The notes below the pieces were generated by a model, which was not told the origin of the DNA, made no database searches, and was given only the letters and a program-made list of their open reading frames with translations. From assembly GCA_030637025.1 (NCBI GenBank), contig DAOVVV010000013.1, positions 1-61,161 of the forward strand: 61,161 nt of DNA, read 5' to 3'. Source of the DNA: JAGLHV01 sp023143305 [NCBI: Clostridia bacterium]. GTDB lineage: Bacteria; CBDUZB01; JAGLHV01. The first letter of the stretch is position 1, and each line of letters begins with the position of its first letter. A program made the translations under genes and the position numbers. Of the stretch, positions 1-61,161 are shown piece after piece.

Positions 1-64
1 CGCAGAATATCTACAACGATTAAAGGTTTGGTCCATTTATGGTGAAAGACCATCGGTTACTTAA
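1..64 (+). other. Possible 3' end of a gene cut by the window edge
   Basis: One plus-strand frame is open from the window edge to a TAA at 62-64 and ends in residues resembling YLQRLKVWSIYGERPSVT. Only about 20 codons are visible, so this may be chance. The rest of the spacer up to 157 shows no gene. Confidence 0.2.
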
Positions 65-157
65 AGCTATATTACTCTATTTTTGCGGGTTTTTACCCGA
101 CAGGTGAATTATGCTCTTGACAACTTATTGTAGTATGTCCCTCATGTTTTCCAAAAC

Positions 158-901
158 TTAATTCGTTTTCTGCATAATATAAAAGCCATAACCATAGTAT
201 TCACTATATTTTTTATGCATATCCATTTCGAGTTGTAATATATCAAATACCGCCCGAGCATCCTTATCTCCTCTATATTTGATTCTCTTTTCAGCGATTA
301 CCTTTTCTATCGGTGTATAGTAATCTATCCACCACGATTTATCCGGCAATTGGAAATAATCAATAGCTTTATATCCAGCCAACTCAATGATAGGATAGAT
401 GTCTTTATAATACTTCATAGCGGGATATTCTCCGGCAAAAAAATCTTTTATTTCTTTCGGTGCGTTCTCTTTAAACCAAACAAGTTCGCTCACAACCATA
501 TATCCATTAGGCCGCAACAATCTTTTCCAAGATTTAAGCGCATTTTCAAATCCCATCATATACGCAGCACCTTCAGACCACACCAAATCAAAGCTTTCAT
601 CCGCAAAATCCATCGAGGACATATCCCCAACAACACATTTAATCCTATCTGAATAATCGGCTTGGTTAATATTACGCTTAAGTATCTCAATAAACGGTGA
701 ATGATTATCCATCGCAGTAATGTTGCCTGGTGTTAACTTCGCCAATGCTATAGTTTGCTTACCCGCTCCGCATCCTACATCCAGTATTTCGGGATGCTTA
801 GGCAATTCAGTAAGCTTTTGGAAAGCATTCCTCGTTGAAACCTCATCGCCAGGCCCTTGCCTGGGCAATAACTCAAATATCTCGAAGAAAAGTTTTTCCA
901 T
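158..901 (-). CDS. Class I SAM-dependent methyltransferase
   Basis: This 247-residue protein has the seven-strand methyltransferase core. Motif I is ILDVGCGAGKQT near residues 39-50, an acidic strand-2 end (AMDNHS) follows, and then VVGDMSSMDF and FDLVWSEGAAYM. It should move a methyl group from S-adenosylmethionine to a small molecule; the substrate cannot be read from the sequence. There is no signal peptide, so it is cytoplasmic. The start is an ATG with an AAGGAG-like site just upstream. The gene stands alone, separated from its neighbours by repeats. The fold is clear but the function is unassigned; similar proteins are often annotated as UbiE/COQ5-like. Confidence 0.85.
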   Translation of the reverse strand: MEKLFFEIFELLPRQGPGDEVSTRNAFQKLTELPKHPEILDVGCGAGKQTIALAKLTPGNITAMDNHSPFIEILKRNINQADYSDRIKCVVGDMSSMDFADESFDLVWSEGAAYMMGFENALKSWKRLLRPNGYMVVSELVWFKENAPKEIKDFFAGEYPAMKYYKDIYPIIELAGYKAIDYFQLPDKSWWIDYYTPIEKVIAEKRIKYRGDKDARAVFDILQLEMDMHKKYSEYYGYGFYIMQKTN

Positions 902-996
902 TGATAACTCCTTTATTATTTATTCTTTCATAAATTACTCTCAAAAAAGCTAATTATTATTGAGTCATAAAATAAACTGGACCCCATTAACAAAAA

Positions 997-1032
997 GGAC
1001 GGTTCCCAGCTCTTGAAGTTCGTTAACCGTCC
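997..1032. other. Inverted repeat, possible hairpin
   Basis: GGACGGTT at 997-1004 pairs with AACCGTCC at 1025-1032 across a 20-nt loop. No clear U-tract is present on either strand. It sits between the methyltransferase promoter side and the 76-bp repeats, and may be a weak terminator or the edge of a repeat element. Confidence 0.3.
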
Positions 1033-1046
1033 AACCTGAAAACAAA

Positions 1047-1280
1047 CTCCCCGGGTAGGATTCCCTTCGTCGCTTTGCTCCTCAGGACAAGCTCACTTTG
1101 TCTCTCGCCTGAGACCAAATTAATCCCAGGGTAGGACTTCCTTCGTCGTTTCTCTCCTCAGGACAAGCTCACATTGTCTCTCGCCTGCGACTGAATTAAA
1201 TTCAGGGTAGGACTTCCTTCGTCGCTTTGCTCCTCAGGATAAACTCACATTATTTCTCGCCTGAGACTGAAGAGTTATTT
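1047..1280. repeat. Tandem array of three ~76-bp units starting with a tRNA 3'-end fragment
   Basis: Units begin at about 1053, 1129 and 1205, a period of 76 bp. Each opens with GGGTAGGA, which is the complement of the tRNA-Asn T-arm/acceptor end, and continues with CTTCGTCGCTTTGCTCCTCAGG-like and CTCTCGCCTG-like sequence. The first unit is preceded by CTCCCC, so the last 14 nt of the tRNA gene (ctccccgggtagga) are reproduced exactly. A single related unit lies at 3850-3920 beside the second tRNA-Asn copy. No coding potential is evident. Confidence 0.85.
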
Positions 1281-1315
1281 TTCAAGGGAGGATAAAATCC
1301 CCCCTTGAAAAATAA
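1275..1315 (-). terminator. Hairpin terminator downstream of tRNA-Asn (copy 1)
   Basis: A long stem (TTATTTTTCAAGGG and its complement, one mismatch, loop AAA) lies immediately 3' of the minus-strand tRNA and ends in a T-rich arm. Its position fits an intrinsic terminator for the tRNA transcript. Confidence 0.7.
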
Positions 1316-1316
1316 A

Positions 1317-1388
1317 CTCCCCGGGTAGGACTCGAACCTACAACCTAGCGGTTAACAGCCGCTCGCTCCACCGTTGAGCTACCGAGGA
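1317..1388 (-). tRNA. tRNA-Asn(GTT), copy 1
   Basis: The 72-nt cloverleaf reads from TCCTCGG at its 5' end (1388) to CCGGGGA plus discriminator G (1317). The anticodon loop is CTGTTAA with anticodon GTT, the T-arm is GTAGG-TTCGAGT-CCTAC, and the D-stem GCTC/GAGC is intact. The 3' CCA is not encoded. The gene is identical to the copy at 3971-4042. It lies 24 bp downstream of the repeat-protein gene and could be co-transcribed with it. Confidence 0.95.
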
Positions 1389-1412
1389 ATATATTATTTT
1401 ATTTTCATTTCT

Positions 1413-3107
1413 TTATTGATCGTCATATCTATTTGCCCAGATGTTAAGCGTTGAGACACCAAACTGTCCCCACACGGCAATAGCATTATTGTCTCCCCCT
1501 ATCACAACTTGAGGAGCTGTAGCACTTCCGTCATCCGTCTCAATAAGTTCTGCCGTCTTCCAAACTCCGGATACATATCTATTTGCCCAGATGTTCTCCC
1601 TTGTGCCATCATCTTGTCCCCACACGGCAATAGCATTATTGTCTGGCCCTATCGCAACTTGAGGATAAATAGCATAAAATCCTGTATTATCCGTCTCAAT
1701 CAGTTCTGCTCCCCGCCAACTTCCGGATACATAGCTATTTGCCCAAATGTTCTCCCTTGTGCCATCATACTGATGCCACACAGCAAGTGCATTACCGTCT
1801 TGCCCTATCGCAATTTGAGGAGAAATAGCATCTCCTGCATTATCCGTTTCAATCAATTCTGCTCCCTGCCAACTTCCGGATACATAGCTATTTGCATAGA
1901 TACTAAATCTTGTGCCATCATCTTGTCCCCACACAACAATAGCATTATTATCTTGCCCTATCGCAACCTGAGGATCTGAAGCACTTCCAGCATCCAGTTC
2001 AATCTGTTCTGCCGTCTGCCAAACTCCGGATACATATCTATTTGCCCAGATGTTATCCCTTGAGCCGTCATACTGTCCCCACACAGCAAGGGCATTGCCG
2101 TTTGGCCCTATGGCAACTTGAGGATTACCAGCACCCCCGGTATCATCCGTCTCAATCAGTTCTGCCGTCCCCCAACCTGAACCGGATACATATCTATTTG
2201 CCCAGATGTTATACCTTGAGCCATCATACTGTCTCCACACAGCAAGGGCATTGCCGTCTGGCCCTATCGCAATTTGAGGAGCATACGTAGTTTCGTCATT
2301 CGTCTCAATCAGTTCTGCCGTCTGCCAACCCGAACCGGACACATATCTATTTGCCCAAATGTTACGTCTTGTACCCTCTTGCTGATGCCACACAGCAATC
2401 GCACTTCCGTCTGGCCCTATCGCAATTTGAGGATAAGCAGCAGCTCCTGTATTATCCGTTTCAATCAGTTCTACCGTCTGCCAACCTGAACCGGATACAT
2501 ATCTATTTGCATAAATGTTATTATTTGTGCCATCATTCTGACTCCATACGGCAACAGCATTACCGTCTTGCCCTATCGCAATTTGAGGATAAACAGCATG
2601 TCCTGTATTATCTTCCTCAATCAGTTCTGCTGTCTTCCAACTTCTGATAATTACAGTTTCAAAAGACCATACTTCTCCTATTACTGATGCACCGTAGTTG
2701 TCTTTTGCCACAATTTTCCAGTAATAAACCGTATTATTATTTAGAGTTCCGGGGTCATAGGTTGTTCCTGTTTGATCAGCAGAAACAAGGGAAGGTGATA
2801 TTGAATCACCAAAATACACATCATACACCACACTATCTCCGACATCCGGATCCCCTCCATTCCAACTTATATCCTGAGTAACAGGACATCCTTTTGCCCC
2901 ATCCGTTGGTGCAGGATTTGACGGAACATTAGGACTATGGTTTTCGACTCCCTGTTCCTCTTCTTTTTTATCTTCTACTTTTTTATCCAAATCCTCTACC
3001 CTTTGTTTAATTATCGATGGGAGCCCTATTCCAAATTCTGCATGACAAACAGAGAAAGGTATTCCTATCAACATTAATGTAATTAAAATTGTAGTGATTC
3101 TTTTCAT
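1413..3107 (-). CDS. Secreted protein: fibronectin-like domain plus eight ~51-residue propeller-like repeats
   Basis: The 564-residue protein starts with a signal peptide (MKRITTILITLMLIGIPFSVCHA) and a charged, coiled-coil-prone stretch at 30-50. A fibronectin-III-like domain follows at about 60-150 (DISWNGGDPDVGD, VYDVYFG, VYYWKIVAKDNYG). Residues about 155-564 are eight tandem repeats with the pattern W-x-x-AELIE-TDNTG ... PQIAIG-DGNA-AVW-Q-DGTR-NIWANRYVSG, probably beta-propeller blades. The blades are similar in DNA as well as protein. The role is unknown; an exported binding or adhesive protein is an inference. Its ATG overlaps the stop of the upstream outer-membrane protein gene (ATGA), so the two are translationally coupled. 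Confidence 0.85.
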   Translation of the reverse strand: MKRITTILITLMLIGIPFSVCHAEFGIGLPSIIKQRVEDLDKKVEDKKEEEQGVENHSPNVPSNPAPTDGAKGCPVTQDISWNGGDPDVGDSVVYDVYFGDSISPSLVSADQTGTTYDPGTLNNNTVYYWKIVAKDNYGASVIGEVWSFETVIIRSWKTAELIEEDNTGHAVYPQIAIGQDGNAVAVWSQNDGTNNNIYANRYVSGSGWQTVELIETDNTGAAAYPQIAIGPDGSAIAVWHQQEGTRRNIWANRYVSGSGWQTAELIETNDETTYAPQIAIGPDGNALAVWRQYDGSRYNIWANRYVSGSGWGTAELIETDDTGGAGNPQVAIGPNGNALAVWGQYDGSRDNIWANRYVSGVWQTAEQIELDAGSASDPQVAIGQDNNAIVVWGQDDGTRFSIYANSYVSGSWQGAELIETDNAGDAISPQIAIGQDGNALAVWHQYDGTRENIWANSYVSGSWRGAELIETDNTGFYAIYPQVAIGPDNNAIAVWGQDDGTRENIWANRYVSGVWKTAELIETDDGSATAPQVVIGGDNNAIAVWGQFGVSTLNIWANRYDDQ

Positions 3108-3580
3108 TCTCCTTTACCTCCTCCGAAATAGTAGCTTAAACTTATATTAACTATATAATCAATCCCCTCTTCGTATAAGGAAGTTTCTTCGTCTTCTATA
3201 TTAACATAAACCGGACCGAAATCCAACCCTATCCCAAACTTAGCATTAATAAAATACTCACCACCTACAAAAATTCCCCCCACAAAACCCGAACCGTCAC
3301 TGGATTCCCCTTCAAAGGTTAAATAATCTACTTCTCCTCCGATATACAGGACCACCTTGTCTTGCGGATTGAAGTTATAATAATACCTCGGCCCTATTAC
3401 AAAGATGTCTTCCCCAAACTGACTTTTTATCTCTACCGCATGATTTTTACTTATTCCATATTTTACACTTACCCCAGGATAGTTTACCCCTACTCCCCAC
3501 CGTTTAGCCAATGAATCAGCTAAAACTGTTGTGCTTAAAACTAATAGCATCATTACTGATGTTACAATAGTTTTTTTCAT
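3104..3580 (-). CDS. Small outer-membrane beta-barrel-like protein
   Basis: The start chosen is the ATG at 3580, giving 158 residues, because MKKTIVTSVMMLLVLSTTVLA is a good signal peptide and GAGGAGAAGAGG lies just upstream; a longer frame to 3643 adds unlikely residues. The mature part alternates polar and hydrophobic residues with many Gly and aromatic residues (RYYYNFNPQ, GGEYFINAKFGIGLDFG) and ends in NISLSYYFGGGKGE, typical of an eight-strand porin-like barrel. It overlaps the downstream repeat protein by 4 bp, so both products probably act together at the cell surface. Substrate and partners are unknown. Confidence 0.75.
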   Translation of the reverse strand: MKKTIVTSVMMLLVLSTTVLADSLAKRWGVGVNYPGVSVKYGISKNHAVEIKSQFGEDIFVIGPRYYYNFNPQDKVVLYIGGEVDYLTFEGESSDGSGFVGGIFVGGEYFINAKFGIGLDFGPVYVNIEDEETSLYEEGIDYIVNISLSYYFGGGKGE

Positions 3581-3600
3581 CCTCTTCTCCTCTATATTTA

Positions 3601-3617
3601 AGACTTCTGCAAAATAA
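3601..3617. repeat. Solo end of family A miniature element
   Basis: AGACTTCTGCAAAATAA matches the terminal sequence of the family A elements at 12298, 18979 (complement) and 21793 (complement). No second end is visible, so this is a remnant. The remaining AT-rich spacer up to 3849 shows no gene. Confidence 0.5.
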
Positions 3618-3849
3618 ATACATTCGTCGTTTCGCATTCGCAAACTGGGAACGAATAAGGAACATTTTTTAATTATATTTCTATTTTATTTTATTGTCAA
3701 GGCAAAAAGACAGAAAAAAATTAAATTGTTAATATTTCGTAAAAGCTTTATCATATTAAAAAATATGTAATAGATTTTTACAGAAAGGGATATCTCTTAA
3801 CGGGATTTTAAAAATTTTTAATTATGGTAAAAAGAAAGAAAAAGAAAAA

Positions 3850-3920
3850 CTCCCCGGGTAGGATTCCCTTCGTCGCTTTGCTCCTCAGGACAAGCTCACC
3901 TGTCTCTCGCCTGCGACCAA
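3850..3920. repeat. Single copy of the tRNA-end/REP-like 76-bp unit
   Basis: It begins ctccccgggtagga, the exact complement of the tRNA-Asn 3' end, then continues like the units at 1047-1280 up to CTCTCGCCTGCGAC. Together with the terminator and tRNA that follow, it forms a second copy of the block at 1047-1388. Confidence 0.8.
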
Positions 3921-3926
3921 GTAGTC

Positions 3927-3967
3927 TTCTTTTTCTTGAGGGGATAAAATCCCCTCAAGAAAAAGAA
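3927..3967 (-). terminator. Hairpin terminator downstream of tRNA-Asn (copy 2)
   Basis: TTCTTTTTCTTGAGGGGAT pairs perfectly with its complement across a three-nucleotide loop, just 3' of the minus-strand tRNA. The architecture matches the terminator at 1275-1315, although the stem sequence differs. Confidence 0.75.
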
Positions 3968-3970
3968 AAA

Positions 3971-4042
3971 CTCCCCGGGTAGGACTCGAACCTACAACCT
4001 AGCGGTTAACAGCCGCTCGCTCCACCGTTGAGCTACCGAGGA
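3971..4042 (-). tRNA. tRNA-Asn(GTT), copy 2
   Basis: This is identical over all 72 nt to the gene at 1317-1388, with the same anticodon GTT and discriminator G and no encoded CCA. The identity of body and terminator layout points to recent segmental duplication or gene conversion around the two-gene secreted cassette. Confidence 0.95.
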
Positions 4043-4102
4043 ATATAATATATTATTTTCATTAACTAGTTTAATGTTACATATGTTATTTATATACTTA
4101 CA

Positions 4103-4133
4103 AACCCGCCTAAATGGTTAGTTTAGGCGGGTT
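4103..4133 (-). terminator. Hairpin at the end of the por operon
   Basis: AACCCGCCTAAA at 4103-4114 pairs perfectly with TTTAGGCGGGTT at 4122-4133. It lies 18 bp past the last minus-strand gene of the operon and is a likely terminator, although the T-tract after it is weak. Confidence 0.6.
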
Positions 4134-4151
4134 GGGCTAATACCTTTATTC

Positions 4152-4346
4152 TTAATTTTTAAAGAATTTACTGGCAACGAGGATGCCTACACCACAACCC
4201 ATAGCAGTGATACTGATTAATGTTACTCCTGCCCAACCCCAGGGGGTTATTTTATCCACATTTTCAAAAGCTTTAACCAGGGCAATAATGGGAATTACCG
4301 CTCCGATACAGATACCCGCCAGTATTCCTAATATTTTGGTTAACAT
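4152..4346 (-). CDS. Small two-helix membrane protein at the end of the por operon
   Basis: This 64-residue protein has two hydrophobic helices, about residues 3-24 (ILGILAGICIGAVIPIIALV) and 36-59 (WGWAGVTLISITAMGCGVGILVA), joined by a short charged loop. It starts 4 bp after porB behind a GGAG site, so it is probably co-translated with the operon. I do not recognise a family. A role linked to POR, such as membrane tethering, is only inferred from position. Confidence 0.6.
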   Translation of the reverse strand: MLTKILGILAGICIGAVIPIIALVKAFENVDKITPWGWAGVTLISITAMGCGVGILVASKFFKN

Positions 4347-4350
4347 ATTT

Positions 4351-5274
4351 TTACTCCGCGTTACAAAGTTTTAACATCTTCTCCCATCGCTGATCAACTT
4401 CAGTTTGCAATTCTTCTAATAGTTTTTCTCTACCAGGTTTAAAAAGATGTTTAAAACGGGTTTGTTTTTTTAACCATTCAGTAAAAGGTTTCTTTTCTTT
4501 AGGTTTATAGTTTAATTTATATTTTCCGTTTTCTACTTCATACAAAGGCCAAAAACAAGTATCCGCGGCCAATTTGCCTATAGCTGTTGTCTCTTCCGGA
4601 GGATAGCCCCATCCCAATCGGCAGGGTTGAAGTATATTTATAAATGTCGGACCATCAATAGCCAGGGCTTTTTCTACTTTAGTGGTTAAATCCTTCCAAT
4701 CACCGACTATTGTTTGTGCTACATAAGGAATATTATGGGCAATCAGACAGGCAGTAAGATCCTTAGCAAATTGAACTTTTCCCGGAATTACCGACCCTGC
4801 CGGAGAAGTAGTGGTATGTGCTCCTCTGGATGTAGCAGAAGAACGCTGTATTCCGGTATTCATATAGGCCTCATTATTATAACAAACATAAAGCATCCGG
4901 TGCCCTCTTTCCATTGCTCCGGAAAGAGATTGAAAGCCTATGTCATAAGTTCCTCCGTCACCACCAAAAGCAATAAATCTTATATCTTCTTTTACTTTCC
5001 CTTGTTTTTTCAAAGAACGATAAGCTGTTTCTATCCCGCTGGCTGTAGCAGCTGAATTTTCAAATGCACTATGAAAAAAAGGAACTTTCCAGGCAGTATA
5101 AGGAAAAATAGTAGAAGCCACTTCCAGGCATCCGGTAGAACTGGTCACTATTACCGGTTCTTTGGCTGCCATCAATACCTGCCGGGCAACAATCCCCGCT
5201 CCACATCCGGCACAAAGCCGGTGCCCACCGGTAAAAAGTTCTTCTTTTTTTGCCAACTCTTTCAAATTAGCCAT
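4351..5274 (-). CDS. porB: 2-oxoacid (probably pyruvate):ferredoxin oxidoreductase, beta subunit
   Basis: At 307 residues this matches the thiamine-pyrophosphate-binding beta subunit. CAGCGAGI near residues 22-29 and SSTGCLEV supply cluster-ligand cysteines, and GGDGGTYDIGFQSLSGAMERG with NNEAYMNTGIQRS is the TPP/Mg site. With subunits G, D and A it oxidises pyruvate and CoA to acetyl-CoA and CO2, reducing ferredoxin. It is the fourth gene of the minus-strand G-D-A-B operon. Pyruvate is preferred over other oxoacids from the overall sequence character, not from an experiment. The enzyme is oxygen-sensitive, which implies anaerobic metabolism. Confidence 0.92.
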   Translation of the reverse strand: MANLKELAKKEELFTGGHRLCAGCGAGIVARQVLMAAKEPVIVTSSTGCLEVASTIFPYTAWKVPFFHSAFENSAATASGIETAYRSLKKQGKVKEDIRFIAFGGDGGTYDIGFQSLSGAMERGHRMLYVCYNNEAYMNTGIQRSSATSRGAHTTTSPAGSVIPGKVQFAKDLTACLIAHNIPYVAQTIVGDWKDLTTKVEKALAIDGPTFINILQPCRLGWGYPPEETTAIGKLAADTCFWPLYEVENGKYKLNYKPKEKKPFTEWLKKQTRFKHLFKPGREKLLEELQTEVDQRWEKMLKLCNAE

Positions 5275-5311
5275 AACTTTATAACCCCCAAGATTTTTTT
5301 ATTAATTAAAC

Positions 5312-6496
5312 TTACTCTCTCACTCCTAAATAATTCACTACCTGGGGAATTGTCCCCGTTTGAGCTATATCCTGCATCTGGGTATAAACACCTTCTATCA
5401 TTTCTAAATTTATTTCTCTACCACCCAACCCAAAAATATGATTGATTGTTTGCGGCCTGGTTTTTAAATCATACATCGCTGAACGCACCTCATCAAAAAG
5501 CGGTCCGCCAAAAGAGTCTATAGAATCAGCCCTGTCCAATACTGCTAAAACTTTAAGGTGTTCTAATTCCTGTGCTAATTCCTGGTAAGGAAAAGGCCTG
5601 AAAACCCTTAGTTTAAGTAATCCGGCTTTTATTCCTTTTTCTCTTAATCGATCAACTACAACTTTGGCTGTACCGGCGGTAGAACCCATTACCAGAATAG
5701 CAATTTCTGCATCATCTAAATGATACTTTTCGTAAAATCCATATTCTCTGCCGAATTTACTGGCAAATTCTTTCCCTATTTCTAAAATAATTTCACCGGT
5801 ATTACGCATTGCCTGGGCTAACTGCATTCTATGTTCAAAATAATAATCCTGTAAATCCAAACAACCCAGAGTAAAAGGACGTTTAATATCTAAAAGATAA
5901 CGCTCCGGTTTATATTCTCCAATAAAATCTTTTACTTCCTGATCTGAAATCATATTCATTCTTTCCATACAGTGACTGATAATAAAACCATCGGTGGTAA
6001 CCATCCCGGGAATTTTTACTTCCGGATGTTCACATATTCTCACTGCCTGAAGGACATTATCGTATGCTTCCTGGGAATTTTCCGAATAAATCTGTATCCA
6101 CCCGGTATCCCTTGCTCCCATAGTATCACTATGGTCGCAATGTATATTTATCGGTGAAGAAAGAGCTCTGTTTACTTCCGGCATTACTATGGGTAAACGC
6201 AATCCGGAAGCAATATAAAGCATTTCGTACATTAAAGCCAATCCCTGAGAAGAAGTAACGGTCATTGATCTGGCTCCGGCTGTTGAAGCCGCTATAGTAG
6301 CACTCATGGCACTATGTTCTGATTCTACAGTTACAAATTCTGTTTTCACCTTGCCATCGGCTACAAACTGGGAAAAAAGCTGAACGACTTCTGTGGCCGG
6401 AGTAATGGGATAAGCAGCTACAACATCAGGATTTATTTGCCGCATTGCCTCAGCCATTGCTTCATTTCCGGTCTTAGCAACTATATTTTTAGACAT
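5312..6496 (-). CDS. porA: 2-oxoacid (probably pyruvate):ferredoxin oxidoreductase, alpha subunit
   Basis: The 394-residue alpha subunit has the pyrimidine-binding start AYPITPATEVVQ, then FVTVESEHSAMSA, the MTVTSSQGLALM segment and NIHCDHSDTMGARDTGW, all typical of pyruvate-type enzymes. A C-terminal domain with VMGSTAGTAK and the LRVFRPFPYQEL stretch completes the subunit. It pairs with PorB to form the active site. GAGGAG lies before the ATG, and the gene sits between porD and porB in the same operon. Confidence 0.93.
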   Translation of the reverse strand: MSKNIVAKTGNEAMAEAMRQINPDVVAAYPITPATEVVQLFSQFVADGKVKTEFVTVESEHSAMSATIAASTAGARSMTVTSSQGLALMYEMLYIASGLRLPIVMPEVNRALSSPINIHCDHSDTMGARDTGWIQIYSENSQEAYDNVLQAVRICEHPEVKIPGMVTTDGFIISHCMERMNMISDQEVKDFIGEYKPERYLLDIKRPFTLGCLDLQDYYFEHRMQLAQAMRNTGEIILEIGKEFASKFGREYGFYEKYHLDDAEIAILVMGSTAGTAKVVVDRLREKGIKAGLLKLRVFRPFPYQELAQELEHLKVLAVLDRADSIDSFGGPLFDEVRSAMYDLKTRPQTINHIFGLGGREINLEMIEGVYTQMQDIAQTGTIPQVVNYLGVRE

Positions 6497-6536
6497 TTTT
6501 TATCTCCTCATCTTTTTCTTTCTTAAAACTCTTCAG

Positions 6537-6836
6537 TTATTCTTTTTCCTCATTTTCTTCAATCATAGTTATTGCTTTTATTTTAGAAGGGCAAACCTGA
6601 GCACAAATACCACAACCTTTGCAATATTTCAAGTCTATCCCTTTGACTTTTCCGTTTTCCACTTTTATAGCGGAATCCGGACAATAAGCCCAGCAAATAA
6701 GGCAATTAATACATTTCTTTTCATCATGGATAGGCCGTTGACTACGCCAGCTTCCCGTCTCAAAATCTAATGCTGTTCCTGCTTCTAATAAATCTCCGGC
6801 TGGTAATTCCTTATACCCTAATTTCTTTTTCGTCAC
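6537..6836 (-). CDS. porD: Pyruvate:ferredoxin oxidoreductase, delta (ferredoxin) subunit
   Basis: This small subunit carries two [4Fe-4S] motifs, CINCLICWAYCP and CKGCGICAQVCP, and relays electrons from the TPP site to external ferredoxin. The N-terminal KELPAGDLLEAGTALDFETG and RPIHDEKKC are typical of the family. The start is ambiguous: a GTG at 6848 lies directly against AGGAG, which is too close, whereas the GTG at 6836 has AGGAGG about 11 nt upstream and gives the usual VTKKKLGYKELP start, so I chose 6836. Confidence 0.9.
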   Translation of the reverse strand: MTKKKLGYKELPAGDLLEAGTALDFETGSWRSQRPIHDEKKCINCLICWAYCPDSAIKVENGKVKGIDLKYCKGCGICAQVCPSKIKAITMIEENEEKE

Positions 6837-6900
6837 CCTTTGATTCACCTCCTGTATTTCTTACGCTGTCTTATTTTTTCTACAAAATAAAGAACAAAAA

Positions 6901-7479
6901 TTATTCTCCCTTAACTTCTTCATATGCTCTTTTAATAGACAGAATATTACCTTCAATAACTTCCGGCTTATGCACAAACTTCTTTTCCAGCTTTTTGTGT
7001 GTATCTTTCAAGACTCCTTCCAGCTCCAGAAACCCTGTTGCTTTTACCAAAGCCCCCATCATTGGAGTATTTGGTTTATTTAAACCAAAACACTCTTTAG
7101 CAATATTGCCGGCATCTACGGTATATACTTTGCCTTTTTTTAACCCTAATGTTTTCCGCATTTGCTGAGGAGGAAGGTTACTATTTACAATTATAATTCC
7201 GTTTTCCCCCAAACCGGCAGTGACTTCTACCTGACCAATCAACGTTGCATCCAATATTACCACCACTTCCGGAGCAGTTACTCCGCAATGTAGCGTTATT
7301 GGATTATTACTCAACCGGTTAAACGCTTGCACCGGAGCCCCCATTCTTTCCGGTCCGTATTCCGGAAAAGCCTGAACATATTTTCCTGTAGATAATGCGG
7401 CCTCTGCAAAAAGCAAAGATACTGTCTTTGCCCCCTGTCCTCCCCGGCCGTGCCATCGAATTTCTATTAAATCTTTCAT
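6901..7479 (-). CDS. porG: Pyruvate:ferredoxin oxidoreductase, gamma subunit
   Basis: The 192-residue gamma subunit has the family start IEIRWHGRGGQGAKT, then FPEYGPERMGAPVQAFNR and the GLNKPNTPMMGAL segment, which bind CoA and shape the interface. It is the first gene of the operon, starting at an ATG with GAGGAG upstream. The operon order G-D-A-B matches the common four-subunit PORs of thermophiles and candidate phyla. Confidence 0.92.
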   Translation of the reverse strand: MKDLIEIRWHGRGGQGAKTVSLLFAEAALSTGKYVQAFPEYGPERMGAPVQAFNRLSNNPITLHCGVTAPEVVVILDATLIGQVEVTAGLGENGIIIVNSNLPPQQMRKTLGLKKGKVYTVDAGNIAKECFGLNKPNTPMMGALVKATGFLELEGVLKDTHKKLEKKFVHKPEVIEGNILSIKRAYEEVKGE

Positions 7480-7547
7480 TCTTTTTTCTCCTCAACATAT
7501 AGAACTATCTACTTTTAATTAAAAACAATATTTTCCCTCCCCGCAGC

Positions 7548-7735
7548 AAGGCTCCGGGGTATCAATCAAACTCACTCCTGCGAAAGCAGAAGTACCTATT
7601 CCTGTAGATTCCCGCTTTCGCGGGAATGAGACGCAGCAAGCTGCGGAAAATTCGACCCAAGACCCTTCGACTCCCTTTAAGAGAATTTATGCTGAACCCT
7701 TCGACTACGCTCAGGGTAAACTCAGCTGAAAAGCT
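7548..7735. repeat. Composite of dispersed REP-like repeats upstream of porG
   Basis: This 188-bp stretch holds CTGCGAAAGCAGAAG, GCTTTCGCGGGAATGA and CCCTTCGACTACGCTCAGGG, fragments seen elsewhere between genes (12340, 18930, 43240). The GCTTTCGCGGGAA piece matches the core of family A. It accounts for the 355-bp gap between porG and the next gene; I see no gene in it. Confidence 0.7.
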
Positions 7736-7834
7736 CAGAGCCAATTCGAATATTTACTCTTTCTCTACAGTTAATAAAAAAGATCTTTTTTTGTTTTTTC
7801 TTATTTATTATTTTATAGACAATTTAATATAATT

Positions 7835-8647
7835 TTACTCTGAGATAATAGTTGTTTCTTTGTTAGCACCACTCAAAGCCAAATAAAAACTTATCCAGGA
7901 ACCGGTTATACAAACCATCATATAACTACCTATTGCCCCATTTAATACAGAACCTATTATTCTCTGTAAGGAAACATTCCCTATATTTCCTAGAAGTAAA
8001 GCAATTAAGCCGATAACCAAAGAAATCCCTAAATAAATAAGTAACCATAAAACCAACAACCCCATCACTTTACCAAAAAACTTCTTTACAAAAGAAATAC
8101 TGATTTTTACCGCTTTCATAATACCTGTTTCTTCTACTACCAGGATAAAATAAGCAGGAAAAAGGAAGAGCATAATAGCTACAATACCTACTACACCCAA
8201 AAGCAAAAGGATAGTAGAAACAATTCCTCCGATATCTACTCCCACTATCAAAGTAACCAGTGCACTAGAACCTCCCGCTACTAATAAGACCGCTAAAACA
8301 ACTCCCATCATTAAAAAGCCCAGTCCCAACAACCGGGTGAAAAACTTTTTAGCATAACTTACAAAAAATTTACTTAGTTTAACCCGCTCGTTCCATTTAA
8401 CAAAATCTCTGATTACTCCTAATACTCCCCCCTGAATAAAAATACCTACTCCCATCGCCAAAAGAATAAAAATACCTACCGGTAAAAAATTTATTTCATC
8501 TAACGGCCTGGGGGTAGACGTTGGCCCTAACCCAAATAAAAAACCTATCCCGCTCATCAACAAATTAACAACAAACAATAACCCAATCACTTTGATGTTT
8601 TGCTTCCCAATGGTAAACCCTTTTTTAATCGCTTCTACTGTTTTCAT
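7835..8647 (-). CDS. Polytopic membrane protein of unknown function
   Basis: I chose the ATG at 8647, preceded by GAAAGGAG, giving 270 residues beginning MKTVEAIKKGFTIGKQNIKV; a longer frame to 8719 adds a lysine-rich tail with no ribosome site. About six hydrophobic helices follow, with a conserved-looking cytosolic loop GVLGVIRDFVKWNERVKLS. The layout (short amphipathic start, then six helices) resembles the protein at 58097-58948, and the two may be distant paralogues. No catalytic motif is visible; a membrane scaffold or transporter role is only a guess. Confidence 0.75.
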   Translation of the reverse strand: MKTVEAIKKGFTIGKQNIKVIGLLFVVNLLMSGIGFLFGLGPTSTPRPLDEINFLPVGIFILLAMGVGIFIQGGVLGVIRDFVKWNERVKLSKFFVSYAKKFFTRLLGLGFLMMGVVLAVLLVAGGSSALVTLIVGVDIGGIVSTILLLLGVVGIVAIMLFLFPAYFILVVEETGIMKAVKISISFVKKFFGKVMGLLVLWLLIYLGISLVIGLIALLLGNIGNVSLQRIIGSVLNGAIGSYMMVCITGSWISFYLALSGANKETTIISE

Positions 8648-8820
8648 TTTTTTCTCCTTTCTTATTAATTTAATTACCTTTTTTATTTTTTTTAAAAACA
8701 ATCCCCCTTTCTTTGACAAAATTGTTTTTTAAAGAATTTGTCTTAAAGAAAATATTTTACAATATTTAGTACTGCCTGTCAACCTTCCTGGAATATTTTT
8801 TTTATTTTTTTATCTGTTTA

Positions 8821-9420
8821 TTACATCTCTCTTCTGCCTTCTATCGATTTGGCTAAAGTTCTTGCATCTGTATATTCCAGAGCACTTCCTATAGAAATAC
8901 CCTGGGCTAAGCGGGTAACTTTTACTCCCAGAGGTTTTATTAATTCCGACAGATATACTGCTGTCGCTTCCCCGGTAACATTAGGATTCGTTGCAATAAT
9001 TACTTCGGAAATTTGTTCTGTCTGAATCCTTTTGATTAAGTCTGTTATTTTAAGATCGTCCGGACCTATTGCCTCTAAAGGAGACAGTGCTCCCATTAAA
9101 ACATGATATATTCCCTTATATCCTCCCCCTTTTTCTATTGCGGAAATATCATGCGTTCTCTCTACAACACAAAGCACTGTTTTATCCCGTTGGGGATTCC
9201 TGCAAATCGAACAGATTTCATCCTCCGTAATATTAAAGCAACGGGAACAATAATGTATTTTGTTTTTTACTTCTCTTATTACACTGATCAGCCTTTCTAT
9301 CTCTCCCGGAGACATCTTAAAAACATGAAACCCTATTCTTTCTGCCATTCGGGACCCAACTCCGGGCAAACTACGTAATACTTTTATTAAGTTTTCCATA
9401 GACGAAATATTAGAATTCAT
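8821..9420 (-). CDS. recR: Recombination mediator RecR
   Basis: The 199-residue protein has the helix-hairpin-helix start LIKVLRSLPGVGSRMAERI, a C4 zinc finger (CSRC ... CSIC) and a TOPRIM domain with VVERTHDISAIE and IIATNPNVTGEATA. It works with RecO and RecF to load RecA at gaps. Its ATG directly abuts the dnaX stop codon, so they form an operon. The small nucleoid protein gene ybaB, usually between dnaX and recR, is absent here. Confidence 0.95.
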   Translation of the reverse strand: MNSNISSMENLIKVLRSLPGVGSRMAERIGFHVFKMSPGEIERLISVIREVKNKIHYCSRCFNITEDEICSICRNPQRDKTVLCVVERTHDISAIEKGGGYKGIYHVLMGALSPLEAIGPDDLKITDLIKRIQTEQISEVIIATNPNVTGEATAVYLSELIKPLGVKVTRLAQGISIGSALEYTDARTLAKSIEGRREM

Positions 9421-11112
9421 TTAGTTTGTTCTCTCTATTACTCTTCCGTTAAAAATATTCAGCACTTTTTGAGTATACGGATCTATTTCTTCTTTTTCTG
9501 TTTTTTCCTCTGCCGGAAAAGAAGGAGCAATCATTTCTTCTCCTACAACACATCTCATTTTAGCTTTTTCTCCGGTTATTTTTTCTATTGCTTTTGTAAT
9601 CAATTTAGAATTTTTTTCTACCCCTTTTAAAAAAAACTTTTCTTTTGGGGAAAATTCCAGAAGATAAGTATTCCCTTCTGTTTTCTTAATTTTTGCCCTG
9701 GTTAAAAAAGACCCTACTGATTGTTTCTGTGAAATAATTTCCTTAATAATTCCATTCCATGTGCTCTCTGAAAATTTCTCTTCTATTTTGTTTTCCGTTG
9801 TTTTCATCGTTAATGTTTGTTTTTTTTCTTCCCGGGGAAGGGAAATACTTTTTATTTCTTTCTTGTCTTTTCCTATTTGTTCCGTTGTTTGTTCCGTTGT
9901 TTGTTCCGTTGTTTGTTCTGTTGCTTGTTCTGTTGCTTGTTCCGTTGTTTCCCCTGTAATTTCATCGGATGTTTCTTCTAATCGTTGTTGTAAAAGGGTA
10001 ATCTTCTTAATGATTTCATCAATATTTACATAAGGCTGGCCTAACTTAATCAGGTTTATTTCTAAAACCAACTGCGGATCATCACTCCATTTCATCCGTT
10101 CCTGACAGATAGAAATCAATTCTATAATATATAAAAGCCGTTCAACAGAAAACAATTTTTTCTTTTCGTTTAACACTTCCCGGTCTTTATCTGATTTTTC
10201 TTCCAAAATAATACTATCTTCTCCGGTTGTCTTAGCCATTAATAAATCACGAAAATATCGTTTTAACTCCGAACTCAATTGATGGACATCATATCCTTTA
10301 TTTATTACTTCTTTCAGTAAGGCCAGCAATTCCCGGGAACGGTTTTGGCTAATTAAATCGGAAAATTTAAATAATATTTCTCCGGGTAAAATACCCAGAA
10401 AAGCAATTACCGCCTTCTCTTCTTTTTCTTCCAAAGAAATAACCTGTTCAAAAACACTCAACGCATCTCGTAAACTCCCTGCTCCCTGCTTAGCCACCAG
10501 ACTAATCGCTCCGGATTCTATTAAAATTTTTTCTTTCTCAACTATAGAGGTTAAATGTTTTTTTATTTCATTAAAAGAAATTAACTTAAAATTAAAGCGT
10601 TGGCAACGAGATAAAATAGTTGCCGGAATTTTATGGGGTTCGGTAGTGGCCAGAATAAAAATGACATGAGAGGGCGGTTCTTCTAATGTTTTAAGTAAAG
10701 CATTAAAAGCATCCGTGGTTAACATATGTACTTCATCAATAATATATATTTTATAGTGCTTCCCAGTGGGAGCAAACTTTACATTTTCCTTTAAACTCCT
10801 GATTTCGTCAATTCCCCGATTAGAAGCCCCGTCTATTTCCAAAACATCTAATGCCCTGCCCTCTGTTATTTCCTGACAGTATACACATTTATTGCAAGGT
10901 TGAGCAGTCGGGCCTTCTTTACAGTTTAATGCTTTAGCTAAAATTCTAGCCATAGTCGTTTTTCCCACACCCCGCGACCCGGAAAATAAAAATGCATGTG
11001 CAATTCTCTTTGTTTTAATACTATTTTGTAAAACCCGGGCAATATGTTCCTGGCCAAGAACCTCTTCGAATCTCTGCGGACGATATTTACGAGCTAAAAC
11101 CAAATAAGACAT
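9421..11112 (-). CDS. dnaX: DNA polymerase III subunit gamma/tau
   Basis: The 563-residue clamp-loader ATPase has Walker A GSRGVGKTT at 45-53, zinc-ligand cysteines C64, C73, C76 and C79, the DEVHML Walker B, and the sensor stretch TTEPHKIPATILSRCQRF. Residues about 388-411 are a six-fold TTEQ/ATEQ repeat encoded by a 12-bp tandem repeat. An A8 run on the coding strand follows near codon 428. The C-terminal part matches the tau-type polymerase/helicase-binding region in position. It is the first gene of the dnaX-recR pair. Confidence 0.95.
   Translation of the reverse strand: MSYLVLARKYRPQRFEEVLGQEHIARVLQNSIKTKRIAHAFLFSGSRGVGKTTMARILAKALNCKEGPTAQPCNKCVYCQEITEGRALDVLEIDGASNRGIDEIRSLKENVKFAPTGKHYKIYIIDEVHMLTTDAFNALLKTLEEPPSHVIFILATTEPHKIPATILSRCQRFNFKLISFNEIKKHLTSIVEKEKILIESGAISLVAKQGAGSLRDALSVFEQVISLEEKEEKAVIAFLGILPGEILFKFSDLISQNRSRELLALLKEVINKGYDVHQLSSELKRYFRDLLMAKTTGEDSIILEEKSDKDREVLNEKKKLFSVERLLYIIELISICQERMKWSDDPQLVLEINLIKLGQPYVNIDEIIKKITLLQQRLEETSDEITGETTEQATEQATEQTTEQTTEQTTEQIGKDKKEIKSISLPREEKKQTLTMKTTENKIEEKFSESTWNGIIKEIISQKQSVGSFLTRAKIKKTEGNTYLLEFSPKEKFFLKGVEKNSKLITKAIEKITGEKAKMRCVVGEEMIAPSFPAEEKTEKEEIDPYTQKVLNIFNGRVIERTN
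9878..9949 (-). repeat. 12-bp minisatellite inside dnaX (six units)
   Basis: Six perfect-period 12-bp units (TGTTCCGTTGTT with TGTTCTGTTGCT variants, plus-strand sense) encode TTEQ or ATEQ four-residue repeats in frame. Because the period is a multiple of three, unit gain or loss would change linker length without breaking the gene. Confidence 0.9.
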
Positions 11113-11137
11113 TACTTTCCCCTTTTAAAAAGCTTTC

Positions 11138-11213
11138 TGGTGGAGCAGGCGGGAATCGAACCCGCGGCCTCACCCGTGCGAGGGGTGCGCTCTCCCATCT
11201 GAGCTACTGCCCC
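11138..11213 (-). tRNA. tRNA-Ala(CGC)
   Basis: The 76-nt gene reads from GGGGCAG (5' end at 11213) to CTGCTCC, discriminator A and an encoded CCA. The anticodon loop CTCGCAC gives anticodon CGC. The acceptor stem has G3 opposite T70, the alanine identity pair. It lies between the outer-membrane protein gene and dnaX. Unlike the two tRNA-Asn genes, CCA is encoded. Confidence 0.95.
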
Positions 11214-11262
11214 TGGAAATAAAATCTACTTCTTTTGCTTATTATAATAAACTATTGCTTAC

Positions 11263-12267
11263 CTAAAATTGAAAGCGAAAATTTCCAGCCAGGGCATAAT
11301 TATCTTCACTGTATTCACCGGATACCCCTAATTTAAATAAAGTAAGCCCGAACTCTATTCCTCCAACCAAACGAAAATTAGATTTGTCCGGATCACAGGA
11401 AGAGGTTCCCCTGATAAGCATATCATCAGAAAGAGTAACAGTAGGCATCGCAGTTTCGGTTAAAGTAATTGTTCCCCCGGTTTCTAATGTAGTATCTATA
11501 CTTCCCGAATTTTGATCTATTCCGGCACCTAAAAACAAATTAACCATAGCCAGTTTTTTACTATACATCGCCATAATTCCTATAGAATTAATATCCCACT
11601 CCGTTTCCCAGGAAGAAACAGACTCTACCTTTTGCTCATAATTAACCGGACCGTATGTTTCCTGTGAAATATGGTTATAGTCCCGGCTGATTTCTATTGA
11701 CCCGGTTAATTTATTAAAAGACAAATTTATAGCCACTCCTCCCGGACTGGCAATTCCATCTTTCCATATTTCTTTACGCAGTTGAATTCCATAAAGGGTA
11801 TGCTTTATCTCGCAATCATTTATATCGTAGGAAAAAGCTCCCAATTTTATTCCGATATCCGTATCCCCTAACACCGGTAAAGAAGGAAGCCCCAGTTTAG
11901 CCTGAAGCATCGGCACCGGTATAAGTACAGTTTTAGGAATATCTATTTGAGTTGAATCGACTGTATCCGTAGGAAGAGCATCGAAAGAACTTTCATCTAA
12001 TTTTCTTATTGCTGTAGCCAAAGAAATTCCTAACTCAAAGTGAGGCAAAGAAAGGACGTTAGCGGGTAAATCAGGGCCTATTCCCGGTAAAAAAGATAAC
12101 GGCTTACTCAATTCACTTCCTATCCAATCACTCAGCACTTCATAATCTCCCTCTAAGCTTTCTGTAGCCATCACCAAATCCCCGGCAACATCAGCAAAAA
12201 GAAAAGCATTACATCCCCAACAAACCATCAATACTACAACTAAACATAAAAAACTTTTTCTTTTCAT
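11263..12267 (-). CDS. Outer-membrane beta-barrel-like protein
   Basis: The 334-residue protein has an N-terminal signal peptide (MKRKSFLCLVVVLMVCWGCNAFLFA). The mature part shows amphipathic strands (IGIKLGAFSYDIND, INLSFNKLTGSIEIS, GGIEFGLTLFKLGVSGEYSED) and ends NFRFQF, an aromatic C-terminal strand like a Bam recognition signal. Residues about 30-100 are predicted to sit before the barrel. No transporter or enzyme family is recognised. AAAGGAGG precedes the ATG. Cleavage after FLFA is likely; the Cys in CWGC could alternatively be a lipobox. Confidence 0.75.
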   Translation of the reverse strand: MKRKSFLCLVVVLMVCWGCNAFLFADVAGDLVMATESLEGDYEVLSDWIGSELSKPLSFLPGIGPDLPANVLSLPHFELGISLATAIRKLDESSFDALPTDTVDSTQIDIPKTVLIPVPMLQAKLGLPSLPVLGDTDIGIKLGAFSYDINDCEIKHTLYGIQLRKEIWKDGIASPGGVAINLSFNKLTGSIEISRDYNHISQETYGPVNYEQKVESVSSWETEWDINSIGIMAMYSKKLAMVNLFLGAGIDQNSGSIDTTLETGGTITLTETAMPTVTLSDDMLIRGTSSCDPDKSNFRLVGGIEFGLTLFKLGVSGEYSEDNYALAGNFRFQF

Positions 12268-12297
12268 ACCCTTTCCTCCTTTGATAAAAAGTATTTT

Positions 12298-12462
12298 AGA
12301 CTTCTACAAAATAGCCTTTTTCCCTTTATTGTCATTCCTGCGAAAGAAGGAATCTATTGATATCTTAAGCACATTATAGATTCCGCATCATCCGCCTTAG
12401 GCGGAGCGGAATGACCCGCCTTATGAACTGACGGACAGGCAGAATGTGTTCTTTTGCTGAAC
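12298..12462. repeat. Family A miniature inverted-repeat element (copy 1)
   Basis: It starts AGACTTCTACAAAATAG and ends near TTTTGCTGAACT. The core TGTCATTCCTGCGAAAGAAGGAATCTATTGATAT and TATAGATTCCGCATC...GCGGAATGAC is shared with the copies at 18826 and 44601; an extra CCGCCTTAGGCGGAGC and GACGGACAGGC insert makes it longer. It occupies the spacer between the barrel gene and gyrB. No coding region. Confidence 0.8.
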
Positions 12463-12495
12463 TTTTATAAAAGTATTTAAGACTCCCTATAAAAT

Positions 12496-14931
<2,436 letters not shown>

Positions 14932-15216
14932 TCAAATGTTTTTTATTGTAAACTTAATCTCTTTTATGTCTTCTTTACCTATATGTTTATTTATTTCTTT
15001 TATAAGCTCTCTTTTTTTAAAAATAAGTTCCTGAAGATAGACAGGAGATTCCACTGTTATCCACATTTTACCCTGCTTTACCTTAACCACCTGAGTATGC
15101 TTAGCACTTTTTCCGGATACTTTTTCCCATATCCGGTGCAATTGATAATTTTCTTCTTTTAGCCCTATTTTGTTTTTTATTATTTTAATAATTTCTTCGG
15201 AAGAAAAAAAACCCAT
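14932..15216 (-). CDS. dciA: DUF721/DciA-like helicase-loading protein
   Basis: The start chosen is the ATG at 15216 with GAGG five nt upstream, giving 94 residues; a TTG at 15231 is the alternative. The DUF721 core is visible: IIKNKIGLKEENYQLHRIWEKVSGKSAKHT, WITVESPVYLQELIFKK and IKEIKFTI. In DciA-type bacteria this domain brings the DnaB helicase to the origin. It lies 27 bp from dnaN and 18 bp from gyrB, where recF often sits. The family assignment is good; the loader role is inferred from family and location. Confidence 0.8.
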   Translation of the reverse strand: MGFFSSEEIIKIIKNKIGLKEENYQLHRIWEKVSGKSAKHTQVVKVKQGKMWITVESPVYLQELIFKKRELIKEINKHIGKEDIKEIKFTIKNI

Positions 15217-15243
15217 CTTTTCCTCTATCAAGCATAAAAATAT

Positions 15244-16359
15244 TTATATTTTCATCGGCATAATTACGCAAAGATAATCTTCATTTTCTACAGGCTTAAT
15301 CACCCCGGGGCTAAGAGGTTCATTAAGTTCAAGATAAATTTCGTCAACATTAATATTTTTTAGAATATCCATTACATAATTAGGATTATAAGCAATTTCT
15401 ATTTGTTCATTATCATAATCAATATTAATTTCATCCTCTGCTTCTCCCAAACCAATAGTATTTGCCAATATTTTTAATTTATCTTTTTCCAATATATACT
15501 TTACGGAATTACTTCTTTCATTAGTTAAAACAGCAACCCTTTTTGTAGACCTAAAAAACTTCTCAACATCCAGCTTAACTTTCAATTTACTGGATACAGG
15601 AATTACCTGTTCATAATTGGGAAATCTCCCTTCTATTAACCGTGAAATTAAAATAGTATCGTCTAATTTAAAAATAATTTGGTTTTCTTCTATAGATATT
15701 TTTATTATCTTATCCTTTTCCTCTGTAACAGTAGTCAATAAATTTTTTAACTCATTCACTGCTTTACTGGGAATAATTATCTCTATTTTTTCTTTTTTGC
15801 AAGTAGAATTATCAAGTTCTTTAGTAATAAAACACAACCTTCTTCCATCCGTAGCCACCATCTTTATTTTTTTCCCTTCTATAACTAAATAGATACCGTT
15901 TAATACATACCGGCTTTCATCACGGGAAGTAGCAAAAATTGTTTTCTGAATCATTTCTTTTAATATTTCGGCCTTTATTTCTATGTATTCTTTTTGAGTA
16001 AATCCGGGCAAAACCGGAAATTCTTCGCTGGAAATACCGGTAATGGAAAATTTAGCCTGCCCGCTGGTTATATTTATTTGATTGTCTTTCACATTTATAA
16101 GGACTTCGTTCTTTGGTAGTTCACGGATAATATCCATGAATTTCTTAGCAGGAATAGAAATCGACCCTTTTTTTATAATTTCTCCTTTTATAAAACACTT
16201 AATTCCTACTTCTAAATCAGTAGCAGCCATTTTTATTTTATCTTTTTGAGTCTCCATCAGAAAATTAGTTAAAATAGGAAGATTGGTTTTACTACTTATG
16301 GCTAATTGTACAATTTGAAGGCCTTTTAGTAATTCATCTTTTGAACAGATTATTTTCAT
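15244..16359 (-). CDS. dnaN: DNA polymerase III sliding clamp (beta)
   Basis: The 371-residue clamp has the three-domain beta fold with family landmarks LPILTNFLMET, TGISSEEFPVLP, TDGRRLC and the C-terminal hydrophobic pocket segment ending CVIMPMKI. AAAGGAG lies 5 nt before the ATG. It follows dnaA on the same strand, separated by 256 bp, so it probably has its own promoter there. Confidence 0.97.
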   Translation of the reverse strand: MKIICSKDELLKGLQIVQLAISSKTNLPILTNFLMETQKDKIKMAATDLEVGIKCFIKGEIIKKGSISIPAKKFMDIIRELPKNEVLINVKDNQINITSGQAKFSITGISSEEFPVLPGFTQKEYIEIKAEILKEMIQKTIFATSRDESRYVLNGIYLVIEGKKIKMVATDGRRLCFITKELDNSTCKKEKIEIIIPSKAVNELKNLLTTVTEEKDKIIKISIEENQIIFKLDDTILISRLIEGRFPNYEQVIPVSSKLKVKLDVEKFFRSTKRVAVLTNERSNSVKYILEKDKLKILANTIGLGEAEDEINIDYDNEQIEIAYNPNYVMDILKNINVDEIYLELNEPLSPGVIKPVENEDYLCVIMPMKI

Positions 16360-16615
16360 TGGCGTTCTCCTTTATAATAGTTTATTATTATTATTTTTTA
16401 AGTATTTAAGTAATAATCATCATAATAAGGGTTGTTAATATGTTAGTAAACGGGCCTAAATTCATTTATTTGTATATATAATAAAAAAAAATGTAATTTA
16501 AAATATCTAGTATCCTGTTAGTATAAATAAAAACATATTACCATTATTAAGAAAGAATTAAGAAAGTTCAAAAGTATTAACAGAATTAAGAAGTTACTAT
16601 AATAATATCCACAAG
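16360..16615. other. dnaA-dnaN spacer, AT-rich, with one near-consensus DnaA box
   Basis: The spacer is very AT-rich and contains ATATCCACA at 16605-16613, one mismatch from TTATCCACA. AATTAAGAA-like motifs recur at 16550-16595. In some bacteria a second origin part lies here; the evidence is weak. No gene was found. Confidence 0.4.
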
Positions 16616-17986
16616 TTATGCCTGATAATCTTTTCCTGTTTTTATTTCCTTAATAATTTTATTAACTAAAGCAGTAAAATAAGGATCTTTTGTTAATTTT
16701 TTCTTTATTTTTTCACAAGCATACATTACCGTTGTATGGTCTCTTTTTCCAAAGAATTCTCCGATTTCCGTAGTAGATAATTCTGTCAGTGAACGGGCTA
16801 AATACATAGCGATTTGGCGGGGAAATGCTATTGCATCAGTCCTTTTTTTACTTTTTATATCGGCAACAGCTAAATTAAAATGTTTACAAATTACTTCCTG
16901 AATAGAAGGAAGAGTTATAGGAATTAAAATTTCTTCTTTGGTAATAATATCTTTTAATATTTCTTTAGTTTTTTCTACAGTAATATCATTTTCGGTAAGA
17001 GAAGCAAAAGCGACTATTCTAATTAAAGATCCTTCTAGTTTTCTAATATTTGACTTTATTTGAGAAGCTATAAAAAAAATAACATCTTCCGGAACAAAAA
17101 GTCTTTCATTTTCAGCTTTTTTACGTAAAATAGCAATTCTTGTTTCTAAATCAGGAGGTTGAATATCAGCAATTACACCCCATTCAAACCGGGAACGGAG
17201 ACGTTCTTCAATAGTAGGTAGTTCTTTAGGAACAGAATCGGAAGTAATAACAATTTGTTTATGGGCGTCATAAAGAGCATTAAAAGTGTGAAAGAAAATT
17301 TCCTGAGTACTTTCTTTGCCTGCTAAAAATTGAATATCATCGATTAATAAAGCGTCCAGTCCTCTGAATTTTTGATGAAATTTACCCATTCTGTCATTTC
17401 GCAGGGCATCTATCATTTCATTAGTAAATTTCTCACAGCTTAAGTAACAAACTTTAGCCTGAGGGTTTTGTTCTTTTATATAATATCCGATAGCATGTAA
17501 TAGATGAGTTTTTCCCAGGCCTACTCCTCCGTAAAAAAATAATGGATTATATGCCCGTCCGGGAGAATTAGCTACTGCTTCGGCAGCAGCCTGAGCAAAA
17601 CGATTGGAAGGGCCGACAACAAAGCTGGAAAAGGTATATTTTGGGTTAAAGTCGTTACCTATAAAAGTAGGTGGTTTTAGTTCTGTTTTTTTTATAGACT
17701 CAAGGTCTGTATCGTGTTTTTGTTCAATATCTTCTTCCTTCGAAATAATAAAACGAACGGTAATAGGTTGGTTGGTCATGGTTACCAGGAGGGTTTCTAT
17801 TTTTTCTAAATAATGTTGTTTTAACCAATCAGAAAAGAATTTATTAGGGACCTGGATAAGAAAGATGTTTTCCTTAAGAGATAATGGCTCTAAAGGTTTA
17901 AACCATAAAGAAAAACTCTCTTCATTTATATCCTTTTTTATCGTCTCTAAAGCCTTTATCCATAAATTATTCACAGTGTTAGGCAT
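16616..17986 (-). CDS. dnaA: Chromosomal replication initiator DnaA
   Basis: The 456-residue initiator has domain I (about 1-85, LWIKALETIKKDI), a short linker, the AAA+ domain with Walker A GGVGLGKT at 153-160 and LLIDDIQFLAGK Walker B, and the domain IV helix-turn-helix with the signature LTELSTTEIGEFFGKRDHTTV. It binds DnaA boxes and opens the origin. AAGGGG lies before the ATG. Boxes at and upstream of its own start suggest autoregulation. Confidence 0.98.
   Translation of the reverse strand: MPNTVNNLWIKALETIKKDINEESFSLWFKPLEPLSLKENIFLIQVPNKFFSDWLKQHYLEKIETLLVTMTNQPITVRFIISKEEDIEQKHDTDLESIKKTELKPPTFIGNDFNPKYTFSSFVVGPSNRFAQAAAEAVANSPGRAYNPLFFYGGVGLGKTHLLHAIGYYIKEQNPQAKVCYLSCEKFTNEMIDALRNDRMGKFHQKFRGLDALLIDDIQFLAGKESTQEIFFHTFNALYDAHKQIVITSDSVPKELPTIEERLRSRFEWGVIADIQPPDLETRIAILRKKAENERLFVPEDVIFFIASQIKSNIRKLEGSLIRIVAFASLTENDITVEKTKEILKDIITKEEILIPITLPSIQEVICKHFNLAVADIKSKKRTDAIAFPRQIAMYLARSLTELSTTEIGEFFGKRDHTTVMYACEKIKKKLTKDPYFTALVNKIIKEIKTGKDYQA
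17967..17975 (+). promoter_or_regulatory. DnaA box TTATTCACA
   Basis: It fits the TTATNCACA consensus and lies inside the first codons of dnaA, next to TTATCCATA at 17956-17964. Confidence 0.55.
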
Positions 17987-18110
17987 AATTAAGACCCCTT
18001 CAAATATTAAATGGTGTTTTTTAGTATCTTTTTTTATCCGACTAAAAAAGACGGGAATAGAAAAAAAGATGTTAAAGCATAATGGAGAAAGTGGTTAAGA
18101 ATGTTAAAAG

Positions 18111-18119
18111 TTATCCACA
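18111..18119 (+). promoter_or_regulatory. Perfect DnaA box TTATCCACA
   Basis: An exact consensus match in the AT-rich spacer 125 bp upstream of the dnaA start. Confidence 0.85.
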
Positions 18120-18132
18120 GGTTATTAACAAA

Positions 18133-18141
18133 AGTGGATAA
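18133..18141 (-). promoter_or_regulatory. DnaA box TTATCCACT
   Basis: Complement of AGTGGATAA, one mismatch from consensus, in inverted orientation to the box at 18111. Confidence 0.7.
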
Positions 18142-18293
18142 CTTTGTTTTTTCCAAAACAGCCATTTTTGCCTGAATTGTTTTTACTGCGAAAGAAAAGG
18201 ATAAAAAAAAGAAAAACAAACAAAATGCAAAAAAGGACTCCTAAAGTGTAATCTAAAAAGGACAAAAAGTCAAGAAAAAAGAAAGTGTCTTAA

Positions 18294-18794
18294 TTACTTA
18301 CCGGTAATGTAATAGCTAATTCTTAAAAATTTGGTATATTTACGAAGAGTTTGAGCTTTTAATTGTTTCTTTTTTAGATCGTCCGGAGCATCTTGAAACG
18401 CAGGGAGATCATTAAGAAGTTTTTCTAAATATTCTGTTTCTTACTCGGGAGTCATAAAATTATCCCGGATTTCTTTAAATTCACCGGAATCTAGAAAAAA
18501 ACCGCCGCAGGTACAACATTCGTCAATAGTAATTTCTTTTTGAGAAGGATATCTAAGTATGTGCATGGGAATGTTGCATTTTGGACAATTAATTTTTCCC
18601 CGGGAGTCAGTATTTAGTCTCGGAAAAAGGAGGGTCTCTTTAAGCGCACCACCAAATCCTTCATTTTTTTCATCAAGTTTCCTTAATTTCAACCAATCAA
18701 ACCAGATTCCCTTACAGCCGCTTTCACAGATGTCAACCAAGACTGCTCCTAAATCTTTTTCTGTCATCATTTTTTGACAAAGAGGACAATTCAT
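18294..18794 (-). pseudogene. Zinc-ribbon (zf-TFIIB-type) protein gene with an in-frame TAA
   Basis: From the ATG at 18794 the frame encodes 117 residues with paired zinc ribbons (CPLC ... CESGCKGIWFD; CPKC ... CCTCGGFFLDSGE) and ends MTPE at a TAA (18441-18443). The same frame then runs 48 further sense codons to a TAA at 18294-18296, reading ETEYLEKLLNDLP, then KAQTLRKYTKFLRISYYITGK. From memory, related proteins are about 165 residues long with such a tail, so the TAA looks like a nonsense mutation or a sequence error. The truncated 117-residue protein may still fold. Function is unknown; the fold binds zinc. Confidence 0.75.
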
Positions 18795-18825
18795 AGCATT
18801 CCTCCTTTAATATAAAAAGGCAAAA

Positions 18826-18979
18826 GAGTTCTGCAAAATACAATATTCTGTCATTCCGCTCCGCCTCATCCGCCTGAGGCGGAGGATGATGCGGAATCTA
18901 TAATGTTTTTAAATATCAATAGATTCCTGCTTTCGCAGGAATGACAATCAAGGTAAAAAGGCTATTTTGCAGAAGTCTA
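18826..18979. repeat. Family A miniature inverted-repeat element (copy 2)
   Basis: It runs from GAGTTCTGCAAAATACAATATTCTG to GGCTATTTTGCAGAAGTCT, with inverted ends and a core (TCTATAATGTTTTTAAATATCAATAGATTCC) that is the complement of the copy at 44601-44728. An extra palindrome, CCGCCTGAGGCGG, lies within. The rest of the spacer up to the rpmH promoter has no gene. Confidence 0.85.
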
Positions 18980-19177
18980 ATAAAAAGATAATGTTAAAAA
19001 TAGCTGCATATTTCTGTTCTGATTTTTGAAAAATAGTTTTTTTAGCAGGTCATCTTTTTTAATACTACCGATAAGATTTTTGATAAATAAAACATTTTAC
19101 ATTATTAGGTATAATTATAAAGAGAAAAAATAAAAAGTCAAGAAAGTTCTTAAAGATTCTTTTATATTTTTATTTTC

Positions 19178-19206
19178 TTGACAAAGGGTAATTGATAAAG
19201 TATAAT
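19178..19206 (+). promoter_or_regulatory. Consensus sigma-70 promoter for the rpmH operon
   Basis: TTGACA (19178-19183) and TATAAT (19201-19206) are both perfect and exactly 17 bp apart. rpmH starts 51 bp downstream, giving a short leader. A promoter of this strength fits a ribosomal protein operon. Confidence 0.9.
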
Positions 19207-19256
19207 CAAACCCAAATTTCAAAGGGTGTAACTATTTTAGGATTCAGGAGAAAAAG

Positions 19257-19391
19257 ATGAAAAGGACTTTTCAACCAAATATAAGAAAAAGAAAAAAGAA
19301 ACACGGTTTCAGGAAAAGAATGAGCACACAAGAAGGACAGGCAATTTTAAGCCGAAGAAGGAAAAAAGGAAGAAAAAAATTATCTGCATAA
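19257..19391 (+). CDS. rpmH: 50S ribosomal protein L34
   Basis: The 44-residue protein, [18 protein letters not shown] followed by [17 protein letters not shown] and a basic tail, is a clear L34. AGGAG lies 6 nt before the ATG. It starts the conserved rpmH-rnpA-yidD-yidC run, divergent from dnaA across the origin, the classic bacterial arrangement. Confidence 0.97.
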
Positions 19392-19407
19392 AGATAAATA
19401 AAATGAA

Positions 19408-19788
19408 ATGAAGAAAGAATTTTCTTTCCCCAAAGAAGAACACCTGAGATTAAAAAAAGAGTTTAATGCTGTTTTTCAGGCAAAAGAAACATGCGTCAGC
19501 ACAGAATTAGTGATTTATATAAAAAAAAGAAATTCTTTGACCGAAAGCGGAAATGAGAAAAAAAAACTAAATTCACGCATAGGAATTATCCTGAAAAGGA
19601 AAGTAGGTAAGGCAGTAAGACGAAATCGTATCAAAAGATTAATTAGAGAAGTTTTTCGTTTAAATAAAGGGAAACTTATTATAGCTGTAGATATGATTGT
19701 AATTGCCCGGATGAAGATAAAAGAGATGGATTATTTTCAGATGGAAAAAGAAATTCTTTCTTTGTGGAAAAAGGCAAAAATAATTTAG
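19408..19788 (+). CDS. rnpA: Ribonuclease P protein component
   Basis: The 126-residue protein carries the RNase P motif RIGIILKRKVGKAVRRNRIKRLIREVFR and the initial RLKKEFNAVFQAK. With the RNA subunit it trims tRNA 5' ends. It starts 16 bp after rpmH without a strong Shine-Dalgarno site, so translation is probably coupled to rpmH. A lysine/asparagine-rich insert near residues 37-50 is slightly longer than usual. Confidence 0.95.
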   Translation: MKKEFSFPKEEHLRLKKEFNAVFQAKETCVSTELVIYIKKRNSLTESGNEKKKLNSRIGIILKRKVGKAVRRNRIKRLIREVFRLNKGKLIIAVDMIVIARMKIKEMDYFQMEKEILSLWKKAKII

Positions 19789-19823
19789 AAGATAAAATTA
19801 ATTAAGTTTAATAAAAAACGTCA

Positions 19824-20033
19824 ATGGTAAAAAAAAGCATTTTAGCATTAATAAGAAACTATCAAAAACTATCCTTGCTCTGGCCTAAAACCTGCCGTTT
19901 TTATCCAACATGCTCGGCATATACAGCCGAAGCAATACAGAAATACGGGGTGAAAAAAGGATGCTTTTTGGGGATAAGAAGAATTATTAAATGTCATCCC
20001 TTTTATTCCGGGGGATATGATCCGGTAATTTAA
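19824..20033 (+). CDS. yidD: Membrane protein insertion efficiency factor YidD
   Basis: The 69-residue protein has the family signature [19 protein letters not shown] and the ending [13 protein letters not shown]. It helps YidC-dependent membrane protein insertion and sits between rnpA and yidC as in most bacteria. Confidence 0.95.
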
Positions 20034-20063
20034 AATAAAAAGGAAACAAAAGGAAAAGAAGTT

Positions 20064-21653
20064 ATGGAAAAGAGAGCCGTTATTGCAGTAATTTTGTCCG
20101 TATTAGTTATGGGAATTTGGTTAAAGCTTTTTCCTCCTCAAAAAAAACTGCCTGAAGAAATATCTAAACAAGAGATACAAAAAAAAGTAACAGTAGTAGG
20201 AGAGACAGTAAAGAGAAAAGAAATAAAAGCAGCAACAGAACCGGTTGCGGAAGAAAGACAAATACGGGAAGAAGGAAAGGACATAATTGTTCAAACAGAT
20301 AACATTTTAGTGTCTTTTTCCACGATAGGGGGAGGAATAAAGGATTGGAGCATTAAAGAAAAAGGTGCGTGGACCAGTTTAGTTTTAAAAGAAGGAGAAT
20401 CAGCACCTTTAGATTTTTATAAGGAAGCTCTTTTCGAAGCAAATAGAGAAAAGCTGGTATTAGATGAAACTTATCCCCAGGGAGAAATTATTTTTACTTA
20501 CATCTCTCAGGGAGAGGATTTATCCGTTGTTAAAACTTATAAATTTGAAAAGGATAGCTATTTAGTAAGATTAAGTATAGAAATAACTAATAATTCAAAG
20601 ATACAAGAAAGAATTGAAACATTTACTCTGGGATGGGAAGCCGGTATAGGACCCGAAGAGGTATCTATGAAAAAAGGCCGGGGTGTAAGAGGAATAAGGC
20701 CTTTATTATTTATTGAGGAAAAAATAGAAAAAAAGATAAAGATAAAAGATGATGAAATAAAAGAATATAAAGGAAAAATAAAGTGGATAGGAATAGATAA
20801 TAGTTATTTTCTAATTGCTCTGATTCCTCAGGAAAAGATTTTTTCTAAAGCAAGCATTGAAATAGAAGAAAATATTCCTCAGGTAAAAACAAATACTGTT
20901 TTCGATTTAAAACCCGGGGAAACGAAAAATATCAATTTAAATATTTATTTAGGACCGAAAGAATATAACCGGCTGAAAAAATTAGGAAATAATTTAGAAG
21001 AAACAATCGACTTTGGTTTTTTTGGAACTATTGGAAAAGGGGTATTGTTTACTTTGAAATTTTTCTATAAAATTACCGGTAATTTTGGCTGGTCAATAGT
21101 CTTCCTGACGATGGTCTTGCAGGTTATTTTGTTGCCTTTGACTATGAAAAGTTTTAAATCAATGCAATCATTAAAAAAGATACAACCTCAAATAAATACG
21201 CTGAGGGAGAATTATAAAGACGATTCTAAACGGTTAAACGTAGAAATGATGAATCTTTATAAAACCAGGAAAGTCAATCCTTTTGGGGGTTGTTTACCCA
21301 TGATTTTACAAATTCCTATTTTTTGGGCACTTTTTACTACCTTGCGGAATACTGTTGAGCTCAGACATGCACCATTTATTTTTTGGATAAAAGACCTTTC
21401 TGCTTATGATCCGTTATATATTTTACCTGTACTTATGGGAATAGTTATGTTTCTGCAGCAAAAGATGACTACTACTGACCCGAAACAGGCAAAGATGGTG
21501 GTTTTTATGCCGGTAATTTTTGTTGTGTTATTTTTAAAGTTTCCGGCAGGATTGGTATTGTACTGGTTTGTGAATAATGTTTTAAACTTAACCATGCAAT
21601 TAGTGATAATTAAACAAGGTGAGAAGAAAGAAATAATTCAGATATCTAAATAA
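20064..21653 (+). CDS. yidC: Membrane protein insertase YidC (Gram-negative type)
   Basis: The 529-residue protein has an N-terminal membrane anchor (VIAVILSVLVMGIWLKLF), a large periplasmic domain (about 60-330, with VQTDNILVSFSTIGGGIKDW) and a C-terminal five-helix insertase core with GWSIVFLTMVLQVILLPLT, KIQPQI, FGGCLPMILQIPIFWALF and PAGLVLYWFVNN. The big periplasmic domain is a diderm feature. It inserts membrane proteins with or without SecYEG. A family A element follows it. Confidence 0.97.
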   Translation: MEKRAVIAVILSVLVMGIWLKLFPPQKKLPEEISKQEIQKKVTVVGETVKRKEIKAATEPVAEERQIREEGKDIIVQTDNILVSFSTIGGGIKDWSIKEKGAWTSLVLKEGESAPLDFYKEALFEANREKLVLDETYPQGEIIFTYISQGEDLSVVKTYKFEKDSYLVRLSIEITNNSKIQERIETFTLGWEAGIGPEEVSMKKGRGVRGIRPLLFIEEKIEKKIKIKDDEIKEYKGKIKWIGIDNSYFLIALIPQEKIFSKASIEIEENIPQVKTNTVFDLKPGETKNINLNIYLGPKEYNRLKKLGNNLEETIDFGFFGTIGKGVLFTLKFFYKITGNFGWSIVFLTMVLQVILLPLTMKSFKSMQSLKKIQPQINTLRENYKDDSKRLNVEMMNLYKTRKVNPFGGCLPMILQIPIFWALFTTLRNTVELRHAPFIFWIKDLSAYDPLYILPVLMGIVMFLQQKMTTTDPKQAKMVVFMPVIFVVLFLKFPAGLVLYWFVNNVLNLTMQLVIIKQGEKKEIIQISK

Positions 21654-21663
21654 AAACTTTAAA

Positions 21664-21793
21664 AAGTTATGCAAAATAGAATGAAATATACCCTGTCATT
21701 CCCCTGCTTGACAGGGGAATCCAGTAAAATCAATGTTTTTAGATTGTTCGATCAAGTAGGACAATGACATTGTTCTTGTTTTGCAGAAGTCTA
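21664..21793. repeat. Family A-related miniature element (copy 4, diverged core)
   Basis: AGTTATGCAAAATAGA at the left and TTTTGCAGAAGTCTA at the right match family A ends, but the core differs: CTGTCATTCCCCTGCTTGACAGGGGAAT contains its own hairpin. It fills the yidC-fba gap and may also act as a terminator for the yidC operon. Confidence 0.65.
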
Positions 21794-21823
21794 AAATAAA
21801 AACTTTATAAAAAGGAGGCAGAA

Positions 21824-22807
21824 ATGTCAGACAAAAAAGTATCTTATAAGGAATTAGGATTAGTAAATACCAGGGAAATGTTTGCCGAGGCAAATAAAGG
21901 AGGCTATGCTATTCCTGCTTATAATTTTAATAATATGGAGCAATTGCAAGCTATTATTACCGCTTGTGTAAAAAGTAAATCACCGGTAATTTTACAAATT
22001 TCCAAAGGAGCACGAAATTATGCCAATCAGATTCTTCTTCGTTATATGGCGGGGGGGGTCCTGGAAATGGCAAAAGAAATGGGAGAAGATATTCCTATAG
22101 CTTTACACCTTGATCACGGAGATACTTTTGAACTGGCCAAGTCTTGTATAGATTCCGGGTTTTCTTCAGTGATGATAGATGGTTCTTCCCTTCCTTACGA
22201 GGAAAATATAAAATTAACCAGGCAAGTGGTGGAATATGCCCATCCCCTGGATGTGACAGTAGAAGGGGAGCTGGGAGTCTTAGCAGGAATAGAAGATGAG
22301 GTCTCCAGCGAAGAAACGCACTATACCCAGCCGGAAGAGGTAGAGGATTTTGTAAAAAGAACCAATGTAGATTCTTTAGCTATATCTATAGGAACAAGTC
22401 ATGGTGCTTATAAATTTAAACTTAAACCGGGAGAGAGTGTTCCTCCGTTACGCTTTGATATTTTGGAAGAAATAGAAAAAAGAATCCCGGGTTTTCCTAT
22501 TGTATTGCACGGAGCATCTTCGGTTCTTCCTGAGTATATAGAAATGATTAATAAATTCGGGGGAAAGATGGATAATGCTGTGGGAATTCCGGAAGAACAA
22601 TTACGTAAGGCGGCAAAAAGTGCTGTTTGTAAAATAAATATTGATTCTGATGGCCGGTTGGCTATGACAGCTACTATCCGCCGGGTTTTTGCGGAAAAGC
22701 CGGGAGAATTTGACCCGCGCAAATATTTAGGACCTGCCCGGGAAGAATTAATCAAAATGTATAGACATAAGAACGAAAATGTTCTGGGTAGTTCCGGAAA
22801 AGCATAA
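21824..22807 (+). CDS. fba: Fructose-bisphosphate aldolase, class II
   Basis: The 327-residue zinc aldolase has PAYNFNNMEQLQAI near 31-44, the catalytic stretch LHLDHGD with D97 and zinc ligand H98, MIDGSSLPYEENI, VEGELGVLAG, GTSHGAYKF and VLHGASSVLPEY. It splits fructose 1,6-bisphosphate into glyceraldehyde-3-phosphate and dihydroxyacetone phosphate, or acts in reverse in gluconeogenesis. AAAGGAGG lies before the ATG. With POR it indicates central sugar metabolism via acetyl-CoA. A tagatose-type substrate is less likely but not excluded. Confidence 0.93.
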   Translation: MSDKKVSYKELGLVNTREMFAEANKGGYAIPAYNFNNMEQLQAIITACVKSKSPVILQISKGARNYANQILLRYMAGGVLEMAKEMGEDIPIALHLDHGDTFELAKSCIDSGFSSVMIDGSSLPYEENIKLTRQVVEYAHPLDVTVEGELGVLAGIEDEVSSEETHYTQPEEVEDFVKRTNVDSLAISIGTSHGAYKFKLKPGESVPPLRFDILEEIEKRIPGFPIVLHGASSVLPEYIEMINKFGGKMDNAVGIPEEQLRKAAKSAVCKINIDSDGRLAMTATIRRVFAEKPGEFDPRKYLGPAREELIKMYRHKNENVLGSSGKA

Positions 22808-22821
22808 AGAGATAAAGAAGG

Positions 22822-23745
22822 CTAAAAAGAGGAAAGATTTTCATATATTTCCAGGAACTCCTGAAAGTCCAGACTATTTCTGATTCCATCAAAGTCTTTG
22901 TCTTTTTCTATTTTTTCTTTCCAGACATCCGGGGCCGTAGGGATATATTTTTTTAAGTTTTCCATGGCTCCGTAGACATCTTCAAGGAGAGCACTCATAC
23001 AAGCTGTATTGTAGTAAGTTATGGGGAGTTTTTCATGTTGAGCACAAAAAAAGTAATCATAAGCTTTCTGGTAGTTTTCCTTTCTATAAAAAGACATTCC
23101 GATGTTGTTTAATAATTTACAGATTTTTAAAATAATGGTATTATAAAAATTATCCCAGGAATAGATTTGAACCAGGGGGATTCTTTCCTTAAAATCCGTG
23201 GGTTGAAAAACTTTAATCAGAGAAAGCATTACAAAATTATGCGGCGGGAATAAATAAGAGGAGAAATCTTCAATGGCTACCGGCTGATTAAGAGCTTTTT
23301 CATAGTTGTTAAGGGGGAAATCAATTACTGCAATTTTTTTATCTACTATTTGCGAGGATAAAAATAAATTACAGGTGTTTTTCTTTGAGTCTGTTTCAAA
23401 TATCCATTCTAAAGGAAAAGAGGATAGATTTTGTGGAAAAAATCGATTTAGTACATTTAATTTGATATCGGAATATTCTAAATTTGCAGGGATATCCGAT
23501 GGATTTATTTTCGTTTCCTGATTTGTATCGACAACTATTTTAAAGAAGTTTAATTGTAATTTGTCCAGGGAGATAGGATTTTCATTTTTTTCAACAATTT
23601 TAATCAGATAGTAAATAGAGTCCCCTTTACAACCAAGAGGGCAAACAAGATAACTGTTTACTGAATTATCGTCTGTTACCTCTGCAAGAGATAAGCAGGG
23701 AGACAGAATAAAAAAAAGGGAAATAATTAATAGTTTCTTATACAT
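22822..23745 (-). CDS. Secreted protein with a C-terminal TPR-like segment
   Basis: The 307-residue protein has a signal peptide (MYKKLLIISLFFILSPCLSLA) and cysteines near residue 35 (LVCPLGCKGDSI). The middle is an unknown beta-rich domain. Residues about 205-300 contain helical pairs (NNIGMSFYRKENYQKAYDYF, YYNTACMSALLEDVYGAMENLKKYI) like tetratricopeptide repeats, ending with KDFDGIRNSLDFQEFLEIYE, a pattern seen in TPR-tail proteins. It is convergent with fba, 14 bp away. No enzyme family is recognised; a periplasmic protein-binding role is inferred. Confidence 0.65.
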   Translation of the reverse strand: MYKKLLIISLFFILSPCLSLAEVTDDNSVNSYLVCPLGCKGDSIYYLIKIVEKNENPISLDKLQLNFFKIVVDTNQETKINPSDIPANLEYSDIKLNVLNRFFPQNLSSFPLEWIFETDSKKNTCNLFLSSQIVDKKIAVIDFPLNNYEKALNQPVAIEDFSSYLFPPHNFVMLSLIKVFQPTDFKERIPLVQIYSWDNFYNTIILKICKLLNNIGMSFYRKENYQKAYDYFFCAQHEKLPITYYNTACMSALLEDVYGAMENLKKYIPTAPDVWKEKIEKDKDFDGIRNSLDFQEFLEIYENLSSF

Positions 23746-24035
23746 AGATATTTTAAAAAGACTGAATAAAAAAAGATAATTTTTTGAATTTTCGTAAATA
23801 TTATAACTTTTAGTTGTTTAAAGGTCAATATAAATCTTTATTACTATCGGTTGCGAATAAGAGACTAAAAGCACATCATCAAATTAGCAATTTGTGTTCA
23901 TATTTATAAAAGGAGAAGTGTTTATAAAAAAGGCAGAGAGAAAAGAATAAATTCACAAAAATAAGCTTTTTTGGAGTGCATTGACCATGGCAAGACATGC
24001 ATCATCGTGGAAGAGGTACTCCATCTTTTTAAAAA

Positions 24036-24083
24036 ACTAATTTATGCTAAAATGTACTAAATCGGGCAAAACATATTTTGCCT
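24036..24083. repeat. Degenerate family B miniature element fragment
   Basis: CTAATTTATGCTAAAATGTACTAAATCGGGCAAAACATATTTTGCCTTT matches the right end of family B (CTAATTTTTGCTAAAATTTGCTAAATCGTTCAAAACATATT...GCCTT). The rest of the 459-bp spacer (23746-24204) holds a poorly preserved left part and the promoter below; no gene was found. Confidence 0.55.
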
Positions 24084-24107
24084 TTCGTTTTTTAAAAACA
24101 ATAAATC

Positions 24108-24136
24108 TTGACGAAAAAGTAAAAGTGTAGTAAGAT
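24108..24136 (+). promoter_or_regulatory. Promoter for the DUF502-MFS-proA operon
   Basis: TTGACG (24108-24113) and TAAGAT (24131-24136) are 17 bp apart, 68 bp upstream of the DUF502 start. It lies 25 bp past a family B fragment, which may have delivered or moved the upstream sequence. Confidence 0.6.
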
Positions 24137-24204
24137 AAAAAACCAAATAAAAAAAAATTTGGAGGGTATCTTTTAGATAATAAAAAAAAGGGGAAGGAGA
24201 AAAA

Positions 24205-24858
24205 ATGCTAAAAAATATTAGAAGTGCTGTTAAAAGGCAATTTTTTACAGGAATAGCTTTGCTTTTACCGTTAGGATTGACTTTGTATGTGGGCTGGATT
24301 CTTTTTAATTTAGTAGGGAAGGTTTTTCTTCCTTTTGTAGAAAAAAATTCTTTTCTTTCCTCTTATGATTTGCCACCCTTGTGTAGTAAGGGAATAAGTT
24401 TTGCCATCACTTTAGTAATTATTTGGATTATCGGAGTAATCGGGGCCAACATTGTTGGACGGAAATTTCTGCAGTTGCTGGAAGTCTTAATTGTTAAGGT
24501 TCCCCTCTTGGACAGCATTTATCAGGCAATACGGCAGATTATTCACGCTATGATTTTTTCTAAAACTGCTTTTCGCCAGGTGGTAATGATAGAATATCCG
24601 CGAAAGGGGATTTATACATTAGCTTTTGTAACCAATAGTTACCAGGGAAAAGAAGAAGGAAAAGGGAAAATTTTAACTTTATTTATTCCTACTACCCCAA
24701 ATCCTACTTCCGGGTGGTTTCTAATTATTCCGGAAGAAGAAGTAATGAAAATAGATTTACCGGTAGAAGAAGGAATGAAAGTGATTATTTCCGGAGGGGT
24801 GATTACCCCGGATAGGTTTTTTGAACGATTAGAAATAGGGGGAAAGAGAAAAGAGTGA
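24205..24858 (+). CDS. DUF502 family membrane protein
   Basis: The 217-residue protein has two N-terminal helices (about 14-36, GIALLLPLGLTLYVGWILF; 58-80, ISFAITLVIIWIIGVIGANI), then KVPLLDSIYQAIRQI and a soluble beta domain with TLFIPTTPNPTSGWFLIIPEEEV, the DUF502 hallmark. GGGAAGGAG lies before the ATG. The family is widespread but uncharacterised in function. The stop overlaps the MFS GTG start by 4 bp. Confidence 0.85.
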   Translation: MLKNIRSAVKRQFFTGIALLLPLGLTLYVGWILFNLVGKVFLPFVEKNSFLSSYDLPPLCSKGISFAITLVIIWIIGVIGANIVGRKFLQLLEVLIVKVPLLDSIYQAIRQIIHAMIFSKTAFRQVVMIEYPRKGIYTLAFVTNSYQGKEEGKGKILTLFIPTTPNPTSGWFLIIPEEEVMKIDLPVEEGMKVIISGGVITPDRFFERLEIGGKRKE

Positions 24859-26066
24859 AGAGATTGTTAAGAGGAATCGGGAGAAATATTATTCTTTTAG
24901 GAGTAGCAAGTTTTTTTAATGACATAAGCAGTGAAATGATTATTGCCATTTTTCCGATGTTTATTGTTTTTTTAGGCGGGGGAGGAATGGCAATAGGTTT
25001 AATCGGCGGTTTGGGTAATTCTCTTTCCAGTATATTAAAGGTTTTTTCAGGTTATTGGTCGGATAGAATAGGAAGGAAAAAAAGTTTTGTTTTTTGGGGT
25101 TATTTTTCTTCTGCAGTGGCAAAAGTGTTTTTTCCTTTTTGTTATAATTGGGGCGAAGTGTTGTTTTTAAGGATGGCGGAAAGAATAGGGAAAGGAATTA
25201 GAACTGCTCCTCGCGATGCGTTGTTATCGATTTCGGCAGACCATAAAGTCAGAGGTAAAGCCTTTGGTATTCATCGGGCAATGGATTCTTTGGGAGCGGT
25301 AATAGGGGCTTTAGGCGCGTTCTTTTTATTCTGGACCCTGGACTTTTCGTTCAGACAAATAATGGGGATTGCAGCAATTATCGGTTTTATTTCACTCATT
25401 CCTGTTTTTATGGTCGAAGAGGAAAAGAAAGAGCGTAATAATTATAAGGTAAAGATAGGATTAAATCATTTACCCAGGGAATTCAAAAAATATTTGATAG
25501 TAGCTGCGGTTTTTTCTTTAAGTAATTTTACTTATATGTTTTTGATTTTAAAAGCAAAATTAGTTATGGATAATCTTTTTTCTCCACGGTTGGCAATTGC
25601 AGTTCCTATTTTGCTGTATGCCTGGTTTAATGTTGTTTATTCCTTTTTTTCTGTTCCTGCCGGAATATTTTCAGATAAAATAGGGAGAAGAGAGGCTCTT
25701 TTTTTAGGATATTTTATTTATGCGTTAACTTATTTTAGTTTTGTAAAAGTGCAGTCTCTGGGTGTATTTATTTTATTTTTTGCCCTATATGGATTGGCTT
25801 TTGCTTTAATCGAGGGGAATCAGCGGGCTTTTGCCAGTGATTTTGTAGAAGAAGAAAGGAGAGGAGTTGCTTTGGGAATGTTTCATACGGTAATTTCTCT
25901 GACTACTCTTTGTGCCAGTTTGATTGCCGGATATTTGTGGAATATAAATTCCGCGGCTCCTTTTATGTACGGAGCAGGAGTAAGTTTGTTTTCCGCAATA
26001 ATAATTTTTTGGGTGAAACCTCATCAGATAAAAAAGGAAAGAGGGGGAGGAGAAAAATGTCTTTAA
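24855..26066 (+). CDS. Major facilitator superfamily transporter
   Basis: The 403-residue protein starts at a GTG overlapping the DUF502 stop. It has about 12 hydrophobic helices and the MFS motif A stretch GYWSDRIGRKKSF between helices 2 and 3, echoed by GIFSDKIGRREALF between helices 8 and 9. R-T-A-P-R-D-A after helix 4 (GKGIRTAPRDALLS) resembles a subgroup often annotated as multidrug or sugar transporters. The substrate is not assignable. The 3' end overlaps proA by 10 bp. Confidence 0.85.
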   Translation: MKRLLRGIGRNIILLGVASFFNDISSEMIIAIFPMFIVFLGGGGMAIGLIGGLGNSLSSILKVFSGYWSDRIGRKKSFVFWGYFSSAVAKVFFPFCYNWGEVLFLRMAERIGKGIRTAPRDALLSISADHKVRGKAFGIHRAMDSLGAVIGALGAFFLFWTLDFSFRQIMGIAAIIGFISLIPVFMVEEEKKERNNYKVKIGLNHLPREFKKYLIVAAVFSLSNFTYMFLILKAKLVMDNLFSPRLAIAVPILLYAWFNVVYSFFSVPAGIFSDKIGRREALFLGYFIYALTYFSFVKVQSLGVFILFFALYGLAFALIEGNQRAFASDFVEEERRGVALGMFHTVISLTTLCASLIAGYLWNINSAAPFMYGAGVSLFSAIIIFWVKPHQIKKERGGGEKCL

Positions 26067-27313
26067 AAGAAGAAATGAAAGAAAAAGCTTCCCAGTCAAA
26101 GGTAGCAGCAGTAAAAATGAAAAATCTTTCTACAGCAAAAAAAAATAGAATTTTAGAAACAATAGCAACTGCTTTAGAAAAAAAAGAAGAAGAAATTATT
26201 AAGGTAAACAAAAAAGATTTAGATTTGGCTAAAGAAAAAAAGATTTCTTCGGCATTTATTGAAAGAATGACTTTGTCGAAAGAGCGGATAAAAAGCATGG
26301 TTAAAGGATTAAGAACAGTTGCTTCTTTACCGGATCCGGTAGGAGGAGTGATGGAAGAGATAATTAGATATAACGGCTTGAGGATAAAGAAAGTACGGGT
26401 TCCTTTAGGGGTAATTTGTATTATCTACGAATCACGACCCAATGTTACTTGTGATGCAGCAGCATTATGTTTAAAAGCAGGCAATGCAGTTTTGTTGAGA
26501 GGGGGGTCACAAGCTTTTAATTCCAATCTCCTCCTGGCTAAAATAATGATAGAGGCTGCTTTATCAGAAGGGATGCCCCAGGGAGGCATACAGTTTATAG
26601 AAACTACCGACCGGGAAGCAATAAAAGAGTTGATTCGTCTGGATAGGTTTATTGATGTAATTATTCCTCGCGGGGGAGAGGAAATGATTAGTAATATTAA
26701 AGCCAATGCAACTGTTCCGGTAATTAGCCATGGTAAAGGACTTTGCCATACTTATGTCGATAAGGAAGCAAACATAGAACAGGCAAGTGAAATTTGCTTT
26801 AATGCCAAGGTGCAAAGACCGGGAGTGTGTAATGCTATGGAAACATTATTGGTTCATAAAGATATAGCAAATGATTTTCTTCCGCAAATGGTTAAAAGGT
26901 TTGAGAAAGAGGGAGTAGAAGTGAGAGGATGTATAGAAACGCAAAAACTAATTCCTTCTATAAAAATAGCTACCGACCAGGATTGGGAGACAGAATATTT
27001 ATCTTTAATTCTTTCAATAAAAATTGTGGATAGTTTGGATACGGCGATAGAGCATATAAATCAATATGGTTCTTTTCATTCTGAAGCAATAATTTCTGAA
27101 AACAAAGACAGAGCAGAACAATTTTTGTCCCGGGTTGATGCTGCCAGTGTTTTCTGGAATGCATCTACCCGTTTTAGTGACGGAGGGGAGTTTGGATTAG
27201 GTGCGGAAATAGGTATTTCTACGCAGAAATTACATGCGAGAGGACCAATGGGGTTACAAGAATTAACCAGTTATAAATTTATAATTTATGGAAACGGGCA
27301 GATAAAAAAATAA
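26057..27313 (+). CDS. proA: Glutamate-5-semialdehyde dehydrogenase (gamma-glutamyl phosphate reductase)
   Basis: I chose the ATG at 26057 (GGGGGAGGAG upstream), giving 418 residues beginning MSLKEEMKEKA; the frame is open further upstream only because it overlaps the MFS gene. Family landmarks are VPLGVICIIYESRPNVT, KAGNAVLLRGGSQA, VIPRGGEEMI, the catalytic-cysteine segment QRPGVCNAMETLLVH, and FGLGAEIGISTQKLHARGPMGL. It makes glutamate semialdehyde in proline synthesis. The kinase gene proB is not in the window. Confidence 0.95.
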   Translation: MSLKEEMKEKASQSKVAAVKMKNLSTAKKNRILETIATALEKKEEEIIKVNKKDLDLAKEKKISSAFIERMTLSKERIKSMVKGLRTVASLPDPVGGVMEEIIRYNGLRIKKVRVPLGVICIIYESRPNVTCDAAALCLKAGNAVLLRGGSQAFNSNLLLAKIMIEAALSEGMPQGGIQFIETTDREAIKELIRLDRFIDVIIPRGGEEMISNIKANATVPVISHGKGLCHTYVDKEANIEQASEICFNAKVQRPGVCNAMETLLVHKDIANDFLPQMVKRFEKEGVEVRGCIETQKLIPSIKIATDQDWETEYLSLILSIKIVDSLDTAIEHINQYGSFHSEAIISENKDRAEQFLSRVDAASVFWNASTRFSDGGEFGLGAEIGISTQKLHARGPMGLQELTSYKFIIYGNGQIKK

Positions 27314-27420
27314 ACATTGAAAAGAATAATACCGGAAGAAATGTTACCGGTTTAACTTAATAAGATAAAAAAGATGCGGTTTTTGTTAAAAAAAAGAAAA
27401 GTTAAGAGGTTTAGTGAAAG

Positions 27421-27996
27421 ATGCGGATTGGGTTATTAGGAGGGACATTTAATCCTGTTCATTATGGGCATTTAGTTTTAGCTGAAGAATGCCTAAAAAA
27501 ATTCTGCTTAAAAAAAATAATATTTATTCCTTCAGCAATTCCTCCCCATAAAAAGGGGAAAATCGCAGGGGCGGAGCATAGATATAATATGGTTGAGAGG
27601 GCGATCCGGGGGAATAAAAATTTTGTAGTTTCCAGGATAGAATTGGATAGAAAGGAAATATCATTTACTTATAAAACGATTCAATATTTTAAAAGAAAAT
27701 ATGCACAAGGCCAGGTGTTTTTTATTTTAGGAATAGATAGTGTTCTTGAAATTGATAAGTGGAAAAAGAAAAACAAAATTTTGGAATTTTGCCCGTTTAT
27801 AGTAGCTACTCGTCCAGGTTACCAAATACAAAAAATTCCTTCTTCAATAAAAAAAATAATAAAGATTATAAAAATTCCTAAAATTAACATTTCTTCTTCT
27901 TTCATTAGGGAAGAAATAAAAAAGGGTAAATCAATAAAGGATTTACTGCCTTTATCCGTAGAAAAATATATTAATAGATATCAATTATATCAATAA
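27421..27996 (+). CDS. nadD: Nicotinate-nucleotide adenylyltransferase
   Basis: The 191-residue nucleotidyltransferase has GLLGGTFNPVHYGHL at the start and SSSFIREEIKKGKSI near the end, with FILGIDSVLEIDKW between. It forms deamido-NAD from NaMN and ATP. It heads the nadD-LCP-rsfS-argS run; no strong promoter is visible in the 107-bp spacer. Confidence 0.95.
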   Translation: MRIGLLGGTFNPVHYGHLVLAEECLKKFCLKKIIFIPSAIPPHKKGKIAGAEHRYNMVERAIRGNKNFVVSRIELDRKEISFTYKTIQYFKRKYAQGQVFFILGIDSVLEIDKWKKKNKILEFCPFIVATRPGYQIQKIPSSIKKIIKIIKIPKINISSSFIREEIKKGKSIKDLLPLSVEKYINRYQLYQ

Positions 27997-28001
27997 AAAA
28001 A

Positions 28002-29132
28002 ATGAGTGAATGGGTGTTTAAAATAAATAATAAAAAATGGTTTTTTTCGGGAAGTCTTTTATTTTTAATGCTCTCTTCCTTAATTTTGGGCGGACAAAGC
28101 CGAATAGCAAGTAATATTCGCAAAGAAGAACGAATAAATTTACTGCTATTGGAATGCAACCCAAACGGGAAGTCAGAATATCCCGGAACTATTTTATGGT
28201 TAAGTTATCATCCTGTAAGGCGGTTTTTGGATGTAGTAACTATTCCTTCGGCTACGAAAATTAAAAAAGTTCATCCAAAGAGGAACAAAATAGAAACGAT
28301 TTATGGAAATATTTATAAAAGAGAACAAAACAGAAAAAAAGCAAGTCAGGCCGTAAAGAAAAAAACCGAAGAAATATTAGGAGTAACAATTCCTTTTTAT
28401 GTTCAAATGGAAGATGAGGAATTTATAAAAGCAATTGATTTGTTAGGTGGAATAAAAGAACCGGAAAATAAACAGGCGCATTTAAAAGGAAAAGAAGCAT
28501 TAAAAGCTCTTTACCGTGGAGAAGAAGGAAATTATAAAAGAATAGTACAACATCAAAAGCTACTAAAAGAAATTATAAAGAAATTTAAGAGTTCTTTAAA
28601 TCTTTTTAAAATTCCTCAATTGAAAAAACACAATATGGTTTCTAATCTTACTTTAACAGATATGTTGGCTATATTTTATGAAGTAAAAAAAATTCCGGAA
28701 GAAAATATCCGTTTTCAAAATTTACCGGGAACCTTGCAGAAAAAAAAATATTTTTATTGGATAATAGATAGAGAGAAAGTAGAACAGGAAGTAAAATGTA
28801 TTTTATCTTCCGGTGATATAAAAAAAGAAGATTTGGGAAGAATGCCGGCAATAGCTGTATGGAATGCAGCCGGGGTTAAAGGATTAGCCCGGCAGATAAG
28901 AACAATGTTTAAATCTGAGGGAGTAGATGTTGTTCGCTGGGGGAATTATATTAGTCAGGAAGAATATACTGTGGTTATAGATCAATGTGGAAATTTTTCT
29001 TTAGCCGGGAAGATAGCTAAAATCATAAACTGTGATAAAATAATATCCCAAAAAGAGAAATTTCCTTTACAAGATATTTCAATAATTGTTGGGAAAGATT
29101 TTAATCGGTTAATGAAAGACAAAAAGAATTAA
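28002..29132 (+). CDS. LytR-CpsA-Psr (LCP)-type protein with LytR_C domain
   Basis: The 376-residue protein has one N-terminal membrane helix (about 16-33, SGSLLFLMLSSLILGG), a truncated-looking LCP domain (INLLLLECNPN, DVVTIPSATKI, EEFIKAIDLLGGI, LYRGEEGNYKRIVQHQKLLKEI) and a LytR_C domain near 285-370 (IAVWNAAGVKGLARQI, WGNYI). LCP enzymes transfer polymers from lipid carriers to the wall. The usual arginine-rich pyrophosphate pocket is partly different here (IPSATKIKK), so activity is uncertain. It is a common neighbour between nadD and rsfS. Confidence 0.8.
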   Translation: MSEWVFKINNKKWFFSGSLLFLMLSSLILGGQSRIASNIRKEERINLLLLECNPNGKSEYPGTILWLSYHPVRRFLDVVTIPSATKIKKVHPKRNKIETIYGNIYKREQNRKKASQAVKKKTEEILGVTIPFYVQMEDEEFIKAIDLLGGIKEPENKQAHLKGKEALKALYRGEEGNYKRIVQHQKLLKEIIKKFKSSLNLFKIPQLKKHNMVSNLTLTDMLAIFYEVKKIPEENIRFQNLPGTLQKKKYFYWIIDREKVEQEVKCILSSGDIKKEDLGRMPAIAVWNAAGVKGLARQIRTMFKSEGVDVVRWGNYISQEEYTVVIDQCGNFSLAGKIAKIINCDKIISQKEKFPLQDISIIVGKDFNRLMKDKKN

Positions 29133-29201
29133 AAAAGGGGGTAGTTGTAAATAATTAATATTATATATCATAATAAAACGGCGGAATAAAGGAGAGAAAA
29201 A

Positions 29202-29615
29202 TTGGATTCTAAAAAATTGGCAAATGATTGTGCAAAAAGCGCTAAAAAAAAGAAAGCATTGAAAGTGTTAGTGTTGGATGTTAGAAAATTGACTCCTTAT
29301 TTTGATTATCTGGTTATTTGCAGTGGTCGTTCAACAACACAGGTAAGGGCAATAAGTGAAGAAATCGAAATGTCTCTTAAAAAAGAAAAAAAATTTAATT
29401 TACACCGGGAAGGAGAAAAATTTGCTCACTGGATATTAATGGATTATGGTGGAGTAGTGGTACATATTTTTCATGAAGAGGAAAGAAAGTTTTATAATCT
29501 GGAAAAAATTTGGGGAGAAGGAGAAAAAGTAAGAATTATAAAAACCAAAAGAGAAACTACAACAAATACGAAGAGGAAAGTCCATGTTAAAAAAAGAGAT
29601 AGAAGTAATAATTAA
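29202..29615 (+). CDS. rsfS: Ribosomal silencing factor RsfS
   Basis: The 137-residue protein starts at a TTG preceded by AAAGGAG. It has the RsfS core KALKVLVLDVRKLTPYFDYLVICSGRSTTQVRAI, HREGEKFAHWILMDYGGVVVHIF and FYNLEKIWGEGEKV. It binds L14 on the 50S subunit and blocks subunit joining when nutrients are low. A basic tail (about 25 residues) is extra and overlaps argS by 32 bp. Confidence 0.92.
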   Translation: MDSKKLANDCAKSAKKKKALKVLVLDVRKLTPYFDYLVICSGRSTTQVRAISEEIEMSLKKEKKFNLHREGEKFAHWILMDYGGVVVHIFHEEERKFYNLEKIWGEGEKVRIIKTKRETTTNTKRKVHVKKRDRSNN

Positions 29616-31290
29616 TAAAGCCGTAAAACAATGGATAGAAGAAGGGCAGTTAAAGATAAAACAAATTCCTTCTTTTCTTATTGAAGCTCCTCCTCCTAAT
29701 ATTTCCGGGGATTTTTCCTGTAATGTGGCGATGATAATGGCAAAAGAAGTAAAAACATCGCCTTATAAAGTAGCTCAGAAAATTACAGCACTTATTGATA
29801 CAGTAAATATTTGTAGCAAAGTAGAAATAGCCGGGGCAGGATTTATTAATTTTTTTGTGTCTTCCGGGCGGCTTTATAAAGAATTGGAAATAATTTGTAA
29901 ACAAGGAAAAGTGTATGGAAAGGAAAATATAGGAAAAAAGGAATTAGTCCAGATAGAATTTGTTTCAGCTAACCCTACGGGGCCGTTGCATATTGGACAT
30001 GGGCGAGGGGCAGCGATAGGGGATGCACTGGCTAATATTTTGAGTTTTACAGGATATAAAGTAGAGAAAGAATATTATTTAAATGACAGGGGAAAACAAA
30101 TTGAAGTATTGGGATGTTCTGTAATGTTACAATATGATAAAATTTCAGGGCAGCAACTTGACCGGAAGGAAGAAGAATATCTCCAGGAAAAGAAATCGGA
30201 AGATATGTATAAAGGGGAATACATTGAAGAAATAGCCCGCAAGATTTTTAAAGATAAAAAATATGATAAAATAAAAGGGCGAGAGGATGCTGGACATTGG
30301 TTTTTTGAAAAAGAGGCAATAAAGATAATTCAGGGGTGGATAGAGCAGGTACTTAAGGATTTAGGGGTAGAATTTAATACCTGGTTTCAGGAATCAAAAC
30401 TCTATGAAAAAAAAGGAAGACAAACCCAGATAGATAAAGTAATAACCCTTTTAAAAAAGAAAGGATACCTTTATGATAAGGATGAAGCTGTATGGTTTGC
30501 TTCTTCTAAATTAGGCGATGAAAAAGATCGTGTGGTAATCAGGAAAAACAACGAACCAACTTATTTAGCTTCGGACATAGCATATCATTATAATAAATTT
30601 ATACAAAGAAAATTTAAAAAAGTAATTAATATTTGGGGAGCGGACCATCATGGGTATGTTGCCCGGTTAAAGGGAGTAATTACAGCATTAGGGTGTAATC
30701 CCCAGGACCTTCAAGTTATTTTATACCAATTGGTGAGTTTATACCGGGGAGGAAAACAAATTGCTATGTCTACGCGTAAAGGGGAATTTGTTACCTTGAG
30801 TGAAGTTATAAATGAAGTAGGGGCGGATGTTTGCCGGTTTTTCTTTTTAATGAGAGGGGCTAATAGTTCGTTGGATTTTGATTTGGAAATAGCAAAAAAA
30901 CAATCACCGGAAAATCCGGTATATTATATTCAATATGCACACGCCCGAATTTGCAGTATCTTTAAAGAAGCGAAAAAAAGGAAATATTCTTTCCGGAAAA
31001 ACAATATTCACCTTGAATCATTAAAAGAGCCGGAAGAGATGGAATTGATAAAAAGATTAGCTTTTTATCCGGATATAATTGAGCTTTGTACCCGTAAACT
31101 GGAGCCGCACCATTTGGTAATTTATTTACAGGATTTAGCTAAAAAATTTCATAGTTATTATAATAAATTTCGTATTTTATCCAATGATACCGTTTTAAGC
31201 CAGGCAAGGCTGGAATTAGTAAAAGGAGTGAAAATTATTATTAATAATGGACTTAGTTTACTGGGAGTCGGGGTGCCGGAGAAGATGTAA
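29584..31290 (+). CDS. argS: Arginyl-tRNA synthetase
   Basis: The 568-residue class I enzyme has an N-terminal Add-1-type domain, SANPTGPLHIGHGRGAAIGD with the HIGH box near 139-142, the ArgRS-specific MSTRKGEFVTL in place of KMSKS, and a DALR anticodon domain at the end (YIQYAHARICSIF, LQDLAKKFHSYYNKFRIL). It charges tRNA-Arg. Its ATG lies inside the 3' end of rsfS behind GAGGAAAG. Confidence 0.96.
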   Translation: MLKKEIEVIINKAVKQWIEEGQLKIKQIPSFLIEAPPPNISGDFSCNVAMIMAKEVKTSPYKVAQKITALIDTVNICSKVEIAGAGFINFFVSSGRLYKELEIICKQGKVYGKENIGKKELVQIEFVSANPTGPLHIGHGRGAAIGDALANILSFTGYKVEKEYYLNDRGKQIEVLGCSVMLQYDKISGQQLDRKEEEYLQEKKSEDMYKGEYIEEIARKIFKDKKYDKIKGREDAGHWFFEKEAIKIIQGWIEQVLKDLGVEFNTWFQESKLYEKKGRQTQIDKVITLLKKKGYLYDKDEAVWFASSKLGDEKDRVVIRKNNEPTYLASDIAYHYNKFIQRKFKKVINIWGADHHGYVARLKGVITALGCNPQDLQVILYQLVSLYRGGKQIAMSTRKGEFVTLSEVINEVGADVCRFFFLMRGANSSLDFDLEIAKKQSPENPVYYIQYAHARICSIFKEAKKRKYSFRKNNIHLESLKEPEEMELIKRLAFYPDIIELCTRKLEPHHLVIYLQDLAKKFHSYYNKFRILSNDTVLSQARLELVKGVKIIINNGLSLLGVGVPEKM

Positions 31291-31318
31291 AAAGGTAAGT
31301 TTCAGGAAAGGATAAAAA

Positions 31319-32170
31319 ATGGGTTTTGATTTTCCGGCAGAACTGATTATTAAGGGTTATCAACAGGTAATAAATTTTTATGTTGATTTTAGAGTAATGC
31401 AGCACGTTGTTTTATTTATTATTTTAGCCTGGTGGTTCACTCATCCGAATACTCAAGGAAAACGTTTTCTTTGTGGATACTTGTCTTTAACTTTTTTAGG
31501 GTTAACCGGGGCAATGGCTCATACAGTGAACTTAATCGGAGTGGTTGATGGTGAAATAAGTTTGTATTTAAGGGTTTTTGAGTTTTTGTTATTTGTTTTA
31601 TTTTTAATTTTGCTAATAGATGCGGTAAGAGGGAAAAGTCTATTGCATTTACCGGGCGGTACCCTTCGGTGGATAGGCTTGGTGCCCATAATGATTATTT
31701 TTTGGTATATTGACCGGAGTAAATGTCCGGGAGGATATCTTTTTAAATTTTTTGAACGAATAGCGTTTTTCCTTTGTATTGCGACGATGGTGGAGTCTTT
31801 GAAAAATAAAGGGAATTATCAATTGACTAAACAAATCTGGAAATGGTGGGTAATTATTCCTTTAAGTATAGGGATTTGGTATCCTGTATATTCAATGAAG
31901 GGATTGAAAACAATTATTTTTTCTCCTTACGGGCTTTTACCCGTACCAACCTTGCTGGTGGCTGTTTCTTTAATAACCCTGGCTAAAGAAATAAATAAGC
32001 TTACTTTTTGGATAATAACCCTGGCTGGTTTTTATTTTGGGTTGGTTGGCTGGCTGAAGTTAAAAATCGGATGGGATTTTGTTTTAGTGATTACTTGTAT
32101 ATATTCTTTTATTTTGTTATTGTTACCAAAATCAGGGTCTTTTGTAAATAATAATGATAAAATCAAGTAA
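31319..32170 (+). CDS. Polytopic membrane protein of unknown function
   Basis: The 283-residue protein has seven or eight hydrophobic helices, with HVVLFIILAWWFTHPNTQGKR near residue 31 and a conserved-looking loop PGGTLRWIGLVP. I recognise no family. The start ATG follows GGAAAGGA. It lies 28 bp after argS and is probably the last gene of that operon, convergent with rsmI. Rich in Trp and Lys at helix ends. Confidence 0.65.
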   Translation: MGFDFPAELIIKGYQQVINFYVDFRVMQHVVLFIILAWWFTHPNTQGKRFLCGYLSLTFLGLTGAMAHTVNLIGVVDGEISLYLRVFEFLLFVLFLILLIDAVRGKSLLHLPGGTLRWIGLVPIMIIFWYIDRSKCPGGYLFKFFERIAFFLCIATMVESLKNKGNYQLTKQIWKWWVIIPLSIGIWYPVYSMKGLKTIIFSPYGLLPVPTLLVAVSLITLAKEINKLTFWIITLAGFYFGLVGWLKLKIGWDFVLVITCIYSFILLLLPKSGSFVNNNDKIK

Positions 32171-32884
32171 TCATTTAGGCTGAGATTTATTTATTAAAAC
32201 TACTAATTCTCCTTTTAGAGATCTTTCTTTAATTTTTTCTATAACATCATCTATTTCTCCTCTAATTATTTCTTCGAATTTTTTGGTTAATTCCCGGGCA
32301 AGAACTGTTTGTACCTCTCCCATTACTTCCCGGACTATTTCCAGGGTCTTATTTATGCGATAACAGGATTCATAAAAAATCAAAGTTTTTTCACAAAGGA
32401 GTGCTTTATTTAATTGTTTTTTTATTTTACCTTTTTTTCTGGGTAAGAAACCTAAAAAAAGAAAACCGTCGATTGGTAGACCCGAAAGAGTAAGGCCGCA
32501 AATTATTGCCGAAGGGCCGGGAAGAGCAGTTACAATAATTTTTTCAGCAAGGGCTTGTTGAATAAGGACACTCCCCGGATCTGATATTCCCGGGGTCCCG
32601 CTATCGGAAACCAGTGCGACATTTTTTCCTTCTTTTAAGAATTTAATTAGGTAGATTCCTTTATTTAGGCGATTATGCTGATGGTAACTTGTTAAAGAAG
32701 TATGAATATTATAGTGACTTAATAATTTTCTGGTGTGTCTGGTATCTTCTGCCGCAATTAAATTTACTTCTTTTAAAATACGCAGGGCACGCAGGGTAAT
32801 ATCCTCTAAATTTCCGATAGGAGTGGCTACTATATAGAGAGTACCGTAAAGAGAAACAGATTTATTGGAAGAAATATTTTTCAT
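32171..32884 (-). CDS. rsmI: 16S rRNA 2'-O-methyltransferase RsmI
   Basis: The 237-residue tetrapyrrole-methylase-fold enzyme has LYIVATPIGNLEDITLRAL, LIAAEDTRHTRKLLSHY, ALVSDSGTPGISDPG and GPSAIICGLTLSGLP. It methylates C1402 ribose of 16S rRNA. The stop abuts the stop of the convergent membrane gene. Confidence 0.95.
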   Translation of the reverse strand: MKNISSNKSVSLYGTLYIVATPIGNLEDITLRALRILKEVNLIAAEDTRHTRKLLSHYNIHTSLTSYHQHNRLNKGIYLIKFLKEGKNVALVSDSGTPGISDPGSVLIQQALAEKIIVTALPGPSAIICGLTLSGLPIDGFLFLGFLPRKKGKIKKQLNKALLCEKTLIFYESCYRINKTLEIVREVMGEVQTVLARELTKKFEEIIRGEIDDVIEKIKERSLKGELVVLINKSQPK

Positions 32885-32888
32885 AGGA

Positions 32889-35000
32889 TTAAAATTGAAT
32901 TCTTGTTTCTATAGAAGTATTTTCTGTTGGATTTCCGTATAAGTCAAAGGTTTGCTGATAAATTATTAATAAACAAATATGAGTATCGACGAAATAACCG
33001 ATTTCTGTTTTTAAAATTGTGTTAGGCCCCTTTATTTTTTCCAAATCATTCCACTTTTCTACATCCCGTTTATCGTAAGAGAAAGACAGAGAACCTTTAT
33101 TCATTAAAAGAGAAGGGTCTATTTTGAGTTCCCCGTGAATATGAGGATAGTTAAGATTACCGGACGGAAGGTTAAAATCTTCATAAGTAATAAGTGTTTC
33201 CAAGCCCTGGATTAAATTACAGCTTAATTCTAAATAAGGTCCTTCTTTTATAGGGCCGGAAGTTGGGGATACAGTAAAACATTTTGTAGAACGGTCTATA
33301 TCATAGTAACTGTCAAAATAAGAAGCAATAAAATTATTTTCCAATCTTCTGTATGCTCCCTGGAAATGGATGCCGAGATTTTTTAGGGAACCGGTTATTC
33401 CGGAAGAATAACCAATGCCCTTATTTTTACTTCCGGCGATGATATATTGTTTTCCGATATTCATCTGGGCCCCTTCTGCATAAGTGGTAAAAGTAAAAAG
33501 ATTGTTTTCAAAAATAGGAATGTCTAAATCTGCCCCAAAAATCGTGATTTTATCGTCTTTGGTATCTTTGTTTAAGTCTGGGTTTTGGTCGCTGGCAACA
33601 GAAAAGCCCAAACCGGCATTGGTTAATAAAGGGAACCCGCTGCTATACATTGGCCGGAAGAAAATCCTTCCTCCTAAAATACCGTTGCTGTCGATATCAC
33701 TGATTATTGTTTCAAATCCACCCCAGCCAAAATTTAAATCTAATTCTGCCCCGATTTGTTTGACCTCGGGATATTGTAACATATTAGAATAACGGTTGAT
33801 AATTAGGCCGTGGCCTAAACTAATGTCTTTAAATCCTCCTAAATAAGCGAAAAGAATTTCTTTTTTACGGCCGTAACGGATATACCATAATTTATCAAGG
33901 ATATCTTTTGTATCATCCCAGTCAACATCTCTTAATTTGTTGTTTTCGTCAAAATAAAAGACAATATTTAACCCGACACCAAACTTCCCAAAACATATTT
34001 CAGGTAAAAGACTAAATTTATAATAGACTTTTTGTTGATTAGTATCCGGGTCAATTAATGCAGTAGCCCCAAGGGTTCCGTACATGGTAAAATCCAAAGC
34101 TTTTTTTTGTGGTTTGACTTTTTTCGTAGGAAAAGGAATAGCCGTATCTGTAGTAACCGGTGTTTGTTTTTCGACAGAAGAGGAGCTATCAGGCAAAGGT
34201 TCGGCCTTTTTTTCCGGTAATGACTGAGAGGGAGGGATGCTTTCCGGTGCGGAAACAGGCTTTGGTGTAGAAGCAGGTTCTGAAGTGGAAATGTATTCCG
34301 AATCAGAAATATCCTCAGAAGAAGAGACAGGCTTAGCAGCAGAAACAGATTTTGAGGTAAAAACTAATTGAGGGGGTGATGGGGGAGAGTTAAGTTTTAC
34401 GATGCTTTGTTGCCCGTCTTTAACCAACACTTCTTTTTCTAAGCCGGAACTTTTTTTTACACCGACAATCCCTTTTAGTGTCCTTACAAGGGTTTCGCCT
34501 TTTCTATTTACCCGTACCGAAAAAGTAGTTCCTTTTACGGTACAAATAGCAGTGGGAGTATATATTTGGAAATTATCCTGAGGGAGGAGATTTTTTGTTT
34601 TTATTGAGATGATTCCTCTCCACAGCACTAATTGAATTATTTCGTTGTTTTTATTTTCTGTCCAGGCTAATTTTTTTATAGTGAGCACAGAATTTTCTTT
34701 TACTTTTATAATAGTACCATTTTCTAAAACCAGTATAATCCAGGATTTAGGGTGGACAGTAATATTATCCCCTTCTTGTAAAGACATACCGGTATAAGCG
34801 AGACTTTCTGTTTCGGATAGGGCAATAGTTGCTTCAATTTTTCCGTAAAGAGTTCGGACTTTAATAGTACGTGCAGTATGATGTATCTCTTGATTCTTTA
34901 TTTCTTGATAATTTGTCTCTTGTGCCGGAATGGGAGTTTTAAGTCCGAAAAGCAAATAAAAAAAAGCAGTTAAAAAAAGAAAATGTTTTAATTTACACAT
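32889..35000 (-). CDS. FecR-domain protein with a Ser/Pro-rich linker and predicted beta-barrel
   Basis: I chose the ATG at 35000 (AGGAG upstream), giving 703 residues starting with a signal peptide (MCKLKHFLFLTAFFYLLFGLKT). A FecR-like domain spans about 45-195 (LQEGDNITVHPKSWIILVLENG, YTPTAICTVKGTTFSVRV). A Ser/Pro/Glu linker follows (about 210-300) with SEPASTPKPVSAPESIPPS-like repeats. The C-terminal 390 residues look like a large barrel (FGWGGFETIISDID, SYDKRDVEKWNDLEKI) ending SIETRIQF. This fuses a FecR periplasmic domain directly to an outer-membrane barrel. Function is unknown. Confidence 0.75.
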   Translation of the reverse strand: MCKLKHFLFLTAFFYLLFGLKTPIPAQETNYQEIKNQEIHHTARTIKVRTLYGKIEATIALSETESLAYTGMSLQEGDNITVHPKSWIILVLENGTIIKVKENSVLTIKKLAWTENKNNEIIQLVLWRGIISIKTKNLLPQDNFQIYTPTAICTVKGTTFSVRVNRKGETLVRTLKGIVGVKKSSGLEKEVLVKDGQQSIVKLNSPPSPPQLVFTSKSVSAAKPVSSSEDISDSEYISTSEPASTPKPVSAPESIPPSQSLPEKKAEPLPDSSSSVEKQTPVTTDTAIPFPTKKVKPQKKALDFTMYGTLGATALIDPDTNQQKVYYKFSLLPEICFGKFGVGLNIVFYFDENNKLRDVDWDDTKDILDKLWYIRYGRKKEILFAYLGGFKDISLGHGLIINRYSNMLQYPEVKQIGAELDLNFGWGGFETIISDIDSNGILGGRIFFRPMYSSGFPLLTNAGLGFSVASDQNPDLNKDTKDDKITIFGADLDIPIFENNLFTFTTYAEGAQMNIGKQYIIAGSKNKGIGYSSGITGSLKNLGIHFQGAYRRLENNFIASYFDSYYDIDRSTKCFTVSPTSGPIKEGPYLELSCNLIQGLETLITYEDFNLPSGNLNYPHIHGELKIDPSLLMNKGSLSFSYDKRDVEKWNDLEKIKGPNTILKTEIGYFVDTHICLLIIYQQTFDLYGNPTENTSIETRIQF

Positions 35001-35027
35001 TTTTTCTCCTGAAAAAATTTGTTTAAT

Positions 35028-35049
35028 CCCCCTCACTTTGTTGCGGGGG
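35028..35049 (-). terminator. Possible terminator after the M23 peptidase gene
   Basis: CCCCC at 35028-35032 and GGGGG at 35045-35049 form a short GC hairpin with a 12-nt loop. On the minus strand an A/T-rich stretch follows but a clean T-run is missing. It separates the M23 gene from the FecR gene. Confidence 0.35.
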
Positions 35050-35094
35050 TAGTTTCTTTATAAAAAATAAAAAGACTAATGTCCGGGAAAGGAA

Positions 35095-35943
35095 TTAGTA
35101 TTCGTATGTTAACCATTTGAGAGGATCTACCGTAACGCCATAAATGTATAATCCCCAGTGGAGATGTGCTCCGGTGGATAAACCTGTAGACCCTACTTCT
35201 CCGATGTGCTCTCCTTTTTTTACCATTTTTCCCGGCTGAACGGTTATAGAAGAAAGATGCATGTAAATAGTTTGTATTCCTTCCCCATGGTCCAACAAAA
35301 CTAACTTCCCTTGAAGGGAAAATTTTTCAGCCAGAACAACTATTCCCTTATTAGAGGCAAAGACAGGGGTACCCCGGGGAGCACCAAAATCAACCCCTTT
35401 ATGTTGATTCCATGGTGTAGTTTTATTTATTGTCCGGTAAGTTCCGTATCCATCGGTAATTCTACCTTTCACCGGCCGCAGGAATTTTCCTTGCCACAGG
35501 GGAAAAGGAATGCCCCTTTTTAAAAATCGATAAAGTTTTTTTCTTTCCACCTTGTTTTGCGGAAGGGAGATTAAGTTGCTCTTTTTGCGCTTGAGGTTGA
35601 GATTAACAGTGCGAAACCTTCCCGGCTTTATTTCTATTTTCCTGCTCCAAAACTTTATTTTCTTTTTATTTTGTAATTGAAAAATATTGAGTTTATATTT
35701 CCCGGGAGGTAGCTGGCAGGAAAGGCCGATAAGACAGCATTGGTTTTTTTGTTTTACCGGATAGAAAGGATATTCTTTTTGATTAAAGGCGGCTATAAAT
35801 TTTTTACGGGAAGAAGTTTGAGTAATAGTTATTTTTAAGGTATCACCACTTTTAGGGCTAAAGGGGAAAAGAAAAACTTTTTCTGTACTCCATGAACAAA
35901 ACAGAAGAAAACAAAACAGAAAAATTGTTTTTTTAAGACGCAT
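35095..35943 (-). CDS. M23 (LytM-type) zinc metallopeptidase
   Basis: The 282-residue protein has a signal peptide (about 1-20), a beta-rich N-terminal region and an M23 domain at about 155-280. The zinc ligands are visible: H181 and D185 in HKGVDFG, H262 in GAHLHWG; H229 in IYMHLSS is the catalytic histidine. All are kept, so it should be an active peptidoglycan endopeptidase. The pro-region has FPFSPKSGDTLKITI, as in secreted M23 proteins of similar bacteria. It implies a murein layer. Confidence 0.9.
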   Translation of the reverse strand: MRLKKTIFLFCFLLFCSWSTEKVFLFPFSPKSGDTLKITITQTSSRKKFIAAFNQKEYPFYPVKQKNQCCLIGLSCQLPPGKYKLNIFQLQNKKKIKFWSRKIEIKPGRFRTVNLNLKRKKSNLISLPQNKVERKKLYRFLKRGIPFPLWQGKFLRPVKGRITDGYGTYRTINKTTPWNQHKGVDFGAPRGTPVFASNKGIVVLAEKFSLQGKLVLLDHGEGIQTIYMHLSSITVQPGKMVKKGEHIGEVGSTGLSTGAHLHWGLYIYGVTVDPLKWLTYEY

Positions 35944-35993
35944 AAAATCCTCAATAAAAAGTTGAATAAATGTCCAATACCCGAAAATAAAAA

Positions 35994-37403
35994 TTATTTA
36001 CCAATACAAAAAGTAGAAAAAATTTTCTCCAAAAGATCCGCGGATACATTTTTCCCCGTTAATTCCCCTAAAGAATTTAAAGCATTTCTCATATCCATAC
36101 TGATAAATTCTTCGGATTGTTCTTGAATAATAGAGTCCCTGGCTAAGATTATGAATTTTTTTGTTTGTAAGAGAATATTTTTATGGCGGATATTAGTAAT
36201 GCAGGTATTTTCCCTTACAGCAATATTCTCGTTAATAAATAAAGAATAAATAAGTTCTTTAAGTTTATTTATTCCGATTAATCGGGTAGCAGAAGTTTTT
36301 ATTATAGGCGGAGAAAAAGAAAATAAACTTTTAATTTTTTCTTCGGTAAATTTTTGTTTTAAATCACATTTATTGGCAACAACAATAATTTTTTTCTCCA
36401 GGGACGGAAGAGATAATTCAGACAAAATAGAAAAATCTTCTTTGGTTAAATTTCCGGAAGAATCTAAAACCAGCAGGATTAGGTCCGCAGACTGAATTGA
36501 TTTTTTACTTTGTTTGATGCTTTTTTCTTCAATCTCATTTTGTCCGGAAGATTTTATTCCGGCAGTATCAGTAATTTTTACCAGTAGTCCGGAAATATTT
36601 ATTTCTTTTTCTATAGCATCTCTGGTAGTTCCGGGGGTAGAAGAAACTATTACCTGTTCATCCTCAAGAAGGGCATTTAACAGGGAAGATTTTCCTACGT
36701 TCGGTTTTCCTATAAAGGTTGTTTTTAATCCGTTACTTAAAATTTTTCCTGTAAAAGTAGTGGCTATCAAATCCTCTATTTGGGCTAAAATCAAATCTAT
36801 ATTTTTTAGCATTTCTGCACTGTTAAGTTGGGGAATATCTTCTTGTGCAAAGTCTAAAAGCGCTTCTAAATGAGCGGTTAAATCAAATATTTTTTGCCAG
36901 ATAGAATTTACTTTATTAGATAAAGAGCCTTTTAGTTGTTTTGTTGCAGAGGAAAGAGAGAGTTCTGTTTTTGCTCGAATGATATCGCATACTGCTTCTG
37001 CTTGAATTAAATCTATTCGTCCGTTGAGAAATGCCCGTTTGGTAAACTCTCCTGGGTCGGCTAAGCGTAAACCTTTTTTTAAGCAAGCTTCTAATATTTT
37101 CTTTACCGGGATAGTTCCTCCGTGGCAGGAGATTTCAACAATGTCTTCTCCTGTGTAAGTGTGGGGTGCTCGCATTATTGTTACCAGGGCTTGATCCAGA
37201 ATTTCTCCTTTTCCCTTTTGGTCAGGATAAATATATCCGTAATGAACAGTATGGCTGGGAACAGTAGAAAGTGTTTTTCCCTTATTAGAAGATTGAAAAA
37301 GTTCTTCCACCCGGGCGATAACATTTTTTCCACTTAAACGAACAATCCCGATACCCCCCTCTCCCGAAGGGGTGGAAATAGCAACAATGGCATCATTAAA
37401 CAT
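35994..37403 (-). CDS. mnmE: tRNA modification GTPase MnmE
   Basis: The 469-residue protein starts IVAISTPSGEGGIGIVRLSG (folate-binding domain), contains the G-domain with GKPNVGKSSLLNALL, DTAGI and NKCD, and ends FCIGK, the C-x-G-K active-site tail. With MnmG it modifies U34 of several tRNAs. All key motifs are intact. It is downstream of jag on the same strand. Confidence 0.97.
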   Translation of the reverse strand: MFNDAIVAISTPSGEGGIGIVRLSGKNVIARVEELFQSSNKGKTLSTVPSHTVHYGYIYPDQKGKGEILDQALVTIMRAPHTYTGEDIVEISCHGGTIPVKKILEACLKKGLRLADPGEFTKRAFLNGRIDLIQAEAVCDIIRAKTELSLSSATKQLKGSLSNKVNSIWQKIFDLTAHLEALLDFAQEDIPQLNSAEMLKNIDLILAQIEDLIATTFTGKILSNGLKTTFIGKPNVGKSSLLNALLEDEQVIVSSTPGTTRDAIEKEINISGLLVKITDTAGIKSSGQNEIEEKSIKQSKKSIQSADLILLVLDSSGNLTKEDFSILSELSLPSLEKKIIVVANKCDLKQKFTEEKIKSLFSFSPPIIKTSATRLIGINKLKELIYSLFINENIAVRENTCITNIRHKNILLQTKKFIILARDSIIQEQSEEFISMDMRNALNSLGELTGKNVSADLLEKIFSTFCIGK

Positions 37404-37481
37404 AGAAAAATCCTTAACCTGATTAAAAAATATACCTTTTTAGACATTAGGTAATCGATAACTTTAGAATCGACTTATACC

Positions 37482-38150
37482 TTATTTATTCTCTTTTAAA
37501 CTAATAGTAATTCTGCGAAAGGGTCCTTCCCCATGAGATACAGTTTGTACAAAAGGGTCAGATTGAAGGGTTGAATGAATTATTTTCCTCTCCGGAGGAG
37601 AGAGAGGGGCTAAAATTATTTTTTCTCTGGAGGTTTTTACCTTTTCAGCAGAATTTTGTGCTAAACAGACAAGTTTTTCTTTTTGCCGGGTACGATAGCC
37701 TTCGATATCCAGGATTATTTTTTGCTGATAGCTTTTACCCACGCTTAAATTAACTAAAAATTGCAATGAATCCAGAAGCTGTCCTTTTTTTTCGAGTAAA
37801 AGAGAACTGTCTTTAGTTTTTATATCCAGGAATACTTGTTGTTCTTGCAGGAAAGATTCTACCTTGCTCTCAATTTTCATAAGACATAGAGTTTTTTCCA
37901 AAATTTGTTTTGCTTGAATCACCGAAGTAGAAGTTAAACTCTCCTGAGAGATTCCCTCTCCTGTTTTTTTTTGAGAGATTTTTACCTTTGCCGGACTGGC
38001 TCCCATTAATCCAAATAATCCTGCTTTTCCTTCATCGAGGATTTTTATTTCTACCTCGTTATGTTCTAATGCCAATTTTCTTAAACCCTTTTGGATTGCT
38101 TCTTCTACAGTTCTTCCTGTTATCTCTAAACCCTTCATTAAAATATTCAT
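37482..38150 (-). CDS. Jag/KhpB-like RNA-binding protein
   Basis: The 222-residue protein has an N-terminal Jag domain (MKGLEITGRTVEEAIQKGL and EVEIKILDEGKAGLFGLMG), a KH domain and an R3H domain (LAPLSPPERKIIHSTLQ). The KH loop that normally reads G-R-R-G here reads EKKG (LLLEKKGQLLDSL), so RNA contact may be altered. Family members bind RNA and influence cell-wall synthesis and division. Usually jag follows yidC; here it is about 16 kb away, still just upstream of mnmE. Confidence 0.85.
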   Translation of the reverse strand: MNILMKGLEITGRTVEEAIQKGLRKLALEHNEVEIKILDEGKAGLFGLMGASPAKVKISQKKTGEGISQESLTSTSVIQAKQILEKTLCLMKIESKVESFLQEQQVFLDIKTKDSSLLLEKKGQLLDSLQFLVNLSVGKSYQQKIILDIEGYRTRQKEKLVCLAQNSAEKVKTSREKIILAPLSPPERKIIHSTLQSDPFVQTVSHGEGPFRRITISLKENK

Positions 38151-38359
38151 CCTCTCTCTAAATCCTTTTTAACCCGAGTTTTAATAAACCGGAAAGATAG
38201 CAAAAATATTATATATTATATAAAAAAAGAAGTCAATTTAAATTTCAAGGAAAGCATTTTAGCAGACTTACAATCCGCCGTTATGGTTGGCGGAAAGAGG
38301 AAAATATTGAAAGAGTAAGGTAAAATTTTTGGGAGGACGGTAAGGGATAGAGAAAGAAC

Positions 38360-38388
38360 TTGAAGTTATGTTAAATTTGTGATATTAT
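38360..38388 (+). promoter_or_regulatory. Putative promoter for the small membrane protein gene
   Basis: TTGAAG (38360-38365) and TATTAT (38383-38388) are 17 bp apart and 58 bp before the ATG at 38446. Reasonable spacing, one to two mismatches per box. Confidence 0.45.
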
Positions 38389-38445
38389 AAAAAAATAGGT
38401 CTAAAAAAAAGAGTGTTTTTTTTAAGAAAACAAAAGGGAAAAAAG

Positions 38446-38682
38446 ATGTTTCCTGTAACTATTGATGAAAAAATGGTGATTTTGATTGGATTATTTATTA
38501 TTATTATGGCATTAGTATTTCGGAAAAGAGTAGAAACAACTTTTGATTTTAAAAAATGGGTTATTCTTTTAGTTTTAGGAATTATTATTTTTGCTATCCA
38601 TAATAACCCGGGTAATCCTTTCCCTAAATTAAGCATACCAATATTAGCAATGGTGGGTCTTTTTATCCTGATACATTTCTGA
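38446..38682 (+). CDS. Small membrane protein
   Basis: I chose the ATG at 38446 (AAGGG upstream), giving 78 residues beginning MFPVTIDEKMV; an upstream ATG at 38413 adds a Lys-rich tail. Three short hydrophobic stretches are visible (about 10-25, VILIGLFIIIMALVF; 38-52, VILLVLGIIIFAI; 64-77, IPILAMVGLFILIHF). I recognise no family. It is an isolated gene divergent from jag. Confidence 0.5.
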   Translation: MFPVTIDEKMVILIGLFIIIMALVFRKRVETTFDFKKWVILLVLGIIIFAIHNNPGNPFPKLSIPILAMVGLFILIHF

Positions 38683-38729
38683 CGAAATGATTGGGGAAAA
38701 TTTATTTTTACTTTAAAGATAATACTTCT

Positions 38730-38757
38730 TTGAATTAGAATAAATATTTGTTATAAT
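38730..38757 (+). promoter_or_regulatory. Putative promoter upstream of the DUF3142-like gene
   Basis: TATAAT at 38752-38757 with TTGAAT at 38730-38735, spacing 16 bp, 150 bp before the coding start. A long leader would result; no riboswitch was recognised in it. Confidence 0.4.
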
Positions 38758-38907
38758 ATTTCTTTAAAATCCGTTTAATTTTATGCTTAAATTCGGAAAA
38801 ATTAACAGCAGCCGGTTCCCGGACAAATTAAATAGTAGAGTAAAAAAACAAAATTAGTCTAAATTTTATCAGGATAAAAAATTATTAAAAACGAAAGAAG
38901 AAAAATA

Positions 38908-40584
38908 ATGCTTAAAAATATAAAATATTTGGTTTTTGTATTAATGATGATGTTTTGTTTAACTGGGTTTAATCATAGGGTTAAAGCGAAAGAACCATTA
39001 GCAAAAGGAAATTTTTTTTGGCATTGGCATCGAAAAACCTGCCTAAACAGTAAAAATGTAAAAAAGATTTTACAATGGAAAAGCAAAGGAATATTTTTTC
39101 ATATGGGGCTATTTGATTATTATCGGGACGAGCCGCAATTTAATGGGTTTGTGATTCAAAGTGATACCTTTAGAAGGCTTAGAGATTTAAATTTGATGCA
39201 AATCCACCTTGTTTATACTTTTTCCGGAACCAAAAAAAGTGCTTTTATTAAATATTTTCATGAGGAGACAGAAAAGGCGATATGTTTTATCCTGGAAAGA
39301 ATAGAATCTGATCTAAATGTTGTCCATGGGAAAGGGTTAAACATATCCGGAATTCAATTAGATATGGAAACAAATGTACAGTTTGACAAGTATAAAAAGT
39401 TAATAGACTCTGTGGTGCGGAGGTATGGGGAGGAGTATTTAATTTCTATTACTCCCCAGGTTTATTGGTATAAAAGAAAAGGTTTTAAGAGGTTAATCGA
39501 AAATGTCGATTTTATTGTGCCTATGATGTATGATTATGCTATTGGAAAAAACGTTAAAAGTTTGATGAAGGTGTCTGATAGCACGTGGATAAAATCTGTA
39601 TTAAGAAAATATAAATCAGTAAAGAAACCTTTTTATGCCGGTATTCCTACCTATAGTTATTGTAAAATATATAATAAAAGGGGAAAAAGAACAGAATCAT
39701 GGGCGAAGCTTTCCGTAGAAGAAGTATCGGAGAACAAAGATTTTAAATTAATTAAAGCGAAAAGAAAGAAAGGGCAAAATACTTATGTTTTTAGGGCTTT
39801 GCGCAGGACAAAGTTATATAATTATCAATTTGACCGGGGATGGACGGTAAAATTTAACCTTATTACTCCGGAAGCCGTGAGAAATTATGTTAAAGCGGTT
39901 AATAAGGTAAATCCGGAAAACTTGTTAGGTGTTGCTTTTTTTAGGTACGGATATTTTAAAGAGAATCTGGTGCTTAATGAACAGGAAATAGATCAGGTGT
40001 TAGGGCATAGTAAAACTCAAGGGTGCCGTCCTAAAGGAGAAATTTTAATTAATAGGAAAAAATATTTGCAACTTGCTGTTGGAGAAGAAGTGAAATTAAA
40101 TTTGGTTTTAATGAACGAAGGAGATCAGAGTAGTTATGTAGCAAGGACAGCAAATCAGTTCCATTTTGAAGTGGAAAACGGAGAAATTATAAAATACGAT
40201 GGTGGTGGATTTGACAGTATAAAAGAGAAAGAAAATAAATTAATTTTTAGCGAAGAACAGTTGTCAAAAAACGAAGCGGTATATTCAGGGTTGATTAAAA
40301 TAGAAGTAACATCGCTTCCTCTAATTTTAAAGTTTTCAACAAAATCCATGCAATTAAATAGAAAGGTATGGTTTCGGAGTGAAAAAAAAGTAATAGAGTT
40401 GTTTTCCCGGGAAGAGGAAATAGAACCGATAATACAAGTAGAACTAAAAACGGAGCCCGAAACGAATGAAGAAAAGGAAGAAAAAACACCAAATTCAATC
40501 CAAAACGAAGCTGATATAAAAATAAAAACAGGAAATAAAATGCAAGCCGAAAAAGGGGAAGACGTAAAAAGTATAGTCCCTTAA
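38908..40584 (+). CDS. Secreted DUF3142-like (GH-fold) protein
   Basis: The 558-residue protein has a signal peptide (YLVFVLMMMFCLTGFNHRVKA). Residues about 35-370 resemble a TIM-barrel of the DUF3142 group: FFHMGLFDYYRD, ISGIQLDMETNVQFDKYKKL with an Asp-Met-Glu motif at the barrel mouth, LISITPQVYWY, VDFIVPMMYDY and NPENLLGVAFFRYGYF. Residues about 370-500 look like a beta-sandwich (LAVGEEVKLNLVLMNEGD). The C-terminal tail is Glu/Lys-rich. A carbohydrate-acting role is inferred from fold; the activity is unknown. The gene is followed after 75 bp by the V/A-ATPase operon. Confidence 0.6.
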   Translation: MLKNIKYLVFVLMMMFCLTGFNHRVKAKEPLAKGNFFWHWHRKTCLNSKNVKKILQWKSKGIFFHMGLFDYYRDEPQFNGFVIQSDTFRRLRDLNLMQIHLVYTFSGTKKSAFIKYFHEETEKAICFILERIESDLNVVHGKGLNISGIQLDMETNVQFDKYKKLIDSVVRRYGEEYLISITPQVYWYKRKGFKRLIENVDFIVPMMYDYAIGKNVKSLMKVSDSTWIKSVLRKYKSVKKPFYAGIPTYSYCKIYNKRGKRTESWAKLSVEEVSENKDFKLIKAKRKKGQNTYVFRALRRTKLYNYQFDRGWTVKFNLITPEAVRNYVKAVNKVNPENLLGVAFFRYGYFKENLVLNEQEIDQVLGHSKTQGCRPKGEILINRKKYLQLAVGEEVKLNLVLMNEGDQSSYVARTANQFHFEVENGEIIKYDGGGFDSIKEKENKLIFSEEQLSKNEAVYSGLIKIEVTSLPLILKFSTKSMQLNRKVWFRSEKKVIELFSREEEIEPIIQVELKTEPETNEEKEEKTPNSIQNEADIKIKTGNKMQAEKGEDVKSIVP

Positions 40585-40659
40585 TAGTGTAAACGTAACT
40601 TTGGAGAAGAAGAGTTGTTATCCTAAAAGATTAAGAAAAATTTTTAACAAGGTGAAGAA

Positions 40660-40974
40660 ATGATAAATTCCATACAAAAGATAAAAGAAGCAGAAAAAAA
40701 CGGCGAAAGACAGATTGAGAAAGCAGAGGAAGAAGCTAAAAATATTATTGAAAAAGCAGGTCAGAAGGAAAAAGAAATTATCAGTTTGGCAGAAAAACAG
40801 GCAGAAGAAGAAATAAAAGTTTTAATGGAAAAAGCAGAAAAGCAAGGAAGTATAGAGGAAGAAAAAAAATTAGAAGAAACTGAAAGAATAAGAAAAATAA
40901 TAAAAGAGAAAATAAAAGAAAATTTTTCTAATGCCAAAAAAATAATAAAAGAGAAATTGGGGATAACGGAATAA
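40660..40974 (+). CDS. V/A-type ATPase subunit H/G (peripheral stalk)
   Basis: This 104-residue, almost entirely charged and helical protein (IEKAEEEAKNIIEKAGQKEKEII) is a continuous coiled coil typical of subunit H (G), which pairs with subunit E as the stator stalk. It starts the operon, 2 bp before the I subunit. GGTGAAG precedes the ATG. Confidence 0.8.
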   Translation: MINSIQKIKEAEKNGERQIEKAEEEAKNIIEKAGQKEKEIISLAEKQAEEEIKVLMEKAEKQGSIEEEKKLEETERIRKIIKEKIKENFSNAKKIIKEKLGITE

Positions 40975-40975
40975 A

Positions 40976-43093
40976 ATGGCCATTGCCGAAGTAAAGAAAA
41001 TAGAAATTATTGCTCATCTTTGCTGGGTGGATAAATTACTGGAAAGATTACGTAAGCACGGAGTAGTTGAAATTAAAAAAGCCGGGGAAGAGGAATTAAC
41101 TGCGAGCTGTTCCTGTTTTAAAGAATTCCTGCGTGATTCCGAAGAGAAACTCAAAGGAATAAAATATGTTGTTGGGTATTTAAAAAATTTTGTTCCTGCT
41201 AAAATGGTTAAGGAAAAGATAAAAGCAGGAAAACTTATTTTAAAAAAGAAAGAAATAGCTCAATTAATTAAGTCTATAGATGTTTTTAGTGTCGAGGAAG
41301 AATGCCGGGTTTTGGAAAAAGAAAGCCAGGAATTACAAAGAGAAAAAAACAATTTAAAACTACAAATTGAGCAACTCCGTCCCTGGAAAAAGTTGATGGT
41401 ACCCTTGAAAGAATTAACCGACACTAAGTATGTCCGGTTTTTACTTGGAGGATTACCGCAGGATAAATATGACCTTTTGGTAAGTGAGCTAAGTAACTAT
41501 GAAGGAGTGCTGGTACATGAAATTTATACGGAAAAAAAGATCAAATATGGATTGGTTATTTTTCTGAAGGAAGATACAGAGATTATACAAAAGGTGTTAA
41601 AAAAATACTCATTTAATCAAGTGGGTTTACCCTCTGTTCCTGTTATGTGTGAAGAATTAATTTCTCAGAAAGAACATTTGTCGGAGAAGGTAAGAATTAA
41701 ACAAAAACAAGTAGAAGAAAAAGCAAAAAATAAGGCTAAGGATTTTATTAATTTTGTGATTTTATCTGATTACTACGAAAATATGCAAAAGAAAGAGGAA
41801 GTGAAAAAAAAATTTTTAAAAACGAAATCCGTTTTTTATTTAACCGGCTGGATTTTGGCCAGAAAACAAAAAGAAGTAAAAGAAGATTTGGAAAATAAAT
41901 TTCCGGAAATCGAAATAGATTTTAAGGTTCCCGGAAAAAACGAAGATATTCCGGTTGCTCTGGAAAATAAGAAAATAGTAGAACCCTTTGAAGTAATTAC
42001 CGATTTATATGGACGGCCTTTTTATTCGGGAATGGATCCTACGCCGGTATTAGCTTTGTTTTATGCTTTGTTTTTTGGGTTATGCATAACGGATGCCGGA
42101 TATGGAATAATAATTTGTCTTATTACTTCTTTCAGTTTGGTTTATTTTAGAAAAAAAATGGATGAGCAACTGCGCAAATTTATTGCGTTATTTTTGTTAG
42201 GAGGAGTTTGTACTATTTTAATGGGGATGATGACCGGCGGGTGGTTTGGAATGACCGTGAAATGGAAGTTATTTGATCCCCTTAACGATTTACAGATATT
42301 TTTTGCTATAGCCTTGAGTTTAGGAGTAATTCATGTTATTTGCGGTCTGGGAATGAAAATATATGAAAATATCGGTTATAAACAATGGCAGGCGGCAATT
42401 TGGGATCAGGGACTATGGATTTTGCTTATTCTTTCTTCAATAGGATGGGCAATAACAAAAATGGGAATAATTTCTGGGGGTATGTGTTTATTATTTAAAG
42501 TAGGAATTTTTGTGGCGGTATTCGGAATAATTTGTTTTCAGGGAAGAACTGTAGATAAAAACCTGGGAGAAAAAACAGACAAAGAGTATACTCTTTTATG
42601 GATAACCCTGATTATTAGTTGTTCTCTTCTGATATCCGGGATATTTAAATTTATAAGTGCGTTTTGTTTGGTTTTTTCTTTTTTAGGAATAATTTATTTA
42701 GGACGGAGAAATATTCTTTCTCTCCTGGGACGGATAGGGTTAGGATGCTATGCTTTATATGGAAGTACAGCTTATTTAGGAGATATTCTTTCTTATTCCC
42801 GTTTGGTAGCCCTGGGCTTAGGTACGGGAATTGTAGGGTTGGTGGTTAATAAAATGGCCGGGGTTGCGGCGCAAACTCCTATTTATATAAGCATTATTTT
42901 AGTTCCCTTGATTTTGTTATTAGGTCATACTTTTAATTTGGCAATAAACATCCTCAGTGCGTTTGTTCATTCCTGCCGGTTGCAGTATGTAGAGTTTTTT
43001 ACTAAATTTTACCAGTCGGGAGGAAAGTTTTTTAAACCATTTAAAGAAGAATATAAATATATTACCATACAGTCAGATGATATGCCTGATTAA
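40976..43093 (+). CDS. V/A-type ATPase subunit I (a-type membrane stator)
   Basis: The 705-residue protein has a long N-terminal soluble coiled-coil half (1-330) and a C-terminal membrane half with about seven helices: TPVLALFYALFFGLCITDAGYGIII, LGVIHVICGLGMKIYE and GDILSYSRLVALGLGTGIVG. That last segment holds the conserved Arg (YSRLVALGL) that faces the rotor ion site. It couples ion flow to rotor turning. A 345-bp spacer separates it from subunit K. Confidence 0.93.
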   Translation: MAIAEVKKIEIIAHLCWVDKLLERLRKHGVVEIKKAGEEELTASCSCFKEFLRDSEEKLKGIKYVVGYLKNFVPAKMVKEKIKAGKLILKKKEIAQLIKSIDVFSVEEECRVLEKESQELQREKNNLKLQIEQLRPWKKLMVPLKELTDTKYVRFLLGGLPQDKYDLLVSELSNYEGVLVHEIYTEKKIKYGLVIFLKEDTEIIQKVLKKYSFNQVGLPSVPVMCEELISQKEHLSEKVRIKQKQVEEKAKNKAKDFINFVILSDYYENMQKKEEVKKKFLKTKSVFYLTGWILARKQKEVKEDLENKFPEIEIDFKVPGKNEDIPVALENKKIVEPFEVITDLYGRPFYSGMDPTPVLALFYALFFGLCITDAGYGIIICLITSFSLVYFRKKMDEQLRKFIALFLLGGVCTILMGMMTGGWFGMTVKWKLFDPLNDLQIFFAIALSLGVIHVICGLGMKIYENIGYKQWQAAIWDQGLWILLILSSIGWAITKMGIISGGMCLLFKVGIFVAVFGIICFQGRTVDKNLGEKTDKEYTLLWITLIISCSLLISGIFKFISAFCLVFSFLGIIYLGRRNILSLLGRIGLGCYALYGSTAYLGDILSYSRLVALGLGTGIVGLVVNKMAGVAAQTPIYISIILVPLILLLGHTFNLAINILSAFVHSCRLQYVEFFTKFYQSGGKFFKPFKEEYKYITIQSDDMPD

Positions 43094-43107
43094 TCTCAAT
43101 GAGACTT

Positions 43108-43140
43108 AGAGTTTTTATCAGCTAAGCTGATAAAAACTCT
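43108..43140. repeat. 33-nt near-perfect palindrome between ATPase I and K genes
   Basis: AGAGTTTTTATCAGCT, a single A, then the exact complement give 16-bp arms with a one-base centre. A hairpin would form in the mRNA. No T-run follows on the plus strand, so it may stabilise or process transcript rather than stop it. Confidence 0.8.
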
Positions 43141-43236
43141 GTAGTCGAATTGATTCCGAGCGACCGAAGGGAAGCGAAGGGGCGCGTGTGTAAACTCCTT
43201 CAGCTAAGCTGATAAAAACTCTGTAGTCGAATTGAT
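43119..43236. repeat. Direct 36-bp repeat within the I-K spacer
   Basis: CAGCTAAGCTGATAAAAACT and the next 16 bases occur at 43119-43154 and again at 43201-43236. Between and after them are REP-like GACCGAAGGGAAGCGAAGG and GTGCGAAGGGTCG pieces. Apart from repeats, the spacer (43094-43438) shows no gene. Confidence 0.75.
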
Positions 43237-43438
43237 CCTGAGCACTTATGCAGGAAGTGCGAAGGGTCGTGGGTATAATTCCCAGCAGCTATGCTGCGGG
43301 GAGAATTCATTAGAGCTGTAGTTGTATTCTAAGGTGGAAAGTGTATTAAGACCATCGTTTTAATAAAGCAAGATTGTTTATCAAAGGGGTCTAAATTATT
43401 TACGAAAGAAAAAAAAATTATATAGAGGAGGATAAAAA

Positions 43439-43921
43439 ATGTCTTTGGGAATGATGTTATCTCTTTTGGGGGCCATTATTGTGTCCACTATTTCCGGGAT
43501 CGGTTCTGCTTTAGGAATCTCAATTTCCGGGTCAGCGGCTAATGGGTTGCTTAGTGAAGAACCGGAAAAATTTGGAAAAAGTCTTATTTTAGTAGCTTTA
43601 CCGGGAACGCAGGGTATCTATGGGCTTGTTTCCGGGGTAGTAATTCTTATTGTTTTAGGTTTTTTTGGAGAGGTTAGAGATCCCAGCACTATGCAGGGTT
43701 TGGCTATTTTAGGGGTTGGGGTATTTGAAGCTTTAGTATTATGGTGGTCGGGAATATTTCAGGGAAAAACCTGTGCTGCAGGTATGGGCATTGTAGCTAA
43801 AAACCCTGAACATGCAATGAAAGGGGTCATTAATGCCATTATGGTGGAAACTTATGCTGTTTTTGGCTTTTTGGCGGCAGTATTAATTCTTTTTGTGGCT
43901 ATTGCCCCGGGGTTAAATTAA
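43439..43921 (+). CDS. V/A-type ATPase subunit K (rotor proteolipid), Na+-ligand residues present
   Basis: The 160-residue double-hairpin c subunit has four helices. It keeps L54, T57 and Q58 (LPGTQG), Q108 (FQGK) and E137 (MVETYAV), matching the Na+ ligands of the Enterococcus hirae K ring (L61, T64, Q65, Q110, E139); spacing from Q108 to E137 is the same 29 residues. The N-terminal hairpin lacks the ion-binding glutamate, as in the Enterococcus type. Na+ pumping is inferred from these residues. AGAGGAGG lies before the ATG. Confidence 0.93.
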   Translation: MSLGMMLSLLGAIIVSTISGIGSALGISISGSAANGLLSEEPEKFGKSLILVALPGTQGIYGLVSGVVILIVLGFFGEVRDPSTMQGLAILGVGVFEALVLWWSGIFQGKTCAAGMGIVAKNPEHAMKGVINAIMVETYAVFGFLAAVLILFVAIAPGLN

Positions 43922-43959
43922 GTTAGAATAAAGGAAAAATAAGGTGAGGACCTAAAATT

Positions 43960-44565
43960 ATGTCTTTAGAAAAAATTATTGAACGAATAAATCATGAAAT
44001 AAAAAAAAAGGTGGAGGCTATTTTAGATACGGCAAGGAAAAAAGAAAAAGATATTTTAGCCGAAGCCCATAAAAAAGCACAGGGAAAGTACGAACAAAAA
44101 ATAAAAAAGGGCAAAGAAAAAGGGCAGGCAGTGAAAAATAATCTTTTAGCTGAGGGACGCTTAGAACAAAGGAAAGCAATTTTGGAAACTAAGCAGGAAC
44201 AGATAGAGAATATTTATCAGTCAATATTTAACCAGGTGTTAGATGGACCGGTAGAAAAATACCAGAATTTTATAAAGAAAATTATTTTAGAAATTATGGA
44301 GTCGCAAGATGGGGAGATTTTTATTTCTTCCCGGGATGCTGATAAAATTACTCCCCGGTTTATTGAGAAGGTAAATAAAGAATTAAAAATAAAGCAAAAA
44401 GGAAAATTAAAACTTTCCGGACAAACAGTAGATATAAACGGGGGATTTATTTTAAGACAGGGAAAGATAGAAATAGATAATTCTTTTAATACCTGGAATA
44501 AGTTAATAAGAGAAGAAACCCTGGAGGAAGTAAGTAGCCGGTTGTTTAATAAGGTGGATTATTGA
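43960..44565 (+). CDS. V/A-type ATPase subunit E (peripheral stalk)
   Basis: The 201-residue protein begins LEKIIERINHEIKKKVEAIL followed by a long Lys/Glu helix (about 20-85) and a C-terminal globular part with ISSRDADKI and INGGFILRQGKIEIDNSF, the pattern of subunit E. It pairs with H. Its stop overlaps an ATG (TGATG at 44563-44567) that today opens only a short frame leading into a miniature element. Confidence 0.9.
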   Translation: MSLEKIIERINHEIKKKVEAILDTARKKEKDILAEAHKKAQGKYEQKIKKGKEKGQAVKNNLLAEGRLEQRKAILETKQEQIENIYQSIFNQVLDGPVEKYQNFIKKIILEIMESQDGEIFISSRDADKITPRFIEKVNKELKIKQKGKLKLSGQTVDINGGFILRQGKIEIDNSFNTWNKLIREETLEEVSSRLFNKVDY

Positions 44566-44600
44566 TGGCTGAACCGGAAATGGACAAAGAGTATATAAAA

Positions 44601-44728
44601 GAGTTCTGCAAAATAGCCTTTTTACCTTGATTGTCATTCCTGCGAAAGAAGGAATCTATTGATATTTAAAAATATTATAGATTCCGCATCAAGTGCGGAA
44701 TGACAGAATATTGTATTTTACTGAACTC
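44601..44728. repeat. Family A miniature element inserted between ATPase E and C genes (copy 3)
   Basis: Ends GAGTTCTGCAAAATAG and TATTTTACTGAACTC are inverted. The core (ATTGTCATTCCTGCGAAAG, ATTATAGATTCCGCATC) is the complement of the 18826-18979 copy. The flanks AGTATATAAA (left) and AGTACATAAA (right) may be a slightly diverged target duplication. It lies in the operon and adds about 140 bp. Confidence 0.85.
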
Positions 44729-44755
44729 TTAGTACATAAAGTAAAAGAGGAAGAA

Positions 44756-45772
44756 ATGAAAACGGAATATGCGTATGCATCAGGGAAGATTAGGGCGTTA
44801 GAAAACAAATTTTTTAATAAACCGGAATTAGCCGGGTTGTTGGAAATGCCTTTTAGCAGTATTGTAGAAGAGCTGGAGAACCGGGGATATCCAGGAGTAG
44901 AAAAAGAAAAAAATATCATTGGGAAGGAAGAAGAAATAATCATTTTAGAGGAAATGATCGACACCCGGTTAAGTAAAGCGTATAAAATGGTTAGAGAGTT
45001 GTCTTTGGATCCTGCGATTACAGATGCTTTTATTTTACTTAATGACGGACATAATTTGAAAGGTTTAATCAAATTAAAATATACTCAAATAAAAAAAAAG
45101 AAAAAAGTTTTTTTAAAAAAAAGCCTTTTCGGAGAGGAAGAATTAAAAAAAATGGTGGAAAGTAATAATTTTTCTGCTTTTCCGCTAAGTTTACAAGGTC
45201 TTCCCCATGAAGCAGTAGAAGCTTATAAGCGGTGGAAAAATCCGCAAAATATAGATTTTATTCTGGACAGAGGGTTTTGGGAGTATTTTAAAACTCAGAC
45301 CGAAGAAAATGTGTTTGTAAACGAAGTAAGGAAAATTAGAATTGATTTAATTAATATTTTGATTTTTTTACGGCTTAAAGAGAAAAAACAGAAAGAAACT
45401 ATTTTAACGAAGTCTTTAATTTCCGGGGGGACAATAACAAAAGATAAGTTTTTAGAAAATTTTTCGGATCAAAAAAATATAAATGATTTTATCGGAAAGA
45501 TAAAATTTTCACCTTATAAAGAAATAGTCAGAGAAGGTTATAATTACTGGGAAAAAGAACGTTCTTTTTCCTTTTTAGAAAAATTAGGGGATGATTTTTT
45601 AATAAATTATATAAAAAAAGCAAAGTATTCTTTTTTGAGTATAAATCTTTTAATCGGTTATCTTTTAGCCCGGGAAAATGAAGCTAAAAATTTACGCATC
45701 CTGCTTTATGGGAAATATTCTGATTTAAGCAAAGAAATAATCGAGGGTGAATTGAGGGAAACCTATGTCTGA
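44756..45772 (+). CDS. V/A-type ATPase subunit C (central axle, d-type)
   Basis: I chose the ATG at 44756 with AGAGGAAG upstream, giving 338 residues beginning MKTEYAYASGKIRALENKFF, the usual start for this subunit; upstream frame belongs to the miniature element. The helical protein (DAFILLNDGHNLKGLIKLKY, DLINILIFLRLKE) links the rotor ring to the D/F axle. Its end overlaps subunit F by 8 bp. Confidence 0.9.
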   Translation: MKTEYAYASGKIRALENKFFNKPELAGLLEMPFSSIVEELENRGYPGVEKEKNIIGKEEEIIILEEMIDTRLSKAYKMVRELSLDPAITDAFILLNDGHNLKGLIKLKYTQIKKKKKVFLKKSLFGEEELKKMVESNNFSAFPLSLQGLPHEAVEAYKRWKNPQNIDFILDRGFWEYFKTQTEENVFVNEVRKIRIDLINILIFLRLKEKKQKETILTKSLISGGTITKDKFLENFSDQKNINDFIGKIKFSPYKEIVREGYNYWEKERSFSFLEKLGDDFLINYIKKAKYSFLSINLLIGYLLARENEAKNLRILLYGKYSDLSKEIIEGELRETYV

Positions 45773-46076
45773 AATTTGTATCATCGGAGAAAAAGAATTT
45801 ATTTCCGGCTTTGAAAGTCTGGGGTTTTCTGTTTTTCCGGTAAAAAATAATGTAGAAACCGAAGAAGCATTAAAAAAAGTTATAGAACAAAAATTCTCTA
45901 TTATTTATTTAATGGAAGATTTTTTGGAAAATTTTGAAAAAACAAGAGAAATAAGTAAGACTTTTACGGGGACAATAATAACTATTCCCGGTCAAAAAAA
46001 GGGGAAAAATATAGGGTGGATGAGATTGAAAAAAATGGTAGAAGAAGCTACAGGGGTTGATTTATTAAAAGAGTAA
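45765..46076 (+). CDS. V/A-type ATPase subunit F
   Basis: The 103-residue subunit has the short alpha/beta fold start [18 protein letters not shown] and [21 protein letters not shown]. It binds subunit D in the central axle. It overlaps C and lies 28 bp before A. Confidence 0.9.
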
Positions 46077-46104
46077 AAAAGAGATAAGGTTAAAGGAGAA
46101 TATA

Positions 46105-47892
46105 GTGAAAATAAAAGGAAAAATAATAAAAGTATCCGGTCCTTTGGTAGTAGCTACGGATTTACCGGGGGTAAAGATGTACGAAGTCGTCCGGGTGGGA
46201 GCAGAAGGGTTAATAGGGGAGGTAGTGGAGTTAAAAGGAGACCATGTTTCCATTCAGGTTTATGAAGAAACTACCGGGATAGGTCCGGGAGAGGTTGTGG
46301 TTGCTACCGGACAACCTTTATCAGTAGAATTAGGTCCGGGATTGGTTACTTCTATTTATGACGGAATTCAACGGCCCCTGGAGGTAATAAGCCAAAAAGT
46401 AGGGGATTATATTTCCCGGGGGATAGATTTTCCCAAAATTAATCGGGAGAAAAAATGGAAATTTATTCCACTGGCCAAGAAGGGAGAAAAGGTTAAAGCC
46501 GGAGATATTTTAGGGCAGGTTAATGAAACCGAATTAGTAATACATAAGATTATGGTTTCTCCCGGGGTAGAAGGAACTATAAAAAATATTTTTGCCGGAG
46601 AATTTACCGTAGAAGAGACTATTGTGGAGTTGAATGTTGAAGATGAAAAGCAAATAAAAAAGCTTTGTATGTTACAGCACTGGCCGGTAAGGCAAGCACG
46701 GCCTTACCGGAAAAAACTTAGTCCCCATGAACCATTAATTACCGGGACACGGGTAATCGATACTTTTTTTCCCATAGCCAAGGGAGGAACAGCCTGTATC
46801 CCGGGCCCTTTTGGATCAGGAAAAACGGTTGTCCTTCACCAATTAGCCAAATGGTCGGATGCGGATATTATTGTTTATGTGGGATGTGGTGAGCGGGGAA
46901 ATGAAATGACCGATGTTTTATTAGAATTTCCGGCCTTGAAGGATCCTCACACCGGGGAATCATTAATTAAAAGAACAATTTTAATTGCTAATACCTCTAA
47001 TATGCCGGTGGCGGCACGGGAAGCTTCTATTTATACCGGGATTACACTGGCTGAATATTTTCGGGATATGGGCTATAAAGTAGCTTTAATGGCTGATTCC
47101 ACTTCCCGCTGGGCTGAGGCATTAAGGGAAATGTCCGGAAGATTGGAAGAAATGCCGGGAGAAGAAGGTTATCCTGCTTATTTAGCCTCAAGAATAGCTT
47201 CTTTTTATGAAAGAGCCGGAATGGTAGCCTGTTTAGGCTCTGATAATCGCATTGCTTCTCTTTCTATTATTGGGGCGGTTTCTCCTCCCGGAGGAGATTT
47301 GGCTGACCCGGTAGTACAGAATACTTTGCGTATTGTAAAAGTTTTTTGGGGGTTGGAAGACCGTTTAGCTTATATGAGGCATTTTCCGGCAATAAACTGG
47401 TTGCGCAGTTATTCGTTATATTTAGATAATCTTTATGGGTTTATGGAAAAAGAAGTAGCCCCTGATTTTATGAAAATGCGTAATGAAGCTCTGAAGATTT
47501 TACAGAAAGTGGCCAATCTGGAAGAAATTGTCCGTCTGGTAGGATTAGAAGCTTTGTCAGCAGAGGATAGATTAATTTTAGAGATGGGGAAAACAATAAA
47601 AGAAGATTTCTTGCATCAACATGCTTTTGATGAGGTAGATACTTATACTTCTTTAAAAAAACAGTATCTGATGCTTAAGATTATTATGCGGTTATATTAT
47701 TTAGTGCGGGAATTAGTAGATAAAATTCCTTTTGAACAATTAATAGAGTTAAAAGTCAGGGAAGAGATAAGTAAAATGAAATTTATAGATGAAAAAGAAA
47801 TCAATCGGTTTGAAGACATTGAAAAACAATTGGAAAAAGAGATAAAAATGAAAAAGGATTCTTTGGAAAAAGAAAGCGTATTAAGTGAATAA
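46105..47892 (+). CDS. V/A-type ATPase catalytic subunit A
   Basis: The 595-residue subunit begins at a GTG with AAAGGAG upstream. It has the beta-barrel start [16 protein letters not shown], a non-homologous bulge region (110-200), Walker A GPFGSGKT at 234-241, [35 protein letters not shown] and the ATP-site stretch. It hydrolyses or makes ATP. All catalytic motifs are intact. The gene is followed by a TPR gene rather than directly by B. Confidence 0.97.
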
Positions 47893-47912
47893 ATAAAGGG
47901 TGGTTACTTGAA

Positions 47913-49526
47913 ATGCTTAGCCAAATACTAAATTTTGAAAGAAAGAAAAGTTATTGGATTATCGGATTGGTGCTGTTTTGTGGTTTAGTTTTATCTTGCA
48001 GTAAGGGAGAAGACGCGGTTAGCAAAACGATAAAGGAAAGCGAACATTTAATTCAGGCAAAAGAGGCTTTTTTGCAAGGCGATTGGGATAAAGTAATTCA
48101 ATACGGGGAAGAAGGAATAAAAAAAGAGCCGGATGATGCTATTCTGAGTCAATTATTGTTGGCTGCTTATGTATTGAAAGGAGACGATTTTTATAAAAAG
48201 GCGATAGAGTTTACAATAAAAAAAGAAGTACTATTAGAAAAGAATGAAAAAAAATTTTTGAATTGGGCCCGAAATTTGGTTAAAAATAATTCTCAGAACA
48301 GCTATTCTCATTATTGTTTAAGTAAATCAATGGGGAAAAAGAAAAAGGCAATCGGACCTTTGAAAAAAGCAATAGAAATTAATTCTCAATTTAGTGAGGC
48401 TTATTCCAGATTGGGAATGATTTTTGAAGAGAAAAAAGCATGGGATAAAGCCGAGTTTTATCTAAAAAAAGCATTGGAAAACAGCCAAAATTCAAAGGCT
48501 ATAAATTTGTGGCGTTTATCTTTTATGTATTTGTCGTCAAAAAAATATGAATTGGCTGAATCCTATGCATTAAAGGCTATTGAAAAAAAAACCGATTTTG
48601 AAATGGCGTATCTTACTTTAGGGGCTATTTATTTCCGAATGAATGAATTAGGAAAGGCAATCAATTCCTGGAAGGAATTTGTTCGCCTGGATCCTGAGGA
48701 AAAAATAGGAAAAGGGATAAAAGAACAGATTTTATTATTAGAAAAAATGCTTAAAAATAAAGAGATATTACTGAAAAGCGTTTCTATGGATGAAGAAAAG
48801 ATTTCGATATTAAAAGAAGCTTTATTGCAAGGGGATTGGAATAAATTGATTGAATTTGGAGAAAAAGAAATAAAAGAAAACCCCCATAATTTGCTGCTTT
48901 GTCATTTGCTCCATTCAGCTTATGAGTTTAAAGGGGATCCTTTTTTGGAAAAAGTTCAAGATTTCCTGGCTGAAATAGAACCATTGTTTAAAAATAAAAA
49001 GAATATGAATAAAGTTTTTACCTGGGCGGAAGAGTTAACTAAAAAATATCCCCAAAATTGTTATGCGCATTTTCATTTGGGCAAAAGTTCTCTGGGAATG
49101 GGTAAAAGTGGAAAAGCAATTGAGTCCTTTAAAAAAGCAATAGAGATTAATCCAACGTTTAGCGAAGCTTATTTTCGACTAGGAGCTATTTATGAGCAGG
49201 TAAATTCATTGAATAAAGCTGAATATTATCTGAAAAAAGCCCTTGAAAATCCGCAAAATTCAGAAGCTAAATATTCTATAAGTCTTGCAGATATTTATGA
49301 GTCTTTGAAAGAGTACAACCTTGCTATGGATTATGCACTAAGGGCTATCGAAAAAAAACCTGATTATACAGGAGCATATGTTTTTATTGGGACTCTTTAT
49401 ACAAAAAAGGGCAATTATAATTTAGAAATGGCGAAAAATTACTGGGAAAAAGCTGTTCAATTAGATCCTAATGGAGAAAATGGGAAATTGGCACAGGAAT
49501 GGATTTTATCATTACCAAAGAAATAA
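47913..49526 (+). CDS. TPR lipoprotein inside the ATPase operon, internally duplicated
   Basis: The 537-residue protein has a membrane-like start and lipobox LVLSC with Cys29 (FCGLVLSCSK). The rest is two related halves, about 51-275 and 301-530: EAFLQGDWDKVIQYGEEGIKK against EALLQGDWNKLIEFGEKEIKE, and AIEINSQFSEAYSRLGMIFEE against AIEINPTFSEAYFRLGAIYEQ. Each has several tetratricopeptide repeats (KAEFYLKKALENSQN). It probably acts as a periplasmic scaffold. It begins 20 bp after A and ends 57 bp before B, so it is co-transcribed with the ATPase. No ATPase subunit of this type is known to me. Confidence 0.85.
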   Translation: MLSQILNFERKKSYWIIGLVLFCGLVLSCSKGEDAVSKTIKESEHLIQAKEAFLQGDWDKVIQYGEEGIKKEPDDAILSQLLLAAYVLKGDDFYKKAIEFTIKKEVLLEKNEKKFLNWARNLVKNNSQNSYSHYCLSKSMGKKKKAIGPLKKAIEINSQFSEAYSRLGMIFEEKKAWDKAEFYLKKALENSQNSKAINLWRLSFMYLSSKKYELAESYALKAIEKKTDFEMAYLTLGAIYFRMNELGKAINSWKEFVRLDPEEKIGKGIKEQILLLEKMLKNKEILLKSVSMDEEKISILKEALLQGDWNKLIEFGEKEIKENPHNLLLCHLLHSAYEFKGDPFLEKVQDFLAEIEPLFKNKKNMNKVFTWAEELTKKYPQNCYAHFHLGKSSLGMGKSGKAIESFKKAIEINPTFSEAYFRLGAIYEQVNSLNKAEYYLKKALENPQNSEAKYSISLADIYESLKEYNLAMDYALRAIEKKPDYTGAYVFIGTLYTKKGNYNLEMAKNYWEKAVQLDPNGENGKLAQEWILSLPKK

Positions 49527-49583
49527 ACACTTACAATTGGGTTTGTATCATGAATCCTGTATCGTGAAAAAGAGGAGGAAACA

Positions 49584-50978
49584 TTGAAAGTTAAAGAATA
49601 TAGAACTATTTCCGGGATGGCCGGTCCGTTGATTTTCGTAGAAGGCACTGAAGGAATAAAATATGGAGAAATCGTGGAAGTGCGCTTAGGCCTTGCCGGT
49701 AGTAATAAGAGGGAAAAAGTTCGCACCGGAAAAGTTTTGGAAGTCATAAATGATAAGGTTTTAGTCCAGTTATTTGAAGGAAGTGCCGGGTTAAATCTAA
49801 ATGAGAGCCGTATAAAATTTTTAGGGAGGGGGGTTGAATTAGCCGTTTCCCCTGATATGTTGGGAAGAATTTTTGACGGGATGGGAAAACCTATTGATGG
49901 AGGCCCGGAGATTATACCGGAGAAAAAACTGGACATAAACGGAGAATCGATTAATCCGGCTGCCCGGGATTATCCTAATGAATTTATTCAAACAGGGGTT
50001 TCTGCTATTGATGGGATGAATACACTGGTACGGGGACAGAAATTGCCTATTTTTACCGGTTCAGGACTTCCTCATAATGAATTGGCTGCCCAGATAACCC
50101 GACAGGCAAAAATTTTAGGCAAAGATGAAAAATTTGCGGTAATTTTTGCGGCTATGGGTATTACTTTCGAAGAAGCGGATTATTTTATTAATGATTTTAA
50201 AAAAACAGGGGCTATTGAAAGAGCAGTTCTTTTTGTTAATTTGGCTAATGACCCGGCGATAGAAAGATTGGCTACGCCCCGGATAGCTTTGACGGCGGCA
50301 GAATACCTGGCTTTTAGTCAGGGAATGCATGTATTAGTCATTCTCACCGATATGACCAACTATGGGGAAGCCTTACGGGAAGTTTCTGCAGCCAGAAAAG
50401 AAATTCCGGCTCGCAGAGGATACCCGGGATATATGTATACTGATTTATCTACTATTTACGAACGGGCAGGAAGGATAAAAGGAAAGAAAGGCTCCATTAC
50501 CCAAATTCCTATTTTAACTATGCCCGAAGATGATAAAACCCATCCTTTACCGGATCTTACCGGATATATTACCGAAGGACAGATTATTTTAAGCCGGGAA
50601 TTGTACCATAAAGGGGTTTATCCCCCGGTAGATGTTTTACCCTCTCTTTCCCGGTTGAAAGAAAAAGGCATTGGACAAGGTAAAACCAGAGAAGACCATG
50701 CAGATGTAACTTCTCAGCTTTTTGCTTCTTATGCCCGGGGAAAAGAAGTTAAGGAATTAGCCGTGATATTAGGGGAAGCAGCTCTTTCTCCCGTAGATAA
50801 ATTGTTTGCCCGCTTTGCCGATATTTACGAAAATGAATTTATTAAACAGGAAGAAGAGGACAATAGGACTATTGAAGATTCTTTAGATTTGGCCTGGCAG
50901 CTCTTAAAAACACTTCCCAGAAACGAATTAAAAAGAGTAAAGGATGCTATGGTAGAAAAATATATGCGGAAAGAGTAA
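49584..50978 (+). CDS. V/A-type ATPase regulatory subunit B
   Basis: The 464-residue subunit begins at a TTG preceded by GAGGAGG. It has [17 protein letters not shown], the degenerate P-loop [16 protein letters not shown] (no Walker Lys), [36 protein letters not shown] and [16 protein letters not shown]. It forms the A3B3 hexamer with A. Confidence 0.97.
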
Positions 50979-50982
50979 AGTA

Positions 50983-51603
50983 ATGCGTTTAAATGTTAAT
51001 CCCAATAGAATGGAATTACTGAAGTTAAAAAAGCGGATAGTTCTGGCTCATCGCGGGCATAAACTATTAAAAGATAAACAAGATGAATTAATGCGTTATT
51101 TTTTAAGCCGGTTGACCGAAGTTAAAAAACTGCGAAAGGAAGTAGAAAAGGCTTTAAAAGAAGCACATCAATATCTTCTTCGTGCCCGGGCGATTAGTTC
51201 TTCCCAGGTAATAGAAGAGGCATTGCTTTTTCCTACGGTTAAAATTGAGCTGGAAAGTTTTTTTACTCCTTTGATGAATTTAAGGTTGGTTAATTATCGG
51301 TTGAAAATAGAAGAGAAGGAAGGTTCTTATGGTTTGGTGAATACTTCCAGTGGTTTAGATGATGCGGTAGAGCATTATAAGCAGGGTTTACCTAAAATGA
51401 TAAAATTAGCTGAATTAGAAAAAAATTTGGAGATTATAGCTAAAGAAATCACCCTTACCCGCCGCCGGGTCAATGCTTTGGAATATATATTAATTCCGGA
51501 CCTTAAAGAAACCATAAGGTATATTTCTATGAAACTGGTGGAAATAGAGCGGGGAAATCTGGTGCGATTGATGAAAGTAAAAGAAATAGTCAGGGAACAT
51601 TAG
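50983..51603 (+). CDS. V/A-type ATPase subunit D
   Basis: The 206-residue subunit is the long coiled-coil axle: RLNVNPNRMELLKLKKRIVLAHRGHKLLKDKQDELM at the start and RRRVNALEYILIPDLKETI near the end are family landmarks. It follows B by 4 bp and closes the operon. Confidence 0.95.
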   Translation: MRLNVNPNRMELLKLKKRIVLAHRGHKLLKDKQDELMRYFLSRLTEVKKLRKEVEKALKEAHQYLLRARAISSSQVIEEALLFPTVKIELESFFTPLMNLRLVNYRLKIEEKEGSYGLVNTSSGLDDAVEHYKQGLPKMIKLAELEKNLEIIAKEITLTRRRVNALEYILIPDLKETIRYISMKLVEIERGNLVRLMKVKEIVREH

Positions 51604-51620
51604 AGACTAAAAACTTGTTA

Positions 51621-51656
51621 AATTGGTTGAATTGGTTTGATTGGTTGAATTGGTGA
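51621..51656. repeat. Short degenerate tandem repeat of ATTGGTTGA
   Basis: AATTGGTTGA, ATTGGTTTGA, TTGGTTGAAT and TGGTGA give about four units of 9-10 bp after the ATPase operon. A related GTTGAATTGGTTAAAAGG run occurs near 55983. Confidence 0.6.
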
Positions 51657-51703
51657 AAAAGGATAAAAAGGGAGAGTCTATAATTTTTTTTGTATGATAA
51701 AAT

Positions 51704-52630
51704 ATGAGTAAAGACAATAAAATATTAAAAGTATATGATGTAATTTACCCCGAGGAAGAAAAAAATATTCCTGCTATCTATGAAAAGGATAAACAATTCT
51801 TTGATATGGCAGTGAAACTATTAAAATTATTCAGTCTTTTGAAAGAGATAATTAAACCGGAGAATAGTAGTAAGGAAGTTATAGAAGCACTTTTTGGATT
51901 GCACACGCAATCATTTAGATTATTTCGTTCTATTGTGATATTATGTAAATCCGGTCTTGCATCAGAAGCCTGCATACAACTTCGTTCTTTATTAGAAGTA
52001 ATAAGTTATTTGCTTTATATTGCTGAAAAAGATCACAGGGAACGATTAGCACATTATCAACATTCCAGAAATTTATCGGAAGAAGTTGCTATGGATAAAT
52101 TTTTATTTTGTTTCCCTGAGGATAAAAAAGAACAAAATGAAAAACGGCAGCAAATATTAAAAAAAAAGGAAGAAGCAATACAATATTTTCGAAAAAAACA
52201 TTCTGAAAATTTATCGGAAAAAATTAAAGAGGAAATAAAAAAATTAGCGTGTATTAATCCCAAAAATAAAAATATAAAAATAGAAAAAATAGAACTTAAA
52301 ATTATCAAAAGAGATTATTGTTTGAAACCACAAGAAGCAGGTGAATCCTTAAGAGATAACAAGTTTTTTATTAAGAATTACAAGGTTCTTTATCCTCGTG
52401 CATCGGCTATAAGTCATGGTGAAAAAATAAATGAGTTTAGTTGTTCTACTGATAATCCGACAGAATTTCGAGGCCGATTGATGGGAGGACATAGAAGAGA
52501 GTGTTTAATTTGTTCCTGTACTCTTTTTTTCTTGGGTATCCAAAAGATAAATGAGTTATTTCAAATAGGAAAAGAGGATAGAATAAACGAGATGGATAAT
52601 GAGTTAGATGAGTATTATGAAAAACAATAA
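51704..52630 (+). CDS. DUF5677-like protein
   Basis: The 308-residue helical protein has the pattern of DUF5677 members: an amino region FFDMAVKLLKLF, then SFRLFRSIVILCKSGLASEACIQLRSLLEVISYLLYIAEKD, and a later YPRASAISHGEKIN with the conserved Ser-His-Gly. Such proteins occur in many bacteria with unknown function, sometimes in defence or accessory regions. The internal stretch 130-210 is Lys/Glu-rich. It stands alone between repeat-rich spacers. Confidence 0.6.
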   Translation: MSKDNKILKVYDVIYPEEEKNIPAIYEKDKQFFDMAVKLLKLFSLLKEIIKPENSSKEVIEALFGLHTQSFRLFRSIVILCKSGLASEACIQLRSLLEVISYLLYIAEKDHRERLAHYQHSRNLSEEVAMDKFLFCFPEDKKEQNEKRQQILKKKEEAIQYFRKKHSENLSEKIKEEIKKLACINPKNKNIKIEKIELKIIKRDYCLKPQEAGESLRDNKFFIKNYKVLYPRASAISHGEKINEFSCSTDNPTEFRGRLMGGHRRECLICSCTLFFLGIQKINELFQIGKEDRINEMDNELDEYYEKQ

Positions 52631-52704
52631 TAAGCAAGTAATAAAGGGATGATAGACCCTTATTTCTTTATAGGTGGGATAAAGTTCAAAAAGAGGTGAT
52701 TAAA

Positions 52705-53514
52705 ATGCCGGTAATCGGGATGGCTACCAGTAATTTTTTTATGGAGAAAGATATTTTTGAATCAATAAAATTTGCCCGGGATAATGAGTTTTCCGGAGTA
52801 GAAATATGGAGTGATGTTCCTCATTGTTATGTTGACGAGTTTAGTAAGGGTAAAGAGCAGTGGGGTAAATTAAAAGAACTTTTAACTAAAAGTAAATTGC
52901 AAAGTGCTTTCCATGCTCCTATGTTTGGAATAAATATTGCCTCGGTAAATCATGGTATACGGAAAGAATCAATACGCCAGGTAATGGCTGCAATAGATTT
53001 GGCCCAGACTGTAGGAAGTGAAATAGTAGTTTTTCATTCCGGTAAAAGGCCGGCGGTAATAACTTCTTCCAGGGTAAAAGAGGTAACTTTTAGTTTGAAT
53101 AAAGAAGCAATTATTGCCATAAAAAAATATGCTCAGGGAAAAAAAGTGCATGCAGTACTGGAAAATTGTGGAGTCGATAAAGATGATTACGAGGAAAGTT
53201 TACCTGATTTTATGTACTTAGTTGAAAGTTGTGAAATAGATGTATGCTGGGATGTGGGTCATTCCCACTGTTCCTGGGGGGTAAAAGAGACCTTTGAGTC
53301 CTTAAAAGACAAAATTAAGCATATTCATATTCACGATAATGATCGTACTTATGATCAACATTTACCTGTGGGGATGGGAAATATTGATTACCAGCTGGTG
53401 TTTCCTTTTTTGAAAAAATTTTCCGGGATGATTGTTCATGAAATTCAAAGTATAGATAATTGCGAGGAAAAAACAATTCAGAGTAAAAAGGAATTGGATA
53501 AATTGTTAAGGTAG
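52705..53514 (+). CDS. Sugar phosphate isomerase/epimerase-like TIM barrel
   Basis: I chose the ATG at 52705 (AGAGGTG upstream) giving 269 residues beginning MPVIGMATS; a GTG at 52696 is possible. The AP-endonuclease-2/xylose-isomerase-type fold shows EFSGVEIWSDVPH, LQSAFHAPMFGINIASVN, VVFHSGKRPA, LENCGVDKDDY, VCWDVGHSHCS and IHIHDNDRTYDQHLPVGMGNID with likely metal ligands (Glu, Asp, His). A sugar isomerase or endonuclease IV-like function is possible; the substrate is unknown. Confidence 0.85.
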   Translation: MPVIGMATSNFFMEKDIFESIKFARDNEFSGVEIWSDVPHCYVDEFSKGKEQWGKLKELLTKSKLQSAFHAPMFGINIASVNHGIRKESIRQVMAAIDLAQTVGSEIVVFHSGKRPAVITSSRVKEVTFSLNKEAIIAIKKYAQGKKVHAVLENCGVDKDDYEESLPDFMYLVESCEIDVCWDVGHSHCSWGVKETFESLKDKIKHIHIHDNDRTYDQHLPVGMGNIDYQLVFPFLKKFSGMIVHEIQSIDNCEEKTIQSKKELDKLLR

Positions 53515-53780
53515 AGAAAACAGCAAACATTAATGTAAGATGGATTTATTTTAAAAATACTGTAATATTTTTAAGTAATAGTTCATAAAGGCATAAAGGC
53601 ACAGAGGCACAAAGTTAAAAGATAAAAGACTGCTAACGGCAAAAAATAGTCCATAGTCAGAAATTACAGTTATTAGTTACGAGTTATAAATTATTAGTTA
53701 AAAAAAAGTTTAAATTTTGCTTGTTCGCTCCGCCTGAGGCGGATAAGGCGGGAAGTTGGGAGTTTGAACGAGGAAAATGA

Positions 53781-53936
53781 AGGCAAAACATATTTTTCTC
53801 TAGATGCATAATTTTACCCTATGGGCACGCAAAAACAAGCTAAAAATGGAAAACTCGCTTTGCTCAGACAGTTCCATTTTTTTAACGCTTGTTTCTGCTA
53901 AAATTTGCTATATCGTTCAAAACACATTTTCCCTTC
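53781..53936. repeat. Family B miniature inverted-repeat element (copy 1)
   Basis: Ends AGGCAAAACATATTTTTCTC and CAAAACACATTTTCCCTT are inverted. Internally it has the GGGCACGCAAAAACAAGC, CTCGCTTTGCTCAGACA and TTTTTTTAACGC blocks shared with the 60836 and 61021 copies. Confidence 0.8.
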
Positions 53937-54192
53937 ATTTTTTTGTTTGTAATTGTTCCGTTTATAGAGGTGTTTTTTCGTGTTTATTCTTTGTCTCTGT
54001 TTTTGTCTTTTTCTTTTAACTTTGTGCCTCTGTGCCTTGATGCCTTTGTGCCTGTCTTTAACTGTATTTTGAAGTTGGGAGTTGGGAATTTGAAATAATA
54101 GTCAAGTATAGTTTATGACACGAACGGAGTGAGTCTGTGACTGTTTGTGATACAGTATTTATGAGTTGGGGGTTTGGAACGAGGTAAAAGGA

Positions 54193-54395
54193 AGGCAAAA
54201 TATGTTTTTCATAGGATGGCATAGTTTTACCCTATGGGCATGCAAAAACAGGCTAAAAATGGCTTAGACAGGCTTATTTTTTTTACGCGAATTTAATTTG
54301 GGGCGAGACCTTGGTTGCCCAAAAGACTTAAAGGGTGGGTAAGCCCACCCCTACGCAAAAAATTTGCTATATCGTTCAAATCACATTTTCCCTTC
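54193..54395. repeat. Family B element (copy 2) carrying a ~64-bp insertion
   Basis: Left end AGGCAAAATATG and right end CACATTTTCCCTT fit family B. The middle is replaced by GGGCGAGACCTTGGTTGCCC and GTGGGTAAGCCCACCC, a different palindrome-bearing insert. Confidence 0.7.
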
Positions 54396-54633
54396 ATTTT
54401 TTTGTTTGTAATTGCTCTGTTTATAGAGGTGTTTTTTCGTGTTTATTCTTTGTCTCTGTTTTTGTCTTTTTCTTTTAACTTTGTGCCTCTGTGCCTTGAT
54501 GCCTTTGTGCCTGTCTTTAACTGTATTTTGAAGTTGGGAGTTGGGAATTTGAAAAAGTAGTCAAAAATAGTTTGTGATATAGTATTTATGTACGGATTAT
54601 TTAACACTATTTACGAAGGGAGCGAAATAATCT

Positions 54634-55947
54634 ATGAATCGAATATTAGAAAAAATTTTTAAATTAAAAGTTCATAGAACAACGATAAAAACAGAAATAT
54701 TGGCGGGTCTGGTTACTTTTATGACTATGGCTTACATTATTATCGTTAATCCGGCTATTCTACAAAGGGCTGGAATACCTATCGGTCCCTCAATGGTGGC
54801 TACGATAATTGCTGCCTTTTTTGGAACAATATTAATGGCTTTTTATGCTAATAGACCTTTTGCCATTGCCCCTTATATGGGTGAAAATGCTTTTATTGCT
54901 TTTACAGTAGTAGGTGTATTGGGCTATTCCTGGCAAACGGCTCTGGGAGCTGTTTTTATCGGGGGCGTAATTTTTACCTTACTTACCGTTTTTAAACTGC
55001 GGGGTTGGTTAGCCAATGCTATTCCGTTAGGACTTAAATATAGTTTTGCCGCTGGAATAGGATTGTTTTTAACTTTTATTGGATTAAATGAAACAGGCAT
55101 TGTTTGTTTAGGGGTTCCCGGTGCACCGGTTCATCTGGGGAAGGTTACCAGTACGCCTGTATTGTTATCTATATTTTGTTTTGTTTTGATATCTGCCTTA
55201 ATGATTAAGAAGATAAAAGGATCCATAATTATTGGAATATTAGCAACGACTTTTTTGTCTTTTATTTTTGGAGTAGCAGAAGTTCCTTCCCGTTGGATTA
55301 GTTCTCCCCCCAGTCTTGCCCCTATTTTTCTTAAAATAGATTTTTTAGGTGCTTTAAAATGGGGATTTGTTCCTATAATCCTTACTTTATTTATTATGGA
55401 TTTTGTAGACACTATTGGAACATTGATTGGGGTCTCTGCCCGGGCTGGATTTTTGGACAAACAAGGAAATCTTTCGGAAATAGAAAAACCGATGTTAGCG
55501 GATGCCTTAGCTACTATTGTTGGTTCATTAGTAGGAACTACAACCACTGGGACTTATATTGAATCGGCTGCAGGAATTGAAGAAGGTGGGCGGACAGGAT
55601 TGAGTTCTTTGATTGTAGCTCTGTTGTTTTTAAGTAGTCTTTTTTTTGTTCCTTTTCTTACCGCAATTCCTTCTCTGGCTTATGGTCCGGTTTTAATTAT
55701 TGTTGGTCTTTTAATGTTAGAGTCAATAACTAAAATTAATTTTAGCGATTATACAGAATCTATCCCTGCTTTTGTAGTTATAATTTTGATGAGTTTTACT
55801 TATAATATAGGAGTGGGAATAACCGGGGGTTTTGTTCTGTATCCTTTTTTTAAAATTGTTGCAGGGAGATATAAAGAAATTCATCCGGCAATGTGGATAT
55901 TAACCGGGATGTCTCTTTTGTTTTTTATATTTTATCCTTATGGATGA
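54634..55947 (+). CDS. NCS2 purine permease (AzgA/PbuG-like)
   Basis: The 437-residue permease has 12-14 hydrophobic helices and family motifs: AGLVTFMTMAYIIIVNPAIL, FAIAPYMGENAFIAF, FMDFVDTIGTLIG-type IMDFVDTIGTLIGV, GSLVGTTTTGTYIESAAGI. It belongs to the AzgA-like hypoxanthine/guanine/adenine transporters of the inner membrane. GGGAGCG lies just before the ATG, but no riboswitch is evident upstream in the repeat DNA. Confidence 0.93.
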   Translation: MNRILEKIFKLKVHRTTIKTEILAGLVTFMTMAYIIIVNPAILQRAGIPIGPSMVATIIAAFFGTILMAFYANRPFAIAPYMGENAFIAFTVVGVLGYSWQTALGAVFIGGVIFTLLTVFKLRGWLANAIPLGLKYSFAAGIGLFLTFIGLNETGIVCLGVPGAPVHLGKVTSTPVLLSIFCFVLISALMIKKIKGSIIIGILATTFLSFIFGVAEVPSRWISSPPSLAPIFLKIDFLGALKWGFVPIILTLFIMDFVDTIGTLIGVSARAGFLDKQGNLSEIEKPMLADALATIVGSLVGTTTTGTYIESAAGIEEGGRTGLSSLIVALLFLSSLFFVPFLTAIPSLAYGPVLIIVGLLMLESITKINFSDYTESIPAFVVIILMSFTYNIGVGITGGFVLYPFFKIVAGRYKEIHPAMWILTGMSLLFFIFYPYG

Positions 55948-56041
55948 AAAAAACTGTTTAATTAGTTAAATTTGTTTTATTCGTTGAATTGGTTAAAAGG
56001 ACAAACAGATACGGATGTATGATTTTTAAAACTTAAGAAAA

Positions 56042-56057
56042 TGTTTCACGTGAAACA
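56042..56057. promoter_or_regulatory. parS site 1 (perfect)
   Basis: TGTTTCACGTGAAACA is the exact 16-bp ParB-binding palindrome, flanked symmetrically as AAAA...TTTT. It lies in the spacer between the purine permease and the patatin gene. Confidence 0.95.
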
Positions 56058-56135
56058 TTTTTAAGATGATTCTACGATTTTTGGTAATATTTTGCGAAAG
56101 AGATTTTATAAGAAAGCACAAAAAGGAAAAAATAA

Positions 56136-57074
56136 ATGCGTAAGTTAAAAGTGGGATTAGCTTTGGGTGGAGGTGGAGCAAGGGGATTCGCTCATTTGGG
56201 AATCTTAAAAGTCTTTCAACATCATAAAATTCCCATTGACATTATTGCCGGAACAAGTATGGGTGCGATGATTGGAGGATTGTATGCTTTACATCCGGAT
56301 ATTGATTTTTTGGAAAATAAAATACAAAATAATTTAAAAAGCGATTTATTTGGTGAACTGAGTAGAAATCTTTTAAAACAAGATGAGAATATTCAAATCA
56401 GGCCATTTCATCGTTTTATTAGTTATATTAAACAGTTATACCTTTATTATAATTTATATAAAAAGAAAGATTCTCTCCTGGAAGAAAAACAAATAGAAAA
56501 GATTTTAGAGGTGCTTTTTTCCGAAAAGAATATAGAAGACACAAAAATTCCTTTTGTCTGTGTGGCCGCAGATCTTTGCAAGGGAGAAGAGATTACTTTT
56601 TTTAGGGGTTCAATGAGAGAAGCTGTTCAGGCCAGTATGACTATTCCCGGGGTTTTTCCTCCTTTACGATGGAAAGAGAAATTACTGGTGGATGGAGCGG
56701 TGGTAGAGACGGTACCTGTTTCTGCGGCTTTTAAATTGGGAGCGGATATAGTAATTGCGGTAGATGTGAGGAGTAAGTTACGACATACAAGCAGTATAGA
56801 TAATGGACTCGCTATTATTTTTAGAGCAAATAAAATTACTGGAATAAAATTTTCTGATTTGCAATTAAAGGAAGCGGATTTTATACTTAGTCCCGGAATA
56901 AAAAATATTTCCTGGATGAGTTTTAAAAAAGCTGGTTATTGTATTCAACAAGGGGAAAAAGAGGCAAATTTGAAGATAGAGGAAATAAAAACCTTAATTA
57001 AGAGAATGAGAAAAAAGACATTTTTAAAAAGACTCCTGGGAGGGGAGAGAAATAAAAAGAGGATTGGTGAATAA
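56136..57074 (+). CDS. Patatin-like phospholipase
   Basis: The 312-residue protein has the patatin catalytic layout: glycine-rich GLALGGGGARGFAHLG (oxyanion), nucleophile Ser41 in GTSMG, and Asp186 in VDGAVVE completing a Ser-Asp dyad. The MTIPGVFPPL segment is typical. It has no obvious signal peptide, as for the RssA/YjjU-like cytosolic group. It should act on acyl esters; the substrate is unknown. It lies between two parS sites. Confidence 0.9.
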   Translation: MRKLKVGLALGGGGARGFAHLGILKVFQHHKIPIDIIAGTSMGAMIGGLYALHPDIDFLENKIQNNLKSDLFGELSRNLLKQDENIQIRPFHRFISYIKQLYLYYNLYKKKDSLLEEKQIEKILEVLFSEKNIEDTKIPFVCVAADLCKGEEITFFRGSMREAVQASMTIPGVFPPLRWKEKLLVDGAVVETVPVSAAFKLGADIVIAVDVRSKLRHTSSIDNGLAIIFRANKITGIKFSDLQLKEADFILSPGIKNISWMSFKKAGYCIQQGEKEANLKIEEIKTLIKRMRKKTFLKRLLGGERNKKRIGE

Positions 57075-57090
57075 GGGTGGGGATGAATAA

Positions 57091-57164
57091 AGGCAAAATA
57101 TGTTTTTCTCTAAACGCTTATTTTCGCTAAAATTTGCTAAGTCGTTCAAAACATATTTTACCTT
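57091..57164. repeat. Short family B element (copy 3)
   Basis: AGGCAAAATATGTTTTTCTC at the left and AAAACATATTTTACCTTT at the right, with CGCTTATTTTCGCTAAAATTTGC between. It is an internally deleted version of family B. Confidence 0.75.
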
Positions 57165-57237
57165 TATTTTTTAGTAGTTATTTTACATTAGAGCGAATAA
57201 AAATGTCAAATAAGAGTGGAGTAAATAGTTTAATTTC

Positions 57238-58020
57238 ATGAAAAAAATAGAAAATTTATTTAAAAGCGGACTGGGTCCATTAGGAATAGAAATTGAGACA
57301 GAGCAATTAAATAACTTTCTAATTTATTTGGAACAATTAAAAGAATGGAATAATCAATTTAATTTAACATCCATAGTTCAGGAAAAAGATATTATCATCA
57401 AGCATTTTATTGATTCGCTTACTTGTTTTTTATGTTTTCCCAATATTTTTAAACAGCGGTTTGGAAAAGGGTTTATTTTATCACCTTCTTCAAATTTATT
57501 GAAAGATTGGAAAATCATGGATGTTGGTTCGGGGGCCGGATTTCCCGGATTACCGCTTAAAATTTGTGTTCCGGAAATAAAATTGACTTTATTAGAGAGT
57601 TCAAGAAAAAAAGCATTGTTTTTAAAACATATTTGTAAAAAATTACAACTAAGGGATGTTTTAGTCCTTTATAATCGGGCAGAAATTTGTGGAAGGGATT
57701 TGCAGTATAGAGAAAAATATGAAATAGTAGTTTCCCGTGCTGTAGGGAAACTATCTTTTTTAGCAGAATATTGTTTGCCTTTTGTAAAAGTAAATGGTAT
57801 AATGATAGCTCAAAAGGGACCGGCAGTGGAAGAGGAATTAAAAGGAGCTGAAAAAGCAATCAATATTTTGGGAGGGAAGATCAAAGAAATAAAGGAAATA
57901 GACCTTAAATTTGAAAAAATAGAATTGAAAAGAAATTTGGTGGTTATTGAAAAAATATTTACTACTCCGGAAAAGTATCCCAGAAAACCCGGGATGCCTT
58001 CCAAGAGGCCGATAAAATAA
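57238..58020 (+). CDS. rsmG: 16S rRNA (guanine-527 N7)-methyltransferase RsmG
   Basis: The 260-residue enzyme has LEQLKEWNNQFNLTSI, the SAM-binding MDVGSGAGFPGLPLKI, TLLESSRKKALFLKHI and VVSRAVGKL. It methylates G527 of 16S rRNA. It is longer than usual because of an insert before the SAM motif (about 75-95, ending SSNLLKDWKI). rsmG next to parAB is a common arrangement; the parS sites here fit that, though parAB is not present. Confidence 0.92.
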   Translation: MKKIENLFKSGLGPLGIEIETEQLNNFLIYLEQLKEWNNQFNLTSIVQEKDIIIKHFIDSLTCFLCFPNIFKQRFGKGFILSPSSNLLKDWKIMDVGSGAGFPGLPLKICVPEIKLTLLESSRKKALFLKHICKKLQLRDVLVLYNRAEICGRDLQYREKYEIVVSRAVGKLSFLAEYCLPFVKVNGIMIAQKGPAVEEELKGAEKAINILGGKIKEIKEIDLKFEKIELKRNLVVIEKIFTTPEKYPRKPGMPSKRPIK

Positions 58021-58059
58021 TAACTATTCCCCTGTGAGGTGAGAAAGGGTTTGATAAAT

Positions 58060-58075
58060 TGTTTCACGTGAAACA
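58060..58075. promoter_or_regulatory. parS site 2 (perfect)
   Basis: The same TGTTTCACGTGAAACA, here with extended symmetry AATTG...CAATT, 40 bp after rsmG and 22 bp before the next gene. Confidence 0.95.
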
Positions 58076-58096
58076 ATTTGGAAAAGGAGGGAAGGG

Positions 58097-58948
58097 ATGG
58101 TTAAGGAAATTATATTGAAGCATTTGTTTGATATAATAAAAAAAGGAGCTAAAATTACTTATGCAAATATTAAGTATGGTTTAATTTTCGCGTTAGTAAA
58201 TTTTATTTGGATTTTTTATCTTGGAAAAGAAAGATATGGCCTGATTGAAATAATGGGGGTCTTGTCCGGAGGGATTTTAATAATATTTGTTTTCGCAGGT
58301 ATGGTAAGTGTAATAAAAGATAATTTAAAAAATTTACCGGTTAATTTTAGAGAAGGAGGAAAAAAGTACTTTTTTAAAGTTTTAGGTTGGGTAATTTTAG
58401 GAATATGGTTAAATGTTATAAATAGCTGTATTTTTGCCCTTTTGCCTTTCTGTTTCGCTAATATTTACTTGTTGTTGCCCCTAGGAATAATAATGGCTAT
58501 AATAATAGCCATATATCTTCTTTCTTTAATAAATATATTTGTATACGAAGATACATCTATGTTTAATAGTGTTTATGCAACATTGCAATTTGTTAGGTGT
58601 TATTTTTCTCAAATCCTTTATTTGTTTTTTATACTTTCCCTTGTTGGAATGGGAATAGAAGGAATTTATTTAGGAATTAGATTTTTGGCAACACTGGTGA
58701 AAGATATTAATTATGTTAATATTGTAATTTTAAGTGTAGGAAAAATTTTAAAAGAAATTTTTTATGCTATATTTATTTTTTTGGTAAGCACTGTTTTAAT
58801 GGGATTTTACCACTCAAAAAAAGAGGAATTTTTTCCAAAGGGTTGGAAAACAACCTGGAAGAAATCAGTTGTTGTTTCTATAGCAGTGATTGTAAGTAGT
58901 TTATTAGTTATCGGTGTTTTGTGGGGCTATACACAAAACGTCCGATAA
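58097..58948 (+). CDS. Polytopic membrane protein of unknown function
   Basis: The 283-residue protein starts behind AAGGAGGGAAGGG. It has a short amphipathic N-terminus (LKHLFDIIKKGAKITYANIKYG) and six or more hydrophobic helices, with the loop FAGMVSVIKDNLKNLPVNFREGGKKYFFKVLG. The organisation resembles the protein at 7835-8647. A functional call is not possible; the position next to two parS sites is noted. Confidence 0.7.
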   Translation: MVKEIILKHLFDIIKKGAKITYANIKYGLIFALVNFIWIFYLGKERYGLIEIMGVLSGGILIIFVFAGMVSVIKDNLKNLPVNFREGGKKYFFKVLGWVILGIWLNVINSCIFALLPFCFANIYLLLPLGIIMAIIIAIYLLSLINIFVYEDTSMFNSVYATLQFVRCYFSQILYLFFILSLVGMGIEGIYLGIRFLATLVKDINYVNIVILSVGKILKEIFYAIFIFLVSTVLMGFYHSKKEEFFPKGWKTTWKKSVVVSIAVIVSSLLVIGVLWGYTQNVR

Positions 58949-58971
58949 AAAAAGATATAATATTTTGAAAG

Positions 58972-59118
58972 ATGCACAAATCCTTGAGAAGTGGCAAAGA
59001 AAAACTTTTGGATAAAAATATGCAGGTTGAAGGAGACTTAGTTTGTATTGTAAATTTAGAGGTTGATTTTGAAAAACAAATTAAACAGATTCTTTGTAGT
59101 TTGAAGGAAGAGGAATAA
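58972..59118 (+). CDS. Small hypothetical protein
   Basis: A 48-residue frame begins MHKSLRSGKEKLLD and contains GDLVCIVNLEVDFEKQIKQI, ending in acidic residues. It has no strong ribosome site and no recognised family. It might be real or a remnant. Confidence 0.3.
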   Translation: MHKSLRSGKEKLLDKNMQVEGDLVCIVNLEVDFEKQIKQILCSLKEEE

Positions 59119-59174
59119 AGATGTGTTCGGTAAGACCTTATTTTACCTGCGAGATGGGATAAGAGCAAAAAAAA

Positions 59175-59190
59175 TGTTTCACGTGAAACA
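59175..59190. promoter_or_regulatory. parS site 3 (perfect)
   Basis: A third exact TGTTTCACGTGAAACA with flanks AAAA...TTTT, 60 bp before the GH13 gene. Confidence 0.95.
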
Positions 59191-59250
59191 TTTTAGTGGT
59201 AGGTTTTAGTTTTTTTATGTGATGTACACAGGAATAAAGGTGAAAAGAGA

Positions 59251-60759
59251 ATGATTGAGCAGAATGATATTATTTATTTTATGCTTACCGATAGGTTTTG
59301 TGATGGGGATTCTCAGAATAATTCAAGCGTGGACAAGGAGAACCTTTATCGTTATCACGGAGGAGATTTTGCCGGAATAGTAAAGAAGATTCCCTATTTT
59401 ACAAATTTGGGGATTACTGCTTTATGGATTACTCCGGTTTATCTTAATATTGGAAATTTTTATGGGACTGATAGCTATCATGGATATTGGGCATTGGATT
59501 TTGAAAAAGTAGATTCTCATCTTTATTCTCATAATCCGGAATTAGTAGAAGGGAGTAAAGAATATCTTAAAGAATTAGTTAATCAATTACATCAAGCAGG
59601 AATAAAGGTAATTTTAGATGTAGTAGTAAATCATACCGGGTATCACAATGAAAAGTATTTTAATTATCCGGATAAGAAAATAAAAAATGAATGGTTTAAT
59701 CAAGGACTGGCAGGAGATGAAATCGAAGGATGTTTGGCTGGTTTACCGGATTTAGACCATGACCAACCGGATGTAGTAGATTATTTTGTCAATAATATTG
59801 TGGATTGGATAGAAGAAACCCGAATAGATGGTATTCGTATGGATACAGTAAAACATGTAGAAAAGAAATTCTGGTATTTTTTTAAATCCTATGTCAAAGG
59901 GAAACACCGCAATATTACTCTGATTGGAGAAAATCTTGAATATAATGTAAATAATATTGCTCGATACCAGAAAGACTATGATTTTGATAGCTTATTTAAC
60001 TTTCCCTTGTGTAGAGAGATTAAGAAAACATTTATTTATAATGAAAGCATGACCCAACTTGCCCGTCCTCGTCTTAGTAATGATGAACCCCAGGGAATTT
60101 TAGACAGGGATGCTTGTTATACCAACGCTAATCGTTTGGTCAATTTATTAGATAATCATGATCTTTCCAAAAGATTTATGACTGAAATTCTTGATTGTTA
60201 TGGCCATTGGGATAGATGGCTTGCTCTTAAAATATTTAAATTAGCCCTTTCTTTTTTATTTACCGGGAGAGGGATCCCTCAAGTTTATTATGGAACAGAA
60301 ATTGGACTGGAGGGTTATGCTGATCCGGACAACCGTAGATTTATGCCCTGGAAAAAGGTTTTTGGCGAAAATCCGGATTTTGAACCATTAAACCAATGTT
60401 CAGAGCAAAGAGAAATTTTTTTGCATACAAAGCAATTAATTAAGATTAGAAAAGAAAATGAAGCCCTGACCTGGGGGTATTTGTTTACCCTTTATGCCGA
60501 CCATTTTATATATGCTTTTATACGGGAATATCGAGGAAATATAGTTATAGTAGTAATTAATAACGGCCTCCGGGAAATGTCCTATCCTTTATTTATCCCT
60601 ATTGCGGTTAATGGTAATATTCCTTTTCGGATAAAAGAAAAAATACAAAGCAAAAAATTAATTAATTTACTTAATGCCTCTGATGAAATAAAAGAGGAAA
60701 GAGGGGGGCTTTCAGTAATACTGGGGGGAAAGACAGCCAAGATATATAAGTTAGAATAA
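59251..60759 (+). CDS. GH13 alpha-amylase-family glycoside hydrolase
   Basis: The 502-residue enzyme has all GH13 regions: DVVVNH (123-128), GIRMDTVKH with nucleophile D198, IGENLE with acid/base E227, and LLDNHD with D304. It starts MIEQNDIIYFMLTDRFCDGD, a cyclomaltodextrinase/amylase-like start, and lacks a signal peptide, so it should be cytoplasmic and act on maltodextrins or storage glucan. A small C-terminal beta domain is visible. Substrate specificity (neopullulanase, alpha-amylase or transferase) is not resolved. Confidence 0.92.
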   Translation: MIEQNDIIYFMLTDRFCDGDSQNNSSVDKENLYRYHGGDFAGIVKKIPYFTNLGITALWITPVYLNIGNFYGTDSYHGYWALDFEKVDSHLYSHNPELVEGSKEYLKELVNQLHQAGIKVILDVVVNHTGYHNEKYFNYPDKKIKNEWFNQGLAGDEIEGCLAGLPDLDHDQPDVVDYFVNNIVDWIEETRIDGIRMDTVKHVEKKFWYFFKSYVKGKHRNITLIGENLEYNVNNIARYQKDYDFDSLFNFPLCREIKKTFIYNESMTQLARPRLSNDEPQGILDRDACYTNANRLVNLLDNHDLSKRFMTEILDCYGHWDRWLALKIFKLALSFLFTGRGIPQVYYGTEIGLEGYADPDNRRFMPWKKVFGENPDFEPLNQCSEQREIFLHTKQLIKIRKENEALTWGYLFTLYADHFIYAFIREYRGNIVIVVINNGLREMSYPLFIPIAVNGNIPFRIKEKIQSKKLINLLNASDEIKEERGGLSVILGGKTAKIYKLE

Positions 60760-60835
60760 AGGGTATATCAAAAATAGTCAGATATATAGTTTATGGCAAG
60801 GTATGACGCGGAAGAAGTGAGGGGGGGGTAGAACA

Positions 60836-60991
60836 AAGGCAAAATATGTTTTTCTCTAAACGCATAATTTTACCCTTCGGGCACGCAAAAACAAGCTAAA
60901 AATAAGCAACTCGCTTTGCTCAAACAAGCTTATTTTTTTAACGCTAATTTTTGCTAAAATTTGCTAAATCGTTCAAAACATATTGTGCCTT
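60836..60991. repeat. Family B miniature element (copy 4, full-length)
   Basis: AGGCAAAATATGTTTTTCTC and CAAAACATATTGTGCCTT are inverted ends of about 155 bp, with an internal AATAAGC/GCTTATT hairpin around CTCGCTTTGCTC. Confidence 0.9.
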
Positions 60992-61020
60992 TGTTCTAAA
61001 GAATAGGGGTGAAGAAGGAT

Positions 61021-61161
61021 AGGCAAAATATGTTTTTCTCTAAACGCATAATTTTACCCTTCGGGCACGCAAAAACAAGCTAAAAATAAGCAACTCGCTT
61101 TGCTCAGACAAGCTTATTTTTTTAACGCTAATTTTTGCTAAAATTTGCTAAGTCGTTCAAA
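61021..61161. repeat. Family B miniature element (copy 5, cut by the window end)
   Basis: It begins AGGCAAAATATGTTTTTCTC and runs nearly identical to copy 4 to the window end, 30 bp after copy 4. Two adjacent near-identical copies imply recent duplication or activity. Confidence 0.85.

What the first reader, a model, noticed from the sequence alone, without database searches (positions are those of the whole stretch)
56042..59190. Cluster of three perfect parS centromere sites without parAB in view
TGTTTCACGTGAAACA occurs exactly at 56042, 58060 and 59175, all in spacers and flanking the patatin, rsmG and membrane-protein genes. A 16-bp perfect palindrome three times in 3.2 kb is far beyond chance. 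It is about 38-41 kb from the predicted oriC. rsmG usually neighbours parAB, so the par genes may lie just outside or have moved. The neighbouring genes could have expression affected by ParB spreading.
Basis: partly seen in the sequence, partly recalled or inferred. Interest (0 to 1): 0.75.

Follow-up and report, generated by a model that had tools for sequence, protein, structure and literature searches.

The report
Ordinary chromosomal parS centromere cluster
Three identical copies of the standard bacterial centromere-like sequence lie near the replication origin of a little-known bacterium, and comparison with close relatives puts the partner segregation genes just past the end of the window, so this looks like a normal chromosome-segregation site.

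Summary
In detail: TGTTTCACGTGAAACA occurs exactly at 56042, 58060 and 59175, between genes, far beyond chance. The sites are best read as the parS cluster of a chromosomal ParABS system. In congeneric G003 (2.6 Mb) the site occurs twice, both in the syntenic spacers, with parA 250 bp after the amylase gene that is the window's last gene. In G004 the one copy is the counterpart of 56042, and parA and parB share a contig. G001, 99.66% identical over 8.1 kb at dnaA-gyrB, has a ParB with parS-type recognition residues, but its assembly lacks this stretch, rsmG and parA included. So parAB is probably 'not in view' only because the window ends, in a repeat, where parA should begin (inference; the own genome is not held). 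The cluster is 37-41 kb from a dnaA/GC-skew origin. Less ordinary: in G004 parA and parB are separated by GAF/HD and DUF3467 genes, and site number differs (3 against 2) together with one membrane-protein gene. New member of a known kind; low interest.

The parts
56042..56057 (.). parS site 1 (core of a 24-bp perfect palindrome), upstream of the patatin gene
   Evidence: exact copies at the corresponding place, L002:8755 and L114:8562
58060..58075 (.). parS site 2, between rsmG and the membrane-protein gene
   Evidence: no separate counterpart in G003
59175..59190 (.). parS site 3, between the membrane-protein gene and the amylase gene
   Evidence: non-coding flanks resemble those of L002:10822
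54634..55947 (+). xanthine/uracil permease-family gene, syntenic anchor
   Evidence: Pfam PF00860; 96% and 95% identical in L002 and L114
56136..57074 (+). patatin-like phospholipase gene
   Evidence: Pfam PF01734
57238..58020 (+). rsmG (gidB)
   Evidence: Pfam PF02527; 76% identical in L002
58097..58948 (+). membrane-protein gene between sites 2 and 3, not found in the corresponding interval of G003
   Evidence: no Pfam match; no match but itself in the window and the loci held at that time
59251..60759 (+). alpha-amylase family gene; in G003 parA starts 250 bp after the stop codon of its counterpart
   Evidence: Pfam PF00128
60836..61161 (.). two head-to-tail copies (the second cut by the window end) of an interspersed ~165-bp repeat, where parA would be expected
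17987..19407 (.). putative oriC gap between the dnaA-like and rnpA-like genes

Best explanation
The three palindromes are the chromosomal centromere (parS cluster) of a ParABS-SMC system. ParB dimers load on the sites with CTP, slide into the flanking kilobases, and the complex is moved by the ParA ATPase and serves as loading place for SMC, so that the origin region is segregated first. Shown here: the sites, their conservation in place, parA and parB in the genus, the sequence motifs in both, SMC in the genus, nearness to the origin. Inferred: binding, spreading, segregation, and that parA lies just past the window end in this very strain.
For: Exact triple occurrence. In G003 2 sites in 2.6 Mb, both syntenic, parA 1.8 kb beyond the nearer one; in G004 1 site in 1.9 Mb, syntenic. 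Spacer 1 across the three genomes: 16 of 16 site columns invariant against 53 of 143 gap-free columns outside. ParB in G001 (201 bits) and G004 (195 bits) over the TIGR00180 cut-off; HTH_ParB, ParB_N and ParB_C domains in the G004 ParB, the one scanned with Pfam; the G001 ParB matches solved ParB/Spo0J chains, best E 4.6e-65, and Noc chains less well. At Caulobacter positions 173/179/184/201 the two ParBs have R-S-T-G and R-S-N-G, the R-x-x-G class of parS binders and not Noc's Q-K-K-R (positions from PMC7383237, passages seen). GERRWRA and ENxQR motifs in both ParBs, KGGVGKTT in the ParAs of G003 and G004. SMC over the cut-off in 3 of 3 genomes of the genus. G003 matches window 11710-28762 and 28052-60760 on two contigs in the same order, so the origin-to-parS distance is about the same there if those contigs adjoin.
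Against: The window's own assembly is not held, so parA, parB and the genome-wide number of sites in this strain were not seen. G001, almost identical at the origin, has 0 sites with up to 1 mismatch; I put this down to a missing stretch: DNA of 55000-61161 finds only repeats, rsmG and the parA counterpart are missing. G003 has no parB match, and the 165 bases between its DUF3467 gene and the contig end show no start of parB, although parB follows DUF3467 by 53 and 43 bp in G001 and G004. rsmG is also missing from G004, whose contig ends after the patatin gene. T instead of S at position 172 in both ParBs, a residue that PMC7383237 lists as conserved. No binding data. Because I lowered this confidence from 0.96 to 0.95.
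Confidence: 0.95

Rival explanations
1. The palindromes are operators of a local transcription factor that controls the patatin, membrane-protein and amylase genes.
For: The sites lie 78, 21 and 60 bp upstream of the start codons of these genes.
Against: The 16-mer is the parS sequence (recalled; the letters occur once in PMC7022226 by the count, passage not shown). In G003 a copy stays in the rsmG-amylase spacer although the membrane-protein gene is not there; no further copies in G003 and G004.
Confidence: 0.02
2. They are Noc-binding sites (NBS) for nucleoid occlusion.
For: Noc and ParB are related and NBS differs from parS by only two bases, positions 1 and 6 (PMC7383237, passages).
Against: The sites have the parS letters; no NBS with up to 1 mismatch in the window, 2 places with 2 mismatches (NBS letters recalled); both ParBs carry R173/G201. 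One ParB-family match per genome in G001 and G004.
Confidence: 0.01
3. They are copies of a mobile or interspersed repeat.
For: The region is rich in interspersed repeats.
Against: Flanks of the three copies are unlike each other apart from a weak likeness upstream of sites 2 and 3; 1-2 copies in the relatives that have it, not dozens.
Confidence: 0.01

Closest known systems
Chromosomal ParABS of Bacillus subtilis / Caulobacter crescentus type (parS, ParB/Spo0J, ParA/Soj)
   Same: parS letters, several sites within a few kb near the origin, ParB with CTP-binding and HTH motifs, ParA with deviant Walker A motif, SMC in the genome.
   Different: In G004 parA and parB are separated by 2575 bp holding a GAF/HD gene, a DUF3467 gene and a small frame; the sites lie about 37-41 kb from the origin, against about 8 kb in Caulobacter (PMC5815017, abstract and passages). 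[quoted passage not shown]
Noc-NBS nucleoid occlusion
   Same: Related DNA-binding protein and site.
   Different: Site letters and ParB specificity residues are of the parS type.

Membership tests
Chromosomal ParABS (parS) | 16-bp parS sequence, clustered | tested here: met
   3 exact copies in 3.15 kb; consensus recalled
Chromosomal ParABS (parS) | Sites in the origin region and not spread over the genome | tested here: met
   About 37-41 kb from the origin in the window; G003 2 of 2 and G004 1 of 1 sites in the syntenic region. G001 has 0 (region not assembled). Own genome not held.
Chromosomal ParABS (parS) | ParB with N-terminal CTP-binding domain, HTH and C-terminal dimerisation domain | tested here: met
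   In the genus, not in the window: TIGR00180 match in G001 and G004, 2 of 3 genomes; three Pfam domains in G004; G003 none
Chromosomal ParABS (parS) | ParB specificity residues for parS (R173, G201) | tested here: met
   2 of 2 ParBs (PMC7383237, passages)
Chromosomal ParABS (parS) | ParA deviant Walker ATPase encoded near | tested here: met
   L002:12645-13406, 1.8 kb from a site; L115:4486-5247, on another contig than the G004 site; counterpart in 2 of 3 genomes
Chromosomal ParABS (parS) | parA and parB adjacent | tested here: not met
   2575 bp between them in G004; a usual but, as I understand the family, not a necessary feature
Chromosomal ParABS (parS) | ParB binds the sites, spreads, segregates the origin | not testable with these tools
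   needs ChIP-seq or in vitro binding
Noc-NBS | NBS letters and Q173/R201 residues | tested here: not met

The most novel reading that the evidence does not exclude
Two features of the genus may be more than decoration. First, parA and parB are split by a GAF/HD-GYP-like (possible cyclic-di-GMP phosphodiesterase) gene and a DUF3467 gene, which could couple a second messenger to chromosome segregation. Second, the centromere grew or shrank between close species by a parS-bearing spacer copied on both sides of one membrane-protein gene (3 sites here, 2 in G003), a natural case of parS copy-number change with the sites at the breakpoints.
Probability: 0.12. Interest if true: 0.45.

Novelty: new member of a known kind. 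Interest (0 to 1): 0.18.

Why it matters
It shows that a lineage with few sequenced relatives (one search gave 116 genomes, of which 3 are of the genus and the rest are told only as 'same domain') uses the standard bacterial centromere, and marks where ParB and SMC should load. The split par locus and the change in the number of sites between close species are small handles on how par loci and centromeres evolve, which PMC5815017 and PMC7333895 name as open questions (passages seen).

Tried and rejected
Search of the window's own genome: not held. A frame for the start of parA in the window tail: none seen in the three plus-strand frames, which are full of stops; the tail is repeat. 'G001 has a ParB but no parS' looked like a contradiction and was traced to a gap in its assembly. 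The start of parB in the last 165 bases of the G003 contig: not there. Noc/NBS and operator readings: rejected (and synteny).

The strong flank scores (58060 upstream and 59175 downstream against L002:10822) come largely from rsmG and amylase coding sequence and so only show synteny. Repeated on non-coding flanks only (30 pairs, global and local scoring, single-letter shuffles): 59175 against L002:10822, global, upstream 0 and downstream 3 of 2000 shuffles (local 31 and 83). 58060 against 59175 upstream 7 of 2000 (local 63), against L002:10822 upstream 46 of 2000 (local 1022). A pair with no reason to be alike, 58060 against L002:8755 downstream, also reached 7 of 2000 (its flank is only 21 bases), so the likeness of 58060 to 59175 is only suggestive.

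Literature: DUF3467 together with ParB gave 0 papers; a search for parS/ParB with candidate phyla and MAG terms gave 5 papers, listing seen only, none on this topic by title; Livny 2007 is not held; a cold-seep MAG listing was not read further. Searches were listings; passages were seen of PMC7383237, PMC7333895, PMC7022226 and PMC5815017. Broad survey: 68 of 116 genomes have TGTTNCACGTGNAACA and 100 of 116 a ParB-family match; only 3 of the 116 are of the genus, so this only says that motif and family are common.

Full report
What is there. TGTTTCACGTGAAACA occurs exactly at 56042, 58060 and 59175. Even with three mismatches allowed the window is expected to hold 0.30 matches, and 2.3e-5 exact ones from base composition. 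Seven distinct perfect 16-bp palindromes exist in the window and only this one recurs. Each copy is the core of a 24-bp perfect palindrome with A/T flanks; in the relatives the extent is 24 and 22 bp (L002) and 24 bp (L114). All three sites are in spacers between genes.

Where it is. dnaA- and dnaN-like frames run leftwards from 17986, and rnpA- and yidC-like frames run rightwards from 19408 (these four names are by recognition of the translations, not by a family search). GC skew changes sign between 16 and 20 kb with the cumulative minimum at 16258. The sites are thus about 37-41 kb from the origin. DnaA boxes are few (TTATCCACA at 18111 and three others), so the origin rests on gene order and skew.

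Relatives. The window's own assembly is not held. Three genomes of the genus came up among 116 relatives: G001, G003 (by contig number, length and site positions the same record as G002 and L002, 'Clostridia bacterium' CSMAG_496) and G004; stated completeness 94, 97 and 86%. G001 is 99.66% identical over window 13526-21665 but its assembly lacks this region: the DNA of 55000-61161 finds only repeats, that of 46000-55950 repeats and one 73% match of 452 bases, rsmG is missing, the parA counterpart is missing (best match 28%). It has one ParB and no 16-mer with up to one mismatch. G003 has the 16-mer twice in 2.6 Mb, at L002:8755 and 10822, in the spacers that correspond to 56042 and to rsmG-amylase; parA follows the amylase gene after 250 bp, then GAF-HD and DUF3467. 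No parB was found in G003, and the 165 bases between DUF3467 and the contig end hold no start of parB, where G001 and G004 have it after 53 and 43 bp. G004 has one site, counterpart of 56042, on a contig that ends after the patatin gene, and a second contig with parA, a small frame, GAF-HD, DUF3467 and parB in a row. G003 matches window 11710-28762 and 28052-60760 on two contigs that overlap near 28 kb of the window (matches of 300 bases or more), so the distance from origin to parS is about the same there if the two contigs adjoin.

Are the sites conserved because they matter? In the permease-patatin spacer of the window, G003 and G004 all 16 site columns are invariant, against 53 of 143 gap-free columns outside the site.

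Would the genus ParB bind them? The ParBs of G001 and G004 fit the spacing Q162-G170-K171-R173-N178-G201-R204 without gaps and carry R/S/T/G and R/S/N/G at the four specificity positions; position 172 is T, not S. PMC7383237 (passages) reports R173 and G201 as absolutely conserved in extant ParB orthologues and Q173/K179/K184/R201 for Noc. CTP-binding and Walker motifs are present (their meaning is recalled). The closest solved chains to the G001 ParB are ParB/Spo0J proteins. SMC is present in 3 of 3 genomes.

Why parAB is not in view. After the amylase gene the window has 402 bases, of which 60836-61161 are nearly all two copies of an interspersed repeat that also occurs many times in G001, often at contig ends. 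In G003 parA starts 250 bp after the amylase. The most likely reading is that a repeat lies before parA here and that the window ends in it. This is inference.

Two things that are less ordinary. (a) In G004 parA and parB are 2575 bp apart. Of the 30 best-scoring ParB loci that handed out (about 1.5 kb of flank each; 100 of 116 genomes had a match, so this is a capped part), 28 hold a ParA-like frame at E 1e-4; the two without are the two genus members. The DUF3467 and GAF-HD queries each match in 2 of the 30, the same two; GAF-HD also matches 1 of 30 parS loci. The genes between are GAF+HD (Pfam HD_5; the translation reads HDVGKIG and GTGYP, an HD-GYP-like signature by recall) and DUF3467. 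No paper with both DUF3467 and ParB is in the library. rsmG, which I recall as a frequent par neighbour, was found in 5 of these 30 ParB loci and 8 of 30 parS loci with the window's rsmG as query. (b) The rsmG-amylase interval has one site in G003 and two here, around a membrane-protein gene not found in G003's interval. Non-coding flanks make 59175 the likely counterpart of G003's site (0 and 3 of 2000 shuffles, global), and the upstream flank of 58060 is weakly like that of 59175 (7 of 2000; 30 pairs compared, and one pair without reason to be alike also reached 7 of 2000). A duplicated parS spacer is suggested, not shown; gain or loss cannot be told without an outgroup.

Verdict. The apparent lack of parAB is most likely an edge effect. 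Expression effects on neighbours remain untested.

Noticed in passing
60836-61000, 61021-61161, 53780-53935, 54192-54294, 54359-54394, 57090-57168, 24026-24085: Interspersed ~165-bp repeat family whose two ends are partly inverted copies, with many matches in G001 (often at contig ends) and fragments in L002 and L115; it probably breaks assemblies.
   Followed up: partly
L115:1062-5247 (G004): Par locus with parA and parB separated by a small frame, a GAF/HD-GYP-like gene and a DUF3467 gene; same GAF-HD, DUF3467, parB order in L001 (G001).
   Followed up: partly
58021-59250: Membrane-protein gene with a parS site on each side; G003 has one site and no such gene in the same interval.
   Followed up: partly
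L002:15945-16109: In G003 no start of parB follows the DUF3467 gene before the contig end, unlike G001 and G004; parB may be further away, unassembled or lost there.
   Followed up: partly
L002:147-1748: The V-type ATPase A-subunit frame at the start of L002 begins with sequence that looks like the end of an intein (VYDIEVPGDHNFIGGDFAMIYSN before the conserved part); the copies in the window (46105-47892) and L114 have none. From reading translations only.
   Followed up: no
18824-18992: A second interspersed repeat between the dnaA- and rnpA-like genes, in the putative oriC gap, with many matches in G001 and G003 and some in G004 (query 6425-6593).
   Followed up: no
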